NCBI RefSeq assembly: GCF_016598485.1
Contig: NZ_JAEMUW010000004.1
Coordinates: 124,001-188,000 of the forward strand
Origin: Micromonospora coerulea
GTDB lineage: Bacteria; Actinomycetota; Actinomycetes; Mycobacteriales; Micromonosporaceae
Direction of reading: 5' to 3'
Length of the DNA stretch: 64,000 nt
The stretch's first letter is position 1, and each line of letters begins with the position of its first letter. Positions 1-64,000 of the stretch are shown piece after piece. Position numbers and translations under genes: made by a program. The notes beneath the pieces are model-generated. The model was not told the DNA's origin and searched no databases. It saw only the letters and a list, made by a program, of their open reading frames with translations.

Positions 1-591
1 ATGGGTCTGCGTACCGGTCTGCGGACCGAGGTGTCGGTGGACCCGGACCTGGACCAGGGCGCGATGGTGCCGGTCTTCGTCCATCCGCTCCCGACCCAGC
101 AGCACATCCTCGCCGCGCTGGAAACCCTGGGCTTCGTGATGCGGCAGGCGGGCCTCCAGCAGGGCCGGCTGCCGGGGGTGGAGCAGACCCTGCCGGTGTA
201 CCAGCGGCTGGGCTACTGGGTGGCGCCGCTGTACGCCGGGCCGATCACCGAGTTGGAGGTGATCCTGGTGACCAACGCGGCGGGGGTGGAGGTGCTGCTC
301 TGGATGGACCGCCGGCTGTCCTTGGCCGGGGTGACCCACCAGAGCATCAGCCGGTTCCGGGTGTGGCACGCGGGCCAGGAGCGGCGCGACTGGGTGGCCA
401 CCGTCGACGGGTGGCTGCGGCACGCCATCAACCGGCACGCGGCGGCAGCCTCCCACGCCGACTGGTCCGCGACGATCCGCGAGTCCGCCCATGTCAGCCG
501 CCACCCCGACGAGCCGGTGGCCCCCGGCTACGGCCTGGGCGGCACGGCCGGCAGTGGCGGCATCGGCGGCGGCGGTAGCGACGGCACCTGA
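1..591 (+). CDS. Spo0M-like sporulation-control protein, C-terminal part
   Basis: The frame is open from the first base, so the gene probably begins upstream of the window and this is its C-terminal part. The segment around residues 28-60 (HPLPTQQHILAALETLGF, then LPGVEQTLPVYQRLGYW) and the later ITELEVILVTNAAGVEVLL stretch followed by a DRR motif match my memory of the second half of the arrestin-fold Spo0M family, which modulates sporulation entry and cell-wall stress responses. The C-terminus is a glycine-rich low-complexity tail. The gene converges on the leftward lysE-like gene. Family assignment is from remembered motifs; the N-terminal half cannot be seen. Confidence 0.6.
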   Translation: MGLRTGLRTEVSVDPDLDQGAMVPVFVHPLPTQQHILAALETLGFVMRQAGLQQGRLPGVEQTLPVYQRLGYWVAPLYAGPITELEVILVTNAAGVEVLLWMDRRLSLAGVTHQSISRFRVWHAGQERRDWVATVDGWLRHAINRHAAAASHADWSATIRESAHVSRHPDEPVAPGYGLGGTAGSGGIGGGGSDGT

Positions 592-667
592 CCTCGCCCC
601 GCGCGCCGCCCTCCCGCGCCGATCACAAAGTTGTGGTGCCCGTTGTGCGACGAACGACGGCTCCGGG

Positions 668-1336
668 TCAGACGGAGGCGGTGGCGAGCTTGATGCTGAA
701 GCCGAGGAAGAGGGCGGCGACCGCCGTGGTCCCGCCGACCGCGAGCGGGCGGCGGCGGTGGAACTGGGCGGCGAGGAAGGTGCCGGCGAAGATCAGCGCG
801 GTCAGGTAGAGCGCGCTGGTGACCTGGGCGATCAGGCCGAGTAGCAGGAACGACAGCGCCGGCCAGGCGTACCCGGGCTCGACGAACTGGATGAAGAACG
901 AGATGAAGAACAGGATCGCCTTCGGGTTGAGCAGGCTGATCACCAGCGCCTTGCGGAACGGGCTGCGCACCGCCGCCGGCTCGGCCGCGTCGATCAGCCG
1001 TGGCGTGGCCGGGTCGTTGCGGTCGCGCCAGCGCCGCCAGGCCCCGCGCAGCATCATCAACCCCACATAACCGAGGTACGCCGCGCCGGCGTACTTGATC
1101 ACGAGGAAGAGCGGGGGGTACGCCTGGAGCAGCGACGCCACCCCGGCGGCGGAGAGGATCATCAGCACCGAGTCGCCGACGAACACCCCGCCCGCGGCCC
1201 GGTAGCCCGCCCCCACCCCGCGCCGCGCGGCGGTGGAGAGCACGAAGAGCGAGTTCGGCCCGGGCAGCAGGATGATCGCCACGGTCCCCAGCAGGTACGT
1301 CCAGATGTCGGTGATGCCCAGCACGCCGGTCATCAT
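668..1336 (-). CDS. LysE/RhtB-family amino-acid exporter
   Basis: A 222-residue inner-membrane protein of the LysE/RhtB/LeuE family, which exports amino acids or related metabolites. The N-terminus has the family signature LLPGPNSLFVLSTAARRG at about residues 17-35, then a glycine-rich GGVFVGDSVLM stretch and the FRKALVISLLNPKAILFF signature near the middle, with about six hydrophobic segments overall and the usual family length. Its start (ATG at 1336, or 1333) overlaps the stop of the upstream PNPOx-GNAT gene, so the two are probably translated together. The substrate is unknown. Confidence 0.9.
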   Translation of the reverse strand: MMTGVLGITDIWTYLLGTVAIILLPGPNSLFVLSTAARRGVGAGYRAAGGVFVGDSVLMILSAAGVASLLQAYPPLFLVIKYAGAAYLGYVGLMMLRGAWRRWRDRNDPATPRLIDAAEPAAVRSPFRKALVISLLNPKAILFFISFFIQFVEPGYAWPALSFLLLGLIAQVTSALYLTALIFAGTFLAAQFHRRRPLAVGGTTAVAALFLGFSIKLATASV

Positions 1337-2577
1337 GACGCCACGGGCGCCGCCGGGCGAAGCCTTTCCCGGAGCCTGGCCTGTGCGTTCGGCCACTCGT
1401 CGGCGAGCATGGAGTAGAGCGCCGACTCCCGCCAGGTGCCGTCGGACCGGCGGCGGTTGGACCGCAGGGTGCCCTCCCGGGTGGCGCCGAGCCGCTCGAT
1501 GGCGCGCTGCGAGCGCTCGTTGAGGGTGCTGGTCTGCCAGGTGACCCGGACGGCGTCCAGCTCCTCGAAGGCGCGGGTGAGCAGCAGCAGCTTCGCCTCG
1601 GTGTTGATCCCGGTGCGCCACCAGGCCCGGCCGAGCTGGGTGAAGCCGATCTCCATCGACCGCAGGTCCTCGTCCGGCTGGTAGTAGGAGGTGGTGCCGA
1701 CCACCGCCCCGGTGGCGGCGCAGCGCTGCACCCACGGCACCCGTACGCCCCGCTGGTGATCGGCGAGCGCGACCCGGATGTAATCGGCCATGCCGGCCAC
1801 GTCGGTGGGGCGGGGGCTGCCGACGTACCGCCAGACCTCGGGGTCGTCGAGGGCGACGTACAGCTCCTCGGCGTGCGCCAGGTCCAGCGGCTCCAGCAGC
1901 ACGTGCTCGCCGCGCAGCACCGCCGGCTCCAGCCAGGGCGAGCGGGCCGGCCGCAGGTACGCCGGCACCGGCGCGGTCACCCCGGCGGCCGGCTCGGGCA
2001 CCCCGGGGGTGAGCCGCAGCGGCAGCACCCCGGCCCAGTACGGCAGGTCGAGGTCGGCCGGGTCGTCGTTGACACCGCCGGTGCGGGCGCGGACCGACAC
2101 CTCGCGCAGCGGCAGCGCCAGCACGGCCGTCTCGGCCAGTTCCCGGCGGCTCGGTGGGCGGCTGTCCGCGCTGCGTCCGGCGGCCTTCTCGACGAGCGCG
2201 GTGAGCGCGGCCACCTTCTCCCGTTCGTCGGTGACCAGGTGGGCGGTGCCGTGGGCGACCAGCGAGCGGTAGTTGGCGCTGTGGTGGAACTGGGAGCGGC
2301 CGTAGATCAGCGCGTCGAGCAGGGTCACCGCGACGCAGACCGGCAGGCCGGCTTCGCCCCGGGCGGCGAGCAGCGGCCGGCTGCCGGTGGAGCCGTGCAG
2401 GTAGAGCGTGTCGCCGACGCGGACGTGCAGGGTGGGGAGCACGCGCGGCTCGCCGTCCACCACGAATCCGAGCGTGCAGTGGTACGCCTCGTCCAGCACG
2501 GCGTGCGCGGCGGGCTCGTCGTAGCTCATCCGGTCCCGGGTGCGGGTGGCGGTGGTCCGGTCGGTGCGGGGGTACAT
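1333..2577 (-). CDS. pyridoxamine-5'-phosphate-oxidase-like / GNAT acetyltransferase fusion
   Basis: A 414-residue two-domain protein. Residues about 15-185 look like a split-barrel flavin-binding domain (PNPOx-like; VDGEPRVLPTLHVRVGDTLYLHGSTGS is typical of the Nim/flavin-nucleotide-binding group). Residues about 225-400 are a GNAT N-acetyltransferase of the RimJ/RimL type (LLEPLDLAHAEELY, EIGFTQLGRAWWRTGINTEAK, NERSQRAIERLGA). ATG 2577 was chosen because AGGTGGG lies just upstream. The gene is divergent from a MocR regulator with a short shared promoter region, which suggests MocR control, and it overlaps lysE by 4 nt. The substrate is unknown; a combined detoxification role is only a guess. 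Confidence 0.82.
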   Translation of the reverse strand: MYPRTDRTTATRTRDRMSYDEPAAHAVLDEAYHCTLGFVVDGEPRVLPTLHVRVGDTLYLHGSTGSRPLLAARGEAGLPVCVAVTLLDALIYGRSQFHHSANYRSLVAHGTAHLVTDEREKVAALTALVEKAAGRSADSRPPSRRELAETAVLALPLREVSVRARTGGVNDDPADLDLPYWAGVLPLRLTPGVPEPAAGVTAPVPAYLRPARSPWLEPAVLRGEHVLLEPLDLAHAEELYVALDDPEVWRYVGSPRPTDVAGMADYIRVALADHQRGVRVPWVQRCAATGAVVGTTSYYQPDEDLRSMEIGFTQLGRAWWRTGINTEAKLLLLTRAFEELDAVRVTWQTSTLNERSQRAIERLGATREGTLRSNRRRSDGTWRESALYSMLADEWPNAQARLRERLRPAAPVAS

Positions 2578-2600
2578 GCGACATCCCACCTTTGTTCTAG

Positions 2601-2616
2601 TACAATCATCAAACTG
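2601..2616 (+). promoter_or_regulatory. promoter of the MocR gene, near-leaderless start
   Basis: TACAAT at 2601-2606 is a good -10 hexamer. The GTG start at 2616 lies only about 10 nt downstream and has no Shine-Dalgarno sequence, so transcription probably starts within a few bases of the start codon. The 38-bp gap between the divergent genes must also hold the leftward promoter and any MocR operator. Confidence 0.5.
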
Positions 2617-3956
2617 TGGCAGCACATTATCAGATCGGTGGGTCGTCGTCGGCCGCCATTTCGGCAAGCGTGGAGGCCGGCATTCGGGGCGGAACGCTCG
2701 CGCCGGGCGACGCCCTGCCCGCCGTCCGGGCCCTCGCCGCCGAGCTGGCGGTCAGCCCGGCCACCGTCGCGAAGGCGTACCAGGAGCTGCGGCAGCGCGG
2801 CCTGGTGGTGACCGCCGGGCGGCACGGCACCCGGGTCCGCCCGCGGCCGCCGGTCGCCGCGCGCCGGGCCGGCCTGCTGCCGCCACCGCTGCCCGGCGCC
2901 CGTGACCTCTCCGCCGGGCAGCCCGACCCCCGGCTGCTCCCGCCGCTCGGTCCGCACCTGGCCGGGCTCGCCGCCGAGATCGGTGCGCCCACCGGGTACG
3001 CGGTCAGCGCCGTCGTCCCCGAGCTGGCCGACGCCGCCCGGGAGCGGCTCGCCGCCGACGGCGTGCCGGCCGCCGAGATCACCGTCACCGGCGGCGCGCT
3101 CGACGGCATCGAGCGCCTGCTCGCCGCTCACCTCCGCCCCGGCGACGCCGTGGCGGTCGAGGACCCCGGCTGGGCCAACCTGCTCGACCTGGTGGCCGCG
3201 CTCGGGCTGCGCGCCATCGGGGTACCGGTGGACGACGACGGCCCCACGGTCCCGGGCGTTCGGGCGGCCCTCGCGGCCGGGGCCCGCGCGCTGATCGTCA
3301 CCAGCCGCGCCCAGAACCCGACCGGCGCCGCCGTGTCGGCCGACCGCGCCGAGGAGCTGCGGACGCTGCTCACCGGCCGGTCCGACCTGCTGCTGATCGA
3401 GGACGACCACGCCGCCGAGCTGGCCCGCGTACCGCTGCATCCGCTCGCCGGGGCGACCGCCGCCTGGGCCTTCGTCCGGTCGGTGAGCAAGCCCTACGGT
3501 CCGGACCTGCGGCTGGCGGTGCTCGCCGGGGACGAGGCGACGGTGGCCCGGGTGGCCGGCCGGGCCCGGGTCGGCGCCGGCTGGGTCTCCACCGTGCTGC
3601 AATGCCTGGTGCTGGCGCTCTGGCGCGACCCGGCCACCGCCGACCTGGTCCGCTGGGCGGGGGAGAGCTACGAGCGACGGCGGGACGGGCTGGTGGACGC
3701 GCTGGCCGCCCACGGCCTGGCCGCCCAGGGGCGGACGGGGATCAACATCTGGGTGCCGGTGGCGGACGAGACCATGGTGGTCACCGCGCTGCGCGACGCC
3801 GGCTGGTCGGTCGCCCCCGGCGCGCTGAACCGGATCGCCGCCGCCCCCGGTGTCCGGATCACCGTCAGCCCGCTCGACGAGGCCGACATCGAGCCGCTGG
3901 CGGCCGCCGTGGCCCGCGCGGCGCGCCCCGCCACGCCGGGCGGGTTCACCGCCTGA
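2616..3956 (+). CDS. MocR/PdxR-type transcriptional regulator (GntR HTH fused to aminotransferase fold)
   Basis: A 446-residue regulator. Residues about 5-70 form a GntR winged helix (GDALPAVRALAAELAVSPATVAKAYQELRQRGLV). The rest is a fold-type I PLP aminotransferase domain (VEDPGWANLLDLV, TSRAQNPTGAAVS, LLLIEDDHAAEL, SVSKPYGPDLRLAV with the PLP lysine). Such proteins sense PLP or amino-acid derivatives and act on neighbouring divergent operons, here the PNPOx-GNAT and lysE-like genes. GTG 2616 is the first usable start and sits beside the -10 element. The exact effector is not predictable. Confidence 0.92.
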   Translation: MAAHYQIGGSSSAAISASVEAGIRGGTLAPGDALPAVRALAAELAVSPATVAKAYQELRQRGLVVTAGRHGTRVRPRPPVAARRAGLLPPPLPGARDLSAGQPDPRLLPPLGPHLAGLAAEIGAPTGYAVSAVVPELADAARERLAADGVPAAEITVTGGALDGIERLLAAHLRPGDAVAVEDPGWANLLDLVAALGLRAIGVPVDDDGPTVPGVRAALAAGARALIVTSRAQNPTGAAVSADRAEELRTLLTGRSDLLLIEDDHAAELARVPLHPLAGATAAWAFVRSVSKPYGPDLRLAVLAGDEATVARVAGRARVGAGWVSTVLQCLVLALWRDPATADLVRWAGESYERRRDGLVDALAAHGLAAQGRTGINIWVPVADETMVVTALRDAGWSVAPGALNRIAAAPGVRITVSPLDEADIEPLAAAVARAARPATPGGFTA

Positions 3957-4013
3957 CGGCCGGACGCATGTTCGCCGCCCGCGCGGGAATCCCGGGCCCG
4001 GAGGTGGTCGACC

Positions 4014-4127
4014 ATGGCCTCGAACAGGTCCAGGACGCGAATCTTGATCGCCGTCGCGGTGGTGGTGATCATCGCGATCATCGCGATCGTGCTGGCGACG
4101 CGCGACGGCGGCGGTGGCGGTTACTGA
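4014..4127 (+). CDS. 37-aa single-pass membrane peptide
   Basis: A short reading frame preceded by GGAGGTGG at good spacing. The peptide has a basic N-terminus (MASNRSRTR), one long hydrophobic helix rich in Val and Ile, and a Gly-rich tail ending GGGGGY. It lies between the MocR gene and udgX with no obvious partner. The topology suggests a small membrane protein; function unknown. The strong Shine-Dalgarno and clean topology argue for a real gene, but homologues would be needed to be sure. Confidence 0.5.
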   Translation: MASNRSRTRILIAVAVVVIIAIIAIVLATRDGGGGGY

Positions 4128-4195
4128 CGGTCGGAAACGTGCCGTCCGGCCGGCCGCACCCGGCGTCGGCCACGAAACCGGTATATAAAGTCGAC

Positions 4196-4498
4196 ATGGC
4201 CGAGCAGACCGAGCCCGCCCCGGGTGCCCAGGAGTTCATCCCGCCGCAGGCCGACACCATCGACGAACTGCGCGCCGCGGCGGCCGGCTGCCAGGGCTGC
4301 CAGCTCTACCGGAACGCCTCGCAGACCGTCTTCGGCCGGGGCGACGAGAGCGCCCGGGTGGTCTTCGTCGGCGAGCAGCCCGGCGACCTGGAGGACCAGA
4401 AGGGGCTGCCCTTCGTCGGGCCGGCCGGGCGGCTGCTCCGCAAGGCGGTCGACGACGCGGGCATCGACCCTGGTCACATCTATCTGACCAACGCCGTC
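4196..4498 (+). pseudogene. udgX: udgX 5' portion, split by the prophage
   Basis: The first 101 codons of a family-4-like, 4Fe-4S uracil-DNA glycosylase of the UdgX type. It carries the first cluster cysteines (GCQGC, about residues 31-35), the active-site segment GEQPGDLEDQKGLPFVGPAGRLL, and ends IYLTNAV at the insertion site. The rest, including the KRRIH loop, lies 43.9 kb away at 48371-48775. Reading continues into phage DNA for 37 foreign codons to a stop at 4610-4612, so any product is a truncated chimera lacking the KRRIH loop. Excision of the prophage would restore an intact gene of about 234 aa. Confidence 0.93.
4490..4498 (+). other. attL crossover region
   Basis: Host udgX sequence ACCAACGCCGTC meets phage sequence here. 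The matching point at attR reads ACTAACGCTGTC followed by host AAGCAC. The identity shared by the two junctions is short (AACGC, then GTC, separated by one C/T difference), as expected for a serine integrase, which recombines across a 2-bp core and leaves little direct repeat. The exact core dinucleotide cannot be fixed from this sequence alone. Confidence 0.75.
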
Positions 4499-4538
4499 GC
4501 GTTGTTCCGGGGATGTAGATACGCTACTGTCTCCGCCC

Positions 4539-6434
4539 ATGACCTCTCCTGTCAGCGGAGCTTTACGACTACTAGGTGCCATCCGTCTATCCCGCCACCG
4601 GGGAGACGCTGACCCCACCACCAGCCCGGACCGTCAAGAGGCCGCCATCTTGACCGGGGCCGCCCTCCCCGACATCCGGGGGGAGGTGATCGGGTGGGCT
4701 AAAGACCTGGACGTGTCCGCCATCAAACTTAGCCCGTTTGAGCGTCCCGCCCTCGGGGCGTGGCTCCGGTCGGACCGTGTAAACGAGTTTGACGGCATCA
4801 TGTGGTCCCGGCTGGACCGGGCCGTACGGTCCATGGCTGACCTTCACACCCTCGCCCAGTGGGCCACCACGCATCGAAAGCTGTTGGTGTTCGTCAGCGG
4901 CCCCGGTGGCGGGGCCATGAAGCTAGACATGCGGGCCGGACCCCTGGACCCGATCCCCCACCTCATCGTGACGATCCTTGCGTTTGCCGCCCAGATGGAA
5001 GCTCAAGCCATCACGGAACGCATCAAGGAAACCAAGGCGTACATGCGGCAGTCTGGCCGATGGGGCGGGGGCATGTACCCGTACCACCTGATCCCCGTTC
5101 GTCACGGGGTGGGCTGGAAGCTGGCCGACAACCCCGAAACCATGCCCATCCTTGAAGAAATCTTGAAGCGGGCCCTACGGGGGGACTCCAAGGCTTCCAT
5201 TGCTGACTACCTGAACCAGCAGGGCTACCCGTCGCCCCGGGACTACCGCCACGAGAATTTGGGGCGTACCTGTACCGCCCCCATCATGGGGCGGGTGGAG
5301 GAAATCGGGGAGCTTGAAGGTATCGGGAAGGGCTTGACCATCCGCCCGGAGGCGGAGGGGGACCCGGTGAGGGTTCGCCTGTTCCCTGTCCACGCTCAAT
5401 GGGCCGTGGAGGTTGGGGACCACGTAACCGAGGGTCAGCGGTTGACCCTGCCGATTCTGTGGAACGGTAAGACCATCCGGGACATGCTTTCGGATCGGGT
5501 GCTGTTGGGTGAGACGACCCTTGCCGGCAAGCCCGTTCTTGGCCCGGACGGTATGCCCGTTAAGCGGGCTGACCCGGTGATGAGTCGGGAGGATTGGGCC
5601 CGGTTGCAAGCCGTCATCAAGGAAGCCGGGGGAAGCCACGAGGGGAACGGTGGTGCCAGCAATAGAACCACCGGAGCGTCCCTGATGCTGGACATTGGAT
5701 TCTGTGCCCTCTGCGGGGAAAAGCTCAATTTCCGGGCCCAAGCCAAGACCTACGCCAACCCCTACACGTATGCGTATTACAACTGCCGGAGTGCGTGGGG
5801 ACAGCTCAAGCGGCAGACCAAGGAAGAACGCTGCCCGGCTAAGGCCATGGTTTCGGACGCGGTTGAAGCCCTGGCGGAGAAAATCCTCATGCACCACATC
5901 GGGGATGAACAGGTGTTGATTGAGGTTCCGGTTGCCCGGGAGTCTCACAAGGAAGAGTTGGAGGCCGCTACCGCCGCCCTAATCGACCTGACGGAGCGGA
6001 CCATTGGCAAGCCGGAGGCTGTGCAGGCTATCTACCGGGGGCAGATTTCCGCCCTTGAGGTAAAGGTGGCGGAGCTGGCCGCCATGCCCGACCTTGAGGA
6101 ACGGGTGGACTTCCGGGAGACGGGGAAGACGTACCGGCAGCTCTGGGAAGTCTCGGACCGCCAGGACCGCCGCCGGCTGTTGATGGAATCCGGCGTACGG
6201 GTGGAGGCCCGCCGCGTGATGGTCGGCAGCCCCCGACCGGGCCAGAGGCGAACCGACACCGGGGCTGGCGTCTCCCTCGGGCTGTTCCAGCGCCCGGAGC
6301 GGTACGGGGACGCTGCCGTTGAGCTGATCCTTGAGGACGGGGTACAGGTGGCCGTGTACCTGCCGACTGACCTCCGCAAGCGGGCCGGAGGCCGGGGTAT
6401 CCCGCTCAGGTACGACGTGCTAACCCTGTTCTAA
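4539..6434 (+). CDS. Large serine integrase
   Basis: A 631-residue serine recombinase that would join attP to attB in udgX. The catalytic domain has Ser18 in AIRLSRHRGDADPTTSPDRQ and the arginine motif WSRLDRAVRS (about 89-98). A recombinase domain follows, then a zinc ribbon with Cys389, Cys392, Cys416 and Cys432, and a coiled-coil region (about 465-520). Residues about 243-305 carry an extra segment (TAPIMGRV, then VEVGDHVTEGQRL) between the helical recombinase part and the usual NGKTIRDMLSDRVLLGE segment; it reads like a small beta-barrel insert. ATG 4539 has no Shine-Dalgarno and lies just inside attL, so expression may be leaderless. No excision factor was recognised. Confidence 0.96.
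   Translation: MTSPVSGALRLLGAIRLSRHRGDADPTTSPDRQEAAILTGAALPDIRGEVIGWAKDLDVSAIKLSPFERPALGAWLRSDRVNEFDGIMWSRLDRAVRSMADLHTLAQWATTHRKLLVFVSGPGGGAMKLDMRAGPLDPIPHLIVTILAFAAQMEAQAITERIKETKAYMRQSGRWGGGMYPYHLIPVRHGVGWKLADNPETMPILEEILKRALRGDSKASIADYLNQQGYPSPRDYRHENLGRTCTAPIMGRVEEIGELEGIGKGLTIRPEAEGDPVRVRLFPVHAQWAVEVGDHVTEGQRLTLPILWNGKTIRDMLSDRVLLGETTLAGKPVLGPDGMPVKRADPVMSREDWARLQAVIKEAGGSHEGNGGASNRTTGASLMLDIGFCALCGEKLNFRAQAKTYANPYTYAYYNCRSAWGQLKRQTKEERCPAKAMVSDAVEALAEKILMHHIGDEQVLIEVPVARESHKEELEAATAALIDLTERTIGKPEAVQAIYRGQISALEVKVAELAAMPDLEERVDFRETGKTYRQLWEVSDRQDRRRLLMESGVRVEARRVMVGSPRPGQRRTDTGAGVSLGLFQRPERYGDAAVELILEDGVQVAVYLPTDLRKRAGGRGIPLRYDVLTLF
4776..4785 (-). promoter_or_regulatory. operator/stoperator (in integrase gene)
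   Basis: Exact CGTTTACACG on the minus strand, near the start of the integrase gene and opposite to its transcription. Confidence 0.6.
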
Positions 6435-6448
6435 GCCGGCTGGACCTT

Positions 6449-6483
6449 GGGCCCCTGCCACCCTCCGGGGTGGTGGGGGCCCT
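6449..6483 (+). terminator. hairpin after the integrase gene
   Basis: A long GC-rich inverted repeat (GGGCCCCTGCCACCC / GGGGTGGTGGGGGCCC) begins 15 nt after the integrase stop. It lacks a clear T-run, so termination may be partial. Confidence 0.6.
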
Positions 6484-6507
6484 ATGCATCTTCGTTACCG
6501 TGTGGGG

Positions 6508-6517
6508 CGTTTACACG
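6508..6517 (+). promoter_or_regulatory. operator upstream of the repressor gene
   Basis: Exact CGTTTACACG between the integrase terminator and the repressor gene. A weaker match (GTTTACAAG) lies near 6599, next to the promoter-like AAGGTTGGTATCGG. The placement would allow autoregulation. Confidence 0.65.
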
Positions 6518-6680
6518 GGCCGGAAGTGGTCCATGCCACCCGGAGCATCCCCCGTTCGGTTGGAAGTTGCAGCGTGCGCAAGTTAAGGTTGGTATCGGGT
6601 TTACAAGATCCGGACAACAGGGCACACTCAACCATGACAAGCGCCCAACAGACCTAACCACCGCCCGGAAGGAACAGAGC

Positions 6681-7130
6681 ATGCCTGCTCCCCGACTGCT
6701 CCCCGAGAATGAAGTCTTGACCGACTACCGCCGGCAAGGCTGGACGTACGCGCAGATTGCCGCCGAGTACGGGGTTAGCGAGCAAGCCGTTTACATGCGT
6801 CTCCGGAAGGCTAACGCGACCCGCAAGACGCCTGGCTATAAGCACCTAATCCCGTGGCGCGTGAAGCGTGAGCACACTTTCGCATTCCCTGCTCAGATGC
6901 TCCGGCTGTTGGGCCGGATCGAAAAGGGGGAGGTGCTGCCCCCCGTGAAGCAACGGATGCTGGACAAGTGGCTCCGGGAGGTCAAAGAGGCTGACGTTGT
7001 GGTGTCCTACAGCCCGGACCAGCCCCCGAACTACGCCAGCAAGGTTGGCGGGTTCTACTACAGCCGCCGCCGGCCCGAGGACGGTGATTCCCTCATCCGG
7101 GTTGAGGAAGGGGCGGAGGTTCGCACCTAA
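6681..7130 (+). CDS. L5/Cluster A-like immunity repressor (predicted)
   Basis: A 149-residue DNA-binding protein. A helix-turn-helix occupies about residues 21-43 (WTYAQIAAEYGVSEQAVYMRL). Beyond it the layout follows, as I remember it, the mycobacteriophage L5 gp71 repressor: a PW...H segment (58-65), a helical KQRMLDKWLREV block, and a C-terminal GGFYYSRR...DSLIRV block (123-141). L5 gp71 binds many dispersed asymmetric stoperators, and this prophage carries dozens of CGTTTACACG sites, so the pair is coherent. ATG 6681 was chosen for the preceding AAGGAACAGAGC. It sits beside the integrase, as lysogeny genes often do. Another HTH protein here (10481-10705) is a less likely candidate. Confidence 0.72.
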   Translation: MPAPRLLPENEVLTDYRRQGWTYAQIAAEYGVSEQAVYMRLRKANATRKTPGYKHLIPWRVKREHTFAFPAQMLRLLGRIEKGEVLPPVKQRMLDKWLREVKEADVVVSYSPDQPPNYASKVGGFYYSRRRPEDGDSLIRVEEGAEVRT

Positions 7131-7149
7131 GAACCGGACAGCAAGGCAG

Positions 7150-7173
7150 AGGGGCCCCCACGGGGGCCCTTTC
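7150..7173 (+). terminator. intrinsic terminator after the repressor gene
   Basis: GGGCCCCC-AC-GGGGGCCC stem followed by TTTCT, 20 nt after the repressor stop. Confidence 0.85.
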
Positions 7174-7339
7174 TGCTGGTCAGGGTGTTACGGGCCCCTG
7201 GACGCGCCCTGTTGGGGACGTGTAAGGTTTGGAACGTAAGGCAGAGGGGCACGGCCAACCGGACGGCACATCCGGGAAAGTCACCGCCCCTCTCCCTTGC
7301 CCCTCAACGTTTGGTCTGGAATCTTGGAGGCACCCCGAA

Positions 7340-7765
7340 ATGACTGCCGCTTGTGACACCAACCCCGACCTGTTTTTCAGCGACAGCCCCGCCGACGTGG
7401 AAGCCGCTAAGGACGGGTGCCTTGACTGCCCCCTGTCCCGCTTCAACGCTTGCCAGGCTGAGGGTTGGCGGCATGAGTACGGGGTGTTCGGGGGGCTGTC
7501 CGGGGATGACCGGAAGGCCGCCGACCCGGCGCGGTACAAGTACCTGGTGATGGGCAAGCAGTACGACGGGGCCCGGGTGGACAAGCGGATCATTGCCGGC
7601 CGGATGACGGAGACTGAGGCCGCCCGGGAGATGGGCGACCAGTCGCCCCGGGACAAGGCCCTTGCCCTGCTGACCGCTGGCAAGACTTCCAAAGAGGTAG
7701 CGGACACGTTGGGCGTCAACCGCAACACCGTCCGGTATTGGGCCGCTCAGGCGCGGACCAACTAG
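7340..7765 (+). CDS. WhiB-like iron-sulfur regulator with C-terminal HTH
   Basis: A 141-residue protein. The N-terminus has four cysteines (Cys5, Cys27, Cys30, Cys38) in the WhiB arrangement, with seven residues between the last two instead of five, and a GVFGGLS turn in place of GVWGG. The C-terminus has a second HTH (KTSKEVADTLGVNRNTVRYWAAQA) typical of phage WhiB-HTH fusions. WhiB proteins hold a 4Fe-4S cluster and bind the housekeeping sigma factor. ATG 7340 follows TTGGAGG; an AAGGTTTGG promoter-type motif lies near 7226 and TTTGGTCTGGAATCTT near 7311. It may redirect host transcription early in infection. Confidence 0.85.
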   Translation: MTAACDTNPDLFFSDSPADVEAAKDGCLDCPLSRFNACQAEGWRHEYGVFGGLSGDDRKAADPARYKYLVMGKQYDGARVDKRIIAGRMTETEAAREMGDQSPRDKALALLTAGKTSKEVADTLGVNRNTVRYWAAQARTN

Positions 7766-7921
7766 CCCTCTACCTGCAAATACGTGGGATCTGTCACAGA
7801 GTGTCAGCTAGTGATCTTGTTTAAGTGAACCTTAAGATCATGGCCTGCCCGGTGATCCCCATTCACCCCCCGGTTCGGGGTGGAGGATGAAACTCCCGGG
7901 TACAAAAAAGGGGAAGCACCA

Positions 7922-8272
7922 ATGACCGCCGTTGCCAGCAGCGCGAGTGATACCGGAATCATGCTCCGAGTCAGCCCGGAGGCCCTGGCTCAACCTTTCC
8001 TGTTGCTGGACGAGGGGCACACGGCCCACGTCCGGGACATGGACGTTTTGCTAGACCACCCGGAGGTTATCTCTGTGGTCCGGTTCCACTTCTACACCGG
8101 GACTGGCTATGAGGTGCTTTTCTCCGGGGCGTGTGAGGCGGACGACTTTGCCGCCTGTATCGCGCTAGTCAGCCGGGCTAACATCGTTCACGTTGAGCCG
8201 TGGGGCTGGAACGCCAGCGGCTACGCGGTGACCCGCTCTCTGCACTGGGAACGGTCCAACACCTACAACTGA
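7922..8272 (+). CDS. hypothetical phage protein, 116 aa
   Basis: Not recognised. A mixed alpha/beta acidic protein with no signal peptide or membrane segment; the middle (VVRFHFYTGTGYEVLFSGACEADDFAACIALVS) suggests a compact sheet-helix fold. ATG 7922 was chosen because AAAAGGGGAA, the Shine-Dalgarno pattern of the small phage genes, lies about 9 nt upstream. A terminator follows at 8283. Confidence 0.75.
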   Translation: MTAVASSASDTGIMLRVSPEALAQPFLLLDEGHTAHVRDMDVLLDHPEVISVVRFHFYTGTGYEVLFSGACEADDFAACIALVSRANIVHVEPWGWNASGYAVTRSLHWERSNTYN

Positions 8273-8282
8273 ACGCCGGCCC

Positions 8283-8306
8283 GGGGGCCCTGTTGGGGCC
8301 CCCTAT
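8283..8306 (+). terminator. intrinsic terminator
   Basis: GGGGGCCC-TGTT-GGGGCCCCC stem followed by TATTATT. An AAGGTTTGGTCTGTATAGC promoter element follows at once (8317-8335). Confidence 0.75.
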
Positions 8307-8316
8307 TATTGGGGGG

Positions 8317-8335
8317 AAGGTTTGGTCTGTATAGC
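8317..8335 (+). promoter_or_regulatory. cassette-type promoter for the nuclease operon
   Basis: The conserved spacer and -10 element AAGGTTTGGTCTG-TATAGC, as in the small-gene cassettes, 16 nt upstream of the GTG start. The -35 is poor and the GTCAGCAAGG leader is absent. Confidence 0.6.
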
Positions 8336-8350
8336 TAGAGGGGGTGAGGC

Positions 8351-9169
8351 GTGACGGTAAAGCACCGGAGCGTTAGTCAGTTGTCCACGTTCAGCAAGTG
8401 CGGAGAGCAGTACCGGCTAGAGAAAGTGGCTCGGGCCCCTGGCCGCCCGGCTGCCTGGTTCCACCAGGGAACGGCGTTCCACACCGTGGCGGAGGCTTGG
8501 GAGCGGAACTACCGGCAGGATTTCCCCGGGGACATGCTGGACCTGTACGAAACCGAGTTTGACCGGCTGGTTGCTGCCGACATGGAGCGTGAGCCGAACC
8601 TAGCCCGGTGGATGACCGGGGGCCGGGTGAAGGCCGAGGATGACATAGCCCGTAGGCGCGTCAGAGGGGCTGAGCAGGTCCAGGGGTACATGGACTATGC
8701 GCTAGCCGATTCCGGCCGCGTGTGGCGAGATAAGGACGGTCTACCGGCCCTTGAAGTTGAATTCCGGCTAGACCTGGACGGCGTGGAGGTTGTGGGCTTC
8801 ATTGACCAGCTCTGGGAATGGCCCACGGGCCAGGTTGGGCCCCGTGACCTCAAGACCGGAAGCAAGCTGCCCGATTGGCTGGTGCAGCTAGGCGTATACC
8901 GGCTGGCAATTGAAGACCTGTACGGCTTCCTGCCCATGTGGGGTGACTACTACATGGCTAAGAACAACCGGCCGGAAAAGCCGTACGACCTCACCACGTT
9001 TACACGGGAGAGGGTCACCCGGTGGTTTCACGACCTGGACAACGGAGTAAAGGCGGGAGTCTTCCTGCCCAACCCGGGGGACGGTTGCCGTACGTGTGGC
9101 GTCTCGGATTTCTGTTCCGCCGTTGGCTCCCGTGCCGACGAATACCCACCCATCCCCAAGGAGGTTTAA
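8351..9169 (+). CDS. RecB/Cas4-like PD-(D/E)XK exonuclease
   Basis: A 272-residue nuclease of the RecB/Cas4 superfamily. The core is VEFRLDLDGVEVVGFIDQLWEW...PRDLKTGSKLPDW, giving the D...D-x-K catalytic motif, and the following QLGVYRLA helix is the family's Q-motif. One cysteine near the N-terminus (SKCGEQYRL) plus the C-terminal CRTCGVSDFC cluster could hold a 4Fe-4S cluster as in Cas4 and AddB. No cas genes are nearby; phages of this type carry it among replication and recombination genes. GTG 8351 follows AGGGGGTGAGGC. Likely role: DNA end processing during replication or recombination. Confidence 0.85.
   Translation: MTVKHRSVSQLSTFSKCGEQYRLEKVARAPGRPAAWFHQGTAFHTVAEAWERNYRQDFPGDMLDLYETEFDRLVAADMEREPNLARWMTGGRVKAEDDIARRRVRGAEQVQGYMDYALADSGRVWRDKDGLPALEVEFRLDLDGVEVVGFIDQLWEWPTGQVGPRDLKTGSKLPDWLVQLGVYRLAIEDLYGFLPMWGDYYMAKNNRPEKPYDLTTFTRERVTRWFHDLDNGVKAGVFLPNPGDGCRTCGVSDFCSAVGSRADEYPPIPKEV
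8997..9006 (+). promoter_or_regulatory. operator/stoperator (intragenic)
   Basis: Exact CGTTTACACG inside the nuclease gene, oriented with transcription. Confidence 0.6.
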
Positions 9170-9172
9170 ACG
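9163..9172 (+). promoter_or_regulatory. operator-like site at a start codon
   Basis: GGTTTAAACG, one mismatch from the symmetric operator, lies between the GGAGG Shine-Dalgarno and the GTG start at 9172, so bound repressor would sit on the junction of two genes. Confidence 0.45.
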
Positions 9173-9921
9173 TGCTGGCTTACAGCTTCAAGGTGAATGA
9201 CCGTGTGCGGTACACGGCCAAGAGTGCGGAGTACAACAATCCGCTCATGGTTGGCAAGCTTGGCAAGGTGGTTGCCGTCACTGGCCCCGATTCCGTCCGG
9301 GTGCAGTGGGATGGACAGGACCACGACCAGGGGCACTTTCCGGAGAATCTGGAAAAGGAATGGTTCACCAAGGATGACCGGGTGGTGTTCCGCCGCAAGC
9401 GGGGTGCTCAGCGCACGAACCTTGAGGGGAAGACTGGCACCGTCGTTGTCACTCCGCTAGTCCATAACGGGCTGGTGCGGGTGCGGTTCGACCATGACGG
9501 GGTGGCTTCCCTCTGCTACACGGACAACCTTGAGCGGACCACTGAGGCTAAGCGATTCCGCGAGGGTGACCGGGTGATCCACCGGGCCAAGCGGGGGAGC
9601 TTCCCTGCCCTTGAGGGCATGTTCGGCACCGTCAAGATTGACCAGGGCAACAGTGACATTGTGCGCGTCCTATTCGACCACCAGGGGGACCGGGTGAGCG
9701 TGTGGGCGGAAAACCTCGGATACGCCGGCGTGTTGGCGGAAGGTAAGGTTAGTACGACCGCTGCGAAGCCGGGTGAAACGCTCCGACTCCGGGCCCGGAA
9801 GCTTGAGGATGAGGCCAAGGCCCTTGAGGCTGAGGCTTCCGCCAAGGGCGCTGAGGCGACCGTCAGGCGACAGCAGGCCAAGACGCTACGGGACGCCGCC
9901 GTAATCGTGGAAGCTGCCTAA
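9172..9921 (+). CDS. protein with three tandem SH3-like repeats and a coiled-coil tail
   Basis: A 249-residue protein of unknown function. Three repeats of about 58 residues each start with an (F)xxxDRV pattern, contain GKxGxVV and end in a ...xxNLE/NLG motif: about residues 5-62, 63-120 and 124-178. The pattern resembles KOW/SH3-like or MIB-HERC2 beta-barrels. The last 50 residues (LRARKLEDEAKALEAEASAKG) form a charged coiled coil. GTG 9172 follows AAGGAGG. It sits between the nuclease and a zinc-ribbon protein, so a role binding nucleic acid or a partner protein is possible. Confidence 0.75.
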   Translation: MLAYSFKVNDRVRYTAKSAEYNNPLMVGKLGKVVAVTGPDSVRVQWDGQDHDQGHFPENLEKEWFTKDDRVVFRRKRGAQRTNLEGKTGTVVVTPLVHNGLVRVRFDHDGVASLCYTDNLERTTEAKRFREGDRVIHRAKRGSFPALEGMFGTVKIDQGNSDIVRVLFDHQGDRVSVWAENLGYAGVLAEGKVSTTAAKPGETLRLRARKLEDEAKALEAEASAKGAEATVRRQQAKTLRDAAVIVEAA

Positions 9922-9942
9922 CAACCAATGGAGGTACCTACT

Positions 9943-10380
9943 TTGATTGACCCGACCCGTGACGATTTCGTGCTGAGCTTCAAGCCGCACGCCGGTTACG
10001 ACTCCCCGCTACTGGCAATCAAGGACGCTACGGCCGCCGGCCTGGCGGACAAGGTGGGAAGCGTGGAGGCTACCGGCCTGTTCGCCATCATCGGCAACGC
10101 TGACACCGCCTTTAAGGCCGCCTGGAATCTCGCCAAGGGGCTTGACGCAACCCCGGTTGCCCACCCCTCCACCGTGCCGGCTACGGGCTACGCTCCGCCG
10201 GCTCAGGCGGCCCCTGCCGCCGCTCCGGCTGGTGCCCCTCCGGGTATGACCGCCCCGAGCTGCCCCCACGGCGTGAAGACGTACAAGACGGGCCAGAGCG
10301 CCCGGGGTGCGTGGCAGGCGTGGATGTGCCCCGCCCGGAAGGGTGACCCGGGCCAGTGCCCGCCGCAGTGGATTAAGTGA
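9943..10380 (+). CDS. hypothetical protein with C-terminal zinc ribbon
   Basis: A 145-residue protein if it starts at TTG 9943, which lies 8 nt after GGAGG; an in-frame ATG at 9928 overlaps that Shine-Dalgarno. The N-terminal 65 residues are compact, a Pro/Ala-rich linker follows, and the C-terminus has three cysteines and a histidine in CPHGVKTYKTGQSARGAW...CPARKGDPGQC, suggesting a zinc ribbon. This layout occurs in phage single-strand-DNA-binding or recombination accessory proteins next to RecB-like nucleases, but I cannot assign it firmly. Confidence 0.7.
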   Translation: MIDPTRDDFVLSFKPHAGYDSPLLAIKDATAAGLADKVGSVEATGLFAIIGNADTAFKAAWNLAKGLDATPVAHPSTVPATGYAPPAQAAPAAAPAGAPPGMTAPSCPHGVKTYKTGQSARGAWQAWMCPARKGDPGQCPPQWIK

Positions 10381-10480
10381 CCTCTCTCCTTTTTTTTTGA
10401 GGGCAAGGTTTGGTCTGGATTCTTTGGGTCCGCCGGCAACGATGACCGGCGGGCCCCCTCCCTGAGAATGGAGCTGCCCC

Positions 10481-10705
10481 GTGACGTACCCGGTAAATGA
10501 GTCCCTGGCGGAGCGGGTGCTTGCCACCCTCAAGAACACCCCGGAGGGGCTGACTGACTTTGAGATTGCCGGCCGTTTAGACGCCTACCTTTCCAGCGTC
10601 AACGCCACCCGTAATGCCCTGATGAAGCGGGGGAAGGTTCGACGCTCCGGGGTTTACCGGCCCTCGGGCCGGGGCGGCATGGCTACCGTGTGGGTAGCCG
10701 CCTAA
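10481..10705 (+). CDS. small winged-helix DNA-binding protein
   Basis: A 74-residue protein. ERVLATLKNTPEGLTDFEIAGRLDAYLSSVNATRNALMKRGKVRRSG is a clear winged helix, with YRPSGRGGMATVWVAA as the closing wing. GTG 10481 follows GGAGCTGCCCC. Its stop overlaps the start of the DnaB-like ATPase (TAATG), so it is probably co-translated with it and may load or regulate it. A conserved AAGGTTTGGTCTG promoter element lies near 10405. Confidence 0.75.
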   Translation: MTYPVNESLAERVLATLKNTPEGLTDFEIAGRLDAYLSSVNATRNALMKRGKVRRSGVYRPSGRGGMATVWVAA

Positions 10706-11502
10706 TGCTGACCCTGACCCGTGCCAAGCTTTCCCGGGGTTCCGCTGGTGAACCTCTGCCCACCGTCTTTAAGAGCCTGGCCGCTGAGGGAATCCATTTC
10801 CGGCGGGGACAGCTCACCTTGATTGCTGCCGCTCCGGGTGTCGGTAAGTCTGTGATGGCCCTGACTAACGCTCTCCGGGCTGGTTGCCCGGGGTATTACG
10901 CCTCCGCCGATACAGACGCCTTCACCATGTACCTACGGGCCGGAGCCATGTTCACCGGGTGGAGTACGTCCGACATTGAGCATGCCGTTATGCACGGCAA
11001 CACCGCTCAGGTAGACGCCTTGCTTGAGAGCAAGTCTGATGTGCGGATGGATTTCGCCGGCCGTATTGAGCTGGATTCGCTAGAGGCTGACCTCAAGGCG
11101 TACGCCATGACGTACGGGGAATGGCCGCACTTCATCGTCATTGACAACATCTCCAACCTTGAAAGTGAGGGGGAGGGCTACCAGGCGTTGGAGGCGTCTT
11201 GTGACTACCTCCACGAATTGGGCCGGGAAACCGGGGCTGCCATTATCGCGCTCCACCACGTAACGGGTGAGTACGACGACGGCATTAAGCCCGTGCCCCT
11301 GTCGGGACTCCGGGGCAAGATTTCCAAGGTGCCGGAGATGATCCTTACCCTGTTCCGCAACCAGGAAAGTAACCGGCTCTTTGTCTGCCCGGTGAAGAAC
11401 CGGACCGGCAAGAATGCTGCCGCCGCTAACTGGTTTATCCCGCTGGACTACGACCCTTCCTGTATGCGGCTGGCCGACCTTCCGGCGGGTGCCAGTGCGT
11501 GA
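10705..11502 (+). CDS. DnaB/RepA-like hexameric ATPase (helicase)
   Basis: A 265-residue RecA-fold ATPase matching the C-terminal domain of DnaB-type replicative helicases. Walker A is AAAPGVGKS (about residues 45-53), Walker B is HFIVIDNISN, and the later IIALHHVTGEYDD plus SGLRGKISKVPEMIL segments fit DnaB motifs H3 and H4. The DnaB N-terminal domain is missing, as in many actinophages. It is the likely phage replicative helicase, together with the split primase downstream. Confidence 0.85.
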   Translation: MLTLTRAKLSRGSAGEPLPTVFKSLAAEGIHFRRGQLTLIAAAPGVGKSVMALTNALRAGCPGYYASADTDAFTMYLRAGAMFTGWSTSDIEHAVMHGNTAQVDALLESKSDVRMDFAGRIELDSLEADLKAYAMTYGEWPHFIVIDNISNLESEGEGYQALEASCDYLHELGRETGAAIIALHHVTGEYDDGIKPVPLSGLRGKISKVPEMILTLFRNQESNRLFVCPVKNRTGKNAAAANWFIPLDYDPSCMRLADLPAGASA

Positions 11503-11938
11503 GTGCGTGGTGTGTGGTGGGGAGCTGACCGGGAGCCAACGAAAGTACGACGGGGAAGCGTGCCGCAAGGTGCAGGGCCGGGCTGACTGGATTGCCAAGA
11601 CATACGGGGTAACCCTGATGGAGTGGCAGGCCATTTGGCTACACCAGGGGGAACAGTGCGCAATCTGTAAAAGGCCACCGCGGACCAAAGCGGACGGCAC
11701 GGAAGAAACCTTTCACCTGGACCACGAACACGCTAAGGGCCAGGCCGGGCCAGTGCGAGGCATCCTGTGCCCGTACTGCAATACCCGGCTGGTAGGCCGC
11801 CTCAAGAGTGCTGAGCGGGCCCAAGCCCTAGCGGACTATCTCCACGCTCCGCCGGCTACGTCCGCCCTCGGGCGGGTTGTGATCGCACCTGGCAGGCCAC
11901 CCAAGAAACGGCGGCCCCGCCGCAAGCGGGCCGCTTAG
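11495..11938 (+). CDS. recombination endonuclease VII
   Basis: A 147-residue nuclease of the T4 endonuclease VII family, which cuts Holliday junctions and branched DNA before packaging. The signature CAICKRPP...FHLDHEHAKGQAGPVRGILCPYCNTRLVG has the zinc cysteines and the catalytic D-H pair. An extra N-terminal CVVCGGEL...C zinc element precedes it, and the C-terminus is strongly basic (PKKRRPRRKRAA). GTG 11495 overlaps the end of the ATPase gene by 8 nt. Confidence 0.9.
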   Translation: MRECVVCGGELTGSQRKYDGEACRKVQGRADWIAKTYGVTLMEWQAIWLHQGEQCAICKRPPRTKADGTEETFHLDHEHAKGQAGPVRGILCPYCNTRLVGRLKSAERAQALADYLHAPPATSALGRVVIAPGRPPKKRRPRRKRAA

Positions 11939-11985
11939 CTGTTGGGTGATGATAAGGTTAGGAACGTAAGGGAGGGGGGCACGGA

Positions 11986-12384
11986 ATGAGCGAAGAGAAA
12001 CCGCCGATTGATCGAATCCTTGAGCACTACGGGGCAAATTCCGTGCCCTCCGGTGGCGGATGGCGGAGGATGCGGTGCCCTTTCCAGGAATACGACCGGA
12101 ACCCGTCAGCGTCCGTGAACACGGTTATTGGCCGCTTCAAGTGCTTTAGCTGTGGAATCAATGAAGACGCATACGGACTAGTCATGTGGAAGGGGGATGC
12201 TAATGACTTCCCTAGTGCCAAGCGTTTCGTCCAGGACCTTTATGGACGAAGCTTCGGAGACGTATTACCAGAGTCTCAAGACGGCAGAAAACGCCGTGGA
12301 GTATTTGAGGAGTCGGGCCCTGTCCGGGGCCAACGTTCAGTATTTCAGGCTCGGGTACGTCGAAAGCCCCTTAACGGGGCATGA
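11986..12384 (+). CDS. DNA primase, zinc-binding domain (split primase part 1)
   Basis: A 132-residue product whose first 85 residues are a CHC2-type primase zinc-binding domain: CPFQEYDRNPSASVNTVIGRFKCFSCG followed by an AYGLVMW helix. The last 45 residues are basic and unlike primase, and the frame overlaps the Toprim gene by 182 nt in another frame. ATG 11986 follows GGAGGGGGGCACGGA, and an AAGGTTAGGAACG promoter-like element lies near 11953. The domain would recognise template DNA for the Toprim protein. Confidence 0.85.
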   Translation: MSEEKPPIDRILEHYGANSVPSGGGWRRMRCPFQEYDRNPSASVNTVIGRFKCFSCGINEDAYGLVMWKGDANDFPSAKRFVQDLYGRSFGDVLPESQDGRKRRGVFEESGPVRGQRSVFQARVRRKPLNGA

Positions 12385-12970
12385 GAAATACGCGGGGAAG
12401 CTGTGCATTCCCTACGTCACCCGCTCGGGTGTTGTCTCCCTCCGGTTCCGGGCCATCCCGGAGCGGAACCCGGACCACCAGCCGGAGACGGACCCGTTGC
12501 TAGACACCGTTTACACGGGCCACCTCCCGGAGCTGGACGCTGAGATTGACGAACAGTTCCCGGAGCAATCCGAATGGTTGCCGATTGCGGGCCCTAAGTA
12601 CATGAGCATGCCGGGGGACATGCACCGCATGTTCAACACCCGGGACCTGGACCGCCGGGAATCGTTCGTGTGCATCACTGAGGGCGAGTTTGACGCCATG
12701 GCCGCCCACCAGGCCGGATTGCCGGCCGTAGCGGTTCCCGGGGTTAACGGCTGGTCTAGCTGGTGGGCACGGTGCTTCAAGGGTTATGAGGCCGTTTACA
12801 TCCTCTGCGACAACGACGACAAGGGCCAGGGTGCGGCTTTCGGGGACAAGATTGCCGCCCAAGTTTCCAACTCCCGGGTAGTGCTGATGCCTCCCGGACA
12901 TGACGTGAATTCGTTTGTGATCGCTGAGGGCCCGGAGGCCCTGGCCGCAAAGATTGGGGGGAAGCCGTGA
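12203..12970 (+). CDS. DNA primase, Toprim catalytic part (split primase part 2)
   Basis: A 255-residue protein with a Toprim core: CITEGEFDAMAAHQAGLPAVAVPGVNGW (catalytic Glu) and VYILCDNDDKGQGAAFGDKIA (D-x-D). A helical YYQSLKTAENAVEYLRSRALSG linker, which normally follows the zinc domain in one-piece primases, lies near its N-terminus. ATG 12203 was chosen because GGAAGGGGG lies 6 nt upstream; ATG 12197 and 12242 are alternatives. It is +1 in frame relative to the zinc-domain gene, so the two are either separate subunits or joined by a frameshift. Confidence 0.87.
   Translation: MTSLVPSVSSRTFMDEASETYYQSLKTAENAVEYLRSRALSGANVQYFRLGYVESPLTGHEKYAGKLCIPYVTRSGVVSLRFRAIPERNPDHQPETDPLLDTVYTGHLPELDAEIDEQFPEQSEWLPIAGPKYMSMPGDMHRMFNTRDLDRRESFVCITEGEFDAMAAHQAGLPAVAVPGVNGWSSWWARCFKGYEAVYILCDNDDKGQGAAFGDKIAAQVSNSRVVLMPPGHDVNSFVIAEGPEALAAKIGGKP
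12508..12517 (+). promoter_or_regulatory. operator/stoperator (intragenic)
   Basis: Exact CGTTTACACG inside the Toprim gene, oriented with transcription. Confidence 0.6.
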
Positions 12971-13425
12971 ACGTAGGTGACCGGGTAATCATCAGGGGTC
13001 GGAACACGGGTGGCACCCACCGGACCGGGGACGTTGGGCTTATCACCGGGTACGACCCGGAGGAAGACGCCTGGCCGTATGACGTGAGCGTGCGCGGGTT
13101 CTCCCACCCGTACGCCTCCGATGAGCTGGCGCTAGTGCCCGGCTACAACCTCCCTCCCGTGGTCCCTGAGGGCATGACGCCTGACGCCCTGGCGGAGTAC
13201 GTGGGGGCGTTCGTGAAGCTGGCTCAGGGCCGAATCAAGGGCACCGGGGCTGACCAGTACGCCACCCCGGAGGGGCAGCGATTCGAGCGGATGACGCCCG
13301 GGGAGCTGGTCGAGTGGGCCCGAGAGGAAGCGCAAGACCTGGCCGTGTACGCGGCAATGCTTGACATCCGGCTTGCCCGGGTTGCTGACGCCCTTAAGCG
13401 GAAGGGGATTGCTGATGCTGCGTAA
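12967..13425 (+). CDS. hypothetical protein, SH3-like N-terminus and helical C-terminus
   Basis: A 152-residue protein beginning at GTG 12967, overlapping the primase stop. The first 50 residues (VGDRVIIRGRNTGGTHRTGDVGLITGYDPEE) resemble the SH3-like repeats of the 9172-9921 protein. The C-terminal PGELVEWAREEAQDLAVYAAMLDIRLARV helix pair recalls MazG-like or phage nucleotide-pyrophosphohydrolase helices, but the full metal-binding motif is not evident. Function unknown. Confidence 0.75.
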   Translation: MNVGDRVIIRGRNTGGTHRTGDVGLITGYDPEEDAWPYDVSVRGFSHPYASDELALVPGYNLPPVVPEGMTPDALAEYVGAFVKLAQGRIKGTGADQYATPEGQRFERMTPGELVEWAREEAQDLAVYAAMLDIRLARVADALKRKGIADAA

Positions 13426-13792
13426 CTGGTTCCGCCGGCCGTCTGCTGACGACACGTACGCGGTTGAGATTACGGATGAGCCGGAATACATGCCGGCCGT
13501 GGAGGTTTCCGGGGTTGAAATGGCTATCCCGGTTCGGAAGCTTGCCGCCCTCTTTGTTGAGCAGGGTTGGCAGCTAGCCATTGACGGTAAGCGTCCAAAG
13601 GAAGCCGACCCGGACGACATCAAGGCGGTAATTGCTGGACTGATTGACACCCTGGCTACTTCCCCGGATGTCACGTACGCCACGGGTTTTCGCTTCCTGA
13701 TGCTCCGGGACCAGGACTACACCAGCGATTTTGACCTGTACCTGTACGCCGGCCGCGTGACCCTTGCAGACATGGAGGATGAAGCCGAATGA
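13415..13792 (+). CDS. hypothetical phage protein, 125 aa
   Basis: Not recognised. An acidic soluble protein with a basic start (MLRNWFRRP) and alternating strand and helix predictions. ATG 13415 overlaps the upstream stop, follows GGAAGGGG, and the gene ends overlapping the phosphatase start (ATGA), so it belongs to the same tightly packed operon. Confidence 0.75.
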   Translation: MLRNWFRRPSADDTYAVEITDEPEYMPAVEVSGVEMAIPVRKLAALFVEQGWQLAIDGKRPKEADPDDIKAVIAGLIDTLATSPDVTYATGFRFLMLRDQDYTSDFDLYLYAGRVTLADMEDEAE

Positions 13793-14580
13793 CTGAACGA
13801 ATCGTCATCCTTCCCGATACTCAGTTTCCGCTACATGACCCGATCTTTACCCGCAAGCTGGCCGAATTCATTTGGGACTACCAGCCTGACGCCGTGGCCC
13901 ACGTCGGGGACCTGACGGATTCCTCGGAGTTGGGTCGGTGGGTGCGGGGACTCCGGGGCCAGTTCTCCGGAGGGCTGGAAGGTGGCTTCCAGGCCACCCG
14001 GGATTGGCTGGCCTACATCCGGAAGGGCTATGACGGGCCCTTTCACCTCAGCCGGGCCAACCATGATGACCGGCTAGAGAACGCCATTGAGCGTTACCTC
14101 CCGGAGCTGGCCGGGCTGACCGTCAAGGGGCACGTCTTGAGCATTGAGAACGCCCTTGACTATGACGGGTTCGGGATCGACTACCACCGGGACTACTACG
14201 AGCTTGCCCCGGGCTGGTTGCTGACTCACGGGGATTGGGGTTCCCTGTCGTCCATCCCTGGCAACACCGCGCTATTGCAAGCCAAGCAGCTTGGCAAGTC
14301 TGTTGTCTGTGGTCACACCCACCGGGCCGGGCTGGTTGCCGGCCCCCTGACCTCCAACCACCAGAGCGTGGAGGTTATGGGCATGGAGGTTGGGCACGCC
14401 ATGGACCAGCGGCAGGCCACCTACCTAAAGGGTGGCAAGAACGCCTGGCACCACGCTTTCGGAATCCTCCGGGTTGAGCGTGGGAACAAGAAAAAGGCGC
14501 GGGTGTACCCGGAAATCGTAATGGTTCAGTCTGACTATTCATTCATGGTGGATGGTCAGCGTTGGAGGGGGGAGCGGTAA
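13789..14580 (+). CDS. calcineurin-like metallophosphoesterase
   Basis: A 263-residue metallophosphatase. Metal-binding motifs appear in order: LPDTQFPLHD (a D-x-H variant with Gln), VAHVGDLTD, SRANHDD (the GNHD motif with Ala for Gly), LTHGDW and CGHTHRAG. Such enzymes in phage replication operons may act on nucleic acids or nucleotides; the substrate is unknown. ATGA overlap with the upstream gene and TAATG with the downstream gene indicate translational coupling. Confidence 0.85.
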   Translation: MTERIVILPDTQFPLHDPIFTRKLAEFIWDYQPDAVAHVGDLTDSSELGRWVRGLRGQFSGGLEGGFQATRDWLAYIRKGYDGPFHLSRANHDDRLENAIERYLPELAGLTVKGHVLSIENALDYDGFGIDYHRDYYELAPGWLLTHGDWGSLSSIPGNTALLQAKQLGKSVVCGHTHRAGLVAGPLTSNHQSVEVMGMEVGHAMDQRQATYLKGGKNAWHHAFGILRVERGNKKKARVYPEIVMVQSDYSFMVDGQRWRGER

Positions 14581-15260
14581 TGGCCGACAATGACGAGGTT
14601 TTCGCCAATCGAATTCTTGAGATTTCGGAAGACATCGCCACTACCTATGCCTTCCTCTACAAGTGGGAAAAGGACGAGGTTAAGAGCCTTGCCATTGAGG
14701 CGGCATACGTCCGCCGACAGTTCCTTGATGTGACGCTTGCCGAGAACAAGGGCATGGTCTACCACATCTTGCAGCAAGCCGTTAAGACGCACATGCGCAA
14801 GGAACGGGTCCGGTCCCTGGCGGAAACTGACGCTTACTTTTATGACCCGGAGTACGTGCGGCTGTTCCTCCCGTATTTCTTTGCCCAGGAAGATTGGGTC
14901 AAGGGCCCGCTCAATGAGGACAGCGTGGCCGAGTTCCAGACCACGGAAGCCATTGACACCGCCCTTGACATCAAGGGGGCATGGTCGGGACTCAAGGACC
15001 ATCAGTACGCCGTAATCATGGCCCGGCATGTCACCGCCCGCCCCACGGATGACGGGGGCGTTGATTGGGACCTGATCGCTGAGGTTGTGGGCCGGAAGAA
15101 CAGCAAGAGTGCCCGGGAGGCGTACACGGAAGCCACACGGGAGCTGACTTTCGCTATGAACGTCAGCCGGACTCGCCGAACCAGCGCCCACCAGGGCCCC
15201 GGGGCCCGCCAGGCAATCAGTAACGCGGCGGCTGGTGTCGCCATTTCCTCTGGCAAGTAA
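14580..15260 (+). CDS. hypothetical protein with sigma-factor-like helical layout
   Basis: A 226-residue, mostly helical protein. The N-terminal third (AYVRRQF...HILQQAVKTHMRKERVRSLAETDAYFYD) has the charged aromatic look of sigma region 2-like helices, and the C-terminal DWDLIAEVVGRKNSKSAREAYTEATREL resembles a sigma region 4-like HTH. I cannot confirm a sigma signature, so a transcription factor or DNA-binding replication protein are both possible. ATG 14580 overlaps the upstream stop. Confidence 0.7.
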   Translation: MADNDEVFANRILEISEDIATTYAFLYKWEKDEVKSLAIEAAYVRRQFLDVTLAENKGMVYHILQQAVKTHMRKERVRSLAETDAYFYDPEYVRLFLPYFFAQEDWVKGPLNEDSVAEFQTTEAIDTALDIKGAWSGLKDHQYAVIMARHVTARPTDDGGVDWDLIAEVVGRKNSKSAREAYTEATRELTFAMNVSRTRRTSAHQGPGARQAISNAAAGVAISSGK

Positions 15261-15290
15261 GTTTAGTCTGTAACCTTTGGAGGTTCACTC

Positions 15291-15491
15291 ATGCAGTTTG
15301 ACTTTAACGGTATCGACCCTAACCGCGTGATGCGTTTCGCCATGGTGGCAATTGCGCTTGTGGTTGTCCTGATGGTCAGTCTTTCCCTGGCCGTGGCGGT
15401 AATCGTTACCGCCCTCTTCGGAACGCCGTTCCTGCTCACCCTGGCAATCAGCTTTATCGGGGTTTACCTGCTGTTCCGGCTGTTCAGCTAA
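15291..15491 (+). CDS. 66-aa two-pass membrane protein
   Basis: Two hydrophobic helices (about residues 14-38 and 42-63) after a short polar N-terminus. ATG 15291 follows TTTGGAGG, and a TTTAGTCTGTAAC promoter-like element lies near 15263. Function unknown; it lies among replication genes, away from the lysis genes, so a holin role is unlikely. Confidence 0.65.
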   Translation: MQFDFNGIDPNRVMRFAMVAIALVVVLMVSLSLAVAVIVTALFGTPFLLTLAISFIGVYLLFRLFS

Positions 15492-15508
15492 CAGCCCCCA
15501 TCCCGAGC

Positions 15509-15518
15509 CGTTTACACG
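15509..15518 (+). promoter_or_regulatory. operator upstream of the ribonucleotide reductase gene
   Basis: Exact CGTTTACACG between the small membrane gene and the reductase gene, followed by a GGGTCCACCCC/GGGGGTGGGCCC hairpin at 15524-15549 without a T-run. Confidence 0.6.
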
Positions 15519-15570
15519 TAGTCGGGTCCACCCCTCCGGGGGTGGGCCCGGTGGATTGGAGTTACACACC

Positions 15571-17688
15571 TTGACTAATTGGGGCCCCACGGGGCAGACC
15601 GTTTATGAGCGCACTTACTCCCGGACCAAGCATGACGGCAGCAAGGAAGCCTGGCCCGAGACTGTGGCCCGCGTGGTCCAGGGCAACATGTCGCTTGTCT
15701 ACGGCCACCCTGACCGCTGGACGCCGGAGCTTAAGCATGAAGCGGCAACCCTCCGGGAGTACATGGAGGCTTTCAAAATCCTCCCGGCTGGTCGGCACCT
15801 TTGGGCGTCTGGCGTTCCTGGCCGTCAGTACCTTTTCAACTGCCACGTTGCCGGGTGGGGTGCCAAGCTTTCCGACCATTACCAGTTCAGTTTTTCAAGG
15901 CTGATGGAGGGTGGCGGGGTGGGTGGCAACTATTCCAGCCACTACCTAGAGCCGTATGGGGCCCCCCGCCGGCAGCTCCGCACCCACATTGTGTGTGACC
16001 CGTCGCACGCTGACTACGGCAAGATGCAGGCCGCCGGCCTGCTGTCGGCTGACTACTCCCATGAGTGGACGGGTGCCTACCCGGTGGAGGACTCCCGGGA
16101 GGGATGGGCCGCCGCCCTGGTGGACCTGCTAGACACCTTCATGACGGATGCTGAGGTCAAGCACGCTAACCGCGTGTATGACGTGTCCCGGGTGCGTCCG
16201 GAGGGTTCCCCCCTCCGCACGTTTGGCGGTACGGCTTCCGGCCCTCTGCCGTTCGCCCGAATGATGGAGAACATCTGCCGGGTGATGAACGGGGTTAGCC
16301 GGGAGGTTGGGCACCTCAACCCGGTTGAGGCCATGGAGATTGACCACGAAATCGGGGCGTGTGTGGTTGCCGGTGGCAACCGGCGGAGTGCCCGAATGTC
16401 TATGGTCCATTGGGCCGATCCGTTCATCTTCAAATTCATTGACTGCAAGGCGGACCCGGCTAAGCACTGGACCACCAACGTAAGCGTTGAGATTGACGAT
16501 GAATTCATCCGGCACCTTGACCAGCTCCGGGGAGGTGCCCCGAGCCGGGGTAACCGCAACCACGCTGAGCGGGTCCATAAGGCCGTGGTTACCGGGATGC
16601 TCACCAACGGGGAGCCTGGCTATTGGAATAGCTCCCTGAGCAATGAGGGGGAGCCTAACCCGGTCATCTGCACCAATCCTTGCGGTGAGATTGCCCTACG
16701 TGAATGGGAGAATTGCAATCTTGGGCATGTGAACCTTGACGCCTTTATCAAGGAAGCCGGCAAGGCTGACCATGAAGGGCTGTTGAAGGCCCACCACCTG
16801 ATGACCCGCTTTCTCATCCGGGCCACCTACGGGGACGTAACCGACCCCAAGCAGGCCGCCATGCTGGCGGACCAGCGGCGGATTGGCGTTGGGCATTTCG
16901 GGGTTCAGGGTTTCTTCTCCAAGATGGGCATTCCGTTTACACGGGTCCCGGAATCGGAGTACGCGGGAACCCTGCTGGACATGCTTTACCGGGCCGTCCG
17001 GGATGAGGCCAGGGCTTACAGCTTTGCCCTCAGAATCCCGGAGCCGGTCAAGGTCACCACGGTTGCCCCTACGGGGACGATTGCCAAGCTGGCTGGCCGT
17101 ACGGAGGGCATCCACCCTGTCTACGCCCGGCGGTTCATCCGACGTGTCAGGTTCTCTGACGTGGACCCGGACCAGTGGGCCACGGTGCTACGGCTGGTTG
17201 CCGCCGGCCACACGGCGGAGCCGGACCGGGCCGCCGCCAATACGTGGGTGGTGGAGTTTCCGACGACGGAAAGCCTTGTGGCTGAGGTGGAGGCGTTGGG
17301 GCTGGACCCGGGGGAGCTGGTGGAGTCTGCCGACGAAATCCCGCTTGAGCGGATGTTGGCTTACCAGGCGTTCTATCAGGAGCGGTACGCGGACAACGCC
17401 ATCAGCTTTACCGTCAACGTCCCGGCGGAGCCGCACCAGCTAGCCGCCCTGGCGGCTGGTGAGTCCACCCCTCCGGCCCCTACGCCGGAGCGTGTAAACA
17501 CCGTGGCGGCTGAGCTTGCCCGGTGGCTGCCGACCCTCAAGGGAACAACCCTGATGATCGACGGGAGCCGCCCTCAGGCCCCGTACGAGCGGCTAACGGA
17601 TGACCAGTGGGCGGAGCTGACCGCCCCTACGTCGATCGCTGACAGCGTGGACGAGGAATGCGCCACCGGGGCTTGCCCCGTTAGGTAA
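15571..17688 (+). CDS. class II (B12-dependent) ribonucleotide reductase
   Basis: A 705-residue enzyme that reduces ribonucleotides to deoxyribonucleotides using adenosylcobalamin. Features in order: NCHVAGWG with the first redox cysteine, the active-site loop NPCGEIALREWENCNLGHVNL, the phosphate-binding VAPTGTIAKLAGRTEGIHP segment, and a C-terminal CATGAC thiol pair for re-reduction. No NrdB-type partner is nearby, as expected for class II. TTG 15571 is preferred over TTG 15556 because GGAG lies 9 nt upstream. It feeds dNTPs to phage replication with thyX and dCMP deaminase. Confidence 0.93.
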   Translation: MTNWGPTGQTVYERTYSRTKHDGSKEAWPETVARVVQGNMSLVYGHPDRWTPELKHEAATLREYMEAFKILPAGRHLWASGVPGRQYLFNCHVAGWGAKLSDHYQFSFSRLMEGGGVGGNYSSHYLEPYGAPRRQLRTHIVCDPSHADYGKMQAAGLLSADYSHEWTGAYPVEDSREGWAAALVDLLDTFMTDAEVKHANRVYDVSRVRPEGSPLRTFGGTASGPLPFARMMENICRVMNGVSREVGHLNPVEAMEIDHEIGACVVAGGNRRSARMSMVHWADPFIFKFIDCKADPAKHWTTNVSVEIDDEFIRHLDQLRGGAPSRGNRNHAERVHKAVVTGMLTNGEPGYWNSSLSNEGEPNPVICTNPCGEIALREWENCNLGHVNLDAFIKEAGKADHEGLLKAHHLMTRFLIRATYGDVTDPKQAAMLADQRRIGVGHFGVQGFFSKMGIPFTRVPESEYAGTLLDMLYRAVRDEARAYSFALRIPEPVKVTTVAPTGTIAKLAGRTEGIHPVYARRFIRRVRFSDVDPDQWATVLRLVAAGHTAEPDRAAANTWVVEFPTTESLVAEVEALGLDPGELVESADEIPLERMLAYQAFYQERYADNAISFTVNVPAEPHQLAALAAGESTPPAPTPERVNTVAAELARWLPTLKGTTLMIDGSRPQAPYERLTDDQWAELTAPTSIADSVDEECATGACPVR
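16934..16943 (+). promoter_or_regulatory. operator/stoperator (intragenic)
   Basis: Exact CGTTTACACG inside the reductase gene, oriented with transcription. A one-mismatch minus-strand site (CGTGTAAACA) lies at 17491-17500. Confidence 0.6.
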
Positions 17689-17723
17689 CCCCCCGTAGCC
17701 GGGCAGTAGCCCGCGGCGCCCTG

Positions 17724-17751
17724 TTGGCTGATAGTAAGGTTTGGATAGTAA
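17724..17751 (+). promoter_or_regulatory. promoter of the thyX operon
   Basis: TTGGCT and TAGTAA spaced by 16 bp, with the conserved AAGGTTTGGA element in the spacer. No GTCAGCAAGG leader. Confidence 0.55.
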
Positions 17752-17839
17752 AGCGGTGGGGGCCGGAAGTTCCCTGAGTGGCCCGGCCCCCATTCTGCCG
17801 CCCCCGTTTCCCCATCCCAAAGACAAGGGAGGTTTTACG

Positions 17840-18556
17840 TTGCGCGTAACCCCTATTGCTCACTCCCTGATTGACTGGAACCGGCTTGCTCCGCTGGTTG
17901 CGGGTACCAAGTTTGCGGAAGCCGCCGTTGAGTTTGGCGTTACCGACATGGACCACCTGGCGGAGTTTGCCGGCCGGAGCTGTTACAAGGCTTACGACCG
18001 TAAGCGGCCGGAGACGGCTACCACCGCCGGCTACCTGGCAAACATTCTGGACCAGGCGCATTACTCCGTACTGGAACACGGTTCGGTGACGTTCTTTGTC
18101 CAGGACGTTTCCCGGGCCCTGCTGGTGGAGCTTGAGCGGCACCGCTTCCTGTCTTTCAGCGTCGAAAGTCAGCGGTACGTGGACCAGGTCAAGAGTCACC
18201 CCAACCCGGTTATCCCGCCGGCCCTGGCCGCTGTCCCTGCCTCCGGGCCGTACGCGGCCCTGATGATGCACTACGCGGATTCCCTGACGTACTACGAACA
18301 GGCCGTGGCGTACCTGACTGCCCGGGGCTACCCCATCAAGCAAGCCCGGGAGGCCGCCCGAGCGTTCCTGCCCAATGCCACCCCGGTTGACCTGGTGGTG
18401 ACTGGCAACCTCCGTTGCTGGCGGGACGTTCTCGGCAAGCGGTACCACCCGGACGCTGACGCGGAAATCCGGGAGTTTGCCGGGCTGGTGCTGGACCACC
18501 TCCGGGAGCTGGCCCCCCACAGCGTCCAGGACATCCCGGAGTTGCCCGTTGCTTGA
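17840..18556 (+). CDS. thyX: FAD-dependent thymidylate synthase ThyX
   Basis: A 238-residue flavin-dependent thymidylate synthase converting dUMP to dTMP. The signature [15 protein letters not shown] matches the ThyX motif RHRxxS-x5-SxRY, and the [25 protein letters not shown] segment and the [13 protein letters not shown] region also fit. TTG 17840 follows AAGGGAGG at good spacing. It is co-transcribed with several small genes and a dCMP deaminase, giving a complete dCMP to dUMP to dTMP route in one operon. Confidence 0.95.
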
Positions 18557-18728
18557 GCGGGGTAGCCGGGTGCGGTTCGGAATGCGTACGGGCCAGGTGA
18601 TCCGGCTTGAGAGCCGGGTTGGGCTGCCGGGGGCAATCGTCCTCCCGGATGCCCTCACGGTTGGCGACGGCTACGCCCCTACGTGGGTGCCCGTTGGTGG
18701 CCTTTCCCGATTGGAGGAAGGCCAGTGA
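18549..18728 (+). CDS. 59-aa hypothetical protein
   Basis: A small frame starting at TTG 18549, overlapping the thyX stop, and ending in overlap with the next GTG. The peptide ([31 protein letters not shown]) looks like a single SH3-like barrel, similar in style to the barrels at 9172 and 12967. Support is mainly tight operon packing. Confidence 0.55.
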
Positions 18729-19024
18729 AGCCGATTAGGGCCGTCATCCTCGGAGGCAAGAAACACGGGGAGCGGATAGCGACCCGGAGTGACGTAGTGA
18801 GCATGCCGGAGATGCCGAAACTCCGTGACCTGTACCTCACCACGGATGAAATGCGGTACCTGTACGACCTTCCCGTGTCGGTAGTCAACTACCGGCTTAA
18901 GAAACTGGCGTTTCCCGGTGGGCGGTTCGTTGCCGCCTACGTTCACCCGGACATCACGGATGACACGGCGGAGCGGCTACTAGCAGACCTGGTAATTGCC
19001 GCTTGGGAGCGGCAAGACAGATAG
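18725..19024 (+). CDS. 99-aa hypothetical protein
   Basis: Not recognised. It starts at GTG 18725 in overlap with the upstream stop and after GGAGGAAGG. The segment LYLTTDEMRYLYDLPVSVVNYRLKKLAFPGGRF looks helical with a possible HTH. It belongs to the thyX operon. Confidence 0.6.
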   Translation: MKPIRAVILGGKKHGERIATRSDVVSMPEMPKLRDLYLTTDEMRYLYDLPVSVVNYRLKKLAFPGGRFVAAYVHPDITDDTAERLLADLVIAAWERQDR

Positions 19025-19034
19025 GGGAAACAGC

Positions 19035-19232
19035 ATGCGACTTAGCGCGACTATCCGAGGTGCCACCCTTGGGGACCTGATGACCAACGCTCACGCGGCT
19101 TGTGTGCGGTTCTTCGGGGACACCCCGTATCAGATCATCATTCAGGATTGGGACCAGGCTTACGCCGAATACGACGAGGCCGGCACGCTTACCGGGTTCC
19201 AGTTTTCGATGCTGGCGATTAAGGCTCAGTGA
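19035..19232 (+). CDS. 65-aa hypothetical protein
   Basis: Not recognised. ATG 19035 follows AGGGGAAACAGC. The peptide is acidic and soluble (TPYQIIIQDWDQAYAEYDEAGTLTGFQF). Its stop overlaps the start of the dCMP deaminase gene. Confidence 0.65.
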   Translation: MRLSATIRGATLGDLMTNAHAACVRFFGDTPYQIIIQDWDQAYAEYDEAGTLTGFQFSMLAIKAQ

Positions 19233-19630
19233 GCCGGCCCGGTTGGGATGACTACTTCCTTGCCATCGTCCAGGCGGTAGCCCTCCGGGCTGACTGTTCC
19301 CGGCGCAAGGTGGGGGCCCTGGTGGTCAGAGACAACCGGATCGTTGCTGCCGGGTACAACGGTTCTCCCCCTGGTGGCCCTAGCTGCCTCCGGGGGGAGT
19401 GCCCCCGGGGCAACTCCACGGTTGACCCTGGCAGCTCATACGACACGGGCCCCGGTTCCTGTCACGCGGTCCACGCGGAAGGTAACGCGGTTATCTACGC
19501 CGGCCGTGACGGTTGCCTCGGGTCCACCCTCTACGTCACGGATGAACCGTGCCAAGGGTGCGGAAAGCTGGTCAGAGCGGCTGGAATTGCCCGGCTGGTC
19601 TGGCCCGGTGGAGCTATCACGCTCCCGTGA
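19229..19630 (+). CDS. deoxycytidylate (dCMP) deaminase
   Basis: A 133-residue zinc enzyme that deaminates dCMP to dUMP. Active-site motifs are CHAVHAEGNAVIYAG (zinc His and catalytic Glu) and DEPCQGCGKLVRAAGI (zinc Cys pair). GALVVRDNRIVAAGYNGSPPG is the usual N-terminal strand and substrate loop. It starts at GTG 19229, overlapping the upstream stop. With thyX it directs pyrimidines to dTMP, making dUMP as an intermediate. Confidence 0.93.
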   Translation: MSRPGWDDYFLAIVQAVALRADCSRRKVGALVVRDNRIVAAGYNGSPPGGPSCLRGECPRGNSTVDPGSSYDTGPGSCHAVHAEGNAVIYAGRDGCLGSTLYVTDEPCQGCGKLVRAAGIARLVWPGGAITLP

Positions 19631-19707
19631 GCTAAGCTTGACCACGGAACCAACAGCGCCAGTTTTTCCCTTTCTGGCGTTCCTTGCTGACACTCGGAGA
19701 GGTTCCC

Positions 19708-19737
19708 GGGGCCCCCTGGCGTATGCCGGGGGGCCCC
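19708..19737. terminator. bidirectional terminator between convergent genes
   Basis: GGGGCCCCCTGGC / GCCGGGGGGCCCC inverted repeat with a 4-nt loop (GTAT), separating the rightward deaminase operon from the leftward 42-aa gene. Confidence 0.75.
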
Positions 19738-19740
19738 TTC

Positions 19741-19750
19741 CGTTTACACG
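19741..19750 (+). promoter_or_regulatory. operator at the end of the leftward 42-aa gene
   Basis: Exact CGTTTACACG overlapping the stop codon (19744-19746) of the leftward gene. Confidence 0.6.
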
Positions 19751-19872
19751 GTGGGAGTGAACCCGCCCTTGCGGTTCCACTCGTCCAGGGCCATCCACAG
19801 CTCCCGGAAGTCTTCCCAACGCCCCTCCCGGAGCGCGTCAAAGATGGCGTCAATGGTCGCCTGAGGGTCCAT
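19744..19872 (-). CDS. 42-aa leftward gene in the early region
   Basis: A short frame preceded by AAAAAGGGGATAGGGC and read opposite to all neighbours. The peptide (MDPQATIDAIFDALREGRW, then EDFRELWMALDEWNRKG) is predicted to be two amphipathic helices, soluble and acidic. It has its own leftward promoter (19930-19965) with the conserved GTCAGCAAG leader, and a bidirectional terminator follows. Being the only leftward gene in 4.5-28 kb and divergent from a repressible rightward promoter, it may be expressed in the lysogen and could be a regulator or anti-repressor. No homology is recognised. Confidence 0.72.
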   Translation of the reverse strand: MDPQATIDAIFDALREGRWEDFRELWMALDEWNRKGGFTPTV

Positions 19873-19921
19873 GCCCTATCCCCTTTTTAGTTATCAACCG
19901 GCGGCCCGTCCGGGCCCCCGT

Positions 19922-19965
19922 CTTGCTGACATCTAAAGCTTAGGTGTTGGAACGTTTAAACGCAA
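19922..19965 (-). promoter_or_regulatory. leftward promoter with operator
   Basis: On the minus strand TTGCGT (19965-19960), 17 bp, TAAGCT (19942-19937), then GTCAGCAAG from 19930. The symmetric operator CGTTTAAACG (19953-19962) covers the -35 and spacer, so the promoter should be repressible. Confidence 0.75.
19953..19962. promoter_or_regulatory. symmetric operator in the divergent control region
   Basis: Perfect palindrome CGTTTAAACG inside the leftward promoter. Confidence 0.7.
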
Positions 19966-20012
19966 TACCGGGGGATGTGAGCCAGGCCACACCATGTTAA
20001 GGGTTGGAAAGT

Positions 20013-20058
20013 TTGACAGCGTTTACACAACCGAGTAATGTTCTCCCTGTCAGCAAGG
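20013..20058 (+). promoter_or_regulatory. rightward cassette promoter with embedded operator
   Basis: TTGACA (20013-20018), 17 bp, TAATGT (20036-20041), leader GTCAGCAAGG from 20049. The spacer contains CGTTTACACA (20020-20029), one mismatch from the operator, so repressor would block the polymerase directly. An AAGGGTTGGAAAG element lies just upstream. Confidence 0.82.
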
Positions 20059-20089
20059 AACAACCACCCCCCACCAGAAAGGCAAGACA

Positions 20090-20761
20090 ATGACTGAGAA
20101 CATCGCCCCCCAGATGACCCGTGAAGCTTGGCTGCTCAGCGCGGTTGAGGTCTTCCGCCCCCGGTTCGTTGAGGTCGGAATGCCCCTCCCGGAGCGCATC
20201 CACGTTTCCGTGGGATTCGGGTTCGGGACCAAGGCGGAGAGCGCCAACATCCTTGGTCAGTGCTGGGCGCGGCGGGCTTCCGAGGATGGCGTTAACCACC
20301 TCTTCATCAGCCCGGAGGTTGCCGACACGGCTAAGGTTCTGGCCTGCCTGCTCCATGAGCTGATTCACGCCGCTGACGATTGCGTCAACGGCCACAAGGG
20401 GGCGTTTGCTGAGGCTGCCACCCGGTTTGGCTTCACGGGTTCCCTCCTGACCCTCAACCCTTCCATTGAGCTTGCGGCGGAAATGATGGCCCTTGCCGCC
20501 AGCCTCGGGGACTACCCGCACGGTGCCCTGTCTGCCGCCTCCCGGATGCGTACCCGTACGCCGGAGCTGGTGCCGGCCGGTGGCGACGCGCCCAAGGGCA
20601 AGATTTCCTCTGGCCCGGGTACTCAGACCACCCGGATGCTTAAGCTGGTCTGCCCCGGTGGTGAGTCCTGCTGTGGCGGGTACACGGTCCGGACCACGGC
20701 CAAGTGGGTTGCCGTGGGCATGCCTTCCTGCCCGCTCGGTACGGAGATGGTGCAGGCGTGA
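20090..20761 (+). CDS. SprT-like zinc metallopeptidase
   Basis: A 223-residue protein with the zinc motif LLHELIHAADD and the SprT third ligand in GHKGAF, plus a C-terminal cysteine-rich zinc ribbon (LVCPGGESCCGGYT...MPSC). SprT-family proteases act on DNA-protein crosslinks in eukaryotes; actinophages often carry them in the early region with unknown targets. ATG 20090 follows AGAAAGG. It is driven by the strong 20013 promoter. Confidence 0.85.
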   Translation: MTENIAPQMTREAWLLSAVEVFRPRFVEVGMPLPERIHVSVGFGFGTKAESANILGQCWARRASEDGVNHLFISPEVADTAKVLACLLHELIHAADDCVNGHKGAFAEAATRFGFTGSLLTLNPSIELAAEMMALAASLGDYPHGALSAASRMRTRTPELVPAGGDAPKGKISSGPGTQTTRMLKLVCPGGESCCGGYTVRTTAKWVAVGMPSCPLGTEMVQA

Positions 20762-21087
20762 CGATCGGGAACGGGGGCCCCTCCGGGGGCCCCCTGGCCC
20801 GGAAGGGCGGAGCGTTGTACGACAGCCGCCGGAGGCAATGGGTACTGACCGGGGGAAGCCTGGCGTACTGGCTCCCGGAGCGTGGGCCCCATGTGCGCGT
20901 GGTCGTCGAGCTGGTTACCCGGGATTGGGTGTACTTCAAGGCGACCGGGGATGACGCGGGGATGACCCGGGGCCAGGTCTGGCGGGAAGGCCGCTACAGC
21001 CGCCGCGTAGTGCCCCGTGAGGCCGCCTACGTGTACGGCGGGAAGGTCCATGTGGATTGGGCTACCGTGAGCGTTAGAGAGGCTTAG
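20758..21087 (+). CDS. 109-aa hypothetical protein whose first codons form a terminator-like hairpin
   Basis: Starts at GTG 20758, overlapping the upstream stop. Codons 5-13 (NGGPSGGPL) are encoded by a hairpin of the same GGGGGCCCC-TCC-GGGGGCCCC type used as terminators elsewhere (20773-20794). The rest is a basic, strand-rich protein (RQWVLTGGSLAYWL...VVELVTRDWVYFKAT). Function unknown. If the hairpin terminates, expression would be attenuated; an alternative start downstream of it is possible but no good Shine-Dalgarno was seen. Confidence 0.6.
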   Translation: MTIGNGGPSGGPLARKGGALYDSRRRQWVLTGGSLAYWLPERGPHVRVVVELVTRDWVYFKATGDDAGMTRGQVWREGRYSRRVVPREAAYVYGGKVHVDWATVSVREA

Positions 21088-21090
21088 AGC

Positions 21091-21118
21091 GGGCCCCCTC
21101 CGGGGGGCCCCTTTCTTT
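21091..21118 (+). terminator. cassette terminator
   Basis: GGGCCCCC-TCC-GGGGGGCCC stem followed by CTTTCTTT. Confidence 0.9.
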
Positions 21119-21225
21119 GACCGTGTGGGGCGATTTTCAAACCTTCTCCACCGTCTATGAATCTACGTTACAAACACAAGCTTTGTCCAGCCCGTGTGAC
21201 GTATCCCATCGTAAGGTCTGGAAAG

Positions 21226-21271
21226 TTGACTCCGTTTAAACGGTCCGGTAGATTCTTACTTGTCAGCAGGG
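21226..21271 (+). promoter_or_regulatory. cassette promoter with symmetric operator in spacer
   Basis: TTGACT (21226-21231), 17 bp, TAGATT (21249-21254), leader GTCAGCAGGG from 21262. The spacer holds the perfect operator CGTTTAAACG (21233-21242). The AAGGTCTGG element lies upstream of the -35 here. Confidence 0.85.
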
Positions 21272-21293
21272 AGCACGACGAAGGGAAACAAAA

Positions 21294-21506
21294 ATGAACG
21301 CGCAGCCCACCACCTGGAACCCGACCCGCGCGGCCCGGATCATCCTCTGGGACCTGTTCGGGGGCGACAAGGCCCGAGCGGTCGAGATGGTGGAGGCCAC
21401 CGGCCCGGAGATGATCCGGAAGGGGATGGAGTTTACCGAGGCGAACCGGCGGCAGATGGAGGAACTGGCCGACGCTATCCGGGCGGCCAACCCCGACCAC
21501 GCCTAG
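21294..21506 (+). CDS. 70-aa hypothetical protein (cassette gene)
   Basis: Not recognised. Predicted fully helical (RAARIILWDLFGGDKARAVEM, then EANRRQMEELADAIRAANP), soluble, acidic. ATG 21294 follows GAAGGGAAACAAAA. It is a single-gene unit with its own promoter (21226) and terminator (21518). Confidence 0.75.
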   Translation: MNAQPTTWNPTRAARIILWDLFGGDKARAVEMVEATGPEMIRKGMEFTEANRRQMEELADAIRAANPDHA

Positions 21507-21517
21507 CCAACAGGAAC

Positions 21518-21537
21518 GGGGCCCCTTCGGGGGCCCC
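21518..21537 (+). terminator. cassette terminator
   Basis: GGGGCCCC-TTCG-GGGGCCCC hairpin, tetraloop TTCG, weak T-run. Confidence 0.8.
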
Positions 21538-21566
21538 AATCCGCCGGAGTGAGCTAAGCCACAGAA

Positions 21567-21576
21567 CGTGTAAACG
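21567..21576 (-). promoter_or_regulatory. operator upstream of a cassette promoter
   Basis: Exact CGTTTACACG on the minus strand, ending 2 bp upstream of the -35 at 21579. Confidence 0.65.
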
Positions 21577-21578
21577 GC

Positions 21579-21624
21579 TTCCGTTCTGATGGTTAGGTCT
21601 GTATAGTTAGTCATGTCAGCAGGG
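21579..21624 (+). promoter_or_regulatory. cassette promoter
   Basis: TTCCGT (21579-21584), 17-bp spacer ending GGTTAGGTCTG, TATAGT (21602-21607), leader GTCAGCAGGG from 21615. Confidence 0.82.
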
Positions 21625-21646
21625 AACACCAACAAAGGGAGTCACA

Positions 21647-21964
21647 ATGAACGCCACCACCACCGCCCCGATCACCACCACCAACACCGCCGTTGCCGCC
21701 CTCCGGGTGGCCGGCTACTCCCTCCGGATCACTCCGGCCTACCGGGGCGCGGTGGAGGTTGTGGCGACCCGGGAGGATGGCTCTGGCGTGGTCCTGGTGG
21801 TGGGGGAGCGGTCCAACGCCACCCTCCGGGCTACCTTCCTCCCGCTCGCGTGGCGTGAGCAGATGGGCCGCCCGGAGCTGGTTGTCCGGGGTGCCCGGGA
21901 CGTTTACCGTCACCTCGGGTGGTTCCTCTCCTGCGCTTGCTGGGATTGCACGAACGGGAACTAA
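21647..21964 (+). CDS. 105-aa hypothetical protein (cassette gene)
   Basis: Not recognised. A Thr-rich N-terminus (MNATTTAPITTTNTAV) precedes a strand-rich region and a C-terminal cysteine pair (SCACWDC). ATG 21647 follows AAAGGGAGTCACA. Single-gene unit. Confidence 0.72.
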   Translation: MNATTTAPITTTNTAVAALRVAGYSLRITPAYRGAVEVVATREDGSGVVLVVGERSNATLRATFLPLAWREQMGRPELVVRGARDVYRHLGWFLSCACWDCTNGN

Positions 21965-21973
21965 TCCCGGGCC

Positions 21974-21994
21974 GGGGGCCCCTCCGGGGGCCCC
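21974..21994 (+). terminator. cassette terminator
   Basis: GGGGGCCCC-TCC-GGGGGCCCC, weak T-run (TGGTTT). The next promoter's -35 begins 5 bp later. Confidence 0.8.
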
Positions 21995-21998
21995 TGGT

Positions 21999-22043
21999 TT
22001 GACCCCCAAGGTTTGGTTTGATACACTCATCATGTCAGCAAGT
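21999..22043 (+). promoter_or_regulatory. cassette promoter
   Basis: TTGACC (21999-22004), 17-bp spacer with AAGGTTTGGTTTG, TACACT (22022-22027), leader GTCAGCAAG from 22034. Confidence 0.82.
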
Positions 22044-22064
22044 CAGGGCAGCGAAAGGGAAACG

Positions 22065-22298
22065 ATGCTTACTCTCCGGGGCGTTCAGATTGCCTTCAAG
22101 GGCAAGGATGGCCGCACGGCCACCGTGACCATGGACCGCTACGCGGGGACGCTGCCGCCGGCCGCGTACGCCTCTGACGAGGCGTTCCGGAATCACGTTG
22201 CCTCTGCCGCCCTCGGGGCCATCATGCGGGACAGCAACTACGGCCCGGGTTGGGTGGCCGATTACCAGGTAATCGACATCCCCGACATGCACCGCTAA
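22065..22298 (+). CDS. 77-aa hypothetical protein (cassette gene)
   Basis: Not recognised. Begins LTLRGVQIAFKGKDGRTATV, strand-rich, then helical; no membrane segment. ATG 22065 follows CGAAAGGGAAACG; an in-frame ATG at 22032 lies within the conserved leader and is less likely. Single-gene unit. Confidence 0.72.
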   Translation: MLTLRGVQIAFKGKDGRTATVTMDRYAGTLPPAAYASDEAFRNHVASAALGAIMRDSNYGPGWVADYQVIDIPDMHR

Positions 22299-22310
22299 CC
22301 AGCCGGGAAC

Positions 22311-22337
22311 GGGGCCCCTCCGGGGGCCCCTTTCTCT
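22311..22337 (+). terminator. cassette terminator
   Basis: GGGGCCCC-TCC-GGGGGCCCC followed by TTTCTCTTT. Confidence 0.9.
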
Positions 22338-22355
22338 TTGTGCGATAGCTCACAC

Positions 22356-22365
22356 CGTTTACACG
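22356..22365 (+). promoter_or_regulatory. operator upstream of a cassette promoter
   Basis: Exact CGTTTACACG, 9 bp before the -35 at 22375. Confidence 0.65.
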
Positions 22366-22374
22366 CCCCCTGGC

Positions 22375-22420
22375 TGGACGCCTCAAGGTTAGGTCTGTAT
22401 AGTTACAGGTGTCAGCAAGG
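22375..22420 (+). promoter_or_regulatory. cassette promoter
   Basis: TGGACG (22375-22380), 17-bp spacer ending AAGGTTAGGTCTG, TATAGT (22398-22403), leader GTCAGCAAGG from 22411. Confidence 0.82.
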
Positions 22421-22466
22421 CCCGGGGGGAAACCTCCGGGGTTGAAAATTAAAAAGGGGAGCGGGA

Positions 22467-22718
22467 ATGTTCCAGTTCAACGGTGGTCCGATTCCGAACG
22501 ATGCGCCGGCTACGGTCACTGCGCGATTCCCGGATGGACGCCTTGTGGTTCACATCCTGGACAGCCCGGCGCGGATCGTTCAGACGGTCCACGCCACCGG
22601 GGAGCCGGTCCGGGTGGTCAGCGTTCAGAATTTCTTGACCATGGCGGATGCGGCCGGAGAGATGCCCCGGATTGCCAAGGATCAGCGGCGGAACGGGGCG
22701 AGGGTCAAGACCTGCTAA
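22467..22718 (+). CDS. 83-aa hypothetical protein (cassette gene)
   Basis: Not recognised. Strand-rich first half (NDAPATVTARFPDGRLVVHIL), helical basic end. ATG 22467 follows AAAGGGGAGCGGGA. Single-gene unit between 22375 and 22750. Confidence 0.72.
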   Translation: MFQFNGGPIPNDAPATVTARFPDGRLVVHILDSPARIVQTVHATGEPVRVVSVQNFLTMADAAGEMPRIAKDQRRNGARVKTC

Positions 22719-22728
22719 CGGCCACAAT

Positions 22729-22750
22729 GGGGCCCCCTCCGGGGGGCCCC
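22729..22750 (+). terminator. cassette terminator
   Basis: GGGGCCCCC-TCC-GGGGGGCCCC followed by TTCCCCGTTT. Confidence 0.85.
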
Positions 22751-22810
22751 TTCCCCGTTTCCTGGACCTCACCGCGGCCTGTGACCTGGACCACATCCGG
22801 CGCCCTTGGC

Positions 22811-22855
22811 TGGACATGGGAACGTTAGGTCTGTAAGCTTTAGATGTCAGCAAGG
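22811..22855 (+). promoter_or_regulatory. cassette promoter
   Basis: TGGACA (22811-22816), 17-bp spacer ending CGTTAGGTCTG, TAAGCT (22834-22839), leader GTCAGCAAGG from 22846. Its -10 and +1 region equals that of the leftward 19.9-kb promoter. Confidence 0.82.
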
Positions 22856-22879
22856 GAAGCCGCAAGAAAGGGAACGCCA

Positions 22880-23125
22880 ATGCGAATCAACACCGCTCAC
22901 CTCCCCGCCGACCTCCGGGCCCGGATGACCGATGCGATTTACGGTCACATCCTGGACGGGGCGGACGTACTGGACGCCGTGGCCCTGGCCGCCGGTGACG
23001 CTCGGGCGGAGGCCCTGGCCGCTGGTTGGGCCCCGGTAATGGTCCGGTTCGTCGGGGACACGGTGACCGCCCTCGGGCGGGAGCTGGTGGCGGACATGGT
23101 GCGGAACCTGGCTGCCGCTAGCTGA
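22880..23125 (+). CDS. 81-aa hypothetical protein (cassette gene)
   Basis: Not recognised. Helical, alanine-rich (DAVALAAGDARAEALAAGWAP). ATG 22880 follows AAAGGGAACGCCA. Confidence 0.72.
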   Translation: MRINTAHLPADLRARMTDAIYGHILDGADVLDAVALAAGDARAEALAAGWAPVMVRFVGDTVTALGRELVADMVRNLAAAS

Positions 23126-23131
23126 CACGGT

Positions 23132-23151
23132 GGGGGCCCTCCGGGGCCCCC
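23132..23151 (+). terminator. cassette hairpin without T-run
   Basis: GGGGGCCC-TCC-GGGGCCCCC, followed by a C-rich stretch, so probably leaky; the next gene has no promoter of its own. Confidence 0.65.
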
Positions 23152-23186
23152 GCCGACCCCTCTCAACCTCTCTGAAAGGCTCCGCC

Positions 23187-23423
23187 ATGACTTACCAGCC
23201 GCCGCCCCCGCCGCCGCCCTACGGGCCCCGTCCGCCCCACCAGCAGTACCCGCCGGCTAACCCGGTCATGGGCGAGGCTGCCGGACTCATCCGGGCCGGC
23301 AAGGTGGCCGTATGGGTATGGATTGCCCTGGCCGTGGTGCCCATCCTCGGAATCCTGGCCTGTTGTGGCCTGTGCGGGTTGGGTGGCGTTATCGGGGCCG
23401 GTAGCCCGTCGCCTACGCCGTAG
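23187..23423 (+). CDS. 78-aa proline-rich single-pass membrane protein
   Basis: A 30-residue Pro/Tyr-rich cytoplasmic head (PPPPPPPYGPRPPHQQYPP) followed by one hydrophobic helix (VWVWIALAVVPILGILACCGLC). This resembles the Pro-rich plus membrane-helix layout of small actinobacterial proteins near septum or secretion genes. ATG 23187 follows GAAAGGCTCCGCC. It appears to be read through from the previous cassette. Confidence 0.7.
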   Translation: MTYQPPPPPPPYGPRPPHQQYPPANPVMGEAAGLIRAGKVAVWVWIALAVVPILGILACCGLCGLGGVIGAGSPSPTP

Positions 23424-23427
23424 TAGT

Positions 23428-23448
23428 GGGGGCCCCTCCGGGGGCCCC
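23428..23448 (+). terminator. cassette terminator
   Basis: GGGGGCCCC-TCC-GGGGGCCCC followed by TTTCCCCTTT. Confidence 0.9.
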
Positions 23449-23474
23449 TTTCCCCTTTGTGGCCTACGCCACAC

Positions 23475-23484
23475 CGTTTACACG
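23475..23484 (+). promoter_or_regulatory. operator upstream of a cassette promoter
   Basis: Exact CGTTTACACG, 9 bp before the -35 at 23494, the same geometry as at 22356. Confidence 0.65.
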
Positions 23485-23493
23485 TCCCCGGAT

Positions 23494-23522
23494 TAGACAG
23501 ACCATGGTTAGGTCTGTATAGT
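23494..23522 (+). promoter_or_regulatory. cassette promoter
   Basis: TAGACA (23494-23499), 17-bp spacer ending GGTTAGGTCTG, TATAGT (23517-23522). The leader is the variant GTGCAGCAAGGAAC. Confidence 0.8.
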
Positions 23523-23565
23523 TATAGGTGCAGCAAGGAACACCACAAAACAAAAGGGGAACGAA

Positions 23566-23739
23566 ATGGTCACCAAGGGAAACGCTCGTCAGGTTCTCAA
23601 GGCTCAGACCACCCGCCGGGCGGAATGCCTGGACGCCCTGGCCGACGCGGCTGAGGCGGCTTTCCGGGACTACTGGACTGACGCCCTGGCGGATGCCGAG
23701 TCTCTGATCCGGGATGCTGAAATGGAGATGGCCCGCTAG
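23566..23739 (+). CDS. 57-aa helical protein (cassette gene)
   Basis: A short frame between a cassette promoter and terminator, preceded by AAAAGGGGAACGAA. The peptide is one long acidic helix pair (RRAECLDALADAAEAAFRDY, then DALADAESLIRDAEMEMAR). Function unknown; cassette context is the main support. Confidence 0.72.
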   Translation: MVTKGNARQVLKAQTTRRAECLDALADAAEAAFRDYWTDALADAESLIRDAEMEMAR

Positions 23740-23746
23740 TCGGGTC

Positions 23747-23767
23747 GGGGGGCCCTCCGGGGCCCCC
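23747..23767 (+). terminator. cassette terminator
   Basis: GGGGGGCCC-TCC-GGGGCCCCC followed by TTTCCCGTT. Confidence 0.88.
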
Positions 23768-23832
23768 TTTCCCGTTGGGGCATGCTAAGGTTTGAAGCGT
23801 CAGGGAATGAACCAGCCAGGGAGGTTTACAGC

Positions 23833-23943
23833 ATGTCTCGCACTATCAAGGGCACCGACCGGGACGCCATCAAGCGGGCCCGGAAGTATGAGCAGGCCAC
23901 CCGCAAGATTCGGCAGGAAATCTCCCGGGCTAACGGCCGATAG
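23833..23943 (+). CDS. 36-aa basic peptide (cassette gene)
   Basis: A very short frame after GGGAGGTTTACAGC. The peptide (SRTIKGTDRDAIKRARKYEQ, then ATRKIRQEISRANGR) is a strongly basic helix, suggesting nucleic-acid or protein binding. An AAGGTTTGAAGCGTCAGGG element about 45 nt upstream (near 23786) looks like a degenerate cassette promoter. Confidence 0.62.
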   Translation: MSRTIKGTDRDAIKRARKYEQATRKIRQEISRANGR

Positions 23944-23955
23944 GCTCCCCCCGAT

Positions 23956-24001
23956 TTGACCCCCGTAGGTTAGGTGTGTATCGTTAAGGGTGTCAGCAGG
24001 G
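23956..24001 (+). promoter_or_regulatory. cassette promoter of the DUF2637-lsr2 operon
   Basis: TTGACC (23956-23961), 17-bp spacer with AGGTTAGGTGTG, TATCGT (23979-23984), leader GTCAGCAGGG from 23992. Confidence 0.82.
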
Positions 24002-24023
24002 AACAGGGAGAAAGGGACCAGCC

Positions 24024-24677
24024 GTGAAGGGTCTTACCAGGGTTACCGGGGCCGGGGTGCTGTTGCTCACGGTGGGGGCTTTCGTCCTCAGCTTTGCCAA
24101 GCTGTACGCGGTGGCCCTCCGGGCTGGTTACGGGGACCTGGCGTGGATTTACCCCGGGATCGTTGAGGGGTTCACCACGATTGCCACCCTGGCCGCTTTC
24201 CTCCGCCACGGACAGCGCGGGGCGTGGTACCCCTGGACGGTTGGCCTTGCGGCTTTCTCTTACAGCCTGTGGGCCAACAGTGTTCCCCAGAGTGTCCCGG
24301 TTGAGGTTGTACGGGCCGTGCCCGTAATCTGTATCCCGCTATCGGTTCACATGTTCATTATCGTTGCCGGACTGGCCGACCGGGCTGCCGCCCGTGCGGC
24401 GGAGCTGGTCGCCACGGTGGAGGTTCCGGAGGTTCCGGAGTTTGACACCCTGGCCGACATGTTCCCGGTTTCTCCGGCCCCCATGGACCAGCCGGAGGCG
24501 GACCAGCCGGAGCCGGTGGAGATTGCCGACCAGCCGGAGCCGGAAGGCACCCGGACCAGCAAGCCGCGCAAGCGGGCCGCCCTGGCTAGCCCGGAGGCGT
24601 ACCTACGGCTTGCGGATGAGGCCAAGACGCCGGAGCGTCGGCAGTTCTGGCAGACCATGGCCGCGCAAGCGGTCTGA
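24024..24677 (+). CDS. DUF2637-type membrane protein
   Basis: A 217-residue protein with four membrane helices in the first 120 residues (VTGAGVLLLTVGAFVLSFAKL, YPGIVEGFTTIATLAAFL, WTVGLAAFSYSLWANSV, VPVICIPLSVHMFIIVAGLAD), matching the DUF2637/Spd-like family of actinobacterial plasmids and phages. The C-terminal half is soluble with repeated DQPEP units (about 151-180) and a helical end. GTG 24024 follows AGAAAGGGACCAGCC. In plasmids such proteins are linked to intramycelial spread; the phage role is unknown. Confidence 0.75.
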   Translation: MKGLTRVTGAGVLLLTVGAFVLSFAKLYAVALRAGYGDLAWIYPGIVEGFTTIATLAAFLRHGQRGAWYPWTVGLAAFSYSLWANSVPQSVPVEVVRAVPVICIPLSVHMFIIVAGLADRAAARAAELVATVEVPEVPEFDTLADMFPVSPAPMDQPEADQPEPVEIADQPEPEGTRTSKPRKRAALASPEAYLRLADEAKTPERRQFWQTMAAQAV

Positions 24678-24693
24678 GACAGGGAGAGCAGTA

Positions 24694-25092
24694 ATGGCGC
24701 GTCAGGTGATTACCAGGCTGGTTGACGACATCGACGGTGGGGAGGCTTCCCAGACGGTGGAGTTTGCCCTAGACGGTGTGACCTACAGCATTGACGTTAG
24801 CGACGAAAACGCGGTGGCCCTCCGGGAAGCGTTCGCCCCGTACGTTGCCGCCGGTAGCCGTACCGGCCGTGTCGGCGGAGGCGTGGCCCGGGTTGCCCGG
24901 GGGACCAGCCCGGGGGCCGGGAAGGCTAGCCGGGAGGATAACCAGGCCATCCGGGAATGGGCCAAGGCCGCCGGCTACGAGATTTCCGAGCGTGGCCGTA
25001 TCCCGGTGGACGTGGTGGAGGCGTACCGGAACCGGGGCCAGGCCCCGGAGACGCCGGCTAAGCCGGCCGGGAAGGCTGCCAAGCGCAAGTAG
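24694..25092 (+). CDS. lsr2: Lsr2-like nucleoid-associated silencer
   Basis: A 132-residue Lsr2 homologue. The N-terminal dimerisation domain is clear (MARQVITRLVDDIDGGEA, then VEFALDGVTYSIDVSDENA), as is the C-terminal DNA-binding domain with the RGR minor-groove motif (AIREWAKAAGYEISERGRIP, then VDVVEAY). Lsr2 coats AT-rich DNA and silences foreign genes. The phage copy has a lysine/alanine-rich extension ending AAKRK. ATG 24694 follows AGGGAGAGCAGTA, 17 nt after the DUF2637 stop. It could compete with host Lsr2 or help silence the prophage, which is visibly more AT-rich than its host. Confidence 0.93.
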   Translation: MARQVITRLVDDIDGGEASQTVEFALDGVTYSIDVSDENAVALREAFAPYVAAGSRTGRVGGGVARVARGTSPGAGKASREDNQAIREWAKAAGYEISERGRIPVDVVEAYRNRGQAPETPAKPAGKAAKRK

Positions 25093-25149
25093 CGGGGGAG
25101 GGCCCGGGAAACTGGGCCCAAACTTTTTCCCCGATAGGTAGGTTTGAAG

Positions 25150-25196
25150 TTGACGCGGGAACGTTTGGTCTGACATAATAAATCTTGTCAGCGGGG
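25150..25196 (+). promoter_or_regulatory. cassette promoter
   Basis: TTGACG (25150-25155), 18-bp spacer with CGTTTGGTCTGA, CATAAT (25174-25179), leader GTCAGCGGGG from 25187. Confidence 0.82.
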
Positions 25197-25231
25197 AACG
25201 CGGACAGCTTGAAAACTACAAAGGGGAAAAG

Positions 25232-25438
25232 ATGGCAAAGGCCAAGATGCCCAAGACGCCGGTTGAAATTGTCAAGCTGGCGGAGGCTCAGGGGTTCAGG
25301 GTTCAGACGATCACTCACGGGTGGTTCATCTGGGCCAAGGACGGGAGCAACCGCAAGGCTTGGATCACCCGGAACACTCACGGGCTGTGCATGCCGAACA
25401 ACCGCCAGGACGCTAAGCGGATCGGGGTTGTGTGGTAG
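25232..25438 (+). CDS. 68-aa hypothetical protein (cassette gene)
   Basis: A basic protein with a helix then strands (VEIVKLAEAQGFRVQTITHG, then WFIWAKDGSNRKAWITR), resembling in outline the HicA/dsRNA-binding fold, though no antitoxin partner is beside it, so a toxin role is not supported. ATG 25232 follows AAAGGGGAAAAG. Own promoter and terminator. Confidence 0.72.
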   Translation: MAKAKMPKTPVEIVKLAEAQGFRVQTITHGWFIWAKDGSNRKAWITRNTHGLCMPNNRQDAKRIGVVW

Positions 25439-25445
25439 AAAGTCA

Positions 25446-25470
25446 GGGGGCCCCTCCGGGGGCCCCTTTT
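25446..25470 (+). terminator. cassette terminator
   Basis: GGGGGCCCC-TCC-GGGGGCCCC followed by TTTT. Confidence 0.9.
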
Positions 25471-25490
25471 CCCCTTGTACGGACTAAAAG

Positions 25491-25500
25491 CGTTTACACG
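25491..25500 (+). promoter_or_regulatory. operator just upstream of the 25517 gene
   Basis: Exact CGTTTACACG, ending 3 bp before the TTGGAGG Shine-Dalgarno. Confidence 0.62.
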
Positions 25501-25516
25501 GTTTGGAGGATTCAGA

Positions 25517-25819
25517 GTGACTGAGTACGTGGTTGAAATCCAGGTGGAGACGCTGAGCCGGGAGCCTGCCGACGTGGTGAAGCTGGACGCCGTGGGCGGG
25601 CGGCTTGCCACCCATGAAGTAGCTATGCGGACCCACGATGCCCGGGTGTGGGTGACGGTGACCGTGGGGGCCGCCGGCCCTCCGGATGCCCTCGGGATGG
25701 CTTACGGGATCGTTGCGGGGGCCCTGGACGCCGTGGGGGAGCCGGGGGAGTACCGAGCCGCCACCGTCTGGACGGGCGGGGAGTATGACCGGCTGGTCCG
25801 GGAGGAAGCCGGAGACTGA
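25517..25819 (+). CDS. 100-aa hypothetical protein
   Basis: Not recognised. Begins TEYVVEIQVETLSREPADVV, with a sheet-helix pattern. GTG 25517 follows TTGGAGG. No cassette promoter was seen between it and the previous terminator, so it may rely on read-through. Confidence 0.7.
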   Translation: MTEYVVEIQVETLSREPADVVKLDAVGGRLATHEVAMRTHDARVWVTVTVGAAGPPDALGMAYGIVAGALDAVGEPGEYRAATVWTGGEYDRLVREEAGD

Positions 25820-25838
25820 CAGCCGCACCAGCAAGCAA

Positions 25839-25866
25839 GGGGGCCCCGGAGGGGGTCCCCTTTTTT
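25839..25866 (+). terminator. cassette terminator
   Basis: GGGGGCCCC-GGA-GGGGGTCCCC followed by TTTTTT, the best T-run of the set. Confidence 0.92.
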
Positions 25867-25901
25867 GTGGCCCGGGTCACACCGTCTAAACGGCTGCGGA
25901 G

Positions 25902-25930
25902 TAGACAGGGCAAGGTTAGGTCTGTATAGT
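25902..25930 (+). promoter_or_regulatory. cassette promoter
   Basis: TAGACA (25902-25907), 17-bp spacer with AAGGTTAGGTCTG, TATAGT (25925-25930). The one-mismatch operator CGTCTAAACG lies at 25883-25892. The transcript start is degenerate (GCGAGCAAGGAGC) and is followed by an unusually long structured leader. Confidence 0.8.
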
Positions 25931-25969
25931 TATGGATACGGGGGCGAGCAAGGAGCCCAGCCGCACAGA

Positions 25970-26028
25970 GGGAGTCCCCACCAATTGGCTCCCGCCGGTC
26001 GCAAGAGGTCCGGCGGTTGGGGATTCCC
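25970..26028 (+). ncRNA. structured 5' leader (possible cis-regulatory RNA)
   Basis: Between the 25902 promoter and the 26074 gene. The outer stem pairs 25970-25980 (GGGAGTCCCCA) with 26018-26028 (TGGGGATTCCC), 11 bp with one G-U. The inner stem pairs 25992-25998 (CCGCCGG) with 26010-26016 (CCGGCGG) around an 11-nt loop. The leader is about 140 nt against about 30 nt in other cassettes. No known riboswitch class is recognised. Confidence 0.6.
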
Positions 26029-26073
26029 ACCCGGAGTGTCAGCCCGGGGTTGAAAACAAAAAAGGGGAAAGAC

Positions 26074-26328
26074 ATGCAGAGCGTCAAGGACAAGCGGACC
26101 ATGACCGAGGTTTCCGAGATGCGCTACGAACAGGGTTCGATTGCCCCTGACGGCGGGTTCGGAATCGATTACTACACCGTGGTTGTGAGCCGCCAGGACT
26201 GGCACGCCGGGCAGTACGCGGGACGGTCCTACAAGATTGTTGACACGTACATGCACAACGCTCCCGGCAAGCCGGGGGGCTACCGGGGGCAGCGTGTAAA
26301 CAGCACCAGCAGCCCTTGGAAGGATTGA
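26074..26328 (+). CDS. 84-aa hypothetical protein (cassette gene)
   Basis: Not recognised. Tyr- and Gly-rich (GGFGIDYYTVVVSRQDWHAG, later GKPGGYRGQR). ATG 26074 follows AAAAAAGGGGAAAGAC. It lies downstream of the structured leader, which may control it. A minus-strand one-mismatch operator (CGTGTAAACA, 26293-26302) lies within its end. Confidence 0.72.
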   Translation: MQSVKDKRTMTEVSEMRYEQGSIAPDGGFGIDYYTVVVSRQDWHAGQYAGRSYKIVDTYMHNAPGKPGGYRGQRVNSTSSPWKD

Positions 26329-26334
26329 GGTAAC

Positions 26335-26356
26335 GGGGGCCCCTACGGGGGCCCCC
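26335..26356 (+). terminator. cassette terminator
   Basis: GGGGGCCCC-TAC-GGGGGCCCCC, no T-run; operator CGTTTAAACG follows. Confidence 0.75.
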
Positions 26357-26360
26357 AAGC

Positions 26361-26370
26361 CGTTTAAACG
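26361..26370. promoter_or_regulatory. symmetric operator upstream of the lipoprotein promoter
   Basis: Perfect CGTTTAAACG, 8 bp before the -35 at 26379. Confidence 0.68.
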
Positions 26371-26378
26371 GGTTTGGT

Positions 26379-26408
26379 TTGACGTCCAGACCTTACGGGG
26401 TGTACGTT
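26379..26408 (+). promoter_or_regulatory. lipoprotein-gene promoter
   Basis: TTGACG (26379-26384), 18 bp, TACGTT (26403-26408). Here GTTTGGTTTGACG spans the -35 and the GTCAGCAAGG leader is absent, so this unit differs from the standard cassette. Confidence 0.6.
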
Positions 26409-26453
26409 CCTCCGGCACGGCAAGATCAGCCCCCGTACGGAGGAAAAAAGGGA

Positions 26454-26888
26454 ATGCGCAAAACGATTGTGGGAGCCGGTTTCCTGGCCCTGGCCCTAAC
26501 CGGGATTGCTTGCGGCGGAGCCGGGAGCGACAGCAAGACGGGGGCGGAGAAAGCCGCCCCGAGCGTGGCCGTGACGGACGCCGTGAAGCCCTCCGCCAGC
26601 CAGGCCGCCAGCAAGCCGGCCGCTCCGGCTAAGCCGGCTAAGCCGCCGATCCCCACCATTGAGGATGGCACCTGGACCGTAGGGTCCGACGTGCCCGCCG
26701 GTACCTACCGGACGGTTGAAAAGGTGGACCCGTCCGCCGGCTGTTACTGGTCCATCACCAAGACCGGCAGCAACGGGGCGAACATCATTCAGAACGACAT
26801 TGTGAGCGGTGGACTGCCCCGGGTGACCTTGAAAAAGGGGCAGGATTTCGAGACGAACCGTTGCGGCGTCTGGCAGAAGATTGGCTGA
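26454..26888 (+). CDS. prophage lipoprotein
   Basis: A 144-residue secreted lipoprotein. The signal peptide MRKTIVGAGFLALALTGIAC ends in a lipobox-like cysteine (Cys20), then a Lys/Ala/Pro-rich linker (about 45-70) and a folded domain (DGTWTVGSDVPAGTYRTVEK through RCGVWQKIG) with two cysteines that may pair. Domains of this VPAGTYR...C type occur in actinobacterial surface lipoproteins. Phage-encoded lipoproteins can block superinfection by binding receptors; that role is inferred from type and context only. ATG 26454 follows GGAGGAAAAAAGGGA. Confidence 0.82.
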   Translation: MRKTIVGAGFLALALTGIACGGAGSDSKTGAEKAAPSVAVTDAVKPSASQAASKPAAPAKPAKPPIPTIEDGTWTVGSDVPAGTYRTVEKVDPSAGCYWSITKTGSNGANIIQNDIVSGGLPRVTLKKGQDFETNRCGVWQKIG

Positions 26889-26889
26889 C

Positions 26890-27057
26890 ATGACCGAGCT
26901 TGAAGAACGAATCCGGTTCATCATGGCCCGCATCGTGGGCGAGCGGAACAGGTGCGCGCTAGCCCGGGACCGGGTGGCCGTGACCATGCACGACATCCGG
27001 CTAAACACCCTCCGGGAAGCGTTGGGGGAGCCGCAGGAATGGACCAAGATTGACTAG
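26890..27057 (+). CDS. 55-aa hypothetical protein
   Basis: Short helical protein (TELEERIRFIMARIVGERNR, later DIRLNTLREALGEPQEW) starting 1 nt after the lipoprotein stop, so probably translationally coupled to it. Function unknown. Confidence 0.62.
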   Translation: MTELEERIRFIMARIVGERNRCALARDRVAVTMHDIRLNTLREALGEPQEWTKID

Positions 27058-27073
27058 CCGGTAACAGCAAGCA

Positions 27074-27100
27074 GGGGGGCCCTCCGGGGCCCCTCTTTTT
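27074..27100 (+). terminator. cassette terminator
   Basis: GGGGGGCCC-TCC-GGGGCCCC followed by TCTTTTT. Confidence 0.9.
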
Positions 27101-27116
27101 GTGCCCCACGTCACAG

Positions 27117-27126
27117 CGTTTACACG
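27117..27126 (+). promoter_or_regulatory. operator upstream of a cassette promoter
   Basis: Exact CGTTTACACG, 8 bp before the -35 at 27135. Confidence 0.65.
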
Positions 27127-27134
27127 GTCCAGGA

Positions 27135-27181
27135 TTGGACGCGGGAAGGTTGGGTCTGTATAGTTGTCCATGTCAGCAAGG
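27135..27181 (+). promoter_or_regulatory. cassette promoter
   Basis: TTGGAC (27135-27140), 18-bp spacer with AAGGTTGGGTCTG, TATAGT (27159-27164), leader GTCAGCAAGG from 27172. Confidence 0.83.
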
Positions 27182-27203
27182 AACAACTAAAAAGGGGTAC
27201 GAC

Positions 27204-27371
27204 ATGAGCGACATTCTCGCTGAGCTGATGGCCGAGGCTGGCAGCTACGACAACACCGCCGACATTGAGGCCGCCGCCGAGCTGGCCCGCAACACCCCTC
27301 CGGCGGAGTGGAAGCCCGACATCCACAGCGACGCTTACCGCGAGGCCCGCCGCTGGGTCTACGGGTACTGA
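27204..27371 (+). CDS. 55-aa acidic helical protein (cassette gene)
   Basis: Not recognised. SDILAELMAEAGSYDNTADI, acidic, ending RRWVYGY. ATG 27204 follows AAAAAGGGGTACGAC. Single-gene unit. Confidence 0.72.
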   Translation: MSDILAELMAEAGSYDNTADIEAAAELARNTPPAEWKPDIHSDAYREARRWVYGY

Positions 27372-27376
27372 GAAGA

Positions 27377-27399
27377 GGGGCCCTCCGGGGCCCCTTTTT
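27377..27399 (+). terminator. cassette terminator
   Basis: GGGGCCC-TCC-GGGGCCCC followed by TTTTT. Confidence 0.9.
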
Positions 27400-27406
27400 C
27401 GTGCCC

Positions 27407-27416
27407 CGTGTAAACG
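27407..27416 (-). promoter_or_regulatory. operator upstream of the second whiB gene
   Basis: Exact CGTTTACACG on the minus strand, between a terminator and the whiB promoter region (AAGGTAAGGTTTG near 27473, leader variant GTCGGCAAGGG). Confidence 0.62.
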
Positions 27417-27521
27417 GCCGCGGCCTGTGGCCCCGGTCACAGGCACCCCGCTTGACCAGCGGAAACCCGGCAAGGTAAGGTTTGTACGTCGGCAAGGGAA
27501 AGTTAGGAAGGGAATCCAGAC

Positions 27522-27992
27522 ATGAGCTGCCAGAGCAACCCGGACATGTTCTTTGACCCCACCCGTGAGGCCGAGGCCGCCACGGTGTGCGCCGGGTGCC
27601 CCCTGGTGGACGGTTGCCGCATCAAGGGCCAGGCCGAGGAATACGGCGTGTGGGGCGGAAGCACCCCGCTTGACCGGGCCGTTGCCCGCTTCAAGGCCAC
27701 TACGCCGGCTAGCCGGTTCCGGGTTCACGCCTTCACTACGGTTGTAGAGCTGGCCGCCGAGCGGGGCCACGAAACGCCGGCGCAAGTTGCCGCCGCTACC
27801 GGCCTGGCCTATTGGGCGGTAGCTAAGCGGATGGAGGGTAGCCACACGTACGCCGAGATGGACGCCGAGGTTTCCACCCTCCGGGCGGACGGGCTGACGC
27901 TGGCCGAGATTGGCCGCCGTACCGGCTACGACCGGAACCAGGTTTACCGGGCCGTCAACCGAATCACTCAGGCCGCCGGTATGGCCGCCTGA
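27522..27992 (+). CDS. WhiB-like regulator with HTH repeats
   Basis: A 156-residue protein. Cys3, Cys23, Cys26 and Cys32 form the canonical WhiB pattern (C-X2-C-X5-C), followed by the GVWGG turn. The C-terminal half has two HTH-like segments (ETPAQVAAATGLAYWAVAKRM and GLTLAEIGRRTGYDRNQVYRAV). ATG 27522 follows AGGAAGGGAATCCAGAC. Last rightward gene before the convergence with the lysis genes. With the 7340 gene the phage has two WhiB proteins, perhaps for early and late switching. Confidence 0.9.
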   Translation: MSCQSNPDMFFDPTREAEAATVCAGCPLVDGCRIKGQAEEYGVWGGSTPLDRAVARFKATTPASRFRVHAFTTVVELAAERGHETPAQVAAATGLAYWAVAKRMEGSHTYAEMDAEVSTLRADGLTLAEIGRRTGYDRNQVYRAVNRITQAAGMAA

Positions 27993-28014
27993 GCCGGCCC
28001 CACAACGACGAAAA

Positions 28015-28050
28015 GCCCCCCCGCCCGGGAGTTACCCGGGTCGGGGGGTT
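28015..28050. terminator. bidirectional terminator between early and late arms
   Basis: CCCCCCCGCCCGGG-AGTTA-CCCGGGTCGGGGGG flanked by AAAA and TT, between the convergent whiB and thioredoxin genes. Confidence 0.88.
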
Positions 28051-28057
28051 CATTCGT

Positions 28058-28312
28058 TTAGCGGGCGTCTAGGGCCGCATTGAGGCCAGTAACAAGGGCT
28101 TGCCCGGAACCCGTGTAAACGACATCCGAGCCGTCCAGCAGTACCACCGTGGGGATGGACCGCACGCGGTAGCGGGCCGCCAGCTCCGGGGAGCCGTCCA
28201 CGTCGACGACCTCCACCGGGACACCGTGCCGGGCCGCCACCGCGTCCGCCACCGGGCCCAACGTCTTACAGGGGCCGCACCACGTAGCGGTGAAGCGGAG
28301 AACCCGGGTCAC
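28058..28312 (-). CDS. thioredoxin-like protein
   Basis: An 84-residue minimal thioredoxin with active site TATWCGPCKTLGPV and the cis-proline SIPTVVLLDG. It could re-reduce the C-terminal thiols of the phage ribonucleotide reductase, or support tail or lysin folding. GTG 28312 overlaps the upstream stop by 4 nt. Its place at the end of the lysis/late operon is unusual for a reductase partner. A minus-strand operator lies within it (28112). Confidence 0.88.
   Translation of the reverse strand: MTRVLRFTATWCGPCKTLGPVADAVAARHGVPVEVVDVDGSPELAARYRVRSIPTVVLLDGSDVVYTGSGQALVTGLNAALDAR
28112..28121 (-). promoter_or_regulatory. operator/stoperator (in thioredoxin gene)
   Basis: Exact CGTTTACACG in the direction of late transcription. 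Confidence 0.6.
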
Positions 28313-28599
28313 CGGGCGGTGTCCGTGCCCTCAAGCTGGGCCAGGTAGTCAGCCTCCCCGGTCACCTCCGGGGTAGGGGCCGTGGTGTTGAGAGCGTCCT
28401 CAACGGCCAGGTCGTGCTTAGCCACCGGAACCACCTTGGCCCGGGTAACCAGCGTCAGCACCGCCAGGACGGCACCAGCAACCACAACGTCAATGCCCGG
28501 GGGAATCGGCAGACCGAACAGCACCAGGGCCGCAAGGACGTACTTAACCAGGTCCAGCAGGACAACCGGGTTGTCCTTGATGTAGGCAACAAACCGCAT
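28309..28599 (-). CDS. putative holin
   Basis: A 96-residue protein with two hydrophobic helices (LLDLVKYVLAALVLFGLPI and VVVAGAVLAVLTLVTR) and a long polar C-terminus, next to the endolysin: the layout expected of a holin. ATG 28599 lies 3 bp from an operator-like site. A second membrane protein (29464-29808) on the other side of the endolysin could share the lysis role. Confidence 0.72.
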   Translation of the reverse strand: MRFVAYIKDNPVVLLDLVKYVLAALVLFGLPIPPGIDVVVAGAVLAVLTLVTRAKVVPVAKHDLAVEDALNTTAPTPEVTGEADYLAQLEGTDTAR

Positions 28600-28601
28600 A
28601 G

Positions 28602-28611
28602 CGTTTAAACC
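28602..28611. promoter_or_regulatory. operator-like site at the holin start
   Basis: CGTTTAAACC, one mismatch from the symmetric operator, directly upstream of the holin ATG and overlapping its ribosome-binding region. Confidence 0.5.
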
Positions 28612-28624
28612 TTCCTAACTTAAG

Positions 28625-29464
28625 TTATCGGACGATAAGGGCGGTGTAGGTAGCGGGGCCAACCACACCGTCCGGGGTCAGCCGCCGGGCACGCTGGAAC
28701 GCCTCAACCGCCTTGTCAGTGGCGGGGCCGAAATCCCCGTCAACGGTCAGCCGGTAGCCGTGGGCGTTCAGTAGCCCCTGAACGTTCTTGACCACCTGGC
28801 CCTTGGCACCAACCCGGAGCGTAGGAAGCGACATGATGAGCTTTACCGTCCAATCGGTAGAGGGGGCCGGGGCCGGCTTAGGCACCGGGGTAGGAACCGG
28901 AGCCGGCTTAACCGGCGGGATGACCTCAGTAGGGGCGTCAACGGCCATGGCCCGCTTAACCGCCTCCACCAAGTACGCCTTGGGGAAGTTGGGGCCCGGG
29001 TCCGTGTGGGTGGTGCCACCCCACGCAATCCGCATGTCGTTATGCGTCACAAACCCGGTGGTCTTACCGTCCCGAGCCTGAGCCGTGGTGAGGAACTGAG
29101 GGGTGATCCCGTGGACCTTGCAGACCTGAGCCAGCACCGGGGCGATACGGTCAATGACCTTCCGCCAGTAGGCTTCCGTCCAGGCGTTGCCGCCGACCAG
29201 CTCCCACGCGATAGCCCGGGAGTTACCCGTCCGGGAACCCGCGTGCCAGGCGTCAAGGCTGGTGTCTAGCGACTGGACGACCGTTACCGGGTCAGCGTAG
29301 AAATGCGAGGAAACCGAATCGGTCCGGTTCATCGCGTAATTCGCCTCCGCCTTGGGCGTGGCATCGTTGGCGGTGTTGTGAATGGCTACATACATCTTGG
29401 TAGCCCCGGACTTGCCGTAGCCCCGAGGCGGACCGAGATAGATAGCACCCGAGAAACGGGCCAT
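28625..29464 (-). CDS. endolysin: N-acetylmuramoyl-L-alanine amidase with peptidoglycan-binding domain
   Basis: A 279-residue modular lysin. The N-terminal amidase-2/PGRP domain has the zinc ligands in YVAIHNTAND and THTDPGPNFP, with the WELVGGNAWTEAYWRKVIDRIA core. A Pro-rich linker (PPVKPAPVPTPVPKPAPAPS, about 185-204) leads to a C-terminal PG_binding_1 domain (LRVGAKGQVVKNVQGLLNAHG, then DGDFGPATDKAVEAFQ). It cleaves the stem peptide from muramic acid during lysis. Confidence 0.95.
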   Translation of the reverse strand: MARFSGAIYLGPPRGYGKSGATKMYVAIHNTANDATPKAEANYAMNRTDSVSSHFYADPVTVVQSLDTSLDAWHAGSRTGNSRAIAWELVGGNAWTEAYWRKVIDRIAPVLAQVCKVHGITPQFLTTAQARDGKTTGFVTHNDMRIAWGGTTHTDPGPNFPKAYLVEAVKRAMAVDAPTEVIPPVKPAPVPTPVPKPAPAPSTDWTVKLIMSLPTLRVGAKGQVVKNVQGLLNAHGYRLTVDGDFGPATDKAVEAFQRARRLTPDGVVGPATYTALIVR

Positions 29465-29808
29465 TACTCCCCCTTTACTTGGTGGGCAATGAGAAGATTG
29501 GAAAGCGTGGAGAATCCGGAGGTGATCGCATCCCGTAGGGCGTTCATTTCCTCGCGGTTGTCGTGAAGGGCCCGGAGCATCTTGTTTTCGGATTCCAGGT
29601 GGTCCACCCGCTTTTCAAGGGCGGAGAAAGACTCATCCAGCCGGATAGCGCGTGCCTTCCACGCCTCCGCTTCCTCTTTCCAGAGGGCCGCCGTAGTCTC
29701 ATCAGAGGTGGAACGCCACCGAATGAATGCGGCAGCAATAGCGCCAACGGTTGCGATGCTGCCCCAAATGACACCGGCAATCGCAAGCCAGCTCACAAGG
29801 AAACCCAC
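29464..29808 (-). CDS. membrane-anchored coiled-coil protein of the lysis module
   Basis: A 114-residue protein with one N-terminal membrane helix (FLVSWLAIAGVIWGSIATVG) and a long coiled coil (ALWKEEAEAWKARAIRLDES, then FSALEKRVDHLESENKMLRA). The layout resembles a second holin/antiholin or a spanin-like factor. Its stop overlaps the endolysin start (ATG 29464). Confidence 0.7.
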   Translation of the reverse strand: MGFLVSWLAIAGVIWGSIATVGAIAAAFIRWRSTSDETTAALWKEEAEAWKARAIRLDESFSALEKRVDHLESENKMLRALHDNREEMNALRDAITSGFSTLSNLLIAHQVKGE

Positions 29809-30311
29809 TCAGCCTGTAGGTAACAGCCACCGTTAGCGGTGTCGAAACCGACCGTGCCGACGCCGGAGGTCTGCCACCCGCCGATCTGCAAAAAGTCACC
29901 GACGTTCAGCCGCATTGTCTTAGCGCCGCCACAGTTAGTGCCGATAGTGCCGCCAGCGGCCGGGATAACGGCGGCGGCGGTTGTCGCACCGTTCTTCCAA
30001 AGGAACATGCCTCGCGCACCAGCGGCGTTATTGTTGAACGCCATTTGAAAGGTGACCCGGTAAAGGCCCGCCGCAGTAATGGTGATCCTGTTAGCGGTAG
30101 CCGCCATGCCTTCCGTGTCTTCAATGATGGTCGGCACGCTTACCATGGTGTTAGTAGTGCTGGACGCGAGTAGCTGAGGGGCGGCGTTCTGCAAATGGCA
30201 GAACGGCTTGTAATAGACCGCCTCTTCAATGGCCTGCTTAGTGTGTTCGTTCAGCTTTGCGGCAGTGACCTTTTCGCCTGCCTGAAAGCCCGAAAGAACG
30301 GGAATAGCCAT
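29793..30311 (-). CDS. minor tail/receptor-binding protein with a jelly-roll-like C-terminus
   Basis: A 172-residue protein starting at ATG 30311 after GGGAGGTTCCCCT. The start PVLSGFQAGEKVTAAKLNEH is typical of small phage tail or neck-appendage proteins, and the second half (NRITITAAGLYRVTFQMAFNNNAAG through VGDFLQIGGWQTSG) has the strand pattern of C1q/TNF-like trimeric jelly rolls. Probable tail-tip or fibre head. It overlaps the next gene by 16 nt. Confidence 0.72.
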   Translation of the reverse strand: MAIPVLSGFQAGEKVTAAKLNEHTKQAIEEAVYYKPFCHLQNAAPQLLASSTTNTMVSVPTIIEDTEGMAATANRITITAAGLYRVTFQMAFNNNAAGARGMFLWKNGATTAAAVIPAAGGTIGTNCGGAKTMRLNVGDFLQIGGWQTSGVGTVGFDTANGGCYLQAEWVSL

Positions 30312-30342
30312 AGGGGAACCTCCCGAATTTGGGCACACAAAA

Positions 30343-30365
30343 GGGGGCCCCCGAAAGGGCCCCCC
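30343..30365 (-). terminator. terminator after the large tail gene
   Basis: GGGGGCCCCC-GAAA-GGGCCCCCC. On the minus strand it is followed by TTTT. It would reduce read-through into the lysis genes. Confidence 0.8.
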
Positions 30366-30380
30366 TCTATTGGTGGCTAG

Positions 30381-33300
30381 CTAGTAGATTGCGACGCAAG
30401 ACTCACTGTCCAGGGTTCCGGAATCACCTTCCAAAACCCATGCGTCAGACCGCCTCGCGTCGGAAACGGCCAGGGTGGTAACCCACCGCCAAACGGAACC
30501 GTCCCGAACGATGTTGACTTGGATGCCCTCAACGAAGAACCCGAGCTGGTCCGCCGGGGCGGTGTCGGGGAGGTCGACCAGGGAAACCCGGTCAGACAGC
30601 CTCGCCCCGTACGCCAGGGCCCGGAGGGGCCCGTCAGTGCTGCCGTTCAGGGTGTGGGCGGCAATCTGCAACGTGTCACACCGGGGAACCGGGGTGCCGT
30701 AGCGGTGAAGCGTCCACCAGGCCGCGTCTTCAATCTCCAACGGATCGGCAACGTCCCGCACCAGGGTTAGCGCCTTGGCCCCGTACTCAGCGATGCTTTC
30801 GGCATCCTCCGCCACCCGGTACAACCCGGAGGCCCGTTCAACCCGAATGCTGTTGAATAGCTGGCTGTCGTCAATCTCGAAACGAAGGCCAGGGTTCCAT
30901 TCCCGCACCGTGTAAACGGCAGGGGCCCCGATTCGACGCTGCCGGTTTTGGTAGATAGCCTCACCCGCCGGCCCGACAAAGAACATGCCGCCGGCACTTT
31001 CCGCCGTAGCGTCCAGCACTGAACGGCCGTCCGTGCCCTGATTCCAACGGGGGATAGCCAGGATGGATTGCCACGGATCAACGATCCGGGGGCCCTTCCA
31101 GCCCACGTTGTCCAGCACCCGCGTAAAGCGGTACGTCTCCCGCTCAGTGAACGTGTCCTGTGCGTACTGGTGAATGGTGGTATGCAACCCGCCGGGGAGG
31201 TCAAACAGAACCATCATGTGCGCGATGGTTCCGCGAATCGTATTCCAGTAGACGCGGTTACCGTTGGCGTACGTGGTGAGGTGAGCCCCGAAGTTCGCCC
31301 GCGAAATGCGGGGAGCCGGGTAGGGGCCATTGTTTGACATGAAGTTGAAAGCAACCGGGCTGTCATCAACGGTGATGGTCAACGTAGGCGTGTAGGTGCT
31401 GGTGGCGACCGTAACCTCTAGGTTGATGTGATGGGACTTGCCAGCCACAATGACACCAGCCGCCGACTTGCACGTAATCGTGCCCGTGTCGTCATTCCTG
31501 TAGCTGACCGCCTCAATTGACCCGTCAGTGTTGACCCACAGTTGCGAATGCACCTGAGACGTATTGACGAAGGCTTCCCACAGGTAAGCCTTAACGGCCA
31601 GGTCGGTAGGCTTGTACCAGAGGTCAACCTCAGTGCGGGAGGGCCGCCCAATGTCCGGGCGGTAATCCCGCGACCACTCAAGGGCCGCACCCTTTTTGTT
31701 GTCGGTACTGCTCTCACCGACAGTGAAGCCGCCGGAGTTTTCACCGTCGCTCCACGTCATCACCTTTTCAGTGGTGAACCCGTAAGACTCAGGGGCAAAC
31801 TCCGCTTGCTTCACCTTGAGGGGGGCGGTTCCGATTACGGGGCTAGCTTGGGTGGCATCCTCGCCCTCAACGCCAGGCCAGTACGACACCTGGCCCGGGG
31901 TAGCCTCCACGCCCTCAAGCCAGCCACGGATGCCCGAACGGTAGAGGGTGTCAATCGGGGCCGTCAGAACGGCCGTAGAGTCCACACACTCAACCGTGAC
32001 CGTGGATAGCGTGGAGTCGTATTCCTGCGTCCAGCGTTCAACGTAGCCCCGGAAAACGGGGAACGTGCCCGACACCTCAGCGATAGCCGACGTGCCACCG
32101 TTTACACGCACCTTGAGGTCAGCCACATAGCAGGACGCCCGAAGGGCCGTAAGCGACTCGCACTGAACCTGAGCCTTCACGGCACCGTCCCACGGGGCCG
32201 TCCATGAAATCTCAGAGGCGTTCAGAACGCCAGGGTTAGCGGTGAACCAGGCACCGTTGGCCCGGTTGTTCCAAAGTTCCTCGCCGTACAGGGCGGCAAC
32301 CACGCACAGCCGCACCCGGCCGTCAGTGCCGCTATCGGCAGTGTTCCCAACCTTGGCAGAGAAGGTAACAACGTCACCCTTCTTTACGGGGATAGCGTCG
32401 GCATCCCCTTCCGCGTGCGGGAGGAACATGGTGTTTCCCTGGTCCCATGAGTCCATCCAAAACACGTCCCGGCCGCCGATCGTGGCCCAATCAGACCACC
32501 AATCAACCTCGGTCACGTCATGGAATGAGGGGTTAAGGCTCCACCGCCACAGGCCGTCAGTGTTTAAACGGTTTGCGTTCACAGCGTCAACGTGTAGCCG
32601 GTTATCGTCCGCCACGCCGTACACCCGGACCGGCTTACGGGGCTTCACCTTCCCCGCGTACGGGGCCGCAGCCTGAACCCGGATGGAGGCAAGCTCCGCC
32701 GTGAGCGGGTAGACGTTCTCCCCAACGGTAGCGGGGATAATGACAACCGCTACCCGCATGTGGTCATACGTCGGGGTAGACACCAAATCGGGGGCAGTGA
32801 AGCTGCCCGTAACCGTCGTCCATGAACCGTTAGAGGGGATCATGGCCGCGTCTTCAAGCGGGCTGAGGTTGCCTGCCGCGTCCGCCCAATACTTGCGGAT
32901 ACGAACCTGAGCCTTCCCCGTGCCGCCAGTGATGTAGGCCCGAACCTTTGCGGTCACCTTGAATAGCTGACCGGCTGGCACCTTAACGTCAAGCATGCCC
33001 TTAAGCGTCGCGCCCGTGTCCGACTGAGCCGAAAGGCTGTTGTGCGGAGATGCCGGGTCAACCCACCCGTAGGAAAAGCTGCCGGTAGTGGTGCCGTCAA
33101 AGTACGTGAGTAGCGACGAACCCTCTTCAAGATGGGCAGCGTCGTACCAGACCGGCGTACCGGAGGGCGGGAGCGTCCCCGTGGTGTAGCCCGTCAGGGT
33201 CACCAGGGACGCACCAGCGGGGGCGGTGCCCGTAACGTCTACACGGGTCCAGGTGGCCGCCGGAATGGCGACCGGGGCCCCGCTAGCGGAAGGCAGGAGC

Positions 33301-33962
33301 TTTGTTCCGCCGGCATCCTTCCACTCAATGACCGGCGTAATCTGCACGGCAACCGTGGAGTAGACATACATGGAGGCCGTATAGGTACGCCCGCCGGCAA
33401 CGGTGCCCGGGTTGCTGGACACGTAGCCGCCGCCGGTGGTGCCGTTGGTAATCGCCTTCCAGGAACGGGTACCCCGGAAGGACTGTGCCGTATCGAAACC
33501 GCTACCGGCCAACTGAGCAAAGAACCCCCACCCGTTCGCACCCTCAGCGGACGGGTTGTGGAACAGGTTGAACCGCCGGTAAAGGCCCCGGGGGGCGTCA
33601 ACCTTGACGCCCCCCTCAGTCATAGGCGTAATGCTCGCCCCGGTACCGGCTACGTTCTGAACGTAGAACCGGCCCGAGCCAGCCATTACCGACGTGTCCG
33701 CCCCCGTGGTGGAGGCGGAACCCTGGACCGCCCCGAAATACTCGGACAGCACGGGCAGCCAATCGCTGCCCGGAGTGAATCGGCCATCCGCGTTATCAAA
33801 TTCCAGCTTGGCCGTACCAGCCTCAATCCTGTCCAGCTCGTACGTCCGGCCCCGCTTGCCAGCAATCGCGTTGACGTAATCGGTAACGTCGGTCCACTGA
33901 ACCAGGGTGTCACTGACCTTGGAGTCAAACCCTACTTCCGCGTAAACGGTTGTATCACTCAC
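30381..33962 (-). CDS. large minor tail protein / tail tip with carbohydrate-binding-like modules
   Basis: A 1193-residue protein directly downstream of the tape measure gene. The N-terminus (VYAEVGFDSKVSDTLVQWTDVTDYV) and C-terminal half (RVLDNVGWKGPRIVDPWQSI, later GLRFEIDDSQLFNSIRVERA) fit actinophage minor tail proteins that form the tail tip. Between them are repeated beta-sandwich segments (GRTYTASMYVYSTVAVQITPV; KVTAKVRAYITGGTGKAQVRI) like carbohydrate-binding modules, and a LamG-like part (VDLWYKPTDLAVKAYLWEAF). It probably sets host adsorption. It overlaps the tape measure gene by 4 nt. Confidence 0.85.
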   Translation of the reverse strand: MSDTTVYAEVGFDSKVSDTLVQWTDVTDYVNAIAGKRGRTYELDRIEAGTAKLEFDNADGRFTPGSDWLPVLSEYFGAVQGSASTTGADTSVMAGSGRFYVQNVAGTGASITPMTEGGVKVDAPRGLYRRFNLFHNPSAEGANGWGFFAQLAGSGFDTAQSFRGTRSWKAITNGTTGGGYVSSNPGTVAGGRTYTASMYVYSTVAVQITPVIEWKDAGGTKLLPSASGAPVAIPAATWTRVDVTGTAPAGASLVTLTGYTTGTLPPSGTPVWYDAAHLEEGSSLLTYFDGTTTGSFSYGWVDPASPHNSLSAQSDTGATLKGMLDVKVPAGQLFKVTAKVRAYITGGTGKAQVRIRKYWADAAGNLSPLEDAAMIPSNGSWTTVTGSFTAPDLVSTPTYDHMRVAVVIIPATVGENVYPLTAELASIRVQAAAPYAGKVKPRKPVRVYGVADDNRLHVDAVNANRLNTDGLWRWSLNPSFHDVTEVDWWSDWATIGGRDVFWMDSWDQGNTMFLPHAEGDADAIPVKKGDVVTFSAKVGNTADSGTDGRVRLCVVAALYGEELWNNRANGAWFTANPGVLNASEISWTAPWDGAVKAQVQCESLTALRASCYVADLKVRVNGGTSAIAEVSGTFPVFRGYVERWTQEYDSTLSTVTVECVDSTAVLTAPIDTLYRSGIRGWLEGVEATPGQVSYWPGVEGEDATQASPVIGTAPLKVKQAEFAPESYGFTTEKVMTWSDGENSGGFTVGESSTDNKKGAALEWSRDYRPDIGRPSRTEVDLWYKPTDLAVKAYLWEAFVNTSQVHSQLWVNTDGSIEAVSYRNDDTGTITCKSAAGVIVAGKSHHINLEVTVATSTYTPTLTITVDDSPVAFNFMSNNGPYPAPRISRANFGAHLTTYANGNRVYWNTIRGTIAHMMVLFDLPGGLHTTIHQYAQDTFTERETYRFTRVLDNVGWKGPRIVDPWQSILAIPRWNQGTDGRSVLDATAESAGGMFFVGPAGEAIYQNRQRRIGAPAVYTVREWNPGLRFEIDDSQLFNSIRVERASGLYRVAEDAESIAEYGAKALTLVRDVADPLEIEDAAWWTLHRYGTPVPRCDTLQIAAHTLNGSTDGPLRALAYGARLSDRVSLVDLPDTAPADQLGFFVEGIQVNIVRDGSVWRWVTTLAVSDARRSDAWVLEGDSGTLDSESCVAIY
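30909..30918 (-). promoter_or_regulatory. operator/stoperator (intragenic)
   Basis: Exact CGTTTACACG in the direction of late transcription. Confidence 0.6.
32099..32108 (+). promoter_or_regulatory. operator/stoperator (intragenic)
   Basis: Exact CGTTTACACG, here opposite to late transcription. A near-match, TGTTTAAACG, lies at 32561-32570. Confidence 0.55.
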
Positions 33963-36022
33963 AGCCCCGTAAAACCTCCATTCCGCTTACCGTTTCGGGA
34001 AATCTCATCCCGAACAGTCATTGCAATTGCCTTTGCCAAATCCCGCTCAGCCGTGACGTGTCCGCCAACGTGAACGACGACGTTTGCGCCATGCTGCGAG
34101 TTGGCAGCCGCAAGCGACCGGGAGTACAGGCCGCCCGGGTGGGCACCCTTGACCATGCCCCGGGTTGCCTTCACCACCAGGCCCCGCCGGCTGGCAATAC
34201 CCTTAGCCAGTGCCTCCGGGATGCTCCGGCCGGAATACAGCGTCCAGCCCTTGCCGCTAAAGGGACCTTCCTTTGCGGGAGAGAACGGGAGCAGCCGACG
34301 CGCACCCGCTAGAACGTCCTTAACCGCGTCCTTGACCTTGCCCATGCCGGCCCGGATGCCGTCTGCCAGGCCGTCAATGATCTTTGCCCCGGACGACTTG
34401 AGCCAGCCGTAAGCGCCCGACAGGGCACCCATGACCTTGCTCTTGATGCCGGTGACAAGGGCCATGGCCTTACCAATGACAGAGCGAATGATGTTCACCC
34501 ATGCATTCCAGGCCGAGGAAGTCAGGGACTTAATGGCGTTCCAGGCCCCGGAGATAATGGCCTTCCAGCCGTTGATGCTCCGGCTGATGACACCCTTAAT
34601 GAAGTTGAACACCCCGGACAGAACCGCCTTAATGGCGTTCCAAACGGCAGACGTTACCGCCTTGATTGCCGCCCAACCCTTAGTAAAAATGGCTTTGTAA
34701 AGGTTGAAGAAAAACATCAGGTACGCCTTAACGGCGTTGAACACCGTTAGGATAATGGTTTTCCAGAGGTTGAAATAGAACTTCACGGCTGCAACGACAG
34801 CCGCAAACACCGGGGGAATGTACGTCTTGAACCAATTAACCACCGCCATAACGGCGCCCTTAATCGCATTCCAGACTGCAATTACCACCTTGCGGAAGGT
34901 TTCGTTGTTCTTCCAGAGGTAGGCGATAACAGCAATGAGAGCGATAATCGCAATGATGATTAGGCCAATTGGGTTGGCCGCCTGCAACACGTTTAGAACT
35001 GCCTGAACGGCTGCCCAGATACGCATTGCCACCGTGACAACGCCGATAATCACACCAAGGGCGGCAAGCTGAGCCACGAACGGCTCAATGAGGTCCCAGT
35101 TTCGCTTTACGAAACTGGCAACCTCGCCGAGATGCTTAGCAAACTTGGAAGCGGCCGGGATAACCTTGGTGGTCATGGTGACGCCAGCCTTAGCCGCCAG
35201 CTCCGAAAGCTTGGGGAGCCACTGCTTAATCATGGGGACCAGCGGCTTAACCATGTCCATAGCCGCCAGGCTCACATTGTCCTTGAGCGTGGACCACAGA
35301 CCGCTAAGCGTCTGTGACTGCTTATCCATTGCTCCGGCAAAGTTGTTCTTGGTGTACGTCTGAGTTGCTTTCTCAAACGTGGAGGCGGACAGCTTCCGAG
35401 CCTCAATCTCCTTGCGGAGTTCCTTAACGCTCTTGCCCGTGGCAGCCGTCAGCATGTCCCAGATAGGCACGCCGTTATCAATGAGCTGGTTGATGTCCTC
35501 CATGCCCACCACGCCGGCCGCGTGGACCTGGCCGAAAATCTTGCCAAGGTCGGGGAGGGCGGATGACGGGAGGCCAACAGCCGCCGCCATTTCGCCCATG
35601 TTCATAACGAAGTCTCGCCGCACCTGAGTTGACTTGAAGCCGAAACCAAGTAGCACCTGGTCAGCCTTGGTCAAGTCTGAAAGCTCAAACGGCGTAGCCG
35701 CCGCCTTTTCCTTGAGCCACTGCATTTCTTCCTTGGCCTTGGCACTGGACTTAAGCAAGGTGCCGAAAGACACCTCCATGTTTTCAAAGTTGGCGGCAGT
35801 CTTGATGCCCAGCATGCCCACGGCACCAGCCGCAACCCCGAGGCCGGCAACAGCCATACCGCCGGCCGCGAGGATGGACCCACCAAACCCGGTCCAGGCC
35901 CCGCCGGCATCGTTGGCCCGCCGGCCGAGGTGTTCCGTTTCCCCGCCAAGCTTCCTAACGGCATTCTCCGCCGACTTGGCATTACCGACGATTACGACCT
36001 TAAGCGTTCTAGTTTCACTCAC
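33959..36022 (-). CDS. tape measure protein
   Basis: A 687-residue tail-length ruler. The N-terminus (LKVVIVGNAKSAENAVRKLG) leads to a hydrophobic Gly/Ala region and the conserved NFENMEVSFGTLLKSSAKAK...TPFELSDLTKADQVLLGFG block of tape measure proteins. The middle has multiple membrane-type helices (LIIIAIIALIAVIAYLWKNN) and Trp/Ala repeats (AVWNAIKAVLSGVFNFIKGV). At about 1.5 angstrom per residue it predicts a tail near 100 nm. GTG 36022 overlaps the frameshifted chaperone stop. Confidence 0.95.
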   Translation of the reverse strand: MSETRTLKVVIVGNAKSAENAVRKLGGETEHLGRRANDAGGAWTGFGGSILAAGGMAVAGLGVAAGAVGMLGIKTAANFENMEVSFGTLLKSSAKAKEEMQWLKEKAAATPFELSDLTKADQVLLGFGFKSTQVRRDFVMNMGEMAAAVGLPSSALPDLGKIFGQVHAAGVVGMEDINQLIDNGVPIWDMLTAATGKSVKELRKEIEARKLSASTFEKATQTYTKNNFAGAMDKQSQTLSGLWSTLKDNVSLAAMDMVKPLVPMIKQWLPKLSELAAKAGVTMTTKVIPAASKFAKHLGEVASFVKRNWDLIEPFVAQLAALGVIIGVVTVAMRIWAAVQAVLNVLQAANPIGLIIIAIIALIAVIAYLWKNNETFRKVVIAVWNAIKGAVMAVVNWFKTYIPPVFAAVVAAVKFYFNLWKTIILTVFNAVKAYLMFFFNLYKAIFTKGWAAIKAVTSAVWNAIKAVLSGVFNFIKGVISRSINGWKAIISGAWNAIKSLTSSAWNAWVNIIRSVIGKAMALVTGIKSKVMGALSGAYGWLKSSGAKIIDGLADGIRAGMGKVKDAVKDVLAGARRLLPFSPAKEGPFSGKGWTLYSGRSIPEALAKGIASRRGLVVKATRGMVKGAHPGGLYSRSLAAANSQHGANVVVHVGGHVTAERDLAKAIAMTVRDEISRNGKRNGGFTGL

Positions 36023-36457
36023 TACGCTTCTCCAAATAATCGCGCATGTAATCCGCGAAAGCCCGGTATTCCAGAATCGTCAAGCGCCGGGCTTCCTCCG
36101 GCGTCATTCGGTAGAAGTGGCAGAATGCGGCCCGATCCTTAAGCCGCTCTAGCCGTTTCCCTGCTCAGCCTCCGACTCCCCGCCGACGACAAGGGAAGTC
36201 ACCTTGACGTTTCGGGCGTCAGCAACGGTGAAGTCAGGGTTAGCCTTGCGCTGAGTCAGCCAGACCAGGCAGATAATCGCCTTGGTAGAAACCTTTACGG
36301 TCATCTCCGGGCGGCCCTTTTCGTCAAAGGTCCGCTTGCCCTCATCGTCAAGAACCGGAACGGGCTTAATCGCCTCGTCAATGCTCTTGCCGGTGAAATC
36401 CTCGAAATCCTCAAGGTCACCAAGGGTCAGGTCATCGGGGTTAATCCTCAGGTCCAC
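36015..36457 (-). CDS. tail assembly chaperone, frameshifted G-T form
   Basis: The -1 frameshift product of the gene at 36149-36457. After 101 codons the ribosome would slip at G GGA AAC (36161-36155) and read 46 further codons (RLERLKDRAAFCHFYRMTPE, then EARRLTILEYRAFADYMRDY) to a TGA at 36017-36015. The T part has the MTPEEARRLTILEYRAF character of gpT domains and is open exactly until the tape measure start. G and G-T chaperones coat the tape measure protein during tail assembly; the position before the tape measure gene is canonical. Confidence 0.85.
36149..36457 (-). CDS. tail assembly chaperone, G form
   Basis: A 102-residue protein (DLRINPDDLTLGDLEDFEDF at the start, later VSTKAIICLVWLTQRKANPD) typical of the upstream tail assembly chaperone. 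GTG 36457 is the likely start; an operator palindrome (36457-36466) abuts it. It ends EQGNG* just after the slippery heptamer. Confidence 0.85.
   Translation of the reverse strand: MDLRINPDDLTLGDLEDFEDFTGKSIDEAIKPVPVLDDEGKRTFDEKGRPEMTVKVSTKAIICLVWLTQRKANPDFTVADARNVKVTSLVVGGESEAEQGNG
36155..36161 (-). promoter_or_regulatory. -1 ribosomal frameshift slippery site
   Basis: GGGAAAC in the register G GGA AAC on the minus strand, two codons before the G-form stop. It matches the X XXY YYZ consensus used in siphovirus tail chaperone genes. Confidence 0.88.
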
Positions 36458-36466
36458 GTTTAAACG
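36457..36466. promoter_or_regulatory. symmetric operator at the chaperone start
   Basis: Perfect CGTTTAAACG directly overlapping the GTG start and its ribosome-binding region. Confidence 0.65.
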
Positions 36467-36473
36467 CTCCGTT

Positions 36474-36932
36474 CTATCCGGGGAATGCCTCAGCGGCCAA
36501 CTCGTCAAGCCGCTTCATGTAGTCGTCAATGAGCTTCCGAGCGTCGTTACGAATCGTCGGATGCAGGAAGTAACCGGGGCCGCCATCCCAGCCGCCCCAC
36601 TGATTGCCGCGCCACGCTTTGAACTGGCCGTATCGCTTAGACCCGAATTCGGCACCCCAGAAATACGGGTACCGGGGGCCACCACCGGAAACGGCGGAAG
36701 CGTTGGCGGAGCGGGAGGCCCGGAGGCTTGCAGCAGCCTTCCGGGCACTCCCACCCTCACCCATTGCCCGCGTCTTAGCCCGGGTGGCAACCTCGCGTGC
36801 CAGGTCGTAGTTAGCGTCCTTTACCTGTTTCGGGTACTGGTCGCTAACTTGCTTGAGGGCCCGGTTGAAATCCCGTAGTCCCTCAATCTGAATCGAACCG
36901 CCAGAGAACGTGGCAGCCTTACGGGGTGGCAT
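36474..36932 (-). CDS. HK97 gp10-like connector/tail-completion protein
   Basis: A 152-residue protein whose core (GLRDFNRALKQVSDQYPKQV, then KDANYDLAREVATRAKTRAM) resembles the HK97 gp10 family. It lies after the tail-tube gene rather than before it, which is unusual for a connector, so a tail role is possible. It overlaps the tail-tube gene end by 14 nt. Confidence 0.65.
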   Translation of the reverse strand: MPPRKAATFSGGSIQIEGLRDFNRALKQVSDQYPKQVKDANYDLAREVATRAKTRAMGEGGSARKAAASLRASRSANASAVSGGGPRYPYFWGAEFGSKRYGQFKAWRGNQWGGWDGGPGYFLHPTIRNDARKLIDDYMKRLDELAAEAFPG

Positions 36933-37887
36933 CCTTGGTCTTGTAGGCGATAGTCACCGGGGAAGCCGCGCCATCCCAAAGGACAATTCCCTTGAGGCCC
37001 TGCTCAATAATCTTGGCCCCGTCAAAGTTGACGTCACCCTCATCAAACCGGCTAGCCGGCATGGTCACCGTGAGCTGTCCGCCCTGAGGGCTTGCCCAAG
37101 TGAGCGTGACCGAGGCGATAGCGCCGGAGGCGACAGCAGCCGCAACCCGGTTAGCGTGGGCCAGGCCCTCAAACTCACCCTTAAGCTCAAACTCGTATTC
37201 GCGCATGCCCTCTTCCAGCGGCTCACGCTTGCCGGTCGAAAGCCAACGGTCAGTCTTGAGCTGGTTATCGCCCTTGAACGAAACGTCAGAGACGCCGAAC
37301 GGGGCACCGCCAACGTCCACGGTGCCGCCCACGAACGTAAAGAGCTGGCCCGTGGTGGTGTAGGTGGGGGTGCTGGCCGCGTACGCACCAGCGCCGGCCC
37401 CGATCGTCTCCTTTTCAAAGTCAAGGGAGAACTGAGCCTTGAGCACACCATCAACCGCGTTGGACAGCTCAAAGCTGGCAACCTTGCCACCCTCGTAGGT
37501 GAACGGGTAGAGGGTGCCCGTGTTATCGACACGGCCAACCTGAACCGTCAGGCTCTTACCCTTGAGGTCACCAACGGTGAACGTGTGGGTAGTGAAGCCG
37601 CCGACAGGGGCAGCCGAGGAAAACGCGCCCATGGAGTGCTTAAAGAGCATGCCAAGAGTGCTGTCCATGCCCTCAAGGTCAATGTCACCCTCCGCACCCT
37701 TGGGGTTCGGCTGGAAACGGTCCTTGTGCAAGACACGCTGACCGGCCCGGAATGCCTCCGAGTCGATCCGCTCATACTTGCCCTTGATGCCTTCCTTGAC
37801 CATCTCAAGGAATCGGACAGGGGCAACGGCGGTGCCGTAGGTGATTTCCTCCGCCATGCCAAGGTAGCTATCGTGAATAGAGGCCAT
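36919..37887 (-). CDS. major tail (tube) protein
   Basis: A 322-residue protein. MASIHDSYLGMAEEITYGTA is typical of actinophage major tail subunits. A beta-rich body (GFTTHTFTVGDLKGKSLTVQ, VASFELSNAVDGVLKAQFSL) fits the tail-tube fold, with a C-terminal PASRFDEGDVNFDGAKIIEQ segment. It lies between the tail terminator and the chaperone/tape measure genes. Confidence 0.92.
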   Translation of the reverse strand: MASIHDSYLGMAEEITYGTAVAPVRFLEMVKEGIKGKYERIDSEAFRAGQRVLHKDRFQPNPKGAEGDIDLEGMDSTLGMLFKHSMGAFSSAAPVGGFTTHTFTVGDLKGKSLTVQVGRVDNTGTLYPFTYEGGKVASFELSNAVDGVLKAQFSLDFEKETIGAGAGAYAASTPTYTTTGQLFTFVGGTVDVGGAPFGVSDVSFKGDNQLKTDRWLSTGKREPLEEGMREYEFELKGEFEGLAHANRVAAAVASGAIASVTLTWASPQGGQLTVTMPASRFDEGDVNFDGAKIIEQGLKGIVLWDGAASPVTIAYKTKDATP

Positions 37888-37915
37888 CAGCCCTCAAACC
37901 ATCCTTACTTTGATT

Positions 37916-38341
37916 TCAGGGCCGGGCGGATGCCCTGACCTCAGTTTCAAACTGGCTTTCGTACGCGCCGTCAATCGGCCAAGATTTCAGGCTCTTAGGG
38001 GTGAACGTGCTAGTGATGCACCGCCCACCAATCGACGGATCAGCAGACACCAGGGATTCAAACTCCGCCGCTAGCTGGATTGCGTACGCCTCGCATTCGG
38101 CGGACGTGCCGCCGGCTGTCTGTACGGAGAAAATGACGGAGACAGCGAACGTTTCCGTACGGCTCCGGTTGGTCGCCCAATCGGCGGTGTCCCACCGGAC
38201 TTCCCCGACAACCGCCCACTTCCGTTCCGGGGACCGGGTGGGGAACCCGTAGGTAACCTGTACGTTGTCCAGCGTCGTAATTGCCATACCGTCCAGCAGG
38301 CCCTTAAGGGCCGTCTTGACTGCAACCGCCTTGGTACTCAC
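37916..38341 (-). CDS. tail terminator-like protein
   Basis: A 141-residue protein in the position of the tail terminator (gpU-like). The strand-helix pattern (VTYGFPTRSPERKWAVVGEV, later RTETFAVSVIFSVQTAGGTS) matches the family style. It overlaps the upstream gene by 4 nt. Confidence 0.7.
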   Translation of the reverse strand: MSTKAVAVKTALKGLLDGMAITTLDNVQVTYGFPTRSPERKWAVVGEVRWDTADWATNRSRTETFAVSVIFSVQTAGGTSAECEAYAIQLAAEFESLVSADPSIGGRCITSTFTPKSLKSWPIDGAYESQFETEVRASARP

Positions 38342-39150
38342 CCGAGGGAAACCCCCTCAATGAGCTTGAAGCGGAAGCCGTCAAGCACCGCGTCAACGGT
38401 CGGAATGCCAGTCTCGGAACCGGCACGCCCCGGGGTAGCCAGGGTGTAGGTGCCGCCGTCCGCCGGCTGAAAGCTGGTGGCTCTGTCCGGGATGCTGGAA
38501 CGTTCCTCCAACAGCAGCCACCGGGCGTAAAGCTTGGCCGCCCGGCTAATGCCTGTAGGCACTGACTGGAAGCCGTAGACAACCTCAATCCCGGTAGCGC
38601 CATCCGGCAGCTCTGGCATAAAGGCCAACGGGCCCACACGCTCAAACGCGAGGGAGGCCGCGGTGCCCCCTGTAGTGGTCACAGAGGCCACGTCAAGGAA
38701 GGGGAGTGGGTCGCCACACTCCGGAAGCTCAGAGAGGCTTAGAAAGGCCGTACGGGGCGTGAAGCTCCGGCCGGTAATCCGCTGAAACTCAGCTTCAACC
38801 ACTTCCCGGGTGAGGCGAACCTCAGCCGCCGGGTATCGGGCAACCGTCAGGTCTTCATCCGAGGCCCGTAGCTCCGGGATGGTGAAGACGTAGCCGCCGA
38901 CAACCTCCACCGTCTCCACGTCCACGGCGGTAGCCCCGCCGTCCCAACGAACCGTGTAAACGCCAGGGGTAAGCATCCCGGGGGAGTACGTGTAAACGCT
39001 CCCCGTCTTGGTGGCCGTCCCCGTAGCGGTGGAGCTGGTGGCACCAGCCCGGGTGATGGTCACAGTGACCGCCGCCGGGGTAAGGGCCGTCTCATCGTCA
39101 AGGAACGTGTGTGCCAGGTTGACCACCCGGCCGCTCAGGAATCGGCCCAC
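38338..39150 (-). CDS. head-to-tail adaptor with N-terminal Ig-like domain
   Basis: A 270-residue protein. The N-terminal 90 residues look like a beta-sandwich (HTFLDDETALTPAAVTVTIT, then VYTYSPGMLTPGVYTVRW), and the rest resembles gp6-like adaptors (EVVEAEFQRITGRSFTPRTA, AAKLYARWLLLEERSSIPDR). Two operators lie in the 5' part of the gene (38953 and 38989). Confidence 0.72.
   Translation of the reverse strand: MGRFLSGRVVNLAHTFLDDETALTPAAVTVTITRAGATSSTATGTATKTGSVYTYSPGMLTPGVYTVRWDGGATAVDVETVEVVGGYVFTIPELRASDEDLTVARYPAAEVRLTREVVEAEFQRITGRSFTPRTAFLSLSELPECGDPLPFLDVASVTTTGGTAASLAFERVGPLAFMPELPDGATGIEVVYGFQSVPTGISRAAKLYARWLLLEERSSIPDRATSFQPADGGTYTLATPGRAGSETGIPTVDAVLDGFRFKLIEGVSLG
38953..38962 (-). 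promoter_or_regulatory. operator/stoperator, first of a pair
   Basis: Exact CGTTTACACG in the late direction, 36 bp from a second copy at 38989. Confidence 0.62.
38989..38998 (-). promoter_or_regulatory. operator/stoperator, second of a pair
   Basis: Exact CGTTTACACG in the late direction. It is the closest pair of exact sites in the prophage. Confidence 0.62.
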
Positions 39151-39153
39151 GGC

Positions 39154-39363
39154 TTAGCCCTCCGTCTTACGGGGGCGTCCTGGCCGCTTCTCTGCCGTCT
39201 CCCGGTTGGGGGTAGCCCGGCCCACCACGTCATCAACCAGTTCCGCGTAACCGTCTCCCAATAGGGAGATGGCCGTTGCCTGCTCTAGCTCATGCTCAGT
39301 GCCGGCCGCCAGGTGAACGAAATTCACCCAACCCGGGACCGTGCGAATGATCCGAACCTTCAT
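39154..39363 (-). CDS. 69-aa hypothetical head protein
   Basis: Small protein between capsid and adaptor genes (KVRIIRTVPGWVNFVHLAAG, with a basic tail EKRPGRPRKTEG). ATG 39363 follows GGGAGGTGTCTTC. Position suggests a head or neck accessory role; not recognised. Confidence 0.68.
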   Translation of the reverse strand: MKVRIIRTVPGWVNFVHLAAGTEHELEQATAISLLGDGYAELVDDVVGRATPNRETAEKRPGRPRKTEG

Positions 39364-39400
39364 GAAGACACCTCCCGTTATCGTCGTTTAGGAAAAGGAA

Positions 39401-39427
39401 GGGGGCCCACCCCGAAAGGTGGGCCCC
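39401..39427 (-). terminator. terminator after the capsid gene
   Basis: GGGGCCCACC-TTTCGGG-GTGGGCCCC on the minus strand, followed by CTTCCTTTTCC. Partial termination here would favour capsid over downstream genes. Confidence 0.8.
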
Positions 39428-39442
39428 GGTCCTAGTTGCCTA

Positions 39443-40648
39443 TTAGGCGGTAACGGTCAGAGCCTTAACGCTGTTCAGGTCGAACAGGTCGCCCGAGCCG
39501 CGCCACATGACCTTGAAGGCCACAACGTCACGGTCGTAGCCGTACTCATCCGAGCGGGTGACCTTGAGGCCGTTAACCTGACGGATCAGGTACTTGGACG
39601 GGTCGCCGAACAGAACCGCCTTGGCCGAAGCGCCAACGATCGGAAGGTTCGGGTCAGTGAGAACCGGCTTGCCCCAGATGGTGTCCGGCTCGCCCGCCTG
39701 CACGCTCGGACGCCACATGTAGTTACCCGTGCCGTCAACAATCTTGGACAGGACCGGCACCGCAGCGTCGTTGAACATGTAAACGCCGTTCCGCCGGTAG
39801 GGGGCGGTAAGGCTGTACTGAAGGTCCAGCAGGTTAGCGAACGTGATACCCGCCAGGTTGGCAGCGTTGACGCCCGAGGTGGCCGCCCGGAAGGACCAGC
39901 CCGCCGGCTTGTTGGTGCCGTTGCCAAGCAGCAGGTCAGCAACAACCGCGTCCGCGACAGCCTCGCCAGCGTCCGCCGCCAGGATCGACAGAATCGGCAG
40001 GGCCGAGTCAGTCACGATTTCCTGAGTAGCCTCAACGATGACACCGTACTTATACGCGCCAATGTTGGTCTTGGTCCACGCCTGGTCACCCTTGGGGTAA
40101 GTACCCGGAGACTCAGACACCAGGGCCGCACCCGAAACCGGAGCGGTAGCCGGGTTGAGAGCGTTCTTGATCGGCCACTCCATGACCTCACCACCGGCGG
40201 TGGTCATCAGCCGGGCCCGGCCGAAGAACTGGCTACGGTTGCGCATAGCCTCAAGCACCTGAGAAACAAAGGTGGTCTGCTTGGTGTTACCCGCGTTACC
40301 GGCAGTACCAGTGGTGGCGGTACGGAGGTCGAAGTTGACCTCAGACACCTTGCCCAGAGCCAGTGAGCGAAGCTCCGCCGACTCGTCCCGGCCCTGGCCG
40401 CGCTGGTCACGGTTGCCAGCCAGGTTGGCCGCCCGAGCGTTCAGCTCCCGGTGCTCGACTTCCTGCTCAGCCGAACGGATGTGGCCCTCAGCCTCACGGC
40501 CAAGAGTGGCAATGTCAGTGTTGATCCGCTCGGAACGCTCGTCCCGGGCCGCGTCAGTCAGGGTGGCGTCACCCTGGACCGCGCGCAGCTCCGCAAACGC
40601 CCGCGCCCGCTTCTCAAGAGCAGCGTTAGCAAGCTCGATGTAGTCCAT
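39443..40648 (-). CDS. HK97-fold major capsid protein
   Basis: A 401-residue capsid protein. The first 110 residues are a charged coiled coil (ERSERINTDIATLGREAEGH), the scaffolding-like delta domain removed by the protease. The HK97 core follows (TKTNIGAYKYGVIVEATQEI, then VTDSALPILSILAADAGEAV; GAYKYGVIVEATQEIVTDS is typical). ATG 40648 follows GAAAGAGGTCTA. The protease gene precedes it. Confidence 0.95.
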   Translation of the reverse strand: MDYIELANAALEKRARAFAELRAVQGDATLTDAARDERSERINTDIATLGREAEGHIRSAEQEVEHRELNARAANLAGNRDQRGQGRDESAELRSLALGKVSEVNFDLRTATTGTAGNAGNTKQTTFVSQVLEAMRNRSQFFGRARLMTTAGGEVMEWPIKNALNPATAPVSGAALVSESPGTYPKGDQAWTKTNIGAYKYGVIVEATQEIVTDSALPILSILAADAGEAVADAVVADLLLGNGTNKPAGWSFRAATSGVNAANLAGITFANLLDLQYSLTAPYRRNGVYMFNDAAVPVLSKIVDGTGNYMWRPSVQAGEPDTIWGKPVLTDPNLPIVGASAKAVLFGDPSKYLIRQVNGLKVTRSDEYGYDRDVVAFKVMWRGSGDLFDLNSVKALTVTA

Positions 40649-40699
40649 TAGACCTCTTTCGGAAATGGGGAAGAACCCCGAATTTGGGCAAACAAAAAA

Positions 40700-40725
40700 C
40701 CCCGAGCCGTGTAAACGGCCGGGGT
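40700..40725 (-). terminator. terminator with an operator in its loop
   Basis: On the minus strand CCCCG-GCCG-TTTACA-CGGC-TCGGGG followed by TTTTTTG: a T-run intrinsic terminator between protease and capsid genes. The loop and upper stem are the exact operator CGTTTACACG (40708-40717). Confidence 0.82.
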
Positions 40726-40740
40726 TGTGCGGCGGGGTTC

Positions 40741-41361
40741 TTACCCGCGCAGATTCAGCAGGCGCATGAACGCGCCAATTTGCAGGTTGTCATCCTGCGT
40801 GAGAATCGGCTTAACCTGGCGAACGTCGGAAACAAGGGCAGCCGCATAGTCAATTGCGCGCTTGTCAACCTTGCTCTCACTCGACAGATAGGCCGGGTAG
40901 GTCACCGGGGAAACGTCAAACAGCGACATAGCCCGGATGGTGCGCAACGGGAAATCGTCCTCATCCCGCGTCCAGCTCTCGCCCTTGGGCATGACCTGGA
41001 AACCAAAGGACGACTGAGTAACGTCTCCCCGCTCAAGGGAAATGAGCAGGTCCCGCACGTAGCTCTGCCGCTCGTCCGCGTCAATCTCGTACTCAAGGCC
41101 CGTGGAGTCCTCGGCCAGACGGAGCGTGCCCGCCTTGTTTCGGCCAAGGATCAGATTTGCGTCATGGTTGACAAGGGCCCGGATGTCGTCACGCTCAATC
41201 GCGTCCTTGCCGGCACCCTCAAGGATTGTTTCCTTGAAGCCGCCCAAATCCTGGCTACGCGCATTGAACTTGTAGGCGTAGCCGGCAATGACAATCCGAC
41301 CCTCCCCGGCGGACCGGGTTTCAACCTCTGACGGGAGTACGCGCCGCTCAATCACTGGCAC
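40741..41361 (-). CDS. prohead protease (HK97 family)
   Basis: A 206-residue serine protease that matures the prohead. It shows IVIAGYAYKFNARSQDLGGF, the catalytic His in RALVNHDANLILGRNKAGTL, and the Ser in QSSFGFQVMPKGESW followed by LFDVSPVTYPAY. GTG 41361 follows GAGGGGACTA; GTG 41355 is a close alternative. It overlaps the portal stop. Confidence 0.93.
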   Translation of the reverse strand: MPVIERRVLPSEVETRSAGEGRIVIAGYAYKFNARSQDLGGFKETILEGAGKDAIERDDIRALVNHDANLILGRNKAGTLRLAEDSTGLEYEIDADERQSYVRDLLISLERGDVTQSSFGFQVMPKGESWTRDEDDFPLRTIRAMSLFDVSPVTYPAYLSSESKVDKRAIDYAAALVSDVRQVKPILTQDDNLQIGAFMRLLNLRG

Positions 41362-42610
41362 TAGTCCCCTCACTGTTGTTGTCTGCCGGAGGTTTTTCCT
41401 CCGGCGGGGTTTCCGCCGGCTTGGGGGCCGGAGCGGGCTTGACCTTTTCCGCACCCACCGGGGTTACGTTCATTGGCCGAACGTGCGTCTTGCCCTTGCC
41501 GCCCGGGATTGGCTCCATGTCTTCCAGGGCCCGCACCTCATCAAGCGACATAATCCCGTTGTTGACTGCCGACACGTACGCGGCGAATCGTTCAGCCGTC
41601 TTGGCCCTCAGTCGGGCGTCAACGTTGAATTTCACGTACTGGCCGTTAGGCAGCAATCCGGAAATGGCCTGCTCTAGCCGGGTAAGCCAGGGAATCAGGG
41701 TGTAGTCAACAAAGAACTTGTTCTGTTCCTCAACACCCGTGCCCCAAGAGCTGGTTACCGTAGGGTCGATAAGGTGCGGAGGCACCCGGTAGACCTGAGC
41801 AATTTGGATGTTCTGGAAACGTCGCGTTTCCAAGAACTGTGCTTGCTCCGGGGTGATGGAAATTGATTTCCAGGCCGCGCCGCCCGTGAGGATGCCCACC
41901 GCGTGGCTGTTCTTGATGCCCGCGTGGCTTTTCTTCATCATCTTTGCCAGCACGGCAACCTCACCCGGCTTGGGGGTGCCCGGGTGCTCAATGACGCCTG
42001 ACATGGTGGTGCCCTGGCTAAAGAACCGGGCCCCGAATTCCTCCGCCGCAAGCCCGAGGCCGATAGCCTCGCGTGCGTGGTCGATTACCGACAGGCCCTT
42101 ACGCTGACCGGGAACCGTGAAGGCAGGAATGTGGAGAATTTCCTTATCGGAAAACTCAACATCACCCACCCGGTACAGGGGCACGGCGGAGTCTTCATCA
42201 ATCGCCACCGCCAGGGGGTCAACCGCGTAAACGCTGATGATCTGCCCGGAGCTATCCCGCACCGTGCGGATGTAGGCGTTACCGTTCTCCCCCAGGAGGG
42301 AAATCATGACCTTGTGCCAGAACGTGTACGGGGTTTCAAACGGGTTCGGCTTGGTGAGCCACACCGGGTTGTCTAGCTGTTCCCGCTTGCCCTTGTTCTT
42401 GATGCGCCGGTACGTGTCGATGGGCAGGGAGGCAATGCCGTCAGCAATCAAGCTCTGACAGGACCAGACCGCAACCAGCGTTCTAGCGGACTGAGGGGAC
42501 ACCTCAACGCCCGAACCGCTAGCCCGGGTAGACCGCTCAACGTCCCGGTCCCAAACCGCGCTAGGCCCGCTCAGGGCCGCCCGCGTTTCGATCCGTTTAA
42601 ACAGGCTCAC
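41348..42610 (-). CDS. portal protein
   Basis: A 420-residue HK97-family portal. Recognisable segments are WSCQSLIADGIASLPIDTYR, PFETPYTFWHKVMISLLGEN, AREAIGLGLAAEEFGARFFS and VPPHLIDPTVTSSWGTGVEE. The C-terminus is Pro/Glu-rich. GTG 42610 overlaps the membrane-protein stop; an operator-like CGTTTAAACA (42594-42603) lies in its first codons. Confidence 0.95.
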   Translation of the reverse strand: MSLFKRIETRAALSGPSAVWDRDVERSTRASGSGVEVSPQSARTLVAVWSCQSLIADGIASLPIDTYRRIKNKGKREQLDNPVWLTKPNPFETPYTFWHKVMISLLGENGNAYIRTVRDSSGQIISVYAVDPLAVAIDEDSAVPLYRVGDVEFSDKEILHIPAFTVPGQRKGLSVIDHAREAIGLGLAAEEFGARFFSQGTTMSGVIEHPGTPKPGEVAVLAKMMKKSHAGIKNSHAVGILTGGAAWKSISITPEQAQFLETRRFQNIQIAQVYRVPPHLIDPTVTSSWGTGVEEQNKFFVDYTLIPWLTRLEQAISGLLPNGQYVKFNVDARLRAKTAERFAAYVSAVNNGIMSLDEVRALEDMEPIPGGKGKTHVRPMNVTPVGAEKVKPAPAPKPAETPPEEKPPADNNSEGTSASD

Positions 42611-42810
42611 TCGTCAACCGCCCAACCGACCAGGCAGAGGAAGGCACCCAAGAGGAACAGCCCGAGCCACAGCGCCAGGACGAAACCGCCGGCCGCAAAA
42701 ACGGCCAAACCGGCAACCTGTAGCCCGGAAGCCTGGTGGCCCTTGACCGCGTTAATCGTCGTCAGCGCCCCACGCTTCAAGGTATTCCGCCAGTGCGTCA
42801 TTCTCTTCAT
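42607..42810 (-). CDS. 67-aa membrane protein between terminase and portal
   Basis: A basic N-terminus (MKRMTHWRNTLKRGALTTIN), then two hydrophobic segments (LQVAGLAVFAAGGFVLALWL and GLFLLGAFLCLVGWAV). It starts inside the terminase gene (59-nt overlap) and its stop overlaps the portal start. Function unknown. Confidence 0.65.
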   Translation of the reverse strand: MKRMTHWRNTLKRGALTTINAVKGHQASGLQVAGLAVFAAGGFVLALWLGLFLLGAFLCLVGWAVDE

Positions 42811-44485
42811 CCGTCATGCCCTCCCCTCCGTCGTAGTTTTGGAAATCAATAAAGGAAACCTGCGCTTCCGCCTCAAGCGGAATGGCGGCACAAAACAGGG
42901 CGGTAGCCAGAGCGGCTATGCCGTCGATTTTTTCGCCAGACTTTTTCTTTGACGGCTTCATTAGGCCGTCACCCGTAACCTCAAGCTCAACGTTGTCCGC
43001 CATCCAGCGGAGAACGGGGTTACCGCCGTGGTAAAGCTGACGCTCCGCTAGTCCCGCCTCAATCGCCTTGCACGGGTCGTTTAGACGGGGTGCCGTTTGA
43101 GGCACCTTGACCGTGAGCTGTCCCCTGTCCTCAAGTAGCCCGATGAGGTGGGTTGCGTTCCACGGGTCGTAACCGACCAGGCGAATACGGAACGTCTCAG
43201 CGTCCCGGGTGATGTGTTCCAGGATGACGCTGTAATCCGTCGTGACGCCCTCTGTGACCGTAAGAACGCCGTCCCGCTCCCATACCTCCATCCGGTCCCG
43301 CATGTTGCTACGGGCCGTTACAGCGGGCCGAGGAACGAAGAAATGCGGAAGCGCCGTGAAGCCGTCCGCCTCCGGATCGGTAGGCGAACCCTTGAACAGC
43401 AACAGCCAGGCCGTGAAGTCTTGCGTTGAAGCAAGGTCCAGGGCCCCGAAGCATTCCCGGCCCTTGAGCTGGTCCCGTGTAAACGTCTGGGAGCCGTTGG
43501 CGTCCCAAACGCTCATGTCTAGCCACCGCTCCGCCTGGCTAACCCACTGGTTGAGGCGGAACACCCGGAAGGCGTTCTGAGCTGAGGGCTTTTCGGCAGC
43601 TTCCTTAGCCTCCGCCCGGAGGTTGTTGATGTTCAGGAAGTCACCAAGGGCAGGGTTGGCGAAATACCAGCCAGTGCCCCGAGGATTCTCGGGGGAGGGC
43701 GGTAGCCCCTCGTCCTGCCAATCAGCGTCCCGGGGGACACCCCGGATGAACACGAACCGGGAAGGGTCCGTGTCCGGCGTATCAAGCAGCCGGAGGCCGT
43801 ACTCATGCTCCGCCAGGGCGAAAGCCGCCGTGGTGTACGCGGCTGTAGTGGCCGCGATCAACAGGGGAGCCGCACGGGTACCGAAACCCTGCCGCAAGCT
43901 GTCCCATAGGTGCCGGTCCCGTTGGGTCAGCACCTCATCAAACAGAACGGCTGACGGGTTGGTGCCGAGAGCGCCGGCAGCGTCACCGGGGAGCACCTGG
44001 TAAAAGCTGTTCGTCCGGGCGTACACCAGCCGCTTTTTGGAGTCGATGATTTCGACGTGTTTAGCTAGCGCCGGCTGTAGCTCCACCATCCGCTTAGCGG
44101 TGTTGTAAACCAGGGAAGCTTGGTCCCGGTCAGCGGCTACGGAGTAGACCTCCGCCGACTCTTCACCATCAGCTATGAGGTGATAGAGGGCCAGGGCGGA
44201 AAGAACCTCAGACTTGCCGTTCTTGCGGGCCATCTCAAGCCACGCAATCCGGAACTGCCTAACGTATTCGTCGTACTGGTCGTCATACGCAACGGTCCCG
44301 TAGAGGGGCCGGATGATTTCGTCTTTCTGCCACGGGGCCAGGATGAACGGGGCCCCGGCATGCCGTCCCTTGGTGTGGACGATGAACCGCTCAATAAAGT
44401 TGATGGCCCGCTCAGCGCGCGTGGAGTCATACCGGAAGATGCCCGGGGCCGGATCAGCCGGCCCGTACGGGGAGATTGGAAACAA
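42752..44485 (-). CDS. terminase large subunit
   Basis: A 577-residue DNA-packaging motor. The ATPase has a Walker A-like LEMARKNGKSE and Walker B VLFDEVLT, the nuclease part the GALDLASTQDFTAWLLLF and DYSVILEHI...VGYDPWNATHLI segments, and the late GEKIDGIAALATALFCA block is typical of TerL. TTG 44485 was chosen because GGGGAGG lies 4 nt upstream. A rightward promoter lies immediately upstream of it. It is separated from the small subunit by a rightward gene and a tRNA. Confidence 0.95.
   Translation of the reverse strand: MFPISPYGPADPAPGIFRYDSTRAERAINFIERFIVHTKGRHAGAPFILAPWQKDEIIRPLYGTVAYDDQYDEYVRQFRIAWLEMARKNGKSEVLSALALYHLIADGEESAEVYSVAADRDQASLVYNTAKRMVELQPALAKHVEIIDSKKRLVYARTNSFYQVLPGDAAGALGTNPSAVLFDEVLTQRDRHLWDSLRQGFGTRAAPLLIAATTAAYTTAAFALAEHEYGLRLLDTPDTDPSRFVFIRGVPRDADWQDEGLPPSPENPRGTGWYFANPALGDFLNINNLRAEAKEAAEKPSAQNAFRVFRLNQWVSQAERWLDMSVWDANGSQTFTRDQLKGRECFGALDLASTQDFTAWLLLFKGSPTDPEADGFTALPHFFVPRPAVTARSNMRDRMEVWERDGVLTVTEGVTTDYSVILEHITRDAETFRIRLVGYDPWNATHLIGLLEDRGQLTVKVPQTAPRLNDPCKAIEAGLAERQLYHGGNPVLRWMADNVELEVTGDGLMKPSKKKSGEKIDGIAALATALFCAAIPLEAEAQVSFIDFQNYDGGEGMTDEENDALAEYLEAWGADDD
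43476..43485 (-). promoter_or_regulatory. operator/stoperator (in terminase gene)
   Basis: Exact CGTTTACACG in the late direction. A weaker match (CGTTTAGACG) lies at 43078. Confidence 0.6.
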
Positions 44486-44499
44486 GGCACCTCCCCGGG

Positions 44500-44545
44500 T
44501 TGACAAACTTTCCAGACCTAAGCTATCGTTTACACGTCAGCAGGG
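44500..44545 (+). promoter_or_regulatory. rightward cassette promoter inside the late arm
   Basis: TTGACA (44500-44505), 18 bp, TATCGT (44524-44529), operator CGTTTACACG (44527-44536) over the start point, leader GTCAGCAGGG from 44536. Transcription runs against the late operon. Confidence 0.83.
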
Positions 44546-44573
44546 AACGTTGAAAATTACAGAGAGGGAAACG

Positions 44574-44852
44574 ATGATCCAGCTTGAGGCTCACATCTGC
44601 GACCAGCGCCGGAGCTACCGGGTTACGTTCGCCACGGAAGCTCAGGCCATCCAGTTTGTGCAGGCTCGTAGCTCCACCCACGTTGTCACCGAGATTGAGG
44701 AAGACGGCGGTTTTGATTACGACGCTTACCCCAAGCTTTGTGACCTGCTCTACCCGACGTGCGAACACGGTATGACCGGAGCTTGCTACGGGAGCCAGCA
44801 CTACTACTTTGATGAAGAGGAGCAGGCCCGAGGCATGCTCAACGGCTACTGA
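44574..44852 (+). CDS. 92-aa rightward cassette gene (moron) between terminase genes
   Basis: Not recognised. An acidic protein with a strand-rich start (QLEAHICDQRRSYRVTFATE) and a Cys/Tyr-rich second half (LCDLLYPTCEHGMTGACYGS). ATG 44574 follows AGAGAGGGAAACG. It has its own repressible promoter and terminator and is read against the surrounding late genes, the defining layout of a moron. Possible function in the lysogen; none can be assigned. Confidence 0.8.
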   Translation: MIQLEAHICDQRRSYRVTFATEAQAIQFVQARSSTHVVTEIEEDGGFDYDAYPKLCDLLYPTCEHGMTGACYGSQHYYFDEEEQARGMLNGY

Positions 44853-44867
44853 GCCGTGTAAACCCGA

Positions 44868-44895
44868 GGGGGCCCCGATAGGGGGCCCCCTTTTT
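44868..44895 (+). terminator. cassette terminator
   Basis: GGGGGCCCC-GATA-GGGGGCCCCC followed by TTTTT, ending 2 nt before the tRNA-Asn 3' end. A near-operator CGTGTAAACC (44855-44864) precedes it. Confidence 0.9.
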
Positions 44896-44896
44896 G

Positions 44897-44969
44897 CTTG
44901 CCCGGGTGGACTCGAACCACCAACCAACGGCTTAACAGGCCGTCACTCTGCCGATTGAGCTACAGGCAA
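44897..44969 (-). tRNA. tRNA-Asn (GTT anticodon)
   Basis: A 73-nt cloverleaf on the minus strand: acceptor stem TTGCCTG/CGGGCAA, D arm from GCTC, anticodon stem ACGGC/GCCGT with loop CTGTTAA (anticodon GTT) and T loop TTCGAGT. CCA is not encoded. It lies between the two terminase genes and would be transcribed with the late operon. Confidence 0.93.
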
Positions 44970-45143
44970 CCACGCCGGCCGCGCGCTACGTCACTCCGCT
45001 ACGCATGCACCGCCGGCATCTAGCCCGGTTCTACCCGGGCCAGGAAGTTTCAGGACGGCCGGGGAGCTGATGGCTCAACCCGCTTGCGTCCCGGGGCACT
45101 CACCCCCACGGGAACCGTCCGCCCCATCCCAAGGGCAACTTAA

Positions 45144-45190
45144 AGGGCGGGGGGGTCACAGCGTCAATCGCCCGTGACCGCCACCCCGCC
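45144..45190 (-). terminator. hairpin after the small terminase gene
   Basis: Inverted repeat GGCGGGGTGGCGGTCAC / GTGACCCCCCCGCC on the minus strand, followed by CTTTAAG. The 170 bp between here and the tRNA hold no recognisable gene. Confidence 0.65.
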
Positions 45191-45194
45191 CGGC

Positions 45195-45650
45195 TTACAG
45201 CGCGCCTAGCGCCTGGTCTAGTTCATCCTCACCAGTGTCGGCAGAGCCAATCCCGAGGTTCTGTCGATCCTTGGGAGTGAAGCCGAAACGCTGGCCGTAG
45301 CTCAGCATGATTGCCGCAGCATCCTTCATGATCTGAGCGGCAGGATTCTTGACGTAACCGCCATCCCGCCCCATGACCAATGGGCCGTGTTCCTCTAACG
45401 CCAACCGAGCATCATTGAATGATGCCCAGGCGGAACAGTAAACGACTAGTGCCGCGTGGTCCACGCTCTCAATGTGGCCCACCTTTTCAAGATAGGTGGT
45501 AATCCGCGACCATTCCGCGAATGCCTCCCCCTTGAGGTCAGCCGGGGGGCGTGGCCGCCCCGTCTTTGACTTAGCCGGGGTGTTCTGCTTTTCGTTGGAG
45601 GGGTTGCCGTGAAGTAGCTTCAACTCCGGGGGCTTTCTGTCCCTTGCCAC
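45195..45650 (-). CDS. terminase small subunit (P27 family)
   Basis: A 151-residue protein. KPPELKLLHGNPSNEKQNTP is typical of P27-like small terminases, followed by a helical DNA-recognition region (FAEWSRITTYLEKVGHIESV, then DHAALVVYCSAWASFNDARL) and the C-terminal YGQRFGFTPKDRQNLG. GTG 45650 follows AGGAGGGGGGATACC. It marks the packaging end of the genome. Confidence 0.9.
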   Translation of the reverse strand: MARDRKPPELKLLHGNPSNEKQNTPAKSKTGRPRPPADLKGEAFAEWSRITTYLEKVGHIESVDHAALVVYCSAWASFNDARLALEEHGPLVMGRDGGYVKNPAAQIMKDAAAIMLSYGQRFGFTPKDRQNLGIGSADTGEDELDQALGAL

Positions 45651-45687
45651 GGTATCCCCCCTCCTATGCATTCCTGATGTATAAGTA

Positions 45688-45707
45688 TTCCGCATGATTA
45701 TGCGGAA
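45688..45707. promoter_or_regulatory. inverted repeat at the late promoter
   Basis: Perfect 8-bp arms TTCCGCAT-GATT-ATGCGGAA. On the minus strand it lies directly upstream of TATACA, a likely -10 for the late operon, about 35 nt before the small terminase start. The site differs from the CGTTTACACG operator, so it may bind a different regulator, such as a late activator. Confidence 0.6.
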
Positions 45708-45901
45708 CCTCGGATTATCTGTGCTTACTTACCGTGAATTCCCACATACTTAGCTGAATCCCAGGCACACAAGTTTTCCTAAGGACATGGGTTCCAGGAA
45801 GGGAGGCCGGGAAGTTTTGACTCCCCCCTCCCCCTATGGGGGGATTGGCAGTGCATACCTATGCATAACCTGAGCAGGCAAAATGTTTAAACCCTGTATG
45901 G

Positions 45902-46207
45902 TTATGCGGAGCGATTGCCCCTGCCACTGTTGCATGCCTTGTGCGCTGGCTTGAGGTTGCTTAGGTCATTGGTACCACCCCTGCTAAGGGGTGTTACATG
46001 GTCTGCTGTGTTAGCACCATACCTACCACACAACCAGCATCTATCATCCTCAGCTAACAGGGTTACTCTATTACGCTGATACTCAGCGTCATAACCCCTC
46101 TGCTGTCTACTAAGTGTGTGGTTACGCTTAGGCTTATGCTTAGTGCATCTACTACCTACACCAAGGGGGATGAGGGTTCTACAGATAGAGCAGGTGTTAA
46201 AGCTCAT
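45902..46207 (-). CDS. HNH endonuclease
   Basis: A 101-residue HNH nuclease. An N-terminal zinc cluster (CSICRTLIPLGVGSRC) precedes CWLCGRYGANTADHVTPLSRGGTNDLSNLKPAHKACN, the full HNH motif. HNH proteins beside terminases take part in cos cleavage in HK97-like phages. Base composition is clearly more AT-rich than the rest of the phage (many ACT, TTA and CTA codons), suggesting separate acquisition. Confidence 0.9.
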   Translation of the reverse strand: MSFNTCSICRTLIPLGVGSRCTKHKPKRNHTLSRQQRGYDAEYQRNRVTLLAEDDRCWLCGRYGANTADHVTPLSRGGTNDLSNLKPAHKACNSGRGNRSA

Positions 46208-46226
46208 TCCCTGCCCCTCTATAGTA

Positions 46227-46334
46227 GGGGCCCTGTTGGGCCCCGTTATAGTTAGTAGTTACTACTACTAAGGGCCCCTTGAGGGGGCCCGTTATTACTT
46301 ACTACTAGTAGTAGGCAACCCTTGAGGGGTTGCC
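46227..46334. repeat. cluster of palindromes in an AT-rich gap (candidate packaging site)
   Basis: Three hairpins in a row: GGGGCCC-TGTT-GGGCCCC (46227-46244), GGGCCCC-TTGA-GGGGGCCC (46272-46290) and GGCAACCC-TTGA-GGGGTTGCC (46314-46334). They are separated by TAGTAG/ACTACT runs that also form inverted repeats. The following 46345-46390 contains quasi-repeats GTTCG/GGTCG/GCTTTCGCTCCC. Its place beside the HNH and small terminase genes fits a cos region, but the cut site cannot be defined from sequence. Confidence 0.5.
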
Positions 46335-46499
46335 GTAGTAGTGGGGTTGTTCGTTCGGTCGGTCGCTTTCGCTCCCTCCCTCACTCTTATAAAAGTCCTG
46401 CCAAACGGCATGTCTACAGGAGTGACCCCGGTCACAGCTTCCCTGAGGGGGGGGGTGTTGGGGCAAGGTAAGGTTTGAGATGCAAGTACGGCGGAGGGA

Positions 46500-46620
46500 T
46501 TCGCACCCTGACGCCGGGCATGCGGCCTGGTAGCTCAAGTGGTAGAGCAGGCCCTTACCCCCACCGTGGCGACGGTGGGACCGGGGCCGGTTGCGGGTTC
46601 GAGTCCCGTTCAGGTGCGAA
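46500..46620 (+). ncRNA. tRNA-like RNA with insert in the anticodon arm and a closing outer stem
   Basis: An RNA with its own AAGGTTTGAG promoter-like element (46470) and terminator (46624). Clear tRNA parts are a D arm (GCTC/GAGC, 46533-46548), a T arm GCGGG-TTCGAGT-CCCGT (46593-46609) and an imperfect acceptor (46524-46530 with 46610-46616). The anticodon stem GGCCC/GGGCC encloses about 29 nt, including the perfect hairpin CCCACCGT/ACGGTGGG, so no standard anticodon is visible. An outer 8-bp stem TTCGCACC/GGTGCGAA (46500-46507, 46613-46620) overlaps the acceptor. Confidence 0.6.
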
Positions 46621-46623
46621 AAA

Positions 46624-46643
46624 GGGGCCCTGTGCCGGGGCCC
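46624..46643 (+). terminator. terminator of the tRNA-like RNA
   Basis: GGGGCCC-TGTGCC-GGGGCCC followed by TTTATT, 4 nt after the RNA's closing stem. Confidence 0.82.
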
Positions 46644-46647
46644 TTTA

Positions 46648-46676
46648 TTCGACTCCGATAGTTAGGTTTGGATTAT
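46648..46676 (+). promoter_or_regulatory. promoter of the sliding-clamp operon
   Basis: TTCGAC (46648-46653), 17-bp spacer ending AGTTAGGTTTG, GATTAT (46671-46676). The cassette spacer motif is present but the GTCAGCAAGG leader is not. Confidence 0.7.
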
Positions 46677-46693
46677 GAGAGTGAGGCTTTCTA

Positions 46694-46939
46694 GTGCAGA
46701 CGTTCGCCACGGCCACCACCAAGGACCCGATTTCCGTTCTCCGGCCCTTCCGGGCGCACCGCCTCTACCCGGCTGCCGTGGAGGCCGTCCACCGCGTCAA
46801 GGTCGCTGAGGGTGCGGTTGCCGCCGGCAACCTGGCCGCCCGAATCGCCTTGGAGTTTGAGGAAGTGGTTTTGCGGGAGGCTTCCAACCGAATTCGACTG
46901 ACCATGGAATCCGCCCCGGGTGAGAACGACTGTGACTGA
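46694..46939 (+). CDS. 81-aa hypothetical protein
   Basis: Not recognised. Basic then acidic helical protein (LYPAAVEAVHRVKVAEGAVA, then AGNLAARIALEFEEVV). GTG 46694 lies 18 nt after the -10, with little room for a Shine-Dalgarno. It overlaps the next micro-gene by 8 nt. Confidence 0.6.
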   Translation: MQTFATATTKDPISVLRPFRAHRLYPAAVEAVHRVKVAEGAVAAGNLAARIALEFEEVVLREASNRIRLTMESAPGENDCD

Positions 46940-47030
46940 GGTTCTAGCCGTTCTCCTGTTCGCCCTTTCTGAAACTCCGCCGGCTACGGTGGCCTACCTG
47001 TGGGGGAGGGTTTCCCAATGGAAACTGTGA
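46932..47030 (+). CDS. 32-aa micro-membrane peptide 1
   Basis: Starts at GTG 46932 overlapping the upstream gene. The peptide begins TEVLAVLLFALSETPPATV and has a short hydrophobic first half. It overlaps the next micro-gene by 13 nt. Support is tight nesting and similar character to its two neighbours. Confidence 0.5.
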   Translation: MTEVLAVLLFALSETPPATVAYLWGRVSQWKL

Positions 47031-47089
47031 TTGTCTGTGTGGTCTGCTTCCTGATTGGCTGGTTCCTGTGGGGGACGGTGAATAAGTGA
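47018..47089 (+). CDS. 23-aa micro-membrane peptide 2
   Basis: METVIVCVVCFLIGWFLWGT plus a short polar end: a single membrane helix with two cysteines. ATG 47018 follows GGGGGAGGGTTTCCCA. Overlaps the next start by 4 nt (GTGA). Confidence 0.55.
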   Translation: METVIVCVVCFLIGWFLWGTVNK

Positions 47090-47163
47090 GCATTCTTGTT
47101 CCCATCCTGGTTGTTGTTGTCGGGGCCGTTGCTGGATTCGCTTTGGGGTACCTGCTGGCATGA
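47086..47163 (+). CDS. 25-aa micro-membrane peptide 3
   Basis: A single hydrophobic helix (SILVPILVVVVGAVAGFALG). GTG 47086 overlaps peptide 2 and its stop overlaps the clamp start (ATGA), so the chain is translationally coupled to the clamp gene. Confidence 0.55.
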   Translation: MSILVPILVVVVGAVAGFALGYLLA

Positions 47164-47819
47164 TTTCCTTTGTTGCTGATAACGAGCTACTAGCCCGAGG
47201 GCTGAGTAACGCTCTGGCGTTCATCCCGGCAAACTCCCGATACGTCAACGTCTGGATTCGTGTAAACGCTGAGGCTCGGACCCTGGAAATCATGGGAACG
47301 GACAGCTACGCCGCTGGACTGGCTACCGTTCCGTTTGACAGCTACCAGGGGCCGCCCGAGGGTGCCGAAATCCTGGTTCACAAGGGCAAGGCTGACACCA
47401 AGACCGCCGAGGGTGCCGCCGGCCTTGAGCGAACCGTCCGGATGGCTGGTAAGGGCCCGTGCCGGGTGGTGATGGCTGAGGGAGCCGTAACGGTTGAGCC
47501 TATGGGTGGGGACACCCTGGTTGCCCTGATGGCTTACGCCCCGGAGCTGTTCTCCGCCTACCAGGGGCTAGCCGACATCATGACGATTGCCGAAAAGCGG
47601 CCCGAGGCCGTCCCGGGGGTTATCTGCCTTGACCCGGCCCTGTGGTCCCGGTTTTCCAAGGTGAAGGCGGACAAGGGGCAGCGGATGGCTGACCTGCTCT
47701 TTGGGGACAGCCCGCTAGACCCGGTTTTGGTGAAGATCGGCCCTGACTTCCGGGGACTGCTGATGCCCATTGACCGGGAAGTCAACGGTAAGAACATCGG
47801 AGAGGATGGCTTGTGGTGA
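47160..47819 (+). CDS. DNA polymerase III sliding-clamp-like protein
   Basis: A 219-residue beta-clamp-like protein (ISFVADNELLARGLSNALAF, then NVWIRVNAEARTLEIMGTDS), about 60% of the length of a bacterial beta subunit, so it probably has two clamp-type domains rather than three. The MGTDSYAAG segment matches the clamp strand in which bacterial enzymes read ATDG/ATDS. It may load the host replicase onto phage DNA; no phage polymerase was found here. A minus-strand operator lies inside (47259). Confidence 0.78.
   Translation: MISFVADNELLARGLSNALAFIPANSRYVNVWIRVNAEARTLEIMGTDSYAAGLATVPFDSYQGPPEGAEILVHKGKADTKTAEGAAGLERTVRMAGKGPCRVVMAEGAVTVEPMGGDTLVALMAYAPELFSAYQGLADIMTIAEKRPEAVPGVICLDPALWSRFSKVKADKGQRMADLLFGDSPLDPVLVKIGPDFRGLLMPIDREVNGKNIGEDGLW
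47259..47268 (-). promoter_or_regulatory. operator/stoperator (in clamp gene)
   Basis: Exact CGTTTACACG opposite to transcription. Confidence 0.58.
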
Positions 47820-48022
47820 CGATTGATGAGGCCCGAGAGGCTGTCATGCAAGCCGCCCTGTCCCTGGCCCTGGCCGAGCGTCAGGAGCTACCGGGCCGCC
47901 CCAAGGGGCACCCGTACCACCGGGCCCACGTCAGGTATTGCCAGGACGAGCTAGCCGTAGCCGCCCGGGAGCTGGTGCAGGCCGTAGAGAGCAAGCCGCA
48001 TGAGCTACCCATCGGCTGGTAA
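47813..48022 (+). CDS. 69-aa hypothetical protein
   Basis: Helical protein (TIDEAREAVMQAALSLALAE, then HRAHVRYCQDELAVAARELV). GTG 47813 or 47816 overlaps the clamp stop, so it is translationally coupled. Function unknown. Confidence 0.65.
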   Translation: MVTIDEAREAVMQAALSLALAERQELPGRPKGHPYHRAHVRYCQDELAVAARELVQAVESKPHELPIGW

Positions 48023-48041
48023 CACCCCCAGAGAACAGAGC

Positions 48042-48072
48042 AGGGCCCCACCTTGACGGGTGGGGCCCTTTC
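48042..48072. terminator. terminator at the right end of the prophage
   Basis: AGGGCCCCACC-TTGAC-GGGTGGGGCCCT followed by TTCT, serving the rightward clamp operon and possibly the convergent leftward gene. Confidence 0.85.
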
Positions 48073-48075
48073 TGG

Positions 48076-48085
48076 CGTTTACACG
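48076..48085 (+). promoter_or_regulatory. operator near attR
   Basis: Exact CGTTTACACG between the terminator and the end of the leftward zinc-ribbon gene. Confidence 0.6.
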
Positions 48086-48090
48086 CTGTC

Positions 48091-48303
48091 TCAGTCGATC
48101 GGAACTACGGCATGTCCTCGGGGAGTCTTGGGAGGCTCCGGCGTCTCCGCCGGGGGCCCGTCTAGGCCGAGGTTGAACAACTCCACCACCGGGGCAGCGT
48201 CCCGGGTGCAGAGGCGTAGAACCCGCATGTCGGGCCCAACGCTGATGGTCACTGGCGGCATGTCCGCTTCCTGACCACACACAACGCACTGACGTACTGG
48301 CAT
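48091..48303 (-). CDS. 70-aa zinc-ribbon-like protein beside attR
   Basis: Starts at ATG 48303, with CVVCGQEAD at residues 6-14 and a third cysteine (LCTRD) that could complete a small zinc site. The C-terminus is Pro-rich. It is leftward, 60 bp from the crossover point, and TACCCT lies about 7 nt upstream of the ATG, suggesting leaderless expression. A position by attR would suit an excision or lysogeny factor, but no excisionase signature is visible. Confidence 0.65.
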   Translation of the reverse strand: MPVRQCVVCGQEADMPPVTISVGPDMRVLRLCTRDAAPVVELFNLGLDGPPAETPEPPKTPRGHAVVPID

Positions 48304-48364
48304 GCTCGGCAGGGTACCCTATCCGGCCCCTGACCAGCGCGGGGGATTCCTACAAGGCCGGACT

Positions 48365-48373
48365 AACGCTGTC
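48365..48373 (+). other. attR crossover region
   Basis: Phage-derived ACTAACGCTGTC meets host AAGCACTTCCGC here. The counterpart at attL is ACCAACGCCGTC. Joining the two host sides restores the udgX codons T-N-A-V-K-H-F. Confidence 0.75.
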
Positions 48374-48775
48374 AAGCACTTCCGCTTCGAGCTGCGCGGC
48401 AAGCGCCGCATCCACCAGACCCCCGACCGGGTGCACATCACCGCCTGCCGGCCCTGGTTGGTCGCCGAGTTCGCCCGGCTGCACCCGCAGATCGTGGTGG
48501 TGCTCGGCGCCACCGCCGCCAAGGCGCTGCTCGGCCCGACGTTCCGGGTGACGAAGCAGCGTGGCGAGCTGCTGCCCTGGCCGGCGTCCGCCCAGCACCC
48601 CGAGGACTTCACCCGGGTGCCGGTGGACAACGCGGGGAAGGTGGCCGACGCCCCGGAGGCCCGGCTGCTGGCCACCATCCACCCGTCGGCGGTGCTGCGC
48701 GCCGACAACCAGGACGTGGCGTACGACGGGCTCGTGGCCGACCTGGAGGTCGCCGCCCGCGCGCTGGCCGCCTAG
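48371..48775 (+). pseudogene. udgX: udgX 3' portion, split by the prophage
   Basis: The last 134 codons of UdgX. They contain the defining KRRIH loop, whose histidine is, in the Mycobacterium smegmatis enzyme, the residue that links covalently to uracil-DNA, and the remaining cluster cysteine region (HITACRPWL), the VVVLGATAAKALLG core, and the C-terminal ATIHPSAVLRA motif. The frame extends back into phage DNA to ATG 48302, so a fragment might be made, but without the N-terminal active-site segment and first cluster cysteines it should be inactive. Confidence 0.95.
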
Positions 48776-48820
48776 GGCGCGGGCGGTCGGTCATGGAAGC
48801 CGGCTGACGGCGGCGGTGCC

Positions 48821-49117
48821 TTACGCGCGCCGTCCATCGAGCCGGATCGTCCACGGCTCCACACTGTCGACCCGCAGATGCGTCCCGCTCCACGGATCGC
48901 GGGCGAGGGTGGCGCGGACGAGGTCCTCGGACTCGGCGTCGACCACGAGCACCACCCTGTGCTCGTCCGCCAGCGGTCCGCCCAGGATGACGAAGCCCGC
49001 TGCCACCAGCTCGTCCATGAACGCCGCGTGCGCGGGCCAGTCGGACTGCTCCTGCATGGGCCGTGCCGGGTCCCACCGGGGGCCGGATCGGCGGAGCAGG
49101 ACGAGAAACGTGGCCAT
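48821..49117 (-). CDS. YciI-family protein
   Basis: A 98-residue ferredoxin-like protein (FLVLLRRSGPRWDPARPMQE, then WPAHAAFMDELVAAGFVILG, later DPWSGTHLRVDSVEPW) of the YCII family with the conserved HAAFMDEL histidine and DPW aspartate. Function of the family is uncertain; some act in degradation of aromatic compounds or as transcription partners. Confidence 0.88.
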   Translation of the reverse strand: MATFLVLLRRSGPRWDPARPMQEQSDWPAHAAFMDELVAAGFVILGGPLADEHRVVLVVDAESEDLVRATLARDPWSGTHLRVDSVEPWTIRLDGRRA

Positions 49118-49182
49118 GCACGGACATTACTGCATCGCGACCGGACCGGACCCGGCGACGACCAGCCGCCACCGGCCGACCC

Positions 49183-49701
49183 TCAGACGCCCTTTGCTCC
49201 GTCGATGGCTTGCCGCAGCAGGTCGGCGTGCCCGTTGTGACGGGCGTACTCAGCGATCATTTGCAGGTACACGTAGCGCAGCGACGCCACGTCCTCGTCG
49301 GGAAAGGTGAAGGTGTCGTCCATCGAAGCCGTGGCCACGGCCCTGCGGGCGAGTTCTGTCTCCTCGATCAGCAGGGCATAGTCGGATTGCGCCCTCGCCG
49401 GGTCGGTGCCCTCGAAGTCGGCATCGCGCCACTCCGCGGTGGAGTGCAGCGTCTCCAACGGTTCACCGCGGAAGAGCGTCCGAAACCAGGTGCGCTCCAC
49501 TTTGGCCAGGTGCCGGAGCAGGCCGAGGAGCGAAAGGTTCGAGAAGGTCAGGGGCGCCCGCGCCAGTTGTTCGGCGTCAAGGCCGGCGCACTTGTGAAGC
49601 AGCGTGGCGCGATGCCAGTCGAGAAGATTCCGGAGGTGGTCGGCCTCCGGTGCGATGAGGACGTCACCGGGCCGGCTCACATCAGGGGCGGTCCATGTCA
49701 T
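49183..49701 (-). CDS. DinB-like (DUF664) protein
   Basis: A 172-residue four-helix-bundle protein (LRNLLDWHRATLLHKCAGLD, SLLGLLRHLAKVERTWFRTL, YLQMIAEYARHNGHADLLRQ) with histidines in the DinB metal positions. These proteins are putative thiol-dependent transferases such as mycothiol S-transferases; the substrate is unknown. ATG 49701 was chosen as the start of conserved sequence. Confidence 0.88.
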   Translation of the reverse strand: MTWTAPDVSRPGDVLIAPEADHLRNLLDWHRATLLHKCAGLDAEQLARAPLTFSNLSLLGLLRHLAKVERTWFRTLFRGEPLETLHSTAEWRDADFEGTDPARAQSDYALLIEETELARRAVATASMDDTFTFPDEDVASLRYVYLQMIAEYARHNGHADLLRQAIDGAKGV

Positions 49702-49807
49702 CGGGCAATGATGCCACGCACTGAGGCGCCAGCAGTGCCTGCTGGTGCGCGTCCCGAGGACGGCTCGCCTCTGGGCAGCGCCGGTGTGTGGTGCCAGACT
49801 GGCCGGC

Positions 49808-50950
49808 ATGGAGCAGCACCTCTACGAGCCCGTCCACGAAGAGTTCCGGGACCTGTGCCGGCAGTTCCTGGCCCGGGAGGCCGTCCCGCACCACGAGCGC
49901 TGGGAGGCCGACGGCATCGTCGACCGGGAGGTCTGGCGCAAGGCGGGCGCCGCCGGGCTGCTCGGCATGGACGTGGACCCCGAGTACGGCGGCGGCGGCC
50001 AGCCGGACTTCCGGTTCAACGCGGTGCTGGACGAGGAGATCGTCGCGGCCGGCTGCTCCGGGCTCGGGTTCGGCCTGCACAACGACGTGGTCGCGCCGTA
50101 CCTGACCGAGCTGACCACCGACGACCAGCGCAAGCGCTGGCTGCCCGGGTTCTGCTCCGGCGACCTGGTGACCGCGATCGCGATGAGCGAGCCGGGCGCC
50201 GGCAGCGACCTGGCCGGCATCCGCACCAGCGCGGTCCGCGACGGCGACTCGCTCGTGCTCAACGGGCAGAAGACGTTCATCACCAACGGCGAGATGGCCG
50301 ACCTGGTGATCGTGGTGGTCCGTACCGCACCGGACCAGGGCGCGCACGGGGTGAGCCTGATCGCGGTCGAGACCGGAACCCCCGGCTTCAGCCGGGGTCG
50401 ACGGCTGGCCAAGGTGGGCCTGAAGGCCAACGACACCGCCGAGCTGTTCTTCGACGACTGCCGGGTGCCGGCGGAGAACCTGATCGGCACCGAGAACCAC
50501 GGCTTCTACCACCTGATGGGCAACCTGCCCCGGGAGCGGCTGAGCATCGCGGTGGCCGCGGTGGCGGCGGCGGAGAAGCTGCTCGCGGTCACCCTCGACT
50601 ACGCCCGCTCCCGCGAGGCGTTCGGCCGGCCGATCGGGAAGTTCCAGCACAACCGCTTCCTCCTGGCCGAGCTGGACACCGAGGTCACCATCGCCCGCAC
50701 CTTCGTCAACCACTGCGTCGCCGAGTTCAACGCCGGCCGGCTGTCGGTGACCGACGCGGCGAAGGCCAAGTGGTGGACCACCGAGCTGCAGAACAAGGTC
50801 GCCGACCGCTGCGTGCAACTGCACGGCGGCTACGGGTTCATGCTGGAGTATCCGGTGGCGAAGGCCTGGCTGGACGGGCGGGTGCAGACCATCTACGGCG
50901 GCACCACCGAGATCATGAAGGAGATCATCGGCCGGGGGCTCGGCCTGTAG
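49808..50950 (+). CDS. acyl-CoA dehydrogenase
   Basis: A 380-residue flavoprotein of fatty-acid beta-oxidation type. Signatures: AIAMSEPGAGSDLAGIRTSA (FAD and substrate site), GQKTFITNGEMADLVIVVVR, FGRPIGKFQHNRFLLAEL, and C-terminal LHGGYGFMLEYPVAKAWLDG with QTIYGGTTEIMKEIIGRGLG. Catalytic Glu in the GGTTEI region. Stands alone between divergent and MFS genes. Confidence 0.95.
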   Translation: MEQHLYEPVHEEFRDLCRQFLAREAVPHHERWEADGIVDREVWRKAGAAGLLGMDVDPEYGGGGQPDFRFNAVLDEEIVAAGCSGLGFGLHNDVVAPYLTELTTDDQRKRWLPGFCSGDLVTAIAMSEPGAGSDLAGIRTSAVRDGDSLVLNGQKTFITNGEMADLVIVVVRTAPDQGAHGVSLIAVETGTPGFSRGRRLAKVGLKANDTAELFFDDCRVPAENLIGTENHGFYHLMGNLPRERLSIAVAAVAAAEKLLAVTLDYARSREAFGRPIGKFQHNRFLLAELDTEVTIARTFVNHCVAEFNAGRLSVTDAAKAKWWTTELQNKVADRCVQLHGGYGFMLEYPVAKAWLDGRVQTIYGGTTEIMKEIIGRGLGL

Positions 50951-51025
50951 CGAAACCGGGTGCCGCCGGTCGGGGCGCATACGCAAGGATGGGGCACCGT
51001 CTGACCCCTTACCGAGGAGGCCGGT

Positions 51026-52369
51026 ATGGCCACCGAACTGACCACGCCGGTCCGTACCCGGCCCGATGTCGCGCCGATCCAGCGGCGGACCCTGCGCCTG
51101 CTCTTCACCACCCAGATCATCGGTGGGATCGGCGTGACCATCGGCATCTCGGTGGGAGCGCTGCTCGCCGCCCGGGTCGCCGGCACCGCGGTCGCCGGCC
51201 TGGCGCAGAGTGCGGCCGTGGTGGGCGGGGCGCTGCTCGCCGTCCCGGTCACCCGGATCATGAACGGGCACGGCCGCCGGCCGGGACTGGCCGTGGCCTA
51301 CCTGGCCGGCGCGGTCGGCGCCGTGCTGGTGGTGCTGGCCACGGTCACCCGCTTCGTGCCGCTGCTCTTCCTCGGCATGCTGCTCTTCGGCGGGGGCACC
51401 GCGGCGAACCTCCAGGCCCGCTACGCCGCCGTGGACCTTGCCGAGCCGGCCCGCCGGGGCCGCCAACTCTCCCTGATCGTCTGGGCCACCACCATCGGCG
51501 CGGTGGCCGCGCCGAACTTCGCGGCGCTCGCCGACCACACCACCAGCGGGTGGGGACTGCCCGCGCTGGCCGGCCCGTTCGCCTTCTCCGCCGCCGCGTT
51601 CACCCTGGCAGCGGTCGTACTGCTGGTCCTGCTGCGGCCCGACCCGCTGCTCACCGCGCGCCGGCTCGCGGCGGCCGACGCCCCGGTCGCCGCCGCGCCG
51701 CCGGACGTCACCCCGCCGGCGGACGCCCTCGTCGCGCCGGCCCGGACCGCCCGGCGCGGTGCGGGGATGCGGCTGGCCTGGCAGGTGGTACGCGTCCGCC
51801 CCGCCGCCCGGCTCGGCATCGCCGCCGTGGCGGTGGGCCACGTGGTGATGGTGGCGGTGATGTCGATGACCCCGGTCCATCTCGGCGAGTCGCACTCCGA
51901 CGCGGACGTCCTGCGGGTGGTGGGCATCGTGCTGAGCCTGCACATCGCCGGGATGTACGCCCTCAGCCCGGTGGTGGGTTGGCTCACCGACCGGCTGGGC
52001 CGGCGGGCGGTGATCCTCGCCGGCGTCGGGCTGCTGCTCGCCGCCTGCGCGGTGGCCGGCACCGCCGGGCACCACACGCCGCGGCTCTCGATCGGCCTGG
52101 CCCTGCTCGGGCTGGGGTGGTCCGGCACCATGGTGGCCGGGTCCACGCTGCTGTCGGAGTCGGTGCCGGCGGGGGTCCGCCCGAGCGTGCAGGGCTTCGC
52201 CGACCTGACGATGGGGCTGGCCGGCGCCGGGGCCGCCGCAGCGAGCGGGTTTGTCATGCGGGGGCCCGGTTATCCGGTGCTGACCCTGCTGGCGGCGATC
52301 GCGACGGTGCCCCTGGTGGCGCTAGCGTTGCGTCCGGTGCCCGGCCGGGCGCCGGACGAAGAGGAGTGA
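51026..52369 (+). CDS. MFS transporter
   Basis: A 447-residue major-facilitator protein with twelve hydrophobic segments, a GHGRRPGLA-type loop (MNGHGRRPGLAVAYLAGAVG) and the second-half counterpart VVGWLTDRLGRRAVILAGVG. Probable drug or metabolite exporter; substrate unknown. ATG 51026 follows GAGGAGGCCGGT. A small DUF3046 gene starts 4 nt after it. Confidence 0.93.
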   Translation: MATELTTPVRTRPDVAPIQRRTLRLLFTTQIIGGIGVTIGISVGALLAARVAGTAVAGLAQSAAVVGGALLAVPVTRIMNGHGRRPGLAVAYLAGAVGAVLVVLATVTRFVPLLFLGMLLFGGGTAANLQARYAAVDLAEPARRGRQLSLIVWATTIGAVAAPNFAALADHTTSGWGLPALAGPFAFSAAAFTLAAVVLLVLLRPDPLLTARRLAAADAPVAAAPPDVTPPADALVAPARTARRGAGMRLAWQVVRVRPAARLGIAAVAVGHVVMVAVMSMTPVHLGESHSDADVLRVVGIVLSLHIAGMYALSPVVGWLTDRLGRRAVILAGVGLLLAACAVAGTAGHHTPRLSIGLALLGLGWSGTMVAGSTLLSESVPAGVRPSVQGFADLTMGLAGAGAAAASGFVMRGPGYPVLTLLAAIATVPLVALALRPVPGRAPDEEE

Positions 52370-52373
52370 TCAC

Positions 52374-52574
52374 GTGCGGCTGACCGACTTCTGGACCCGC
52401 CTGGAGGAGGCGTTCGGGCCGGGCTACGCGGCCAGCATGGCTCGCGACCAGGTGCTGTCCCAGCTCGGCGGGCGGACCATCGAGCAGGCGCTGAGGTCGG
52501 GTGAGCAGACCCACGTGGTGTGGCGCGCCGTGGTCGCCGCCTATCCCGACCGGGTGCCCGCCCGGCTACGCTGA
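52374..52574 (+). CDS. DUF3046 protein
   Basis: A 66-residue protein ([20 protein letters not shown], then [20 protein letters not shown]) matching the DUF3046 family that precedes recA in many actinobacteria. Function unknown. GTG 52374 follows GAGGAGTGATCAC. Confidence 0.92.
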
Positions 52575-52612
52575 GCAGCCTGTTCGCCCCATCCGCGTGT
52601 CGCTTGCCGAGT

Positions 52613-52626
52613 CGTACACCTGTTCG
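52613..52626. promoter_or_regulatory. LexA (SOS) box upstream of recA
   Basis: CGTACACCTGTTCG differs at one position from the actinobacterial LexA consensus CGAAC-N4-GTTCG. It lies about 135 bp before the recA start. recA should be SOS-induced; induction of the nearby prophage by DNA damage would be consistent, but is not shown by sequence. Confidence 0.82.
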
Positions 52627-52759
52627 GCTATTGTCCACAGCGGGGTGCTCGTCCACAGCTCGCGGCCCGTCGGCTGGTTTTCTGTCGGACCCAGCGCCTA
52701 GCGTGTCCCGCGTGACGCGAAGCTCAGGAAAGACGCCGGCGAAGGCAGGGGTGGCAAAC

Positions 52760-53806
52760 ATGGCCGCAGGGCCCGACCGGGAGAAGGCACTCGACCTTGC
52801 TCTCGCTCAGATCGACAAGCAGTTCGGCAAGGGTTCGGTGATGCGGCTGGGCGAGCGCCCGGTCATTCAGACCTCGGTCATTCCGACCGGCTCCATCGCG
52901 CTCGACGTGGCGCTCGGCGTGGGCGGTCTGCCCCGCGGCCGGGTCGTCGAGATCTACGGTCCCGAGTCCAGCGGTAAGACCACGGTCGCCCTGCACGCGG
53001 TGGCCAACGCCCAGCGGGCCGGCGGCATCGCCGCCTTCATCGACGCCGAGCACGCGCTCGACCCGGACTACGCGAAGGCCCTCGGCGTCGACACCGACGC
53101 CCTGCTGGTCTCCCAGCCGGACACCGGTGAGCAGGCGCTGGAGATCACGGACATGCTGGTCCGCTCCGGCGCGATCGACATCGTCGTGATCGACTCGGTG
53201 GCCGCCCTGGTGCCGCGCGCCGAGATCGAGGGCGAGATGGGCGACAGCCACGTGGGCCTCCAGGCCCGGCTGATGAGCCAGGCGCTGCGGAAGATCACCG
53301 GTGTGCTCAACAACACCGGCACCACGGCGATCTTCATCAACCAGCTCCGCGAGAAGATCGGCGTGATGTTCGGCAGCCCGGAGACCACCACCGGTGGTCG
53401 GGCGCTGAAGTTCTACGCCTCGGTCCGGCTCGACGTACGCCGCATCGAGAGCCTCAAGGACGGCACCGACGTGGTCGGTAACCGGACCCGGGTCAAGGTC
53501 GTGAAGAACAAGGTCGCCGCGCCGTTCAAGCAGGCCGAGTTCGACATCATGTACGGCAAGGGCATCTCCCGCGAGGGCTCGCTGATCGACGTCGGCGTCG
53601 AGCAGGCGATCATCCGCAAGTCCGGCGCCTGGTACACCTACGACGGCGACCAGCTGGGCCAGGGCAAGGAGAAGGCCCGGGAGTTCCTCAAGGAGAACCC
53701 GGACGTGGCCGCCGAGATCGAGAAGAAGATCCTGGAGAAGCTCGGCGTCGGGGTCGGCGCCGGCGACGCCGCCGGTGGCCCGGAGCTGCCGCCGGTCGAC
53801 TTCTGA
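52760..53806 (+). CDS. recA: recombinase RecA
   Basis: A 348-residue RecA with Walker [10 protein letters not shown], the conserved [40 protein letters not shown] and loop-2 [20 protein letters not shown] segments. No intein interrupts it. ATG 52760 gives the usual start ([11 protein letters not shown]); GTG 52751 is an alternative. It initiates homologous recombination and LexA cleavage. Confidence 0.98.
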
Positions 53807-53821
53807 CCGGTCGCCGGCTAA

Positions 53822-54526
53822 GTGGCAGGACGACGCGCCCGCCCGGGGCGGGGCTGGGACGCGAGCCCGCCCCGGGCGGGTGACGACAACACGACTCCTC
53901 GACCCCGGCGCGGCCGCCGCGGCCGGTCCGACGAGGCCGACCCGGAGGCGCCCCCGGCGCCTCCGCGCGACGAGGCCGAGGTGGCCCGGGAGATCTGCCT
54001 GCGGCAGCTCGCGGTGCGGCCGCGTACCCGGGCGGAGCTGGCCGGCGCGCTGGCCAAGCGGGGCATCTCCGACGAGGTCTCCGCGCAGGTGCTCGACCGG
54101 TACGACGAGGTCGGCATCATCGACGACGCCGCCTTCGCCCGGGCCTGGGTCTCCAGCCGGCACGCCGGCCGGGGGCTGGCCCGCCGAGCGCTCGCCAACG
54201 AGCTGCGCCAGCGCGGCGTGGACGGCGACGTGGCCAGCGAGGCGCTCGGCGAGCTGGACGAGGAGACCGAGGCGGAGACCGCCCGGGCCCTGGTCGACCG
54301 GAAGCTGCGCTCCGCCCGCGGTGAGCCCGACGCGGTGTTCCGCCGCCTGGTGGGCATGCTCGCCCGCAAGGGATACCCGCCGGGCGTGGCGATCCGGGCG
54401 GTGAAGGACGCCCTCGCCGCGCAGAGCGCCGAGGCGGCCGAGTTCGCCGAGCAGATCGACGCCGACGCCCTCGCCGACGCCGACGCCGAGGGCGAGCTCG
54501 ACCGCGACAACCGGCCCCTTGGCTGA
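53822..54526 (+). CDS. recX: RecA regulator RecX
   Basis: A 234-residue RecX with three-helix repeats (ICLRQLAVRPRTRAELAGAL, ARRALANELRQRGVDGDVAS, RRLVGMLARKGYPPGVAIRA) and a 50-residue basic N-terminal extension common in actinobacteria. It limits RecA filament growth. GTG 53822 lies 15 nt after the recA stop. Confidence 0.93.
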   Translation: MAGRRARPGRGWDASPPRAGDDNTTPRPRRGRRGRSDEADPEAPPAPPRDEAEVAREICLRQLAVRPRTRAELAGALAKRGISDEVSAQVLDRYDEVGIIDDAAFARAWVSSRHAGRGLARRALANELRQRGVDGDVASEALGELDEETEAETARALVDRKLRSARGEPDAVFRRLVGMLARKGYPPGVAIRAVKDALAAQSAEAAEFAEQIDADALADADAEGELDRDNRPLG

Positions 54527-54654
54527 CCCGAGCAGGTCCGGAAGGGGACTCGCCGCCGGCTGCTGCGGGCCCTTTGTCTGCTCGTGTCCGGCATGCCATC
54601 AGCTACCGGTGACGGTCCAACTTCTCTCCGTCCGGGTGGTTTGATCATGAGTCC

Positions 54655-54684
54655 TTGACCGAACCGCCCCCGGCGACCTAGCCT
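54655..54684 (+). promoter_or_regulatory. putative promoter upstream of rny
   Basis: TTGACC (54655-54660), 18 bp, TAGCCT (54679-54684) in the 440-bp gap after recX. The rest of the gap shows no gene I can support. Confidence 0.45.
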
Positions 54685-54969
54685 CGCCATACAGGCTCAC
54701 ATTGCCCGACCAAGCGCAGGCTAAGCGCACAACATAGATCTCGTAACAGAACAGCATCACTTTGGCCAGCTTCACCGGCCCTTGACGGCAGCTCCGGACA
54801 GCCGGTCCGGAGCCGACCGACAACTGCAACCGGCCGTCGGCGATGCCCTCTCGGGGCACCGCCGACGGAGAGCTACCCACTGCCAGCCGCTCCGGTCGGG
54901 CGTCCAGAGCCGCAGGTGCGTGCCCCCGGCACGTCTCCTGCGAAGTCCGACGTTCAGGGGGAGGCGGCC

Positions 54970-55137
54970 ATGGCGGGGCGGCACAGGTTCACCGGCGGTC
55001 TTCCACGCATCGCCGGCCGGTCGGGCGCCGACCACGCCACCGGCGGTCGGGAGACGGCTGCAGGCTCGGGCTGTCGGGAGACCGCCGCGGGCTCCGGCGA
55101 TCGGGAGTCGACCGCAGGCTCCGGGGCGACGGCATGA
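54970..55137 (+). CDS. 55-aa peptide with tandem repeats, coupled to rny
   Basis: Starts at ATG 54970 after GGGGGAGGCGGCC and ends in a TGA overlapping the rny ATG (ATGA). The C-terminal half has three repeats of a nine-residue unit (RETAAGSGC, RETAAGSGD, REST-AGSGA). It may be a translated leader that couples ribosomes onto rny. Short, so only moderate confidence. Confidence 0.5.
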   Translation: MAGRHRFTGGLPRIAGRSGADHATGGRETAAGSGCRETAAGSGDRESTAGSGATA

Positions 55138-56900
55138 GCGCATTCAACCTCGTCATCCTCGCGGCGGTGCTGCTGCTGGCCGCCGTGGTGGTCGGGGCCG
55201 TCCTGGTAGGCGTCCGGACGCTGCGTCGGATCACCGTGGCGCCGGCCCCCGGGGACCCGGCCTTCATCGCCGAGAAGGACCGGCAGGAGCAGTCCCTCGC
55301 CGCCCTGCGCACCGCCGCCGACGAGGCGAACAGCACGATCGACGTGGCGAAGTCGGCCGCCGCCGCGGCCCGCGCCGAGGCGGCCGCCGCGAAGGCCGAG
55401 GCGAAGGCGGCCCGGGCCGAGGCCGGGCGGGTGCTCGACGATGCTCGCGCGGAGGCCGACACCGTCCTGGAGCGGGCGCACAAGCAGGCCGAGGCGGACG
55501 CCGAGCAGCTCCGCACGGCCGCCCGGCGCAGCGGTGAGCGGGAGGTGGCCGTGCTCGCCGCGACCACCCGGGAGCAGGCCGCCGAGGTGGAGCGCCGGGC
55601 CGCGCGGATGGACGAGCGGGAGCGGCTGCACACCGAGGAGGTGGAGCGGCTCGCCGAGCGGGAGCGGCAGCTCACCGCAACCAGCGCCGCCCTCGCCGCC
55701 CGGGAGAACGCCCTGGCGGAGCGGGAGCGGGCGGTGGCCGAGGCGGAGGAGCAGCGCCGCCGCGAGCTGGAGCGGGTGGCCGGGCTCACGGCCGACGCCG
55801 CCCGCGCCGAGCTCGTCGAGGTAATTGAGGGGCAGGCCAAGCGGGAGGCGGCGCTGCTGGTCCGGGACATCGAGTCGGACGCCCGGAACACCGCCGAGCA
55901 GCGGGCCCGGCACATCGTGGTCGACGCCATCCAGCGGGTCGCCAGCGAGCAGACGGCGGAGAGCGTGGTCAGCGTCCTGCACCTGCCCGGCGACGAGATG
56001 AAGGGGCGGATCATCGGCCGGGAGGGCCGCAACATCCGCGCCTTCGAGTCGGTCACGGGGGTCAACCTGATCATCGACGACACCCCGGAGGCGGTGTTGC
56101 TCTCCTGCTTCGATCCCGTCCGCCGGGAGGTGGGCCGGCTCACCCTGGAGAAGCTGGTCCTCGACGGGCGGATCCACCCGCACCGGATCGAGGAGGTCTA
56201 CGAGCTGGCCCGGCACGAGGTGGAGGAGCTGTGCCACCGCGCCGCCGAGGACGCGCTGGTCGAGGTCGGCATCACCGAGATCCACCCGGAGCTGGTCACC
56301 CTGCTGGGCCGGCTGCGCTACCGGACGTCGTACGGGCAGAACGTGCTCAAGCACCTGGTCGAGACCGCACACATCGCCGGGATCATGGCCGCCGAGCTGC
56401 GGCTGGACGTGCCGACCATCAAGCGGTCGGCGTTCCTGCACGACATCGGCAAGGCGCTCACCCACGAGGTGGAGGGCAGCCACGCCATCATCGGCGCCGA
56501 CCTGGCGCGCAAGTACGGCGAGAGCGATGACGTCGTCCACGCCATCGAGGCGCACCACAACGAGGTGCCGCCGCAGACCATCGAGGCCGTCCTCACCCAG
56601 GCGTCGGACGCCTGCTCGGGCGGCCGGCCGGGCGCGCGCCGGGAGAGCCTGGAGGCGTACGTCAAGCGGCTGGAGCGGATCGAGGAGATCGCGGCGAGCA
56701 AGGCCGGCGTGGAGAAGGTCTTCGCCATGCAGGCGGGCCGGGAGATCCGGGTGATGGTCAAGCCGGACGACGTCGACGACATCGGCGCGGCGGTGCTCGC
56801 GCGGGACGTGGCCAAGCAGATCGAGGAGGAGCTGACCTACCCCGGTCAGATCCGGGTGACGGTGGTCCGCGAGTCCCGGGTCACCGAGATCGCCCGCTGA
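55134..56900 (+). CDS. rny: ribonuclease Y
   Basis: A 588-residue membrane-anchored endoribonuclease that starts mRNA decay. In order: an N-terminal membrane helix ([20 protein letters not shown]), a long Ala/Glu/Arg coiled coil (about 50-270), a KH domain (GRIIGREGRNIRAFESVTGV), and an HD domain with SAFLHDIGKALTHEVEGSHA. Usual family length and order. Confidence 0.95.
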   Translation: MSAFNLVILAAVLLLAAVVVGAVLVGVRTLRRITVAPAPGDPAFIAEKDRQEQSLAALRTAADEANSTIDVAKSAAAAARAEAAAAKAEAKAARAEAGRVLDDARAEADTVLERAHKQAEADAEQLRTAARRSGEREVAVLAATTREQAAEVERRAARMDERERLHTEEVERLAERERQLTATSAALAARENALAERERAVAEAEEQRRRELERVAGLTADAARAELVEVIEGQAKREAALLVRDIESDARNTAEQRARHIVVDAIQRVASEQTAESVVSVLHLPGDEMKGRIIGREGRNIRAFESVTGVNLIIDDTPEAVLLSCFDPVRREVGRLTLEKLVLDGRIHPHRIEEVYELARHEVEELCHRAAEDALVEVGITEIHPELVTLLGRLRYRTSYGQNVLKHLVETAHIAGIMAAELRLDVPTIKRSAFLHDIGKALTHEVEGSHAIIGADLARKYGESDDVVHAIEAHHNEVPPQTIEAVLTQASDACSGGRPGARRESLEAYVKRLERIEEIAASKAGVEKVFAMQAGREIRVMVKPDDVDDIGAAVLARDVAKQIEEELTYPGQIRVTVVRESRVTEIAR

Positions 56901-56987
56901 ACCGTCCCGCCGCCGAGGCCCGGGCCCGACGCGCGAGGTGGCCACGCTGTGGAGCTGATGTCGTAGCGGAATCGCTCCCCGAACGGC

Positions 56988-57034
56988 GACGCCGTGCCAC
57001 CCCGTCCGCTGGGGACGGGACGCGGCACGGCGTC
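56988..57034. terminator. bidirectional terminator between rny and gluD
   Basis: 11-bp stem GACGCCGTGCC/GGCACGGCGTC with an inner CCGTCC/GGGACGG hairpin, between convergent genes. Confidence 0.82.
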
Positions 57035-57048
57035 GACTCTGCCGGGGG

Positions 57049-57933
57049 TCAGCCCTGCGGTTCGGAAACGACCGCCCCGCCGGCCGGGGTCGAATCCGGG
57101 GCGGCCTGCTTGGGGATCCGGAACGAGCGCCGGCGGGTCCGCCGGTCCAGCCAGTTCGCCAGCGCGGTGAGCAGCGAGTTGAACACGATGTAGATCGCGG
57201 CCACCACGATCGCGGCGGCGATCACGTTGCCGTAGTTCGCCGAGAGGTCGTTGACGCCGCGGGCGAGCAGCTCGGGGAAGGCCACGATGTAGCCGAGCGC
57301 GGTGTCCTTGAGCAGCACGACGAGCTGGCTGACGATCACCGGGAGCATCGCCCGGGCGGCCTGCGGCACCAGGATCAGCTGCATCACCTGGCTCTTGCGC
57401 ATGCCCACGGCGTAGGCCGCCTCGGACTGCCCGCCCGGGATCGACCGGATGCCGGCCCGGAAGGCCTCGGCCAGCACCGACCCGTTGTAGAGGGTCAGGC
57501 CGGCGACCACGGCGGTGAACGCCGTCACCGGGCCCTGGATGAGGAACGGTACGCCGTAGAAGATGAAGAAGATCATCAGGAGCAGCGGCACGGCCCGGAA
57601 AAACTCCACCACGATGCCGGCCGGCACCCGGATCCACCGGTGGTCGGAGAGCCGCCCCACCGCGAAGACGATGCCGAAGGCGAGCGACAGCACCATGCCG
57701 GTGCCCGCGGCGACCAGGGTCTGCCAAAGGGCGGGGAGGATGAACTCGGTCCAGATCTTCGCCTGGGTGAAGGGCTCCCAGAGCCTGCCCTCCCACTGGC
57801 CGGCCTCGTCGAACTTGGTGTAGACCCACCAGAGCAGCGCGACCAGCCCGATGCCGAAGACGACGCTGAGTACCGCGTTGCGGACGCGGGCGCGCGGCCC
57901 CGGGTGGTCGTAGAGGACGTTGCTGGTGCTCAT
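57049..57933 (-). CDS. gluD: glutamate ABC transporter permease
   Basis: A 294-residue inner-membrane permease of the polar amino-acid family, with the EAA loop (EAAYAVGMRKSQVMQLILVP) and LLPALWQTLVAAGTGMVLSL start. It is the last gene of a leftward gluABCD-type operon; ATG 57933 directly abuts the gluC stop. Confidence 0.9.
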   Translation of the reverse strand: MSTSNVLYDHPGPRARVRNAVLSVVFGIGLVALLWWVYTKFDEAGQWEGRLWEPFTQAKIWTEFILPALWQTLVAAGTGMVLSLAFGIVFAVGRLSDHRWIRVPAGIVVEFFRAVPLLLMIFFIFYGVPFLIQGPVTAFTAVVAGLTLYNGSVLAEAFRAGIRSIPGGQSEAAYAVGMRKSQVMQLILVPQAARAMLPVIVSQLVVLLKDTALGYIVAFPELLARGVNDLSANYGNVIAAAIVVAAIYIVFNSLLTALANWLDRRTRRRSFRIPKQAAPDSTPAGGAVVSEPQG

Positions 57934-58607
57934 CAGCGCTTCACCGCCAGACGGTTGGCCAGCCAGCCGAAGAAATAGCCGGTCGGGATGAGGATCGCGG
58001 CGAAGGTGCCGGCGAAGACCAGGAAGATCGCGATGACCGCGTCGCCGTTGCTGTTGATCAGATCCTTCATCACGCTGGACGCCTCGATCAGTCCGATGGT
58101 GCCGACGATCGTGGCGTTCTTGCACAGCGCGATCAGCACGCTGCCCAGCGGGGCCACCACCGCGCGCCCGGCCTGCGGCAGGATCACGATCCGCAGGGTC
58201 TGGAAGAAGGTCAGCCCGATCGCCCGGGCCGCCTCCGCCTGGCCGGCCGGGACGGTGTTGACGCCGGAGCGGACGGCCTCGCAGACGAACGCCGCGGTGT
58301 AGACCGACAGGCCGATGACGCCGAGCCAGTAGTTGTTCCGGTCCAGGTCGTCAGAGAGGCGCAGCCCCAGCGTGGAGTAGAGGCCGAAGAAGCAGAAGAA
58401 GATGATCAGGGTCAGCGGCGTGTTGCGGAAGATGCTCACCCAGGCCGCGCCGACGGCGCGCAGCACGGGCACCGGGGAGACCCGGAACGCGGCGAGCAGC
58501 ACGCCGAGCACCAGCGCGAGCACCGCCGACGCGCCGGTCAGCTTGAGAATCCAGAGAAAGCCCGACAGGTACGCGTCGAGGTTGGTCGGATCAGCGAATA
58601 CGTGCAT
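57933..58607 (-). CDS. gluC: glutamate ABC transporter permease
   Basis: A 224-residue permease with FRNTPLTLII and the EAA loop AEAARAIGLTFFQTLRIVIL. It pairs with GluD to form the membrane channel. Preceded by a strong hairpin (58647-58680) after gluB. Confidence 0.9.
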   Translation of the reverse strand: MHVFADPTNLDAYLSGFLWILKLTGASAVLALVLGVLLAAFRVSPVPVLRAVGAAWVSIFRNTPLTLIIFFCFFGLYSTLGLRLSDDLDRNNYWLGVIGLSVYTAAFVCEAVRSGVNTVPAGQAEAARAIGLTFFQTLRIVILPQAGRAVVAPLGSVLIALCKNATIVGTIGLIEASSVMKDLINSNGDAVIAIFLVFAGTFAAILIPTGYFFGWLANRLAVKR

Positions 58608-58646
58608 GCGTCGACTCCCGGGGCACGTCGTCGGCGTCGTGACAGA

Positions 58647-58680
58647 CCGGGGCCGGCACCCCTACGGATGCCGGCCCCGG
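58647..58680. terminator. intra-operon hairpin between gluB and gluC
   Basis: Perfect 12-bp stem CCGGGGCCGGCA/TGCCGGCCCCGG with a 10-nt loop and no T-run. Such hairpins after binding-protein genes protect the upstream mRNA or partly terminate, giving more GluB than permeases. Confidence 0.75.
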
Positions 58681-58686
58681 AACCGG

Positions 58687-59559
58687 TCAGACGCTGCCGC
58701 AGTTGGTCAGCTTGGTGGTGTCCAGCTCGGGCGCGGCCTTGCCGCTCTTGCCCAGGGTGGCGTCCCAGGCGGCCCGGTAGGAGCCGTCCGAGGCGGCGGC
58801 CTTGAGGATCTCGTTGACCTTCTCGCAGCCGTCCTTGTCGTCCTTCTTCAGGCCGATGCCGTACGGCTCGGTGGAGAAGGGCTTGCCGACCACCTTGAAC
58901 TTGCCGGCGTACTGGGACTGGGCGGCGTAGCCGGCGAGGATGATGTCGTCGGTGGTGACGGCGTCGACCTGGCCGTTCTCCAGCAGCGGCAGGCACTTCG
59001 AGTACGAGTCGAACTGCTGGAGCTTCGCCTTCGGGTGCTCGGTCTGGATCCGCTTCGCGGGGGTCGAACCGGTCACCGAGCAGACCGTCTTGCCGTCCAG
59101 CGCCTCGGGGCCGGCCAGCGTGGAGTCGGCCTTGACCAGCAGGTCCTGCCCGGCGATGAAGTACGGCCCGGCGAAGTTCACCTTCTGCTTGCGCTCGTCG
59201 TTGATCGTGTACGTGGCCACGACCAGGTCGACGGTGCCCTGCTGGATGAAGGGCTCACGGTTGGCGGAGACGGTGGTCTTCCACTCGATGTTGCCCGCGT
59301 CGACGCCCAGACCCTTGGCCACGATCTTGCCGATCTCGACGTCGAAGCCCTCGTAGTTGCTGCCGGTCTGCAGACCCAGGCCCGGCTGGTCGGCCTTGAC
59401 GCCGATGACCAGCTTCTTCTGGCTCTGCGCCTTGCCGATGATGCCCTTGCCGCCCCCGCTGCCGGAACCGCTGTCGCTGTCGCCGCCACAGGCGCTCATG
59501 CCGAGGGCCAGGGTGGCCGCCGCGGCTACCGCCGCCACGCGCTTCATACGCATACTCAA
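58687..59559 (-). CDS. gluB: glutamate-binding lipoprotein
   Basis: A 290-residue family-3 solute-binding protein. The signal peptide MKRVAAVAAAATLALGMSAC has a lipobox Cys, then a Gly/Ser linker and the binding fold (LVIGVKADQPGLGLQTGSNY, then EGFDVEIGKIVAKGLGVDAG). It captures the amino acid outside the cell. ATG 59559 or 59553. Confidence 0.92.
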   Translation of the reverse strand: MSMRMKRVAAVAAAATLALGMSACGGDSDSGSGSGGGKGIIGKAQSQKKLVIGVKADQPGLGLQTGSNYEGFDVEIGKIVAKGLGVDAGNIEWKTTVSANREPFIQQGTVDLVVATYTINDERKQKVNFAGPYFIAGQDLLVKADSTLAGPEALDGKTVCSVTGSTPAKRIQTEHPKAKLQQFDSYSKCLPLLENGQVDAVTTDDIILAGYAAQSQYAGKFKVVGKPFSTEPYGIGLKKDDKDGCEKVNEILKAAASDGSYRAAWDATLGKSGKAAPELDTTKLTNCGSV

Positions 59560-59611
59560 TCTCCTTCTTCGACGGAGCCCACCGGGGGACGGCGTGCTCC
59601 ACTACGGACGC

Positions 59612-60358
59612 TCAGTGCGTGAGGATCTTGGAGAGGAAGTCCCGGGCCCGGTCGCTGCGCGGGTTGGCGAAGAACTCCGTCGGCGGGGCGTCCTCGACCA
59701 GCCTGCCGTCGGCCATGAAGATCACCCGGTTGGCCGCATGCCGGGCGAAGCCCATCTCGTGGGTGACCACGACCATCGTCATGCCGTCGCGGGCGAGTGA
59801 GGTCATCACGTCCAGCACCTCACCGACCATCTCCGGGTCGAGCGCGCTGGTCGGCTCGTCGAAGAGCATCGCCTTGGGCTGCATGGCCAGCGCGCGGGCG
59901 ATCGCCGCCCGCTGCTGCTGGCCACCGGAGAGCTGCGCCGGGTACTTCTCGGCCTGGTTGGCGATGCCGACCCGGTCCAGCAGGGCCAGGCCGCGCTCAC
60001 GGGCGGCGGCCGGCTTTTCCTTGCGGACCTTCACCGGGCCGAGGGTGACGTTCTCCAGGATCGTCTTGTGCGCGAAGAGGTTGAACGACTGGAACACCAT
60101 GCCGACCTCGCTGCGCAGCTTGGCCAGCGCCTTCCCCTCGGCCGGCAGCGGCGTGCCGTCGAAGGTGATGGTGCCGGAGTCGATCGGCTCGAGTCGGTTG
60201 ATCGCGCGGCAGAGCGTCGACTTGCCGGAGCCCGAGGGACCGATGACCACGACCACCTCGCCCTTGCCGACGGAGAGCGACACGTCGTTCAGCACGTGCA
60301 GTGGGCCGAAGTGCTTGTTGACCCCGTCCAGCACGATGAGCGGTTCGCCCGTCGTCAC
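59612..60358 (-). CDS. gluA: glutamate ABC transporter ATPase
   Basis: A 248-residue ABC ATPase: Walker [11 protein letters not shown]-loop VFQSFNLF, signature LSGGQQQR, Walker [14 protein letters not shown]-loop THEM. First gene of the operon; GTG 60358 or GTG 60367. Energises uptake through GluC/GluD. Confidence 0.95.
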
Positions 60359-60458
60359 GTCGTCCACCGTCCCTGTCGTCCGCCCGCGGAAGTGGGGTCG
60401 ATCGACCCCTGGTTGGGCCACTGTAGGCGGGGCGACGTGGCCGAACGCAACTCGGATG

Positions 60459-60474
60459 GTCACGGAGCGGTAAC
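60459..60474. promoter_or_regulatory. GlnR/MtrA-type direct-repeat box upstream of gluA
   Basis: GTCAC-N6-GTAAC, the direct-repeat form bound by GlnR (nitrogen) and MtrA in actinobacteria. It lies about 100 bp upstream of the leftward glutamate transporter start, a natural nitrogen-control target. Confidence 0.55.
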
Positions 60475-60564
60475 ACCATTCCCCGCCGTACCCGGGAGTC
60501 CGAATTCCGTCGTGCGCCGAGCCGCCCGCTGGCGGCGGCGGCGTCAACCGGAGATCATGTGGGG

Positions 60565-61554
<990 letters not shown>

Positions 61555-61651
61555 TCCCGCGTCGATCCGCGGAATCGGCCACCATACCCGATAAACTGTC
61601 ACCTTCCTGCTACTCGGCGCAATGGTGCTCGGGTAAATTTTGCCCGGAATG

Positions 61652-61667
61652 GTCACAGACCGGTAAC
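61652..61667. promoter_or_regulatory. second GlnR/MtrA-type box
   Basis: GTCAC-N6-GTAAC in the same form as at 60459, within a shared TGGTCAC-GA-CGGTAAC context, about 90 bp upstream of the 61756 gene. Confidence 0.5.
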
Positions 61668-61755
61668 TTGCCCCCGGCTGAGGTCATATGCACCCCACTA
61701 TCGTCAGTAAGGCCCGATCCGGAGGCCGGTGGGACGAGCACAGCGAGGAGGCGGC

Positions 61756-62235
61756 ATGACCGAGCTGTGGAACTGGAGAATCGACGGGGCGGCACCCGTG
61801 GAGGTGTACCCGGCGCTGGCCGAGGCGCTCGGTCGGGTGGTGATGCCCCTCGCCGTCGCCGACCCGGCCCGGCTGCCGGCGTACGCGGTGGTCTGCGACG
61901 TGTGGGAGGCGCCGGGGGAGTTCGGCACGATCGTCGACTGCTACGGGGTGCCGGAACGGCTGCCTGAGCTGCCGAGCATCGCGGCGCTGGCCCGGCTGCT
62001 GGACCGCAACTGCCTGATGCGCGACGACACCCTGGACGCCGGCCGGCACCTGCTGGTCGCCCCGGACGGCACCATTCGCCCGGTGCACTTCACGGTGACC
62101 GAGACCGACGAGGGTGAGGTGCTGACCGACCAGCGGCTCTGCACCGTGGCCGACCCCGGCTGCCGGGGCTGGTCGCAGTGCCACCGCTCGCGGTGGGCCC
62201 CCGACTCGATCGCCCCGGCGTTAGCCGCGGCCTGA
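61756..62235 (+). CDS. 159-aa conserved-looking hypothetical protein
   Basis: Not recognised. Soluble protein with WNWRIDGAAPVEVYPALAEA at its start, two C-terminal cysteines in VADPGCRGWSQCHRSRWAPD, and a strand-rich centre (TIVDCYGVPERL; LLVAPDGTIRPVHFTVTETD). ATG 61756 follows GCGAGGAGGCGGC. A GlnR/MtrA-type box upstream may control it. Confidence 0.75.
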   Translation: MTELWNWRIDGAAPVEVYPALAEALGRVVMPLAVADPARLPAYAVVCDVWEAPGEFGTIVDCYGVPERLPELPSIAALARLLDRNCLMRDDTLDAGRHLLVAPDGTIRPVHFTVTETDEGEVLTDQRLCTVADPGCRGWSQCHRSRWAPDSIAPALAAA

Positions 62236-62264
62236 GCCCGGGCCGACGGGGGAGTCGGGCTGCC

Positions 62265-62492
62265 TCAGCCGCGGGCCGTCGGCTGCTGACCGCGCACCAC
62301 CAGCTGGTCGAGCAGGGTCGCGGTGGCCGCCGCCACCGCGTCCACCGCGGCGTCGAAGGCCGCCGCGTTGTGGGCGGCGGGCGTCCGGAAGCCCGAGATC
62401 TTCCGGACGTACTGCAACGCCGCCGCGCGCACGTCCTCCTCGGTCACCACCGGGACGTACGGCTCACGCAACGTCTTGATGCTCCGGCACAC
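62265..62492 (-). CDS. DUF2277 protein
   Basis: A 75-residue protein beginning [20 protein letters not shown], then [15 protein letters not shown], the DUF2277 signature. GTG 62492 gives the conserved start. Function unknown. It is divergent from miaB. Confidence 0.88.
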
Positions 62493-62544
62493 GGCTCCTC
62501 CTCGTTCGGTCCGACCAGCTCGGCCCGGATACGCTGTCCGGGTC

Positions 62545-64000
62545 ATGACTACCGCAGCCGCGGGCAGCCCGCGTACCTATCAGGTGCGCACGTACGGCTG
62601 CCAGATGAACGTGCACGACTCCGAGCGCATCTCCGGCCTGCTCGAACAGGCCGGCTACGTGCGCGCCGCCGAGGCCGACGATAACCCCGACGTGGTGGTC
62701 TTCAACACCTGCGCCGTCCGGGAGAACGCCGACAACCGGCTCTACGGCAACCTGGGCCATCTGCGCCCCGTGAAGGACAAGCACCCCGGGATGCAGATCG
62801 CCGTCGGCGGCTGCCTGGCCCAGAAGGACCGCGGCGAGATCGTCCGCAAGGCCCCCTGGGTGGACGTGGTCTTCGGCACCCACAACATCGGCTCGCTGCC
62901 GGTGCTGCTGGAGCGGGCCCGGCACAACGCCGCCGCCGAGGTGGAGATCCTCGAATCCCTCGACGTGTTCCCCTCCACGCTGCCGACCCGGCGCGAGTCG
63001 ACGTACGCCGGTTGGGTGTCGATCTCGGTGGGCTGCAACAACACCTGCACGTTCTGCATCGTGCCCTCCCTGCGCGGCAAGGAGAAGGACCGCCGCCCCG
63101 GCGACATCCTCTCCGAGGTGCGCGCCCTGGTCGACGAGGGCGTGCTCGAGGTGACCCTGCTCGGGCAGAACGTCAACTCCTACGGCGTCGAGTTCGGTGA
63201 CCGGTACGCCTTCGGGAAGCTGCTGCGCGCCTGCGGCGACATCGACGGGCTGGAGCGGGTCCGGTTCACCAGCCCGCACCCGAAGGACTTCACCGACGAC
63301 GTGATCGCCGCGATGGCCGAGACGCCCAACGTCTGCCACTCGCTGCACATGCCGTTGCAGTCCGGCTCCGACGACGTGCTGCGGGCGATGCGCCGGTCCT
63401 ACCGCTCCGAGAAGTACCTGGGGATCATCTCCAAGGTCCGGGCGGCGATGCCGGACGCGGCGATCACCACCGACATCATCGTCGGCTTCCCTGGTGAGAC
63501 CGACGCCGACTTCGAGCGCACCCTCGACGTGGTCCGGGAGGCGCGGTTCTCCGCGGCGTTCACCTTCCAGTACTCCAAGCGCCCCGGCACCCCCGCCGCC
63601 ACCATGGACGGCCAGCTGCCCAAGCAGGTCGTGCAGGAGCGCTACGAGCGGCTGATCGCCTGCGTCGAGGAGATCACCTGGGCGGAGAACAAGCGCCTGG
63701 TCGGCGAGACCGTCGAGGTGCTGGTCGCCGTCGGCGAGGGCCGCAAGGACGAGCGCACCGGCCGGATGTCCGGCCGGGCCCGCGACGGCCGCCTGGTCCA
63801 CTTCGACGCGGGCTCGCTGGCCGGGCAGATCCGCCCCGGCGACATCGTGCACACCACCGTCACGTACGCCGCCCCGCACCACCTCAACGCCGACGGCGAA
63901 CCGCTGTCGCACCGGCGTACCCGGGCCGGCGACGCCGCGGCGGCGGGGCGCTCGCCGCGTACCCCCGGGGTGCTCCTCGGCCTGCCCACGATCGGCGCGC
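62545..64000 (+). CDS. miaB: tRNA methylthiotransferase MiaB, 3' end outside the window
   Basis: Radical-SAM enzyme that adds a methylthio group to N6-isopentenyladenosine at tRNA position 37. The N-terminal MTTase domain has [31 protein letters not shown] and GGCLAQ (cluster cysteines); the radical SAM motif is [20 protein letters not shown]. The TRAM domain follows near residues 380-440. The frame is open to the window end (485 codons seen), so the C-terminus is missing. ATG 62545 is the chosen start. Confidence 0.95.

What the first reader, a model, noticed from the sequence alone, without database searches (positions are those of the whole stretch)
19730..27500. A library of single-gene cassettes with one shared promoter, leader and terminator design
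Seen directly: at least ten units repeat the same order. A -35 of TTGACN type and a -10 near TATAGT are 17-18 bp apart. The spacer ends in AGGTTTGGTCTG or AGGTTAGGTCTG. Exactly 6-7 nt after the -10 comes GTCAGCAAGG (or CAGGG), which would be the 5' end of the mRNA. A Shine-Dalgarno (AAAGGGGAA type), a 36-105-aa gene and a GGGGCCCC-TCC-GGGGCCCC hairpin follow. Promoters start at 20013, 21226, 21579, 21999, 22375, 22811, 23494, 23956, 25150, 25902, 27135, plus one reversed (19965) and one far away in the late arm (44500). Relaxed copies of the spacer motif lie before larger operons (8317, about 10405, 11953, 17735, 46660). Start-associated repeats are known in some mycobacteriophages (Cluster K), but I do not recognise this combined module. 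Inference: a plug-in system allowing independent gain, loss and expression of accessory genes, with the conserved 5' end perhaps acting in translation or RNA stability.
Basis: partly seen in the sequence, partly recalled or inferred. Interest (0 to 1): 0.88.

Follow-up and report, generated by a model that had tools for sequence, protein, structure and literature searches.

The report
Phage gene array with matching antisense RNA
A bacterial virus dormant in a soil-type bacterium carries more than a dozen small accessory gene units that nearly all start with the same short RNA tag, and it also appears to encode one small RNA complementary to that tag, so that a single RNA could control the whole set at once.

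Summary
The array is real. A ~43.7-kb prophage holds 14 units (12 in 20.0-28.0 kb, one reversed at 19930, one at 44536): SigA-like promoter, leader GTCAGC(A/G)(A/G)GG mostly 6-7 nt after the -10, Shine-Dalgarno site (SD), gene(s), usually a GGGGCCCC hairpin.

The new result concerns the leader. After the dCMP-deaminase gene (19646-19737, +) lies a hairpin-ended element complementary to leader (14 nt) and SD. In the host assembly TGTCAGCARGGRA occurs six times: five leaders and, inverted, this element. Eight distinct alleles were seen, each near tagged units. In L085 leader and anti-leader have both changed, yet match over 14 nt. Predicted pairing beats shuffled RNAs in 9 of 10 alleles (L019 fails). 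I infer a phage small RNA addressing the array through a common tag, most likely by covering SDs.

Further layers: CRP-like TGTGN8CACA sites (7 in the window, all at these promoters); 36 GTTTA(C/A)AC places, all inside the prophage; a Cluster-A-type repressor whose link to those places is uncertain.

No transcript was seen, and consensus folding gave no covariation support. Possible wider link: Cluster K1 mycobacteriophages carry an inverted Start-Associated Sequence in a predicted hairpin loop.

The parts
19633..19638 (+). -10-like hexamer TAAGCT of the candidate small RNA
   Evidence: TANNNT 7 nt before the outer stem in 5 of 5 elements, stem starts picked by hand; 6-11 nt in the 9 elements, where the hexamer was chosen to give the longest stem; no TTGACA -35 seen by eye
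19646..19737 (+). candidate trans-acting small RNA: outer stem GGAACC/GGTTCC (19646-19651/19701-19706), inner hairpin, terminator-like hairpin 19708-19737
   Evidence: 19634-19742 folds with z -4.8, 0 of 200 shuffles; without the final hairpin z -1.9, 10 of 200; conserved in relatives
19663..19673 (+). anti-SD loop TTTTTCCCTTT
   Evidence: predicted unpaired probability 1.0; in the predicted duplex at least 5 of 6 SD bases are paired in 12 of 14 leaders
19679..19692 (+). anti-leader GTTCCTTGCTGACA, perfect complement of TGTCAGCAAGGAAC
   Evidence: core shared by 8 aligned elements, which were collected by this core, so its invariance is partly by construction
19744..19930 (-). reversed unit: leader from 19930, gene 19744-19872 (42 aa)
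20013..20792 (+). unit 20049: promoter, leader, SprT-like gene 20090-20761, hairpin
21226..21536 (+). unit 21262, gene 21294-21506, hairpin
21568..21993 (+). unit 21615, gene 21647-21964, hairpin
21999..22330 (+). unit 22034, gene 22065-22298, hairpin
22339..22748 (+). unit 22411, gene 22467-22718, hairpin
22780..23447 (+). unit 22846, gene 22880-23125 and a second reading frame to 23423, hairpins
23458..23766 (+). unit 23528, gene 23566-23739, hairpin
23956..25119 (+). unit 23992, genes 24024-24677 (DUF2637) and 24694-25092 (Lsr2), hairpin of another sequence
25150..25465 (+). unit 25187, gene 25232-25438, hairpin
25866..26354 (+). unit 25935 with deviating long leader, gene 26074-26328, hairpin
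27100..27394 (+). unit 27172, gene 27204-27371, hairpin
27426..27992 (+). unit 27488 (leader GTCGGCAAGG), WhiB-type gene 27522-27992
44500..44852 (+). distant unit 44536, gene 44574-44852
19976..19991 (+). CRP-like site TGTGN8CACA, one of 7 (also 22339, 22780, 23458, 25866, 27100, 27426)
   Evidence: 7 against 0.67 expected, 0 of 100 shuffles
6681..7130 (+). Cluster-A-type immunity repressor gene
   Evidence: PDB 7r6r immunity repressor E 3e-11 over residues 2-146; PHROG repressor families
4777..48084 (.). 27 GTTTACAC and 9 palindromic GTTTAAAC places, candidate repressor sites; first start and last end given
   Evidence: none in the 20.3 kb of flanking chromosome
7222..7239 (+). motif A (GTAAGGTTTGGAACGTAA type), one of a set also at 11952, 17734, 21211, 44505 and in the spacers of the units
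   Evidence: weight matrix trained on the prophage itself; 64 hits at score 10 against 16.5 in 10 shuffles, overlapping hits included

Best explanation
The prophage carries an array of accessory transcription units whose mRNAs share one 5' address tag, GUCAGC(A/G)(A/G)GG..SD. One phage-encoded small RNA, made from its own -10 promoter (or cut from the 3' end of the early operon) just upstream of the array, pairs in two places with each of these mRNAs: its anti-leader with +1 to about +13, and its CU-rich loop with the SD. By covering the SD it most likely blocks translation of the whole set at once. Shown at sequence level: the units, the element, the complementarity, its recurrence and the matched change in L085. 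Inferred: that the element is transcribed, that it pairs in the cell, that the effect is repression, and its timing (if made with the early operon, it would silence the set in the lytic phase and leave it free in the lysogen).
For: 14-nt perfect complement to the leader, plus CCTTTCTGG complementary to the SprT unit's SD region. In the 6.8-Mb host assembly TGTCAGCARGGRA occurs 6 times, 5 leaders and 1 inverted copy, the element. Mean duplex energy with own leaders -42.3 (window), -43.4 (G160), -42.6 (G013b), -46.8 (G248) kcal/mol; shuffled small RNAs average -27 to -31; 0 of 200 shuffles reach the observed value in each of the 4. Six further alleles with one leader each: L007, G013a, L085 0 of 200; L008 1; L005 4; L019 70. 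12 of 14 window leaders pair from mRNA base 1, 11 of them in the same register of the small RNA; the SD is paired in 12 of 14. L085 has a different leader and a matching anti-leader (14 nt, 0 of 200 shuffles). The anti-SD part also follows the local SD (G013a UCCUUCCG with CGGAAGGA). A -10-like hexamer and a GC-rich hairpin flank the element on the same strand. Relatives L005-L008 lack GTTTACAC sites but keep tag and anti-tag.
Against: No RNA data. L019 has leader and inverted copy but its pairing is no better than shuffles (70 of 200). 39 control start regions of the same prophage average -30.7 but reach -43.7 kcal/mol, so SD-type purines pair with the CU-rich loop in general. The anti-leader is only partly unpaired in the predicted fold (0.0-0.97). 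Consensus folding of 6 alleles gave 1 compensatory pair out of 10, a slightly unfavourable covariation term, and did not recover the outer stem; per-allele outer stems are individually weak (13-246 of 500 shuffles as long). The alleles were collected by the anti-leader core, so its conservation is partly ascertainment; the hairpin check also flagged two ordinary units read backwards (window 22042 -, L049 1379 -). No -35 was seen. Two near SprT relatives, L083 and L084, have no such pair, nor does the SprT leader of G013b. Rfam has no match at gathering score.
Confidence: 0.74

Rival explanations
1. GTCAGCAAGG is a DNA or RNA site for a protein (for example at the transcription start), and the inverted copy after the deaminase gene is one more site.
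For: Sites in both orientations; the phage encodes two WhiB-type proteins and an Lsr2; a protein site would also drift together in L085.
Against: The complementarity extends beyond the leader to the SD, in the right order; in the 8 alleles the inverted copy sits between a -10-like hexamer and a hairpin on the same strand; the promoter scan finds nothing on the other strand there.
Confidence: 0.13
2. The inverted copy is a dead cassette leader left by rearrangement, and the common leader only reflects duplication of units or a strong start site.
For: Units do look duplicated (a 101-nt repeat family of 4 copies, 63-75% identical to the reference); the minus strand resembles a leader with an SD.
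Against: The inverted copy recurs near the start of the tagged units in 8 distinct alleles with divergent flanks; L085 changed both together.
Confidence: 0.09
3. The small RNA exists but activates or stabilises the tagged mRNAs, or acts as a sponge, rather than repressing them.
For: Pairing at the extreme 5' end could block decay; the sign cannot be read from sequence.
Against: The second pairing segment covers the SD in 12 of 14 leaders.
Confidence: 0.2

Closest known systems
Morons of temperate phages (recalled definition: an extra gene with its own promoter and terminator)
   Same: Each unit has a SigA-like promoter and usually a hairpin; genes are accessory and vary between relatives.
   Different: Here more than a dozen units share promoter layout, leader, CRP-like sites (in part) and one complementary RNA element.
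Start-Associated Sequences (SAS/ESAS) of Cluster K mycobacteriophages (PMC3203893, PMC11373665, PMC12699233: passages read; role still called unknown or unverified there)
   Same: A conserved sequence repeated before many small non-structural genes; some SAS genes have their own SigA-like promoter in the ESAS.
   Different: SAS is a 13-bp sequence 3-9 bp from the start codon; the tag here is the 5' end of the mRNA with a separate SD.
Cluster A repressor-stoperator system (L5, TipsytheTRex; PMC9283540, passages read); R4-like Streptomyces phages are said to use it too (PMC10276819, passages read)
   Same: Full-length relative of the structurally solved repressor; dozens of short dispersed sites, more often oriented with transcription.
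   Different: The candidate site is GTTTA(C/A)AC, not a Cluster A 13-mer (that 13-mer recalled); site density does not follow repressor identity.
Phage-encoded base-pairing small RNAs such as lambda OOP (recalled; PMC5869508 seen in a search listing only)
   Same: A short phage RNA antisense to phage mRNA.
   Different: OOP is cis-antisense to one mRNA (recalled); here one RNA would address an array by a shared tag.

Membership tests
Moron array | gene with its own sigma-70-type promoter | tested here: met
   -10 in 13 of 14 and -35 in 12 of 14 units
Moron array | own factor-independent terminator | tested here: inconclusive
   13 hairpin copies but weak T-tracts; terminator scan 14 against 8.7 in shuffles
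Moron array | present or absent as a unit between relatives | tested here: met
   10 of 21 genes have no match in the other fetched loci, 11 do; gene 44574 has moved with its tag
Moron array | expression in the lysogen | not testable with these tools
   no RNA data
Trans-acting base-pairing small RNA | separate locus with own promoter and terminator | tested here: inconclusive
   -10-like hexamer and terminator-like hairpin, no -35 seen
Trans-acting base-pairing small RNA | complementarity to several target mRNAs above chance | tested here: met
   0 of 200 shuffles in 4 phages; 5 of 6 further alleles at 0-4 of 200, L019 fails
Trans-acting base-pairing small RNA | conserved pairing with covariation | tested here: inconclusive
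   one independent matched change, L085; no helix covariation inside the RNA
Trans-acting base-pairing small RNA | a detected transcript | not testable with these tools
   no RNA data
Cluster A repressor-stoperator system | repressor of the HTH plus Stoperator-domain family | tested here: met
   7r6r, E 3e-11, residues 2-146
Cluster A repressor-stoperator system | many dispersed sites oriented with transcription | tested here: inconclusive
   27 GTTTACAC against 0.75 expected; 17 of the 23 in the early and late arms with transcription, p 0.035
Cluster A repressor-stoperator system | sites follow repressor type | tested here: inconclusive
   7 per 10 kb in G160 (repressor 66% identical) and G248 (57%), 0 in L005-L008 (47-50%); but few in G013b (80.5%) and G013a (55%), and 5.7 in L010 (46%)
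Cluster K SAS | GGGATAGGAGCCC 3-9 bp before start codons | tested here: not met
   leader is GTCAGC(A/G)(A/G)GG and begins 31-58 nt before the start in the 13 units measured
CRP/GlxR regulon | GTG(N)8CAC box at a promoter | tested here: met
   9 of 14 promoters against 0.11 in 2000 shuffles, which reach at most 3; consensus as in PMC10033298 (passages read)
CRP/GlxR regulon | binding by CRP | not testable with these tools
   needs gel shift or ChIP

The most novel reading that the evidence does not exclude
Some temperate actinophages run their accessory genes as an addressable set: each new gene is plugged in behind the same 5' tag, and one phage RNA complementary to that tag and the SD switches the whole set. 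The same logic would explain the Start-Associated Sequences of Cluster K mycobacteriophages, described in 2011: an inverted SAS in three K1 genomes lies in a noncoding gap, in the loop of a predicted hairpin in the two folded; in Adephagia late transcription is reported to begin in that gap, so an anti-SAS RNA would shut off SAS genes late.
Probability: 0.4. Interest if true: 0.93.

Novelty: new variant of a known kind. Interest (0 to 1): 0.85.

Why it matters
It would be a natural plug-in system: any gene that acquires the tag falls under one RNA switch, independent of its promoter details and of the phage's immunity type (relatives L005-L008 without GTTTACAC sites keep tag and anti-tag). It makes directly testable how prophages could keep accessory gene expression in step with the lytic cycle, and it offers a concrete, checkable explanation for the unexplained SAS repeats of Cluster K phages, for which RNA-seq data exist (GSE271014 is named in PMC11373665).

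Tried and rejected
Leader as plain start-site preference: does not explain the inverted copy. Motif A as a fixed spacer element: it moves and inverts; its binder stays unknown, WhiB-HTH proteins are only a guess. Known RNA family: in 4500-48400 only a tRNA reaches gathering score; around the element (L062) sub-threshold hits only. Close isolate phage: none found; of window 15001-40000 the 11 matching phage records all match within the ribonucleotide reductase gene, and all 1456 terminase matches are under 60%. Exact promoter-leader pattern in IMG/VR: 0; in 101 genomes of the genus: own only. SprT relatives L059, L060 and L077-L082 (40-48% identity): no array of tagged units seen; L078 has one isolated leader-like hit, not followed. 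Streptomyces phage Marky, Microbacterium phage Zeta1847, Arthrobacter phage Maureen: no leader/anti-leader pair found within 1.2 kb upstream of SprT, though GTTTACAC-type 9-mers are over-represented in the first two. SprT search in 394 genomes of the class: own only at 1e-45. TM4 and Pixie, right parts only: no inverted SAS within 2 mismatches nor CTCCTATCC within 1. Anti-tag pattern CTTGCTGACACYWGGA in 354 family genomes: 2 hits, both elements already known; the window's own allele and some others do not fit this pattern. Consensus fold of the element: not supported.
Full report
Setting. The window is part of a 6.8-Mb genome assembly in 136 contigs. A prophage of about 43.7 kb lies between the halves of a uracil-DNA-glycosylase gene: the first half at 4196-4612 matches the UDG family; the second half at about 48302-48775 I recognised by eye. 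It has a serine integrase, ribonucleotide reductase, terminase, portal and tape-measure genes, two WhiB-type genes and an Lsr2 gene, which mark an actinobacterial host.

Checking the observation. The leader, the promoters and the hairpins are there; leader and promoters clearly exceed chance, terminator-like hits only modestly.

(a) TGTGN8CACA occurs 7 times in 64 kb against 0.67 expected, and all 7 lie upstream of units; 9 of 14 promoters have GTGN8CAC in -85 to -46, base-shuffled stretches average 0.11. This is the CRP/GlxR consensus of actinobacteria (GTG(N)6GNCAC, GTG(N)8CAC; PMC10033298, passages read). In the relative G248 5 of 7 units have it. (b) GTTTACAC occurs 27 times, 0.75 expected, with 9 palindromic GTTTAAAC; all 36 places are inside the prophage, none in the 20.3 kb of flanks. 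(c) Gene 6681-7130 is a full-length relative of a Cluster A immunity repressor of known structure. I take the GTTTACAC places as its possible operators/stoperators, with reservations: 17 of 23 are oriented with transcription (p 0.035), and density does not follow repressor identity: G013b (80.5%) and G013a (55%) have few, L010 (46%) has many.

The anti-leader element. Besides the reversed unit 19930, the leader has one inverted copy in the array: after the deaminase gene. Reading the + strand there gives a -10-like hexamer, an outer stem, a hairpin with a CU-rich loop, the anti-leader, and a strong hairpin. The fetched relatives hold the same arrangement in G160 (same in G254), G013b, G013a, G248, L005/L006, L007 and L008, that is 8 distinct alleles with the window's; L019 is a ninth in which my hairpin check was negative and pairing fails its control. 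G248 has a further copy downstream of its Lsr2 gene. L085 is the most telling: another leader, another anti-leader, still matching over 14 nt; only one such unit was found in that contig.

Tests of pairing. Duplex energies against own leaders beat 200 shuffled small RNAs in all of 4 phages and reach 0-4 of 200 in 5 of 6 further single-leader tests. Leader sets are 14 (window), 7 (G160), 4 (G013b) and 7 (G248). Two of the window's 14 do not pair from base 1 (25935 and the reversed 19930). Own leaders scored best in 3 of 4 rows, by a small margin in the window's row; G013b's RNA pairs slightly better with G160's leaders. Controls: 39 other start regions average -30.7, the best -43.7, so the loop alone has some general SD affinity. 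No copy of TGTCAGCARGGRA exists elsewhere in the host assembly, so host targets of the exact tag are not apparent.

SprT survey. Ten SprT loci were examined for a leader/anti-leader match within 1.2 kb upstream: clear in window and L085 (0 of 200); G248 3 of 200; in G160 (0 of 200) the matching copies in that stretch are reversed units, its element lies just outside; none of 9 nt for the G013b SprT leader, although other G013b leaders keep the full tag, nor for Maureen; chance-level in L084, L083 and Zeta1847; Marky's match is a GTTTACAC repeat.

Structure. A stem search finds an outer stem of 6-8 bp starting 6-11 nt after the -10 in all 9 alleles tested, but single stems are not unlikely by chance (13-246 of 500), and the alignment-based fold did not support it. 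I therefore rest the case on complementarity, not on structure.

Gene content. Of 21 array genes 11 have relatives in the other fetched loci and 10 have none. The gene of the distant unit 44574 has relatives in G160 and G248 that sit behind the tag in the main array.

Literature. The listings of ten full-text searches showed no report of a tag/anti-tag RNA in actinophages; most subscription papers are not held and I read passages of six papers only, so this is not proof of novelty. PMC3203893 leaves open whether SAS is bound by an RNA or a protein; PMC11373665 (2024) still calls its role unknown, and PMC12699233 (2025) asks for functional tests. In the stretches read of Anaya, CrimD and Adephagia one inverted SAS (1 mismatch) falls in the noncoding gap between genes 96/97, 93/94 and 92/93; in Anaya and CrimD it is predicted as a hairpin loop CCTCCTATCC. 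PMC11373665 states that late transcription in Adephagia appears to begin between genes 92 and 93.

Verdict. A real and layered regulatory array; the shared leader is best explained as the target of a phage small RNA. Mechanism inferred, not observed.

Noticed in passing
L092:31870-31882; L094:30835-30847; L095:3682-3694: Cluster K1 phages Anaya, CrimD and Adephagia each carry one inverted SAS in a noncoding gap near the right end (stretches read only); in the first two it is predicted to be the loop of a hairpin (anti-SAS). The right parts of TM4 and Pixie lack it.
   Followed up: partly
window 4196-4612 and 48302-48775: The prophage splits a uracil-DNA-glycosylase gene; integrase is at the left junction.
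   Followed up: partly
window 7222, 11952, 17734, 46468: A second promoter-like class before large operons: TGTTGG..TAAGGTTTGGAACGTAAGG type, sharing motif A but not the GTCAGC leader.
   Followed up: partly
window 25936-26073: One unit has a leader of about 130 nt with possible hairpins instead of the tag; no Rfam match at gathering score.
   Followed up: no
window 7340-7765 and 27522-27992: Two WhiB-type proteins with a C-terminal helix-turn-helix region; possible binders of motif A (guess).
   Followed up: no
L005-L008, L036: Relatives with few or no GTTTACAC sites have other repeated early-gene motifs (GAAACTTAGATCGGAAGTG, GAAACTTCAGTCATGACC types) near start codons.
   Followed up: no
L076:475-530: G248 has a second anti-leader copy followed directly by a hairpin, downstream of its Lsr2 gene.
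   Followed up: no
window 46536-46617: A tRNA-like prediction with an undetermined, four-base anticodon (ggcg), beside a normal tRNA-Asn at 44896-44969.
   Followed up: no
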